17,738 bases of DNA from NCBI GenBank assembly GCA_945876155.1, contig CAMCMW010000003.1, positions 1 to 17,738 on the forward strand. Direction: 5' to 3'. The notes beneath the pieces were generated by a model. That model ran no database searches. It was not told the DNA's origin and worked only from the letters and a program-made list of their open reading frames with translations. Origin of the DNA: an uncultured Ruminococcus sp. (GTDB taxonomy: Bacteria; Bacillota; Clostridia; Oscillospirales; Ruminococcaceae). A program made the position numbers and the translations under genes. How positions within the stretch are numbered: position 1 is the stretch's first letter; each line of letters starts with the position of its first letter. Below are positions 1 to 17,738 of this stretch, one piece after another.

Positions 1-101
1 CTAAAATTAATTAATCTTATTCCTCAAATATATTCTCCCACAGATTATCATCAGATTTGTCACAAAAATCACGATAAATGTACCAAGGGGACTTATTCAG
101 A

Positions 102-108
102 AGAGGTG
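102..108 (+). promoter_or_regulatory. Ribosome binding site of the NACHT gene
   Basis: AGAGGTG lies 7 nt before the ATG at 116 and fixes that start. I could not find a convincing -35/-10 pair in bases 1-101, so the operon's promoter may lie outside the window or be weak. Confidence 0.7.
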
Positions 109-115
109 TATAGAA

Positions 116-2461
116 ATGGCAGTAACACGGCTGACGCTTAATGTCCTGCTTTCTTTGATTATTCAGTCTAAAATCACAGGAAAAGGGCTGACAGGAAACG
201 GAAAACTATTAGTAAAACTGATTAAAATAATCGAAAACGGAGAGGGTACAGAAAAATCAAAGGAATGGAATATTCTCAAAAAATTCAATGATGAGGAAAA
301 CAAGCCGGAGGCATATCATAAAATCGACAAACTTATCGGCAGATTTCTGCCTAACGGTAAAAATTTTCCCTATGAAAAATTTAATTTCAGCCGATTTGAA
401 AGCAGTATCGGCAGTCTGAAAAACTATGGCTTTTATCTTATTCAGATGAAAAAATTCTGCAATGAGGTGCTTGACAAATCAAGGTATGAACAGCTTGTAT
501 ACACTTTGCTTGAAATTGTCAGACAGGATAACAGCATTGCAAATGTTTTGTATGACAGTAATTTTATTCCAAAAGAACGTCTTTTCGGAAGCTTTGCTCA
601 CCCGAAAAAAATATGTATTGAGGCACTTTTGCTGGGACTTTTTTATCATGTATTCCGCTTTCCGGCGGAGTTTGAAAACTGTCAGCTGCTCCCCTTGCCG
701 GACAGGCTTAAATTCAGCGTTATTCGCATTGAGGACAACACAATACCCGACAGAGAATATTCATTTTTAAAGACTGTCCTTGACACTGAAATGCCGGTAA
801 AGCTTGAAACTTCTCTGAGGGATAACGCAAGACGACCGGAACACGCTATATTTCAAAGTACTCATTATCCCATTGAATTTCGTTGTGAAGGCAAAAAAAT
901 ATCCGCCCTCCCATCTGGCAAAAACATTTTTCTTTACGGTCAGGGCGGTATCGGAAAGACAACTTTTATGCGTAATATTGCAGGAAATCCGGACAATGAA
1001 ACGGTGTATTTTTACATTCCGCTGAATCAGTACAAGTACGAGATACACGAAAAATTCATGCCGGAAAGCTGTAATATTCTCGTGAATATTCTGCTGAAAT
1101 ATCACTACCAGTATGAATATCAGACCTACGAATCCGCCGCTGCCTGTGAGGGTGAGGAAACATTTTTAAAGCTGTTGACAAAGCTTTTACAGCTTTTGAG
1201 AGTAAACAATATTGACTTTACTCCGCAATATACCTTACTGCTTGACGGCTTAAACGAGATGCCGTCAGCCTTGCAGGAAAGCCTTATAAATGAGCTTGAA
1301 AGGATATGTGCAGACTGGAAAAACGTACGGTTTATCGTAAGCGGGAGAACTGTTCCGCAGTATGATTTATTCAGAAAGTTTCAGACTGTCGAAGTGTTGG
1401 GAATACCGGAAAATACTCGTAACAACGCTTTGTCTGAAATTCCGGATTATGATACAATTATACAGAACAGTCGCCTTACAGAACTTTTTAAATCTCCCCT
1501 GTTTCTGAATATTTATCTGCAAAGCCGGCAAAATAATAGTTTTGAAAGTGAGCTTAATACCCGTGGAGAAATTCTTGATTACTACGTCAAGAACTACGAA
1601 GCAAGTTTTTCCGGACTGTCTGATATTGACAGAAATGCTGTCGGATTCATTCTGCGTTATGCACTGCCATTTGCGGCAAAAACAATGCTTGACCGCCACG
1701 GTTTTGAAATTGAAAGAGCCGATTTGTCAGAGGCTGTGGACAAGGCGTATGACACATTTGTCACGGACGAACGTGTTTATCAGAATTACATTGCACCGCA
1801 GAAATACCGCAAGGCTGAGCTGTCTGAAATCCGTGAAAAGACCGATTTTACTGAATTTATCATAGACAATATCTGTTTTCTTACAACTGATAATTCTGTT
1901 CCTCAGAAACTGCGTTTTACTCACCAGTATTTCCGTGACTACTTTGCGGCAAGGCACATTTTGAATCTTATCGAGGTTTTTGAACTCTCATACAAAAACA
2001 GTTACGCAGACGAACAGGAAAAAGCGTTTAACAGGTATGATTTGGGATTTGTGTGGTTTGATGATGAGGAAGACGAGATTTACCAGCTTATCGGTGAGAT
2101 TGCCGGCGATTATCAGAACGAAGATTACGGCGGTATCACGACAGTCCTTGACAGACTCCTTGATATGTCACGCAGATTTGACACTTTCCGCCTGACAGAA
2201 AATGTTATCAGAGCCATGAGCGTTGTGCGGAATGGTGTTATCTGCAACGTTGATTTCAGCGGTACTTCCCTGCCCTTTGAGATTCCGGCTGACATAAAAT
2301 TTGTTGACTGTGATTTCAGCGGGTGCAAGGTGTTTTTGCTGGAAGCTTGTGAAAAATATCCGGAATATACCGACTGTTTTAAGGAATGTGATTTCAGAAA
2401 TGCGGTGTTTCTGATTGAGGAGTACAGGGAAATTTTAAGGGATATGGGTGCAATTATATAA
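116..2461 (+). CDS. NACHT-domain STAND NTPase
   Basis: A 781-residue signal-transduction NTPase. Visible motifs are Walker A GQGGIGKTTF (about 275-284), Walker B LLLDGLNE (374-381), a sensor-like VSGR (408-411), and the winged-helix signature FTHQYFRDYFAARH (601-614) that follows the NTPase core in NACHT proteins. Residues 1-250 are an unrecognised, helix-rich N-terminal domain. The C-terminus (about 710-765) carries a few pentapeptide-like segments (DFSG, CDFSG, CDFRN), shorter than a normal pentapeptide or LRR sensor. The ATG at 116 follows AGAGGTG at 102-108 with 7-nt spacing. NACHT proteins in bacteria are known antiphage sensors that oligomerise on activation; the N-terminal domain is normally the effector or adaptor. 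It is the first gene of a three-gene operon with an HD protein and a nucleotidyltransferase. The NACHT call is firm; a defence role is inference. Confidence 0.88.
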   Translation: MAVTRLTLNVLLSLIIQSKITGKGLTGNGKLLVKLIKIIENGEGTEKSKEWNILKKFNDEENKPEAYHKIDKLIGRFLPNGKNFPYEKFNFSRFESSIGSLKNYGFYLIQMKKFCNEVLDKSRYEQLVYTLLEIVRQDNSIANVLYDSNFIPKERLFGSFAHPKKICIEALLLGLFYHVFRFPAEFENCQLLPLPDRLKFSVIRIEDNTIPDREYSFLKTVLDTEMPVKLETSLRDNARRPEHAIFQSTHYPIEFRCEGKKISALPSGKNIFLYGQGGIGKTTFMRNIAGNPDNETVYFYIPLNQYKYEIHEKFMPESCNILVNILLKYHYQYEYQTYESAAACEGEETFLKLLTKLLQLLRVNNIDFTPQYTLLLDGLNEMPSALQESLINELERICADWKNVRFIVSGRTVPQYDLFRKFQTVEVLGIPENTRNNALSEIPDYDTIIQNSRLTELFKSPLFLNIYLQSRQNNSFESELNTRGEILDYYVKNYEASFSGLSDIDRNAVGFILRYALPFAAKTMLDRHGFEIERADLSEAVDKAYDTFVTDERVYQNYIAPQKYRKAELSEIREKTDFTEFIIDNICFLTTDNSVPQKLRFTHQYFRDYFAARHILNLIEVFELSYKNSYADEQEKAFNRYDLGFVWFDDEEDEIYQLIGEIAGDYQNEDYGGITTVLDRLLDMSRRFDTFRLTENVIRAMSVVRNGVICNVDFSGTSLPFEIPADIKFVDCDFSGCKVFLLEACEKYPEYTDCFKECDFRNAVFLIEEYREILRDMGAII

Positions 2462-2474
2462 AGAAGGTGAACGT

Positions 2475-3272
2475 ATGACAGAAAAAGACGCAATGGCACT
2501 GACACAGGAAACACTTCTGAACTCTGAAAAGCCGTCTGTATTTTTTGAAGAACTGAGGCGAAACAATCAGCTTGATGAATGGTTTCCGGAACTGGGTGCG
2601 CTTATAGGAGTGCCGCAGAACAAGGAGCATCACAAAGAGGGTGATGTCTGGACTCACACCATGATGGTTCTTGACGAGGCGGCTAAGAAAAGAGAGATTG
2701 TCAAAAATCCGCTGGGATTTATGTTATCGGCACTGTGCCACGATTTCGGCAAAGCAGTTTGCACCGAAGAAATTAACGGCGTTATTCATGCTTACAGGCA
2801 TGAATCGGAAGGTTTGCCGCTTGTTCAGACATTTCTTAAAAGACTGGGAGCAGAAACAAGTCTGATAAAATATGTTCTGAACATGGTGGAACTTCATATG
2901 CAGCCGAACATCAAGGCTGCTGCAAAGTCAAAGCTGAAGTCAACCAACAAGCTTTTTGATTCTGCCGCTGAGCCCTTTGACCTGATACAGCTTGGAATCT
3001 GCGACGGTCTCGGGAAAATTCCTCAAAGAAACGATACAGAAGATTTTCTTATGGAGAGATACAAGCTGTTCATGGAGATAATGGCAAGACCGTATGTTAC
3101 TGAATCCGACCTTACTGCCGCAGGACTCAAACCGGGCAGTCAGCTTTCGGAAGTACTCGCCTATTCCCACAAAATGCGTCTTGCCGGATGTGACAAAGAA
3201 AATTCTCTCAGGCAAAGTCTGGCGTATGCAAGAAAAGTCCTGAAGATTGATGGGGTGAACTATGAAACTTGA
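2475..3272 (+). CDS. HD-domain protein, CCA-adding-enzyme C-half homologue
   Basis: A 265-residue HD phosphohydrolase. The metal motif is seen as H61 (VWTHTMMVLDEA) and H89-D90 (LCHDFGKA), with H106/H109 in a later IHAYRHES segment. The stretch before it (FFEELRRNNQLDEWFPELGAL, then GVPQ and HHKEGD) and the tail (DLTAAGLKPGSQLSEVL) match, from memory, the region after the catalytic head of E. coli-type Cca, including the HD domain and tRNA-binding tail. The nucleotidyltransferase head itself is absent. In Cca the HD domain removes 2',3'-cyclic phosphates and has phosphatase activity, so an RNA-end-processing role is likely. ATG 2475 is preferred over the in-frame GTG at 2448 because AAGAAGGTG (2461-2469) precedes it; the gap to the NACHT stop is 13 nt. 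The reading frame overlaps the next gene by 11 nt, indicating translational coupling. The substrate is unknown. Confidence 0.85.
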   Translation: MTEKDAMALTQETLLNSEKPSVFFEELRRNNQLDEWFPELGALIGVPQNKEHHKEGDVWTHTMMVLDEAAKKREIVKNPLGFMLSALCHDFGKAVCTEEINGVIHAYRHESEGLPLVQTFLKRLGAETSLIKYVLNMVELHMQPNIKAAAKSKLKSTNKLFDSAAEPFDLIQLGICDGLGKIPQRNDTEDFLMERYKLFMEIMARPYVTESDLTAAGLKPGSQLSEVLAYSHKMRLAGCDKENSLRQSLAYARKVLKIDGVNYET

Positions 3273-4296
3273 AAATATAAAAATGCTTTTAAATGAAAAG
3301 GAATACGACTTTTTGCGGACTGATGAACATTTAGGGAAAAATATAATACTCATCGGTCTGGGCGGTTCTCACGCCTATGGAACTGACACCGACACATCTG
3401 ACGTAGATATAAGAGGCTGTGCGCTCAACAGTAAGCGTGAGATATTGTGCGGTGAAAACTTTGAGCAGGTAACGGACGCTGCTACTGATACAACGATTTA
3501 CTCATTCAAAAAGCTGATTTCCCTGCTGACCGACTGCAATCCCAATACCATAGAAATTTTAGGTCTTAAACCGGAACATTACCTGTATTTATCCGACATT
3601 GGCAGAGAGTTGCTGAACAACCGTAAAATGTTTCTGTCCAAAAAAGCTGTAAATACATTCAGCGGGTACGCTACAGCGCAGTTCAGGCGGCTTGACAACA
3701 AATCCGCAAGGCTTGCTGACCAGTCTGTACTTGAAAAACATATCCTTGCAAGTATTGAAAACGCCGCTGAAAGTTTCCGGGAAATGTATTTTCAGTACCC
3801 GGAAGACGCTATAAAGCTTTACATTGATGACGCCATAAACCACGAACTTGACAAGGAAATATTCATGGACATTACCCTTAAACACTATCCCCTGCGTGAC
3901 TACAAGGAGATGTGGAACAAAATGGCTGAAATAGTCAAAGATTACGGAAAAATGGGTAAAAGGAATCAGAACGCTGTCAGTCACAACAAGCTTGGAAAGC
4001 ACATGATGCACCTTGTAAGGCTATATATGATGTGCATTGATATTCTGGAAAAGGAAGAGATTATAACTTACCGTGAATCAGAACATCAGCTGCTTATGGA
4101 CATAAGAAACGGTAAGTTCCTCGACGAAAACAGGCAGCCTACTGAGGATTTCTTTGAACTGGTTGAAAGCTACAAGTCCAGACTGGAATATGCAAAAAAT
4201 AACACCAGTCTGCCGGAGCTGCCCGACTATGACAGGATAAGGGAGTTTGTAATGGCGGTTAATGAGAAGGCTGTTTTGGGAGATTTTGCACAATGA
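3262..4296 (+). CDS. RlaP/YcgL-type nucleotidyltransferase
   Basis: A 344-residue predicted nucleotidyltransferase of the DNA polymerase beta superfamily. The signature GLGGSHAYGTDTDTSDVDIRG (split: GGSHAYG at 34-40, then D47 and D49 as metal-binding acids) is typical of the RlaP/YcgL group (Pfam PF10127, COG3541), with a likely third acid near D76 in DTTIYSF. RlaP stands for RNA-ligase-associated predicted nucleotidyltransferase; the group was described from RNA-repair gene neighbourhoods. The C-terminal two thirds are helical without a recognised domain. ATG 3262 follows GGGGTG at 3252-3257 and lies inside the end of the HD gene, so the two proteins are probably made in fixed ratio. No RNA ligase gene lies within the window. 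It could add nucleotides to RNA ends, or it could modify a protein; the sequence does not decide. Confidence 0.86.
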   Translation: MKLENIKMLLNEKEYDFLRTDEHLGKNIILIGLGGSHAYGTDTDTSDVDIRGCALNSKREILCGENFEQVTDAATDTTIYSFKKLISLLTDCNPNTIEILGLKPEHYLYLSDIGRELLNNRKMFLSKKAVNTFSGYATAQFRRLDNKSARLADQSVLEKHILASIENAAESFREMYFQYPEDAIKLYIDDAINHELDKEIFMDITLKHYPLRDYKEMWNKMAEIVKDYGKMGKRNQNAVSHNKLGKHMMHLVRLYMMCIDILEKEEIITYRESEHQLLMDIRNGKFLDENRQPTEDFFELVESYKSRLEYAKNNTSLPELPDYDRIREFVMAVNEKAVLGDFAQ

Positions 4297-4325
4297 ACGG
4301 ATAAAATATATTAGCATAAATACCA

Positions 4326-4354
4326 TTGACAGCAAGCTGAAATCTGTTTATAAT
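4326..4354 (+). promoter_or_regulatory. Perfect-consensus sigma-A promoter
   Basis: TTGACA at 4326-4331 and TATAAT at 4349-4354 are separated by exactly 17 bases. Transcription would start near 4361 and run through the MerR-type promoter into the regulator gene. No terminator hairpin is visible between the nucleotidyltransferase stop and this point. Confidence 0.7.
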
Positions 4355-4372
4355 AAATTTCTAAAAAAGTAC

Positions 4373-4403
4373 TTGACTCTCCCCTTAGGGTATGCTCTAA
4401 AAT
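4373..4403 (+). promoter_or_regulatory. MerR-type promoter/operator with 19-bp spacer
   Basis: TTGACT at 4373-4378 and TAAAAT at 4398-4403 are separated by 19 bases, the over-long spacing that MerR-family regulators act on. The spacer holds the short inverted element CCC-TTA-GGG (4382-4390). The -35 and left spacer (TTGACTCTCCCCT) resemble, from memory, the BmrR target promoter of Bacillus. It directly precedes the MerR-family gene, so autoregulation is likely. Confidence 0.72.
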
Positions 4404-4431
4404 AGAAAATGTGGAAAGGAGATGACATCAT

Positions 4432-5223
4432 ATGCTGAAAATCGGTGAGTTTTCGAAGCTGTCACACCTTACGGTGAAAGCACTGCGGTTTTATGAAAAA
4501 AAGGGACTTCTTATCCCCAAAACGGTCGATGAATGGACAGGGTACCGCTTTTATGAAACCCGACAGCTTGAGGATGCAGCAAAGATAAAGGCATACAGAC
4601 AGCTTGATTTATCAATTGATGAAATTAAAGCTGTTATGGACGGTGGGGACATTAAAGCTGTCTTTGCGAAAAAAGCCCGGGATTTACAGTCGCAAAGGGA
4701 AGAAATTGATGTTCGTCTTTCCATAATAAAAACTATTCTGGAGGATGAAAGTATGAAGTATCAGGTAACAGTAAAGGAAATTCCATCAGCAATCGTTTAT
4801 TATGCGGAAACAACTCTGGAAAAATATTCGGACGCAATGGAGTTTATCCCTAAGTGCGGAGAAGAGTGCAGAAAGCTTAACCCGAATCTTAAATGTACAA
4901 ATCCGCCTTACGAATTCTGCGAATACCTTGACGGTGAATACAAGGAAACCAATATCCGTATCCGTCACAGCGAAGCCGTAGAAAAAACCGGCAAGGAAAG
5001 TGAGCTGATAAAATTCCGTGAAATTCCTGCGGCAAAGGTTTTAAGCATTCTACATAAGGGTGCTTACGAACAAATCGGTGAGGCTTACGCTTTTATTATG
5101 AAATACGCCGATGACAACGGATATAAGGTCGCAGGTCTTGCAAGAGAATGTTACATCGACGGAATCTGGAACAAGCAGTCTGTTGAGGACTGGCTGACTG
5201 AAATTCAGCTGCCTGTCGAATAA
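4432..5223 (+). CDS. MerR-family regulator with GyrI-like effector domain
   Basis: A 263-residue transcription regulator. Residues 1-70 form the MerR winged helix-turn-helix (IGEFSKLSHLTVKALRFYEK, then GYRFYE), followed by a dimerisation helix at about 75-110 and a GyrI-like ligand-binding domain (about 112-260). The latter contains the typical second-half IPAAKVLSILHKGAYEQIGEAY and a central acidic residue in RECYID. The architecture is that of BmrR-type multidrug sensors, which bind hydrophobic cations and activate promoters with 19-bp spacers. AAAGGAG (4415-4421) precedes ATG 4432. The promoter in front has the expected 19-bp spacer, suggesting self-control. No efflux pump lies beside it; the next gene is a DUF998 membrane protein with its own promoter after a terminator, so the target set is unknown. 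Confidence 0.93.
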   Translation: MLKIGEFSKLSHLTVKALRFYEKKGLLIPKTVDEWTGYRFYETRQLEDAAKIKAYRQLDLSIDEIKAVMDGGDIKAVFAKKARDLQSQREEIDVRLSIIKTILEDESMKYQVTVKEIPSAIVYYAETTLEKYSDAMEFIPKCGEECRKLNPNLKCTNPPYEFCEYLDGEYKETNIRIRHSEAVEKTGKESELIKFREIPAAKVLSILHKGAYEQIGEAYAFIMKYADDNGYKVAGLARECYIDGIWNKQSVEDWLTEIQLPVE

Positions 5224-5242
5224 AACAGCATACTACTACAAC

Positions 5243-5275
5243 AAGCTCCCCTGATTATTTTCAGAGGAGCTTTTT
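5243..5275 (+). terminator. Rho-independent terminator after the MerR gene
   Basis: Stem AGCTCCCCTGA (5244-5254) pairs with TCAGAGGAGCT (5261-5271) with one mismatch, followed by a T run at 5271-5275. It lies 20 bases after the regulator stop codon. Confidence 0.8.
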
Positions 5276-5280
5276 CAATG

Positions 5281-5309
5281 TTGACTGTAAATCCATTTAA
5301 TGCTATAAT
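5281..5309 (+). promoter_or_regulatory. Promoter of the DUF998 gene
   Basis: TTGACT (5281-5286), 17-base spacer, TATAAT (5304-5309) preceded by TGC, giving an extended -10. The start would fall near 5316, about 27 bases before the ATG at 5343. Confidence 0.78.
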
Positions 5310-5342
5310 TATTTTGCAATAAAATATGAAAGAAGATTTACG

Positions 5343-5963
5343 ATGAATAAAAGCAAAATTATTTTTTTATCCGGTCCTCTTGCATTGATATGCTACCTGA
5401 TGCATGATATTCTGGGAAGTATAAATTATAAAGGATATGACCCGTTAACTCAGGCAGTAAGTGACCTTACTGCTGAAAATGCACCTTCTTTATGGATAGC
5501 TCGTCCGTTATCAGCTTTATACGGACTATTCAGCATAATCTGTATTGCTGCTGCATGTGTATTTTTCCGAAAAAAGATAAATGCGGTTCAATACAGCGGA
5601 TTGTTAGTGTATGCTTTAATGAACATTATTTCTGCTGTCGGATACAGCTTGTTTCCTCTGACTGAATCAGGTTCGCCCGACGGATTTCAGAATAAAATGC
5701 ACATTATAGTAACAATAGCAGTTGTTGCATCATCTGTCATTTCCCTGTTGCTTATTATTATCGGAAATTTTTTCAGGAAATCTGATAAAGCTCTGGGTAT
5801 TGCAGCTGTGATTGCATTTTTGTTTATGGCAGGCGGAGCAATAGGTACAAACATTGCCCCGGAATCAATATTTGGCATAGTCGAAAGATTGTCTACATAT
5901 GCTGCGGTTGGGTTTACTGCTTTTATCGGTATAAAGTGTTTATTGAAACCTCGTGAAACTTAA
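5343..5963 (+). CDS. DUF998-family integral membrane protein
   Basis: A 206-residue membrane protein with about six predicted transmembrane segments (roughly 5-26, 53-75, 82-104, 115-140, 147-168, 180-199). The N-terminal pattern of a first helix, a loop containing YDPLTQAVSDLT, and a second helix beginning near ARPLSALYG is that of DUF998, a family of small bacterial membrane proteins with no established function. It has its own extended -10 promoter and a weak ribosome site (GAAAGAAG) before ATG 5343. It sits behind the MerR-family gene, a frequent arrangement for regulator/membrane-protein pairs, but the terminator between them argues against one transcript. Its promoter has a normal 17-bp spacer, so it is not an obvious MerR target. 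Confidence 0.8.
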   Translation: MNKSKIIFLSGPLALICYLMHDILGSINYKGYDPLTQAVSDLTAENAPSLWIARPLSALYGLFSIICIAAACVFFRKKINAVQYSGLLVYALMNIISAVGYSLFPLTESGSPDGFQNKMHIIVTIAVVASSVISLLLIIIGNFFRKSDKALGIAAVIAFLFMAGGAIGTNIAPESIFGIVERLSTYAAVGFTAFIGIKCLLKPRET

Positions 5964-5975
5964 TATTATAAAAAG

Positions 5976-6006
5976 AATGAGCCCTCGCTGAGGGGTCTTG
6001 TTCATT
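5976..6006 (-). terminator. Terminator between converging genes
   Basis: CCCTC (5982-5986) pairs with GAGGG (5990-5994), and an outer AATGA/TCATT pair (5976-5980 with 6002-6006) extends the stem. On the minus strand it is followed by CTTTTTAT, so it best serves the McrBC-Fic transcript, directly after the Fic remnant's stop codon. It could also slow plus-strand transcripts from the DUF998 gene. Confidence 0.65.
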
Positions 6007-6503
6007 TATTTTACCAGACGGTACTTCTGGTTCTTGCTGTTGGGTTTATCAGGTATTGTTCTTTCAACAAGTCCGCTTTCAAGTGCCGGTGAAAGATAAT
6101 TCTTACGGAATGTAGGGCGGTGAGACAGTCCAAGCTTCTTCATTATGTCTGCGGCAGACATTTCTTCATCACCGAGTACTGCAATCAGACGGTTTACAGA
6201 TTTATCTTGGTCGGTATCATGGTCGCTTACTTGTCCGGTGGACCGATCAAGATATGACATTTCCTTTAAGGTATCATAAATAATCTCCAGCATAAGTTCA
6301 ACGAAAACTGCACTGTCTGTGTTCTTGTCGGCTTTTCCCAACGCATCATAGTACTCCTTTTGCCTGGACTGTATAAGTTCTTCAACAGGGGGCCAGAAAA
6401 ACAAATCTTTCCATTGTCCTAACAGCAGACTATGCCACATTCTGCCCATGCGTCCGTTTCCGTCTGCAAAAGGACGTCTGAAAAAAGCTCTATGAACAGA
6501 TTC
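6006..6503 (-). pseudogene. Fic-family protein, 5'-truncated and degraded
   Basis: The C-terminal part of a Fic (AMP-transferase) protein. The intact part encodes the phosphate-binding core PFADGNGRMGRMWHSLLL, the following helices (FVELMLEIIYDTLKE), and a C-terminal winged helix (SAADIMKKLGLSHRPTFRKNYL). The catalytic motif HPFx(D/E)GNGR is damaged: the codons before PFADGNGR read CGT (Arg) where the catalytic His belongs, and the preceding HRAFF segment is one residue short of normal spacing. Upstream the frame hits TGA (6504-6506), and the usual 150 or more N-terminal residues are missing. The first ATG in this frame (6449) lies inside the motif with no good ribosome site. It is downstream of the McrC gene on the same strand. 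It is very unlikely to adenylylate anything; a free winged-helix fragment (147 residues from 6449) could still be made. Confidence 0.75.
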
Positions 6504-6536
6504 TCAGCAGCACTTCCGCTGGGAGTTACAAGATGT

Positions 6537-6614
6537 TCACTCATTGCTTTCCTCCACTTCATTTTCAATTATCTCAGGTATCCTGTCACGGACAAGTTTG
6601 TTGTGAATCTTCAA
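6537..6614 (-). pseudogene. 5' fragment of a MazG-like pyrophosphohydrolase gene
   Basis: A 25-codon reading frame from TTG 6612-6614 reads LKIHNKLVRDRIPEIIENE and then departs, ending at TGA 6537-6539. The segment NKLVRDRIPEII matches the conserved N-terminus of small MazG-like (phosphoribosyl-ATP pyrophosphohydrolase-like) house-cleaning enzymes, which are normally about 100 residues. The start is well formed: GGGGTGAG at 6621-6628 with 6-nt spacing. Only the first 18 or so residues survive; the sequence then runs into the Fic remnant, consistent with a deletion that removed the rest of this gene and the front of the Fic gene. It follows the McrC stop by about 60 bases, so it was probably once part of that operon. 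Family assignment is from a short motif. Confidence 0.5.
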
Positions 6615-6673
6615 AATTTTCTCACCCCATTGTTATTGAATTTATCAGTACTCCTCATAATATCTCACTCCAT

Positions 6674-7729
6674 TTACGAAAAATAGCTATGCGCAATTTC
6701 ATCAAGCTGCTTTGCTATTACTGAAAATTCCTGATTAAGGTCAAGTGTTTTGGCTCCTATGCTATTACCGCCTATTACAAATGGCTTTCCATCGGGAAAA
6801 ACTTCCTCCTCAGTTCTGGCATAGAGCAGCAGACCTGAAACATTTCCGGTATTCTCAGTATCCATATTTCTGACATAGGCAAATATCTGATACAAATGAG
6901 CAGACCTGAGCGTTGACTTATCGAAATTCTGTATCATTGCTTTGCCATAATACTTCGCATCTATAATAAGCTTTTTACCGTCCTTGTGCAAAGTGATATC
7001 TGTCCTCATGTCAGGCAGAAACTGTATCATTGCATTATCTGGTTCTTCTGTCAAATTCCATTTTATGTGCTGGGCTGACGGATTAAGCTCTGCATGATGC
7101 TGTCTGTAATATTCAAGGATAAACCGTTCATACAACCGTTCCATGTGTTCATCTGAAAAGGCAAGAAGTTTATATTCGCCATTTTCGGTAGTCTGGAGCA
7201 TACCATTCAGTATGAAATAACATATATTCAGCAAAAGTTCATAATTACGATTGTTACGCTGATAAATAAGTTTGTTCCATGCAATATAGTTAGGCTGTAT
7301 CAGTTTCACATTACCAAAAAAGACAAGTAGTTTCTTTAGTGACTGTCTGCGTTCTGCGGCAACATCGTCTGCCCGGACAAGTCGATCTATGGTAGTTTTG
7401 AGTATCTGATTGTATATGTTGTCCTCCGAAAATTCATCAAACTCACAAGAGAACTGCCTTTTTCTCTGCATTTGAAGAGCCATTGTACCGTTTATATTCA
7501 GCTTGCCCCGCATTACAGACAAATCTTCCTTCACCGGAACATATTCACGGTACAAGCCCTGTTTCAGCTGTCTTGAAACGCCCTTCACGAGTATAGCCGC
7601 AAAGAGATCATGTATCTTTTCAAACTGCTCGGCAGCAACATTTTCATAATCTCCCTGTTTCAGAATCTGAAACGCATAGGACAGCATATAATAGATATTC
7701 TTTATAAAAATGCCCTTATCAGCCGTCAT
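6674..7729 (-). CDS. mcrC: McrC-like nuclease subunit of a type IV restriction system
   Basis: A 351-residue McrC-family protein that supplies the nuclease for the adjacent McrB motor. The N-terminal GIFIKNIYYMLSYAF is the usual opening of McrC proteins. The C-terminal PD-(D/E)xK nuclease core is visible as D247 (DMRTDITL) and D260-x-K262 (IIDAKYYGK), followed by HLYQIFAYV, with Q and Y in the expected helix (numbering from the upstream GTG 7738; subtract 3 for the chosen start). ATG 7729 is preferred to GTG 7738 because AGGTGA (7735-7740) is 5 nt before it. The gene overlaps the end of the McrB gene by 11 nt, so the subunits are translationally coupled. All catalytic residues appear present. 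Function: cleaves DNA carrying modified cytosines recognised by McrB. Confidence 0.9.
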   Translation of the reverse strand: MTADKGIFIKNIYYMLSYAFQILKQGDYENVAAEQFEKIHDLFAAILVKGVSRQLKQGLYREYVPVKEDLSVMRGKLNINGTMALQMQRKRQFSCEFDEFSEDNIYNQILKTTIDRLVRADDVAAERRQSLKKLLVFFGNVKLIQPNYIAWNKLIYQRNNRNYELLLNICYFILNGMLQTTENGEYKLLAFSDEHMERLYERFILEYYRQHHAELNPSAQHIKWNLTEEPDNAMIQFLPDMRTDITLHKDGKKLIIDAKYYGKAMIQNFDKSTLRSAHLYQIFAYVRNMDTENTGNVSGLLLYARTEEEVFPDGKPFVIGGNSIGAKTLDLNQEFSVIAKQLDEIAHSYFS

Positions 7730-9794
7730 ATTCCTCACCTATTAACTGATACAATGCTTTTGTCCAGTCGGCAGTCTTTTTATCATCATCGAACCAGTAC
7801 TCTTCTATCATCGGGATAATCTCATACTCAATAACATTACACACCCATGCGTCATCAATGACTGAGATATCTTCCGGTGCAAAATAACTGTGACCTATCT
7901 CAAAGCCCTTTCCAAGAGAACTGTCATTGCGTATCGCACTGTTCAGTTCCCTTATTTTTGATACCGCCGTATGGTACAGCTTGCAGTCAATTTGTTTCAT
8001 ATAATCGCCGAAGCCGTTATTATCTGCATTTTCAAAAGCAGGTTTCATAGTGTAGAAACTGAAACGTCTGCGGAGAGCGTAATCTATCATTGCAAGACTG
8101 CGGTCGGCTGTGTTCATCATACCGATAATATGTAGATTTTCGGGGATATAGAAAGGCTTTCCGCCGTAAACAAGATTTACCCTGTGTTCTTCACCACGCT
8201 TGTCCGTTTCGATAAGCATGAGAAGTTCACCAAAGATTTTACTGAGATTTCCACGGTTTATTTCGTCTATGATAAAGAAATACGGTTTGTCGGGATTTTC
8301 CTTACAGCGTTCACAGAAATTATAGAACACACCGCTGCGCAGTTCAAAAGAGCCGTCTTCCGCAGGACGATATCCCATAATGAAATCCTCATAGGAGTAA
8401 TTCTGGTGGAACTGTACCATGCAGATTCTGTTCTCGTTTTTCTCTCCTATTATCGAATATGCAAGGCGTTTTGCAGAAAACGTCTTACCTACACCCGGAG
8501 CACCCTGAAGTATGATATTTTTCTTTTTCAGAAGAAGTGAACGAAGTTTGTCGTATTCGGGTTCGGTGATGAATACATCTTTGAGAAAATTGTCTTTGGT
8601 GTAATGTTTCAGAAATTCAAAATTTGATGATACTATTTCTTCATTCTTACTATTTGCTATATCTTTTTGGAATTTCATGTAATCTTGTGGCACATCATTA
8701 AATACAAAATCACTCAGTGCCTTTGTACGCCAATCATTCTCTTTAGGCAAACTAATCGTGTTCCTGAATGTATAGAAATACCATTCTTTGGGTTGGAATG
8801 ACATATCCCAATCAACTTCAAGAGTTCTTCCGTCCTTTTGATTAGCAACGACTGTACCAACTATCTTGATATACATAACAGAAATTGTTTCCCCGTGGTT
8901 GTCAAAAGGGAGTCCTTTTTTCTTTGTATAAGATGTTTTGATTGCTATTTTATCGCCAACCCTGACGCTATTCACAGTATCAAGAAATTTGTCTGTATGT
9001 CCATTCTGCCAAATTCCTTGCGCAACAAAATCCTCGTCTTGATGTGTATTATCAGTATCGCTATATGCGCCTACAAACCAACATCTCGTAATTAAATTGC
9101 TTTTTGATGTGTTATTCTTATAAAACCGTGTCAAATAAAACCCAAAGTCAACGGTAATTGTTTTCAATTCAGGGTCGGTATAGCAATTATCAGTGATAGC
9201 TTTGTCAAGCATCTGACGTATATCATTATCAGCTTTCAGAATTTCACATATCTCATCATACATCTTAAAGCCTTCAATCACATTCTGAACATAACCGTTT
9301 CTGCCTGGAATATATGTATCATCAAGCTCATCAGCAACAGCTTTAAAAAGTTCATATTTATAAATATAATATTTATCAGGATACATTAACCATAAATATG
9401 TACTGACAGAATTGGTATTCTGATAATGTTTTTTCCATGTCCCGTTATCATATTTAGCTCTGATTTCTTCTGATGTATTGATAAATGTTTCTATACGTAA
9501 GGAAAGGTCCAAATTTTCATCAAACAGATTGACAAACATATTTCGGGTCGCTTCATCATCAGCTTTTGCAAATTCAAGTATCATACCTCTTGGATATGCA
9601 TAACCGGATGCAAGAAGATTTGAAGTTTTATCTGTTGCTTTCTTAAACATTTCGCCAAAATTTTCCGCATTAATATCCCAGTTATCCTGAAAATGCTTAA
9701 CTGCCTGCCATTTGTATTTTTCATCTTCCCAGTGAGCTGGAAAATAATTCTTATATTCGTTAATTATTTGAATTGCTTTATCAGAATCAATCAT
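7719..9794 (-). CDS. mcrB: McrB-like AAA+ ATPase with EVE/PUA-like domain
   Basis: A 691-residue motor and recognition subunit of an McrBC restriction system. Residues 1-230 are an uncharacterised helical N-terminal region. Residues about 236-345 (TRCWFVGAY... VRVGDKIAIK... WYFYTFRNTI) look like an EVE/PUA-fold domain, a class known to bind modified bases. The AAA+ core follows: Walker A GAPGVGKT (431-438), Walker B FFIIDEINRG (506-514), MNTADRS (560-566) and the arginine-finger run RRRF (575-578), all typical of McrB. ATG 9794 is chosen because GGAGG lies just ahead; the longer in-frame ATG at 9833 would overlap the promoter -10. It is first in the operon with McrC. The McrB core is certain; the N-terminal specificity assignment is inference. 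Confidence 0.9.
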   Translation of the reverse strand: MIDSDKAIQIINEYKNYFPAHWEDEKYKWQAVKHFQDNWDINAENFGEMFKKATDKTSNLLASGYAYPRGMILEFAKADDEATRNMFVNLFDENLDLSLRIETFINTSEEIRAKYDNGTWKKHYQNTNSVSTYLWLMYPDKYYIYKYELFKAVADELDDTYIPGRNGYVQNVIEGFKMYDEICEILKADNDIRQMLDKAITDNCYTDPELKTITVDFGFYLTRFYKNNTSKSNLITRCWFVGAYSDTDNTHQDEDFVAQGIWQNGHTDKFLDTVNSVRVGDKIAIKTSYTKKKGLPFDNHGETISVMYIKIVGTVVANQKDGRTLEVDWDMSFQPKEWYFYTFRNTISLPKENDWRTKALSDFVFNDVPQDYMKFQKDIANSKNEEIVSSNFEFLKHYTKDNFLKDVFITEPEYDKLRSLLLKKKNIILQGAPGVGKTFSAKRLAYSIIGEKNENRICMVQFHQNYSYEDFIMGYRPAEDGSFELRSGVFYNFCERCKENPDKPYFFIIDEINRGNLSKIFGELLMLIETDKRGEEHRVNLVYGGKPFYIPENLHIIGMMNTADRSLAMIDYALRRRFSFYTMKPAFENADNNGFGDYMKQIDCKLYHTAVSKIRELNSAIRNDSSLGKGFEIGHSYFAPEDISVIDDAWVCNVIEYEIIPMIEEYWFDDDKKTADWTKALYQLIGEEYDG

Positions 9795-9821
9795 AATATC
9801 CTCCGAAACAGTATTTTTTAT

Positions 9822-9850
9822 ATTATAGCACATATTTACCGAAAAAACAA
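9822..9850 (-). promoter_or_regulatory. Promoter of the mcrBC operon
   Basis: On the minus strand TTGTTT (9845-9850), a 17-base spacer, and TATAAT (9822-9827) preceded by TGC (extended -10). The start would be near 9815, leaving a leader of about 20 bases with GGAGG before ATG 9794. Confidence 0.78.
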
Positions 9851-9884
9851 TTTTTTACCAATGCTTTTATTACTTATATGAAAC

Positions 9885-9905
9885 AGACCGGCATTTCACC
9901 GGTCT
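9885..9905 (-). terminator. Hairpin terminator after the exonuclease-helicase gene
   Basis: AGACCGG (9885-9891) and CCGGTCT (9899-9905) form a perfect 7-bp stem with a 7-base loop. The minus-strand T tract after it is short (GTTTCAT), so strength is uncertain. Its place between the giant helicase stop (9967) and the mcrB promoter fits a terminator. Confidence 0.6.
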
Positions 9906-9966
9906 ATTATGTTAATAATAATTACTAAATTTCATTTAAAATTCTTACACATTTTTCGAATCTGCC

Positions 9967-12900
9967 TCATTCATACAGTCTGAAATAAATATCCGGCAGA
10001 ATTACAGCAGTTTCCGTTTCATCGTCCTTACCTTTCCATGCACAGATAAATCGTATTTTTGCATCATACAGCGTATATCCGTCAGCGATTATTTTTTTAA
10101 TTTTTTCATAGCAGGCTGATGAGAACTGAAGAACCGGAATCATTTTTTCACCGCTGCAAATATACAGTCTGTTTGCTTTTGCATAAAGGTGCATACCGCT
10201 TTGCATACGCAATATCAGTTGCTTTTTGTCTTTGAAGAAACTGAGGTATACGTCCCTGTGCGACAACTGCATTATCAGTTCAGATGGTTTTGCGTAGGAG
10301 TGGAGGTCTGTTTCATCTGCAAACATATCAAAAGCGTCACCGGTGTAGTGAATATGGAGAAGTGACTTTGCTCTTGTAATGCCTACATACAGTTTTCGCT
10401 TTGTTTCATCGGTATCAAGAACCGGACTGTTCAGCAGCATGAAAACATTGTCAAATTCTCTGCCTTTTGATTTATGCATTGTGGAAATTGTAATAACACC
10501 CTGCTCACTTTTATAAAAATCCTCAATTTTTGATTCGTGCAGAAACATATCAAGGTCTGTACGATATTTTCTTGTATTGGTTTCTGCAAAGGCTGTAAGG
10601 ATATCCAGTATCAGGGGCAGACATTCACTTTTGCCATACTGCTGTTTCAGTTTCTCAATTGCGTTATCCCACTGCTTATCACTTATAACAGGAGATATTT
10701 CAACGCTGTCTGACCGCAGTTTTTTAAGGAAAAAGCGTACCTCTGCGATGTCGAAAATATCAAATCCGTCCATGGACTGTATAAGCTTTGCCGGAATATT
10801 TCTCTGTTTCAGAACACCCAGCATCATAAGAGCTTCCCTGTTGGTATTTGTCAGAATACAGGTTGTCCCCTTGACATTTGACGCAGCAATATCATCTGCA
10901 ACAGCAGTTTCTATATACTTTCCGCTGTGTTTTATCAGCTTTGTTTCTCCGTCAGATTCAGAAACAGCAATAATATCTTCATATTTCATTCTATCAGAGA
11001 TTTCTTTTACAAACCTATTGGCAAAAGAAACGATACTTTTACAGCTCCTGTAATTGTCGATAAGTGAATACTGCTGTGCATCATGTTCAGTTATAAGTGT
11101 TTTAAGATATTTTGAATCTGAACCCCTGAACTGATATATATTCTGGTCGTCATCACCCACAGCAATAACTCTCATATCGTCATTGCGTTCCATAAGTGCT
11201 TCCACAAGCTGAAATTCATAGCAATCCATATCCTGTGCCTCATCAATAACGAGTACGGTTTTGGTTATTCTTCCAAGGTCAGCGTCACCGCTGAGTATCA
11301 GTTCTCCTGCGTCCTTCACAACGTTTTCAGAATCCTGAATATTACCTATTTTTCCAAGCAAATCAAAACAATATGAATGGAATGTCTTTATCTCTACAAA
11401 ATTTGCAGCGTTGCCGATAAGCTCTTTCAGACGCTGTTTGAACTCAATAGCCGCTGCTCTTGAAAACGTCAGCATAAGCAGCTGTTCGTGCTTTACATCT
11501 TCCAGCAGAAGCAACGCCGCAAGCTTATGTACCAGCACCTTTGTTTTGCCGCTTCCCGGACCGGCTGATACAACGATATGCTGTGATGTGTTGTCACGAA
11601 TTATCTCAAGCTGTCTTTCAGAGAGGGTATCAAACAGCTGAGAGTATTTTGCCGGCGTAATGTTTCTTTCTATCTGTGCGGCTCGTTCTCCCGCAAAATA
11701 CTGCGCCAGAAATTTCTTATAATCCATCTGGAAATAATCATTGACGAACTGAAGAGCCTCATCATAATCACGAACCATCATATTCGCATACTCGCCCACA
11801 ATATGTATCTGCTGAATCTTCTGTTGATAAAATTCCTTAAGCTGTTTGTAGTCTTCCAGTTTATATTTGATTCTGTTGTCAAGCACCAGTCTTTTCAGTT
11901 TCATTCCGCTGTACAGAACAAGAAATCCGCCTTCGAGTTTAAGTGCATTTATCTTTGAGAGAAACAGCAATGCTTCTTCAATATCATTTGCGGAAACGCC
12001 ATAGTTTTCCTTTGCTTTATATGCCTTCATAAGTTCCAGTATTGAAAAACCTACGAGCATTTCTTCTTTTTCACCTGTATCGGAACTGCTGTGTTCAAAT
12101 AGGTAATTAATGATAAATTCAGCAATCTTATAGCTTTTTGTTCTTTTTTGAATCAGTGTTTCAAGCTTCAGCTTTGGAACAATCATGACCTTATTTGTCA
12201 CAGAATCCTGTTCTTTCTGAATATAGCTGCGTATAGTCCAGTAATAGAATAATGTCTTGATTGAATTGACTGAGCTTGATTTTATCCCGTTTGCAAGTGC
12301 AGCCTCGTTCAGTTCCTTATAATTCATACAGAGTTTATCTGCATCAATGTATTCAAGCAGAAATTTTTCAAGCGACTGAAATTTATGAAGTATCAGAAGC
12401 GACTTATTTTTCCTGTCGTTTTTCAGTATATATGCAGTAAGATCCTGTGTATCCGCAAGCAGTCCGTCTTCTCTCATCATCTGAATGGAATGAATAATAT
12501 CTGCTTTTTCAATCCCAAGACGGTCAGCAAGATAATCCACTCTTGATTCTGCGTCATCATTGCCGGCTTTGGAAATACTCTTGCTGGAAATCAGTGAGCT
12601 TATAATTCTCTTTGCATTAATACGCTCCTGTTCAACGGTAATTCTGAGCGATTCATCAATACGCTGCGACGCCTCCCTCATATCTTTTACAAGAATGCTT
12701 TTTGCATATATTCTCGGAACGTTTTTCCCTCTTTTAAGGTAACCAGCATTTTCAAGTGCCTGGATTGCCGTTTTCACTCTTGTTTCTATATCCGAAACGC
12801 TGTCATCCCAGCCAGCCTGCCTTGCAACTTCAAGAGGAGAGCAGCACACTTCCGGATGTGATTTTGTCATATTCTTTACAGCTCTCCACACCTGCTGTAT

Positions 12901-14724
12901 CTCACTGATACTGAGCTTTGTCTGATTGAGGAGAATAAAATGCTTGTCCAGGTCGCCGTCACTGTATAATACATAACAATCTGCCTGAAGTGACGGGTCA
13001 CGCCCTGCACGGCCTGCTTCCTGCACATAGTTTTCAAGTGAATCTGAAATATCATAATGAACCACAAGTCCCACATTGGATTTATCAACACCCATTCCGA
13101 ATGCCGAAGTAGCAACGATTATCTGCACTTCATCATTGATAAACGCTTCCTGATTCTCCTGTTTCTCGCTGCTTTCCATTTTACCATTGAATGCCCTTGC
13201 TTTGAATCCGTCATCTGTAAGCTTTTGTGCAAGCATTCTTGTACGTTTGGTTCTTGAAACGTAGACAATAGTCGGACAGTTCTTTTGTTCTATCAGAGCA
13301 CGCAGAGTATCATACTTTTCAGCATCTGTTTCTTTATGCAGTACTTCATAACGCAGATTTGTTCTTACCGCATTCGTGGCAAAAATTTCAAGTTCAATAT
13401 CAAGCTTATTTTTAAAATACTCCCTGATATCACTGATTACTTTCTGTTTTGCTGTTGCAGTGAAACAGGACACAGGTATCCTGTAATTACCGCCTTTTTT
13501 CTCCTGCAGTTCTCGTATGAAATCACCGATATACAGGTAATCCACACGGAAATCCTGTCCCCATGCGGAGAAACAGTGTGCCTCATCAATTACAAACCGG
13601 TCAATAGTGCGGGCAAGAAACAGCCTTTCTATTGTGACCGAACGGAGTGATTCAGGTGAAATATATAAAATGGAGGCTATGCCTGACTCAACTCTTTTTA
13701 TTGCTTCCGCTCTTTCGACAGGACTAAGCAGTCCGTTAATAGTTACGGCATCAGCAATACCCTTCTTTTCAAGGTTATCCACCTGGTCTTTCATCAATGA
13801 CTGCAAAGGAGAAATAACTACTGCCAGCGCTCTTTCAGTTTCACCAGCCATAAGTGCAGGTATCTGGAATGTAAGGGATTTGCCGCCGCCTGTGGGAAAT
13901 ACTGCAAGCAGTGATTTATGTTCAGCCGCTGCATTTACGGCATTTTCCTGCAGAGGTTCTCCGTTATATGTACGAAAATCAGTATATCCGAAATACCTGC
14001 TGAGATATTTTTTCGGATCAAGTTCTGATATGCAATAACTGCATTTGCCGCACGAAGTGTTCCTTAACGCTTTAAGTATCACATCAACTTTCGGAAAATT
14101 TATAAGCACCCATCTCGGGATAAGAGAATGCTTCTCTGTTGCCGATAACAGAGCAAGACAATAGGCAAGTTCAACAGGAAAATCTGAGATGAAGTCAGCC
14201 AAAGGAGAATTTTCGCATATTTTATCTGAAAAGTACGCTGATATCACTGCTTCAGGGTCGGCATTGGCTGAATAATCAAGATATGAAAAAAATCCCGAAA
14301 AATATGGACTGTCTTTCAGCAGCATATAATATATCTGCTTTAATTCATCATCAAGATTCTGAAATGCACTGACTTCATCATAGAAAAGGCTTATAGCCTT
14401 AACAGAATCATTCAAAGGATTATTAAGCACATCTGTACACAGCTTGTCATCTTTCAGCAGCTTATGATAAGGCTTGTTGGGAAACATCAGCGGTGAAAGA
14501 TAAAGCGTATCAATGTATATTGCGTCAGCAGGGGCTTCAATATACTTTGCGTCGTGATTAATAATGTTATGACCACATAGATACTTTGTACCGGAAATGA
14601 ATTCATGAAATTTACTGAAAGAACCTGTATGCAGCTTTTCTCCGTTTTCGTTTACTGCCCCGAAGTCATATGCCTTATTATCTGTTTCACTGACTTCTGT
14701 GTCTATAAATATGATTGGTTTCAT
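9967..14724 (-). CDS. DEDD exonuclease-RecQ helicase-UvrD-like helicase fusion
   Basis: A 1585-residue, three-module DNA-processing protein. (1) Residues 1-130 are a DnaQ-like 3'-5' exonuclease: FIDTE (D8, E10), CGHNIINHD (D58), and a late acid in NDSVKA (D106). (2) A Cys cluster CGKCSYC (225-231) precedes a RecQ helicase: PTGGGKS (277-283), DEAHCFSAWGQDFR (380-393), AFGMGVDK (541-548), QEAGRAGRD (568-576). (3) After a long linker (about 600-1030) comes a UvrD/PcrA-like helicase: GPGSGKT (1055-1061), DEAQD (1161-1165), GDDDQNIYQFRG (1190-1201), TMHKSKGREFD (1415-1425), YVGITRAK (1446-1453). About 115 C-terminal residues are unassigned. ATG 14724 has GGGGGTG just upstream. Large RecQ proteins of this layout occur in Firmicutes and Bacteroidetes (recalled); a defence or recombination role is inferred. 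It is a stand-alone transcription unit. Confidence 0.92.
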   Translation of the reverse strand: MKPIIFIDTEVSETDNKAYDFGAVNENGEKLHTGSFSKFHEFISGTKYLCGHNIINHDAKYIEAPADAIYIDTLYLSPLMFPNKPYHKLLKDDKLCTDVLNNPLNDSVKAISLFYDEVSAFQNLDDELKQIYYMLLKDSPYFSGFFSYLDYSANADPEAVISAYFSDKICENSPLADFISDFPVELAYCLALLSATEKHSLIPRWVLINFPKVDVILKALRNTSCGKCSYCISELDPKKYLSRYFGYTDFRTYNGEPLQENAVNAAAEHKSLLAVFPTGGGKSLTFQIPALMAGETERALAVVISPLQSLMKDQVDNLEKKGIADAVTINGLLSPVERAEAIKRVESGIASILYISPESLRSVTIERLFLARTIDRFVIDEAHCFSAWGQDFRVDYLYIGDFIRELQEKKGGNYRIPVSCFTATAKQKVISDIREYFKNKLDIELEIFATNAVRTNLRYEVLHKETDAEKYDTLRALIEQKNCPTIVYVSRTKRTRMLAQKLTDDGFKARAFNGKMESSEKQENQEAFINDEVQIIVATSAFGMGVDKSNVGLVVHYDISDSLENYVQEAGRAGRDPSLQADCYVLYSDGDLDKHFILLNQTKLSISEIQQVWRAVKNMTKSHPEVCCSPLEVARQAGWDDSVSDIETRVKTAIQALENAGYLKRGKNVPRIYAKSILVKDMREASQRIDESLRITVEQERINAKRIISSLISSKSISKAGNDDAESRVDYLADRLGIEKADIIHSIQMMREDGLLADTQDLTAYILKNDRKNKSLLILHKFQSLEKFLLEYIDADKLCMNYKELNEAALANGIKSSSVNSIKTLFYYWTIRSYIQKEQDSVTNKVMIVPKLKLETLIQKRTKSYKIAEFIINYLFEHSSSDTGEKEEMLVGFSILELMKAYKAKENYGVSANDIEEALLFLSKINALKLEGGFLVLYSGMKLKRLVLDNRIKYKLEDYKQLKEFYQQKIQQIHIVGEYANMMVRDYDEALQFVNDYFQMDYKKFLAQYFAGERAAQIERNITPAKYSQLFDTLSERQLEIIRDNTSQHIVVSAGPGSGKTKVLVHKLAALLLLEDVKHEQLLMLTFSRAAAIEFKQRLKELIGNAANFVEIKTFHSYCFDLLGKIGNIQDSENVVKDAGELILSGDADLGRITKTVLVIDEAQDMDCYEFQLVEALMERNDDMRVIAVGDDDQNIYQFRGSDSKYLKTLITEHDAQQYSLIDNYRSCKSIVSFANRFVKEISDRMKYEDIIAVSESDGETKLIKHSGKYIETAVADDIAASNVKGTTCILTNTNREALMMLGVLKQRNIPAKLIQSMDGFDIFDIAEVRFFLKKLRSDSVEISPVISDKQWDNAIEKLKQQYGKSECLPLILDILTAFAETNTRKYRTDLDMFLHESKIEDFYKSEQGVITISTMHKSKGREFDNVFMLLNSPVLDTDETKRKLYVGITRAKSLLHIHYTGDAFDMFADETDLHSYAKPSELIMQLSHRDVYLSFFKDKKQLILRMQSGMHLYAKANRLYICSGEKMIPVLQFSSACYEKIKKIIADGYTLYDAKIRFICAWKGKDDETETAVILPDIYFRLYE

Positions 14725-14763
14725 GCGTTCACCCCCTAAGACCTTATTTTATATATTTTCCTT

Positions 14764-14792
14764 ATTATACCATATTTTGTCGAATTTTTCAA
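14764..14792 (-). promoter_or_regulatory. Promoter of the exonuclease-helicase gene
   Basis: On the minus strand TTGAAA (14787-14792), 17-base spacer, TATAAT (14764-14769). The 5' leader would be about 30-35 bases, ending in GGGGGTG before ATG 14724. Confidence 0.75.
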
Positions 14793-14839
14793 CTGTATTA
14801 ATAATACTTGCGAATATACAACATTATCCACATGGAAAT

Positions 14840-14869
14840 AAAAAAAGACAGTCCAGATTTGGACTATCT
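14840..14869 (-). terminator. Terminator overlapping the histidine kinase stop codon
   Basis: On the minus strand AGATAGTCCA (14860-14869) pairs with TGGACTGTCT (14846-14855) over 10 bp with one G-U pair and a 4-base loop, followed by a run of seven T (14840-14846). The kinase stop codon TAG (14864-14866) lies inside the 5' arm. Confidence 0.88.
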
Positions 14870-15787
14870 CTTCAATTCTATTACAAATCCTTTGGTATAA
14901 CCCTCAATATTATCATCAATATAAAGTCGACCGTCATGAAGCTCGGAAATGCGTTTTGATATTGCAAGGCCAAGACCGCTGCCGTCCTTAGTCTGCCTTG
15001 ATGTGTCAGAGCACTGGAACGGCATGAAAATACTTCTCCTCTGCTCCTGCGGAATATCATTTCCCGAATCAGCAATAATAATGCGGACAGCCGATTCATG
15101 AACCTCAAGTCTGACAAGCATTTTTATTCCACTGTCATTATGCCTTAAAACATTTGAAATAAGATTGTTTATAAGCCGTGTAAGTTCTGCCGTATCCACA
15201 TCTGCATTTACAGGATTTTCGGGCAGTACTATTTCAGGCTCAATATTGTTTTGCTCAATTTCGAGGTAATGTTCTGCAATTATACTTCTCAGCAGACTGC
15301 ACAGGTCAGTTTCCTGTAAATTCAGCGAATAGCCGTCTGATTCCATTTTTGCATACCGGAACATTTTCAGTATCATGTCATTCATCTGAATTGTTTTTTC
15401 GCATATTGTGTGATACACAGCCGGTACTTCATCATCGCTGACGTTACCCTCCTCCAGTACTCTTGCAAAACCAAGTACTGAGGACATCGGATTTTTAAGG
15501 TCATGAGAAATATTTGCAAACATAAGATTCTGCTCCCTGACCTGCCGCTGTGCTTCTTCGGCAACGTATCTGCTTATCTTACGATAATAAATCCATGAAA
15601 CGCCAAAGAACAGTATCATTGCCAGAATTACTCCGGATACTTCCAGTAAAATGGCAGATATTCCAAGATTTTCACTGATAGCAGGAATGTATGAGCTGAA
15701 AAAGCAAAACAGATACCATTCAGCAATCAGCAGAACCGTTGTGATAATAATGTAATAATAGATAATCTTCTTTTTTAATGTGTCCAT
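14864..15787 (-). CDS. Sensor histidine kinase with very short outer loop
   Basis: A 307-residue membrane histidine kinase. Two transmembrane segments (about 9-31 and 44-66) enclose an outer loop of only about a dozen residues, so there is no extracellular sensor domain; this resembles intramembrane-sensing kinases of Firmicutes that detect cell-envelope stress. A coiled linker leads to the H-box ISHDLKNP with phosphoacceptor H95. The ATPase has N-box LINNLISNVLRHN (205-217), G1 ADSGND (239-244), and G2 GSGLGLAI (269-276). All kinase motifs are intact. ATG 15787 lies 4 bases past the response regulator stop (TAG 15791-15793), so translation is coupled. The stimulus is unknown; VanS/PhoR-like by motif style. 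Confidence 0.92.
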   Translation of the reverse strand: MDTLKKKIIYYYIIITTVLLIAEWYLFCFFSSYIPAISENLGISAILLEVSGVILAMILFFGVSWIYYRKISRYVAEEAQRQVREQNLMFANISHDLKNPMSSVLGFARVLEEGNVSDDEVPAVYHTICEKTIQMNDMILKMFRYAKMESDGYSLNLQETDLCSLLRSIIAEHYLEIEQNNIEPEIVLPENPVNADVDTAELTRLINNLISNVLRHNDSGIKMLVRLEVHESAVRIIIADSGNDIPQEQRRSIFMPFQCSDTSRQTKDGSGLGLAISKRISELHDGRLYIDDNIEGYTKGFVIELKR

Positions 15788-15790
15788 ATG

Positions 15791-16477
15791 CTACACTTCC
15801 AGTCTGTATCCTAAACCCCTGATAGTTTTAATGCGGTCATTTCCTATCTTGTCACGCAGACGGCTAATGGTAACTCTGATAGTGTTATCGTCAACGACTA
15901 TGGTATCTCCCCAGCCGCATTCAAATATCTGCTCTCTTGTGAAAACTCTTCCGGGGTTCTGGATAAGCATATTCATCAGGGCAAGTTCTGTTCTTGTAAG
16001 GTCTGTTACTGTTTCACCAATGGTAAGCCGACACTTGTCATTATCAAGTATCATATCCTTATGCCGTATGATATTATTTTCTGATGTGTTTTCATCAGGT
16101 TTCTTTTTGCTCTCACGGCGAAGGTGCGCTTTAACTCTCGCAGTAACCTCCAAAGGCTCAAACGGCTTTGTTATATAATCATCTGCACCAAGTTCCAGTC
16201 CCAGCACCTTATCGTCAAGATGAACCTTTGCAGATATTATCATAACAGGTATCTCATACTCCTGACGGAGTTTTTTCAGCAGTTCATAACCGTTCATTCT
16301 CGGCATCATAATATCAATAATTGCAAGGTCGATATCATAGTGCTGCATTACCATATATGCCATTTCGCCGTCATATGCCTCATACACGTTGATATTTTCC
16401 TTTTCAAGAAACAGACGCAGCACCGAAATTATTTCCTTTTCGTCATCAGCGATTAATACGTTAAAATCCTTAGCCAT
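15791..16477 (-). CDS. OmpR/VanR-family response regulator
   Basis: A 228-residue DNA-binding response regulator, partner of the downstream kinase. The receiver domain (1-120) has the acid pair D11-D12 (IADDEKE), phosphorylation site D55 (LAIIDIMMPR), S82 (IISAK) and K104 (GADDYITKPFEP). Residues about 130-228 form the OmpR-type winged helix, with DLTRTELALMNML, the loop NPGRVFTREQIFECGWG, and the recognition helix and wing DNTIRVTISRLRDKI ... IRGLGYRL. ATG 16477 overlaps the upstream small gene's stop by 8 nt; GAAGGTG lies ahead of it. Likely controls this operon through the phased TGTAAT repeats at 16861-16899. All residues needed for phosphotransfer are present. Confidence 0.95.
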   Translation of the reverse strand: MAKDFNVLIADDEKEIISVLRLFLEKENINVYEAYDGEMAYMVMQHYDIDLAIIDIMMPRMNGYELLKKLRQEYEIPVMIISAKVHLDDKVLGLELGADDYITKPFEPLEVTARVKAHLRRESKKKPDENTSENNIIRHKDMILDNDKCRLTIGETVTDLTRTELALMNMLIQNPGRVFTREQIFECGWGDTIVVDDNTIRVTISRLRDKIGNDRIKTIRGLGYRLEV

Positions 16478-16793
16478 GTATATTTTTCACCTTCAAAAAC
16501 CTGTTCTGTCCGACAGTAAACTTTTTGCCGTCGCACTGTCCGGTAATGTCCTGTTCAGCAAACTCCTCTCTTTCAATACGAACAAGAAACTGAGCATCCT
16601 TTTTCACAACGAGTACATATCTTCCCATATCTGCAACAGAGTCAACCATATCAACGATACCGGGTGCAGGTGAAAGCAAAGCTACCGCACAGTCAAAAAC
16701 CTTTTCCTTTGCAGATAATTTTTTAGTCCTGCTTAAAAGCCATATTTCTTCTGCGTCCTCGTATCTTTTGATGATGTCTTTGTCTTTAATCAT
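16470..16793 (-). CDS. Small unknown protein, first gene of the two-component operon
   Basis: A 107-residue protein I do not recognise. It starts at ATG 16793 behind a strong GGAGGA with 8-nt spacing, and its end overlaps the response regulator start by 8 nt, so it is a real, coupled gene. It is basic at the N-terminus (MIKDKDIIKRYEDAEE), has a mildly hydrophobic stretch at about 32-52 (FDCAVALLSPAPGIVDMVDSV) too polar for a clear membrane helix, and ends FTVGQNRFLKVKNIHG. No signal peptide, Cys pair or known motif is apparent. Its position ahead of a regulator and a sensor-poor kinase suggests it feeds into or buffers that signal, but this is only inference from position. Confidence 0.7.
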   Translation of the reverse strand: MIKDKDIIKRYEDAEEIWLLSRTKKLSAKEKVFDCAVALLSPAPGIVDMVDSVADMGRYVLVVKKDAQFLVRIEREEFAEQDITGQCDGKKFTVGQNRFLKVKNIHG

Positions 16794-16860
16794 TTCAATT
16801 TCCTCCGTTTACTGTAATAATCAGCATTCCTTTGCTGTATCTACATAATAACACCTGAAT

Positions 16861-16899
16861 ATTACAGCAATACACGAGTTTTATTACATTAACATTACA
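16861..16899 (-). promoter_or_regulatory. Phased TGTAAT direct repeats, likely response-regulator site
   Basis: On the minus strand TGTAAT occurs at 16894-16899, 16883-16888 and 16861-16866, i.e. start-to-start offsets of 11 and 22 bases. The first two lie in identical AATGTAAT octamers. Such helical-turn-spaced direct repeats are the usual binding sites of OmpR-family regulators. TTGACA at 16912-16917 lies upstream, and a possible -10 TATTAT (16845-16850) lies downstream without a good -35 at 17 bases, as in activator-dependent promoters. Confidence 0.55.
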
Positions 16900-16934
16900 T
16901 TTGCGGCTTAGTGTCAATAAATTTGATGCCATAC

Positions 16935-16973
16935 AAAAACAGAGGAAATCACACAACATCGGACTTCCCCTGT
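16935..16973 (-). terminator. Terminator after the transglutaminase-like gene
   Basis: On the minus strand ACAGGGGAAGTC (16962-16973) pairs with GATTTCCTCTGT (16939-16950) over 12 bp with two G-U pairs, then a T run (16935-16939). The mismatches exist only on the plus strand, so the direction is minus. It sits about 50 bases after the transglutaminase stop. Confidence 0.82.
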
Positions 16974-17021
16974 CTTATATTATACTCAATGCTATAGGTG
17001 TTGAGCCTAACAAATTGGAAT

Positions 17022-17720
17022 TTAGCAATTTCTAATTTTTTTGACGTTTCGGTTCATTAGATGCCTGCCAAAGTGTTTATATAAAAATGCTTTTATCGCA
17101 GACATTTCTTGATGGTGTGCTTTTAGCAAGTCATCAGGCGAATCATAGACTCCAAAATCTTGATTAATTCCTTCACTCTGAATATATGTATTATTTCTAT
17201 CAAAATCTATAATTGGATTTTTGAAGTCTTTTACGGCTACACCGTAACCACAAAATGCACCTTTACAATCACTATTTTTTTCCTGTAATTTTTGTAAATA
17301 CTTTTTATCAAGAATAAACGCCTCTAACTCATACCATCTATCCTCAAAGTAAACTTCAACCCAACTATGAAATACATTTTGTGGTGCATTTTTATAGACA
17401 ACCCCTGTCATTGCTCCCTTTTTTAATTTTTTATCAATGGTGAATCCATGTACCCTGCAAGGAAAATTGCATGAAATAAGTATTGCCATAAACAATGTTC
17501 CTTTTGTATTACATTGTCCATAACCATCTGCCAAAACCTTTGATGCAGAAACATTATCATCAATATTATATCCAAACAATATTTCATCCCTAACAAAATC
17601 ATAAATCGATTTTAAGCGTTCAAATTCATTTATATTTTTCCATCTTCTTTCACGAATTAACTGATGTATGTTTTCATTGGAATTATCTAACATTTTTGTT
17701 TCTTTTAAATATTTGTCCAT
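17022..17720 (-). CDS. Transglutaminase-like (cysteine protease fold) protein
   Basis: A 232-residue cytoplasmic protein of the transglutaminase-like superfamily, whose members are cysteine peptidases or transferases. The catalytic Cys lies in DGYGQCNTKG (C70), the His in VFHSWVEVYF (H118), and the third acid is replaced by or equals E131/E133 or D138 in WYELEAFILD. The N-terminal 55 residues contain the usual helix before the active site (FERLKSIYDFVRDEI). No signal peptide or membrane segment is seen. ATG 17720 has GAAGGTG 5-6 nt upstream, so the gene appears complete although it begins near the window edge. It looks more AT-rich by eye than its neighbours and has its own terminator, so it is probably independent of the two-component operon. 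Substrate unknown. Confidence 0.82.
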   Translation of the reverse strand: MDKYLKETKMLDNSNENIHQLIRERRWKNINEFERLKSIYDFVRDEILFGYNIDDNVSASKVLADGYGQCNTKGTLFMAILISCNFPCRVHGFTIDKKLKKGAMTGVVYKNAPQNVFHSWVEVYFEDRWYELEAFILDKKYLQKLQEKNSDCKGAFCGYGVAVKDFKNPIIDFDRNNTYIQSEGINQDFGVYDSPDDLLKAHHQEMSAIKAFLYKHFGRHLMNRNVKKIRNC

Positions 17721-17738
17721 AATGCACCTTCACAAATT

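Follow-up and report, generated by a model that had tools for sequence, protein, structure and literature searches.

RlaP nucleotidyltransferases, Cca-type HD domains and bacterial NACHT NTPases have each been described in other settings. A passage of a jumbo-phage paper predicts that RlaP restores lost nucleotides ahead of ligation (PMC7824862), and the relevant portion of a report on mycobacterial Cca gives an HD-dependent phosphatase activity on pNPP, while a 2',3'-cyclic phosphodiesterase activity of the HD domain of E. coli Cca is cited there by title (PMC10673834). The bacterial NLR-related NACHT proteins (bNACHT), with bNACHT25 as an example, are the subject of a further article (PMC12169576). 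A literature search found no paper on a NACHT-HD-RlaP trio, and the pair of a headless Cca and RlaP may have an earlier description.

All three kinds of gene meet in the window, by which we mean the whole 17,738-nt stretch analysed here, from an uncultured Ruminococcus sp. (GCA_945876155.1, contig CAMCMW010000003.1, positions 1-17,738 of the forward strand; a MAG, 77% complete, denoted G000). We consider it likely that HD and RlaP act together as an accessory pair in the repair of damaged RNA 3' ends, and that the separately inherited and probably mobile NACHT gene in front of them landed there by chance. The features of the window are as follows.

116-2461, plus strand: NLR-like NACHT NTPase, 781 aa; conserved helical N-terminal region, NACHT at about 270-440, C-terminus pentapeptide-like by eye
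2462-2474, plus strand: NACHT-HD junction, 13 nt, with a Shine-Dalgarno-like AGAAGG immediately 3' of the NACHT stop
2475-3272, plus strand: HD phosphohydrolase, 265 aa; Cca-type C-terminal half without the nucleotidyltransferase head
3262-4296, plus strand: RlaP nucleotidyltransferase (PF10127), 344 aa, with the GS...D47xD49 site intact
6006-6449, minus strand: 147-aa ORF with only a Fic-like C-terminal domain (domain match), possibly a remnant
6674-9833, minus strand: McrB-McrC type IV restriction pair (domain matches)
9967-14724, minus strand: 1585-aa fusion of RecQ-type and UvrD-type helicases (domain matches), exonuclease-like by eye at the N-terminus

The ORF coordinates agree exactly with the three same-strand genes, the 13-nt gap and the 11-nt overlap of the preliminary description; the HD start is taken as the ATG at 2475, and an alternative in-frame GTG at 2448 would make HD overlap NACHT as well. 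In a promoter scan the closest plus-strand promoter-like match 5' of HD was found at 1758-1786, that is within NACHT, and the final 670 nt of NACHT hold no such match on that strand; it should also be mentioned that 22 promoter-like sites were observed in 6.5 kb as against 14.1 in shuffles, and single sites therefore carry little weight. Given the 13-nt spacing and the lack of a plus-strand promoter-like match late in NACHT, the sequence makes it likely that NACHT and HD-RlaP are co-transcribed in the window, and a link between them selected in this lineage is thus conceivable.

The first protein matches NPHP3_N of Pfam above the cut-off (E 9.6e-6) and the NACHT family itself just below it (E 2.4e-5, 24.7 bits against 26.7), and the best Foldseek matches of its predicted fold are NOD2 (E 6.6e-11, TM 0.33) and NLRC4. 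As judged by the NACHT domain and this modelled NLR-like fold it is an NLR-like STAND NTPase, and the initial assignment of the gene to the NACHT NTPases is hence upheld in spite of the 2 bits by which NACHT falls short of its own cut-off. An effector domain was sought at the N-terminus and none could be assigned, the top matches of the whole model being NLRs, and no informative sequence relatives of either NACHT or RlaP were found in the PDB.

A 30-sequence profile of the NACHT protein retrieved 31 loci from GTDB genomes, of which the 25 loci L014-L038 are close relatives with 36-87% identity; outside these 25 lie six weaker GTDB matches (L039-L044, 22-31%) and two NACHT loci of the genome G028. 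Neither HD nor RlaP occurs in the flanks of any of the 25 close relatives, 20 of which include at least 3 kb of downstream sequence, nor in the flanks of about 1 kb around the two loci of G028. Furthermore, the closest relative, L014, shares 89% DNA identity with window positions 1-2461, a similarity whose end coincides with the stop codon of NACHT, and the genes beyond its NACHT lie on the opposite strand. These NACHT genes often lie near an integrase: a divergent tyrosine integrase is found upstream of NACHT in 13 of the 25 GTDB loci (L015-L017, L020, L021, L027-L029, L032-L035 and L038), at 268-591 nt from the NACHT match, and in both relatives on viral contigs (L059 and L060), the overall range being 250-591 nt, and the count rises to 15 of 25 when up to 1.6 kb upstream is considered, two of the 25 having no upstream sequence at all and the integrase domains having been checked on four proteins, one a fragment. 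No upstream integrase is seen in L014, and since the first base of the contig lies only 115 nt upstream of the window's NACHT, an integrase belonging to it, if there is one, would be out of sight. Integrase and NACHT possibly constitute a small mobile unit. Direct repeats at the ends of such units were considered as element boundaries and show none: among the 15 loci compared of 18 (in the other three the motif used revealed no integrase ORF) just one, L027, exceeded its shuffled control, with a repeat of 14 nt against 11, and this repeat is located 47 nt inside the NACHT stop. From these comparisons the NACHT gene is probably a solo gene, mobile and inherited separately from HD-RlaP.

The second protein scores 20.7 bits against the HD family of Pfam (E 5.4e-4, cut-off 22), while its residues 14-162 align to positions 184-324 of the model of E. 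coli-type Cca with 76 bits (E 2.3e-21), far below the 451 bits that this model demands of a whole protein, and the PolyA_pol head domain (PF01743) is absent among the Pfam matches of its 265 residues. Residues H61, H89, D90, H109 and H141 are kept in the window protein and in all 120 homologues analysed (the best 120 of 2698), and within this best 120 of 2698 the HD-site residues are conserved in all 57 full-length, Cca-like forms and likewise in all 63 short ones. The preliminary description was therefore right in matching the protein to the C-terminal half of Cca, but calling that half non-catalytic does not fit an HD phosphohydrolase site with its conserved residues in place. In a tree of the same best 120 of 2698, the distribution of short and full-length forms needs 10 changes, at least 8 of which are forced by well-supported branches, and among the clades made up of short forms only are one with 20 rows (support 100/99) and another with 29 (86/91). 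Loss of the head has thus recurred, the number of losses being unsure because the bootstrap had yet to converge fully and contig ends may have truncated some of the short rows. The HD protein was also considered as the CCA enzyme of the cell, and this is ruled out by its missing head and by a 448-aa Cca-type ORF with head on contig C60, the sole PF01743 match in the window genome; with the window HD as query, no second match was found in its own genome. Since the head is supplied by this separate ORF, the HD-RlaP pair appears to be accessory and not the housekeeping CCA system.

The third protein matches RlaP (PF10127) with 57.5 bits (E 2.2e-15, Pfam cut-off 23), the profile match being partial (12-143 of 249), and G35, S36, D47 and D49 are invariant across 24 sequences. 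The GS...DxD motif conserved here is what we take to be the site motif of Pol-beta nucleotidyltransferases, and an RlaP-type nucleotidyltransferase with intact metal acids, as first proposed, is borne out by the match above cut-off and by the two invariant aspartates. The expression "split Cca-like pair", which had been used for HD and RlaP together, is on the other hand inexact: the HD protein is indeed a headless Cca, but RlaP is a different nucleotidyltransferase, which in relatives already stands beside a complete Cca.

In overlapping samples of genomes, each including the window's own, RlaP was found in 1 of 11 from the genus (the window's own; E 0.001), 8 of 396 from the family and 2 of 394 from the order (both E<=1e-20), and, by profile, 16 of 391 from the class (E<=1e-10). 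Twenty-six RlaP stretches were read, 12 found by the window protein (the window itself included) and 14 from the class sample, leaving out fragments in G763 and G1062 and a weak match in G103 (E 9.4e-4); those of G258, G121, G767 and G772 are short (3.6-6.2 kb). A Cca-type HD gene adjoins RlaP in 10 of the 26, and because 9 of these belong to the 12 found by the window protein and only one to the 14 distant RlaPs of the class sample, the pairing seems to be a habit of the window's RlaP subfamily. Two of the ten HD genes are headless (the window and G096), six encode a full-length Cca and two are cut by the contig end; in G772 a gap of 450 nt separates the full-length Cca from RlaP, and in G767 the RlaP beside HD is shortened. 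On viral contigs Cca adjoins RlaP, or is one gene off, in 7 of 14 loci, a count that includes both L053 and L054, which have the same gene layout and are probably near copies. The association is furthermore visible in contig sizes, since among the best 120 homologues of each protein 13 HD rows (8 full-length, 5 short) have the same longest-contig size as an RlaP row, as against 0-2 coincidences when sizes are shifted by 1-7 bases either way; NACHT, again among the best 120 of each, coincides once with RlaP, which is inside the control range, and never with HD.

Genes of RNA repair also occur near RlaP. RtcB is found in 3 of the 26 stretches (G310, G1147 and G1151) and somewhere in 7 of the 9 RlaP genomes searched, an RtcB match being absent from the window, from the window genome at its 77% completeness and from G529. 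The fullest cluster, L069 of G310, contains a DUF2828/DUF7788 protein, RtcB, WYL, WCX, full Cca and RlaP, the phage contig locus L045 has RlaP and Cca followed by a kinase-phosphatase-RNA ligase protein, and in L102 RlaP is accompanied by what looks by eye like another nucleotidyltransferase, by RtcB and by a TROVE/Ro60-like protein. Inspected by eye, 6 of the 14 distant loci (L092, L093, L094, L100, L101 and L102) carry such a second nucleotidyltransferase-like gene adjoining RlaP, and that of L092, the sole one of the six checked, is a strong member of PF10127. In L088 the genes 5' of RlaP encode a sacsin/HATPase-like protein of 1233 aa and, as judged by eye, a methyltransferase-like one; this setting resembles that of a defence locus and has no Cca.

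The notion of RNA-end repair put forward in the preliminary description is thus supported for HD and RlaP, whose pairing recurs both in genomes and in phage contigs, the Cca being full-length or headless, and is seen beside RtcB in L069 and a ligase in L045. In such a pathway RNases would leave a 2',3'-cyclic or 2'/3' phosphate that the HD enzyme would take off; RlaP would next restore the lost nucleotide or nucleotides at the RNA end, and the break could finally be sealed by a ligase whose gene lies elsewhere, either RtcB or an ATP-dependent RNA ligase. One may alternatively suppose that the product of RlaP is a nucleotide signal or an AMPylated protein and that the HD enzyme reverses this reaction, with no RNA being extended. 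This notion stems from the Foldseek neighbours of the RlaP model, namely kanamycin nucleotidyltransferase (E 0.0034), Hailong HalB (0.018) and MntA (0.027), and from a Mnt antitoxin in the profile search (E 0.075), but no Foldseek match reaches E 0.001, the middle part of the model is poorly predicted, and RlaP recurs in the company of Cca and, at certain loci, of RtcB or RNA ligase, so that we regard a signalling or AMPylating role as unlikely. The pair could also be what is left of a larger, decaying Cca-RlaP-RtcB cluster, with a loss so recent that it is still intact. This would agree with the missing head, with the absence of an RtcB match from the genome and with the shortened RlaP of G767; yet both ORFs are open with their conserved sites present, and short HD forms make up several clades, including those of 20 and 29 rows, and keep the HD-site residues throughout, which renders decay highly improbable.

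The preliminary description further proposed a three-gene defence operon that detects infection and repairs or alters RNA ends; in such a system HD-RlaP would be the effector or antidote of a NACHT sensor. The tight spacing and overlap, the lack of a promoter-like match late in NACHT, and the McrBC pair and fused helicase close by are in agreement with it, as is the fact that RlaP is commoner in genomes with the window's NACHT family, 3 of 23 (E<=1e-20; a fourth genome, holding a fragment, is not counted) compared with 8 of the 396 family genomes sampled (Fisher P 0.018). This co-occurrence is however weak and could be explained by genomes rich in mobile genes, and in G772, G765 and G767 the RlaP contigs differ in size from the NACHT contigs and are without NACHT as far as read. 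As a conserved system the trio is rejected: the flanks of the close NACHT relatives are empty of HD and RlaP, only one of the 26 RlaP stretches, the window itself, contains a NACHT, the other 25 being without one of the window's family, the similarity to L014 stops at the NACHT stop, and NACHT relatives often adjoin an integrase instead. In the collections searched HD-RlaP pairs occur without NACHT and the adjacency is confined to one genome, the very outcome of a side-by-side count that the preliminary description had named as speaking for coincidence. A genuine three-gene defence system is consequently unlikely, and as NACHT and HD-RlaP occur separately in the related genomes examined, the apparent immune system is, going by gene neighbourhoods, probably a chance meeting, in which NACHT would have landed in front of the pair. 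Closely related strains that carry the trio may be present outside these collections, and one can imagine, as a rather improbable variant, that a mobile bacterial NLR captured a minimal RNA-end healing machine of headless Cca HD and RlaP, so that a single transcript would serve both to activate immunity and to repair self-inflicted RNA damage; if true, this would be an immune receptor carrying its own built-in antidote. The locus is in any case a warning that tight spacing alone is no proof of a defence operon: a NACHT gene that is otherwise solitary can sit 13 nt before a pair that it otherwise does not accompany.

If the NACHT gene is compared with bNACHT as presented in PMC12169576, the NACHT NTPase is common to both and the predicted fold of the window protein resembles NOD2 and NLRC4, but its PADLOC matches are only weak, the best being Avs2 at E 5e-4, and an antiphage role is putative. 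The RlaP protein resembles PF10127, the RNA repair pathway DNA polymerase beta family, in passing the curated cut-off and conserving GS...DxD, but its match is partial at 57.5 bits, whereas the second nucleotidyltransferase beside the distant relative L092 reaches 291 bits. The HD protein corresponds to residues 184-324 of E. coli-type Cca and keeps the HD-site residues, and differs in having no nucleotidyltransferase head, which another ORF of the genome carries. From the phage ligase cassette L045 the window differs in gene order, RlaP preceding Cca there, in reverse of HD-RlaP. To their counterparts in the RtcB/WYL RNA-repair cluster L069, RlaP is 78% and HD 67% identical, with the same order and a slight overlap; the Cca head and the RtcB, WYL and DUF2828 genes of that cluster are missing from the window, which has NACHT upstream instead. 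By its genes and their arrangement the HD-RlaP pair is a variant of the known Cca-RlaP RNA-repair pairing, one that separates two activities which a single enzyme usually combines, and a headless Cca beside RlaP predicts that the repair pathway needs the HD phosphatase of Cca and not CCA addition.
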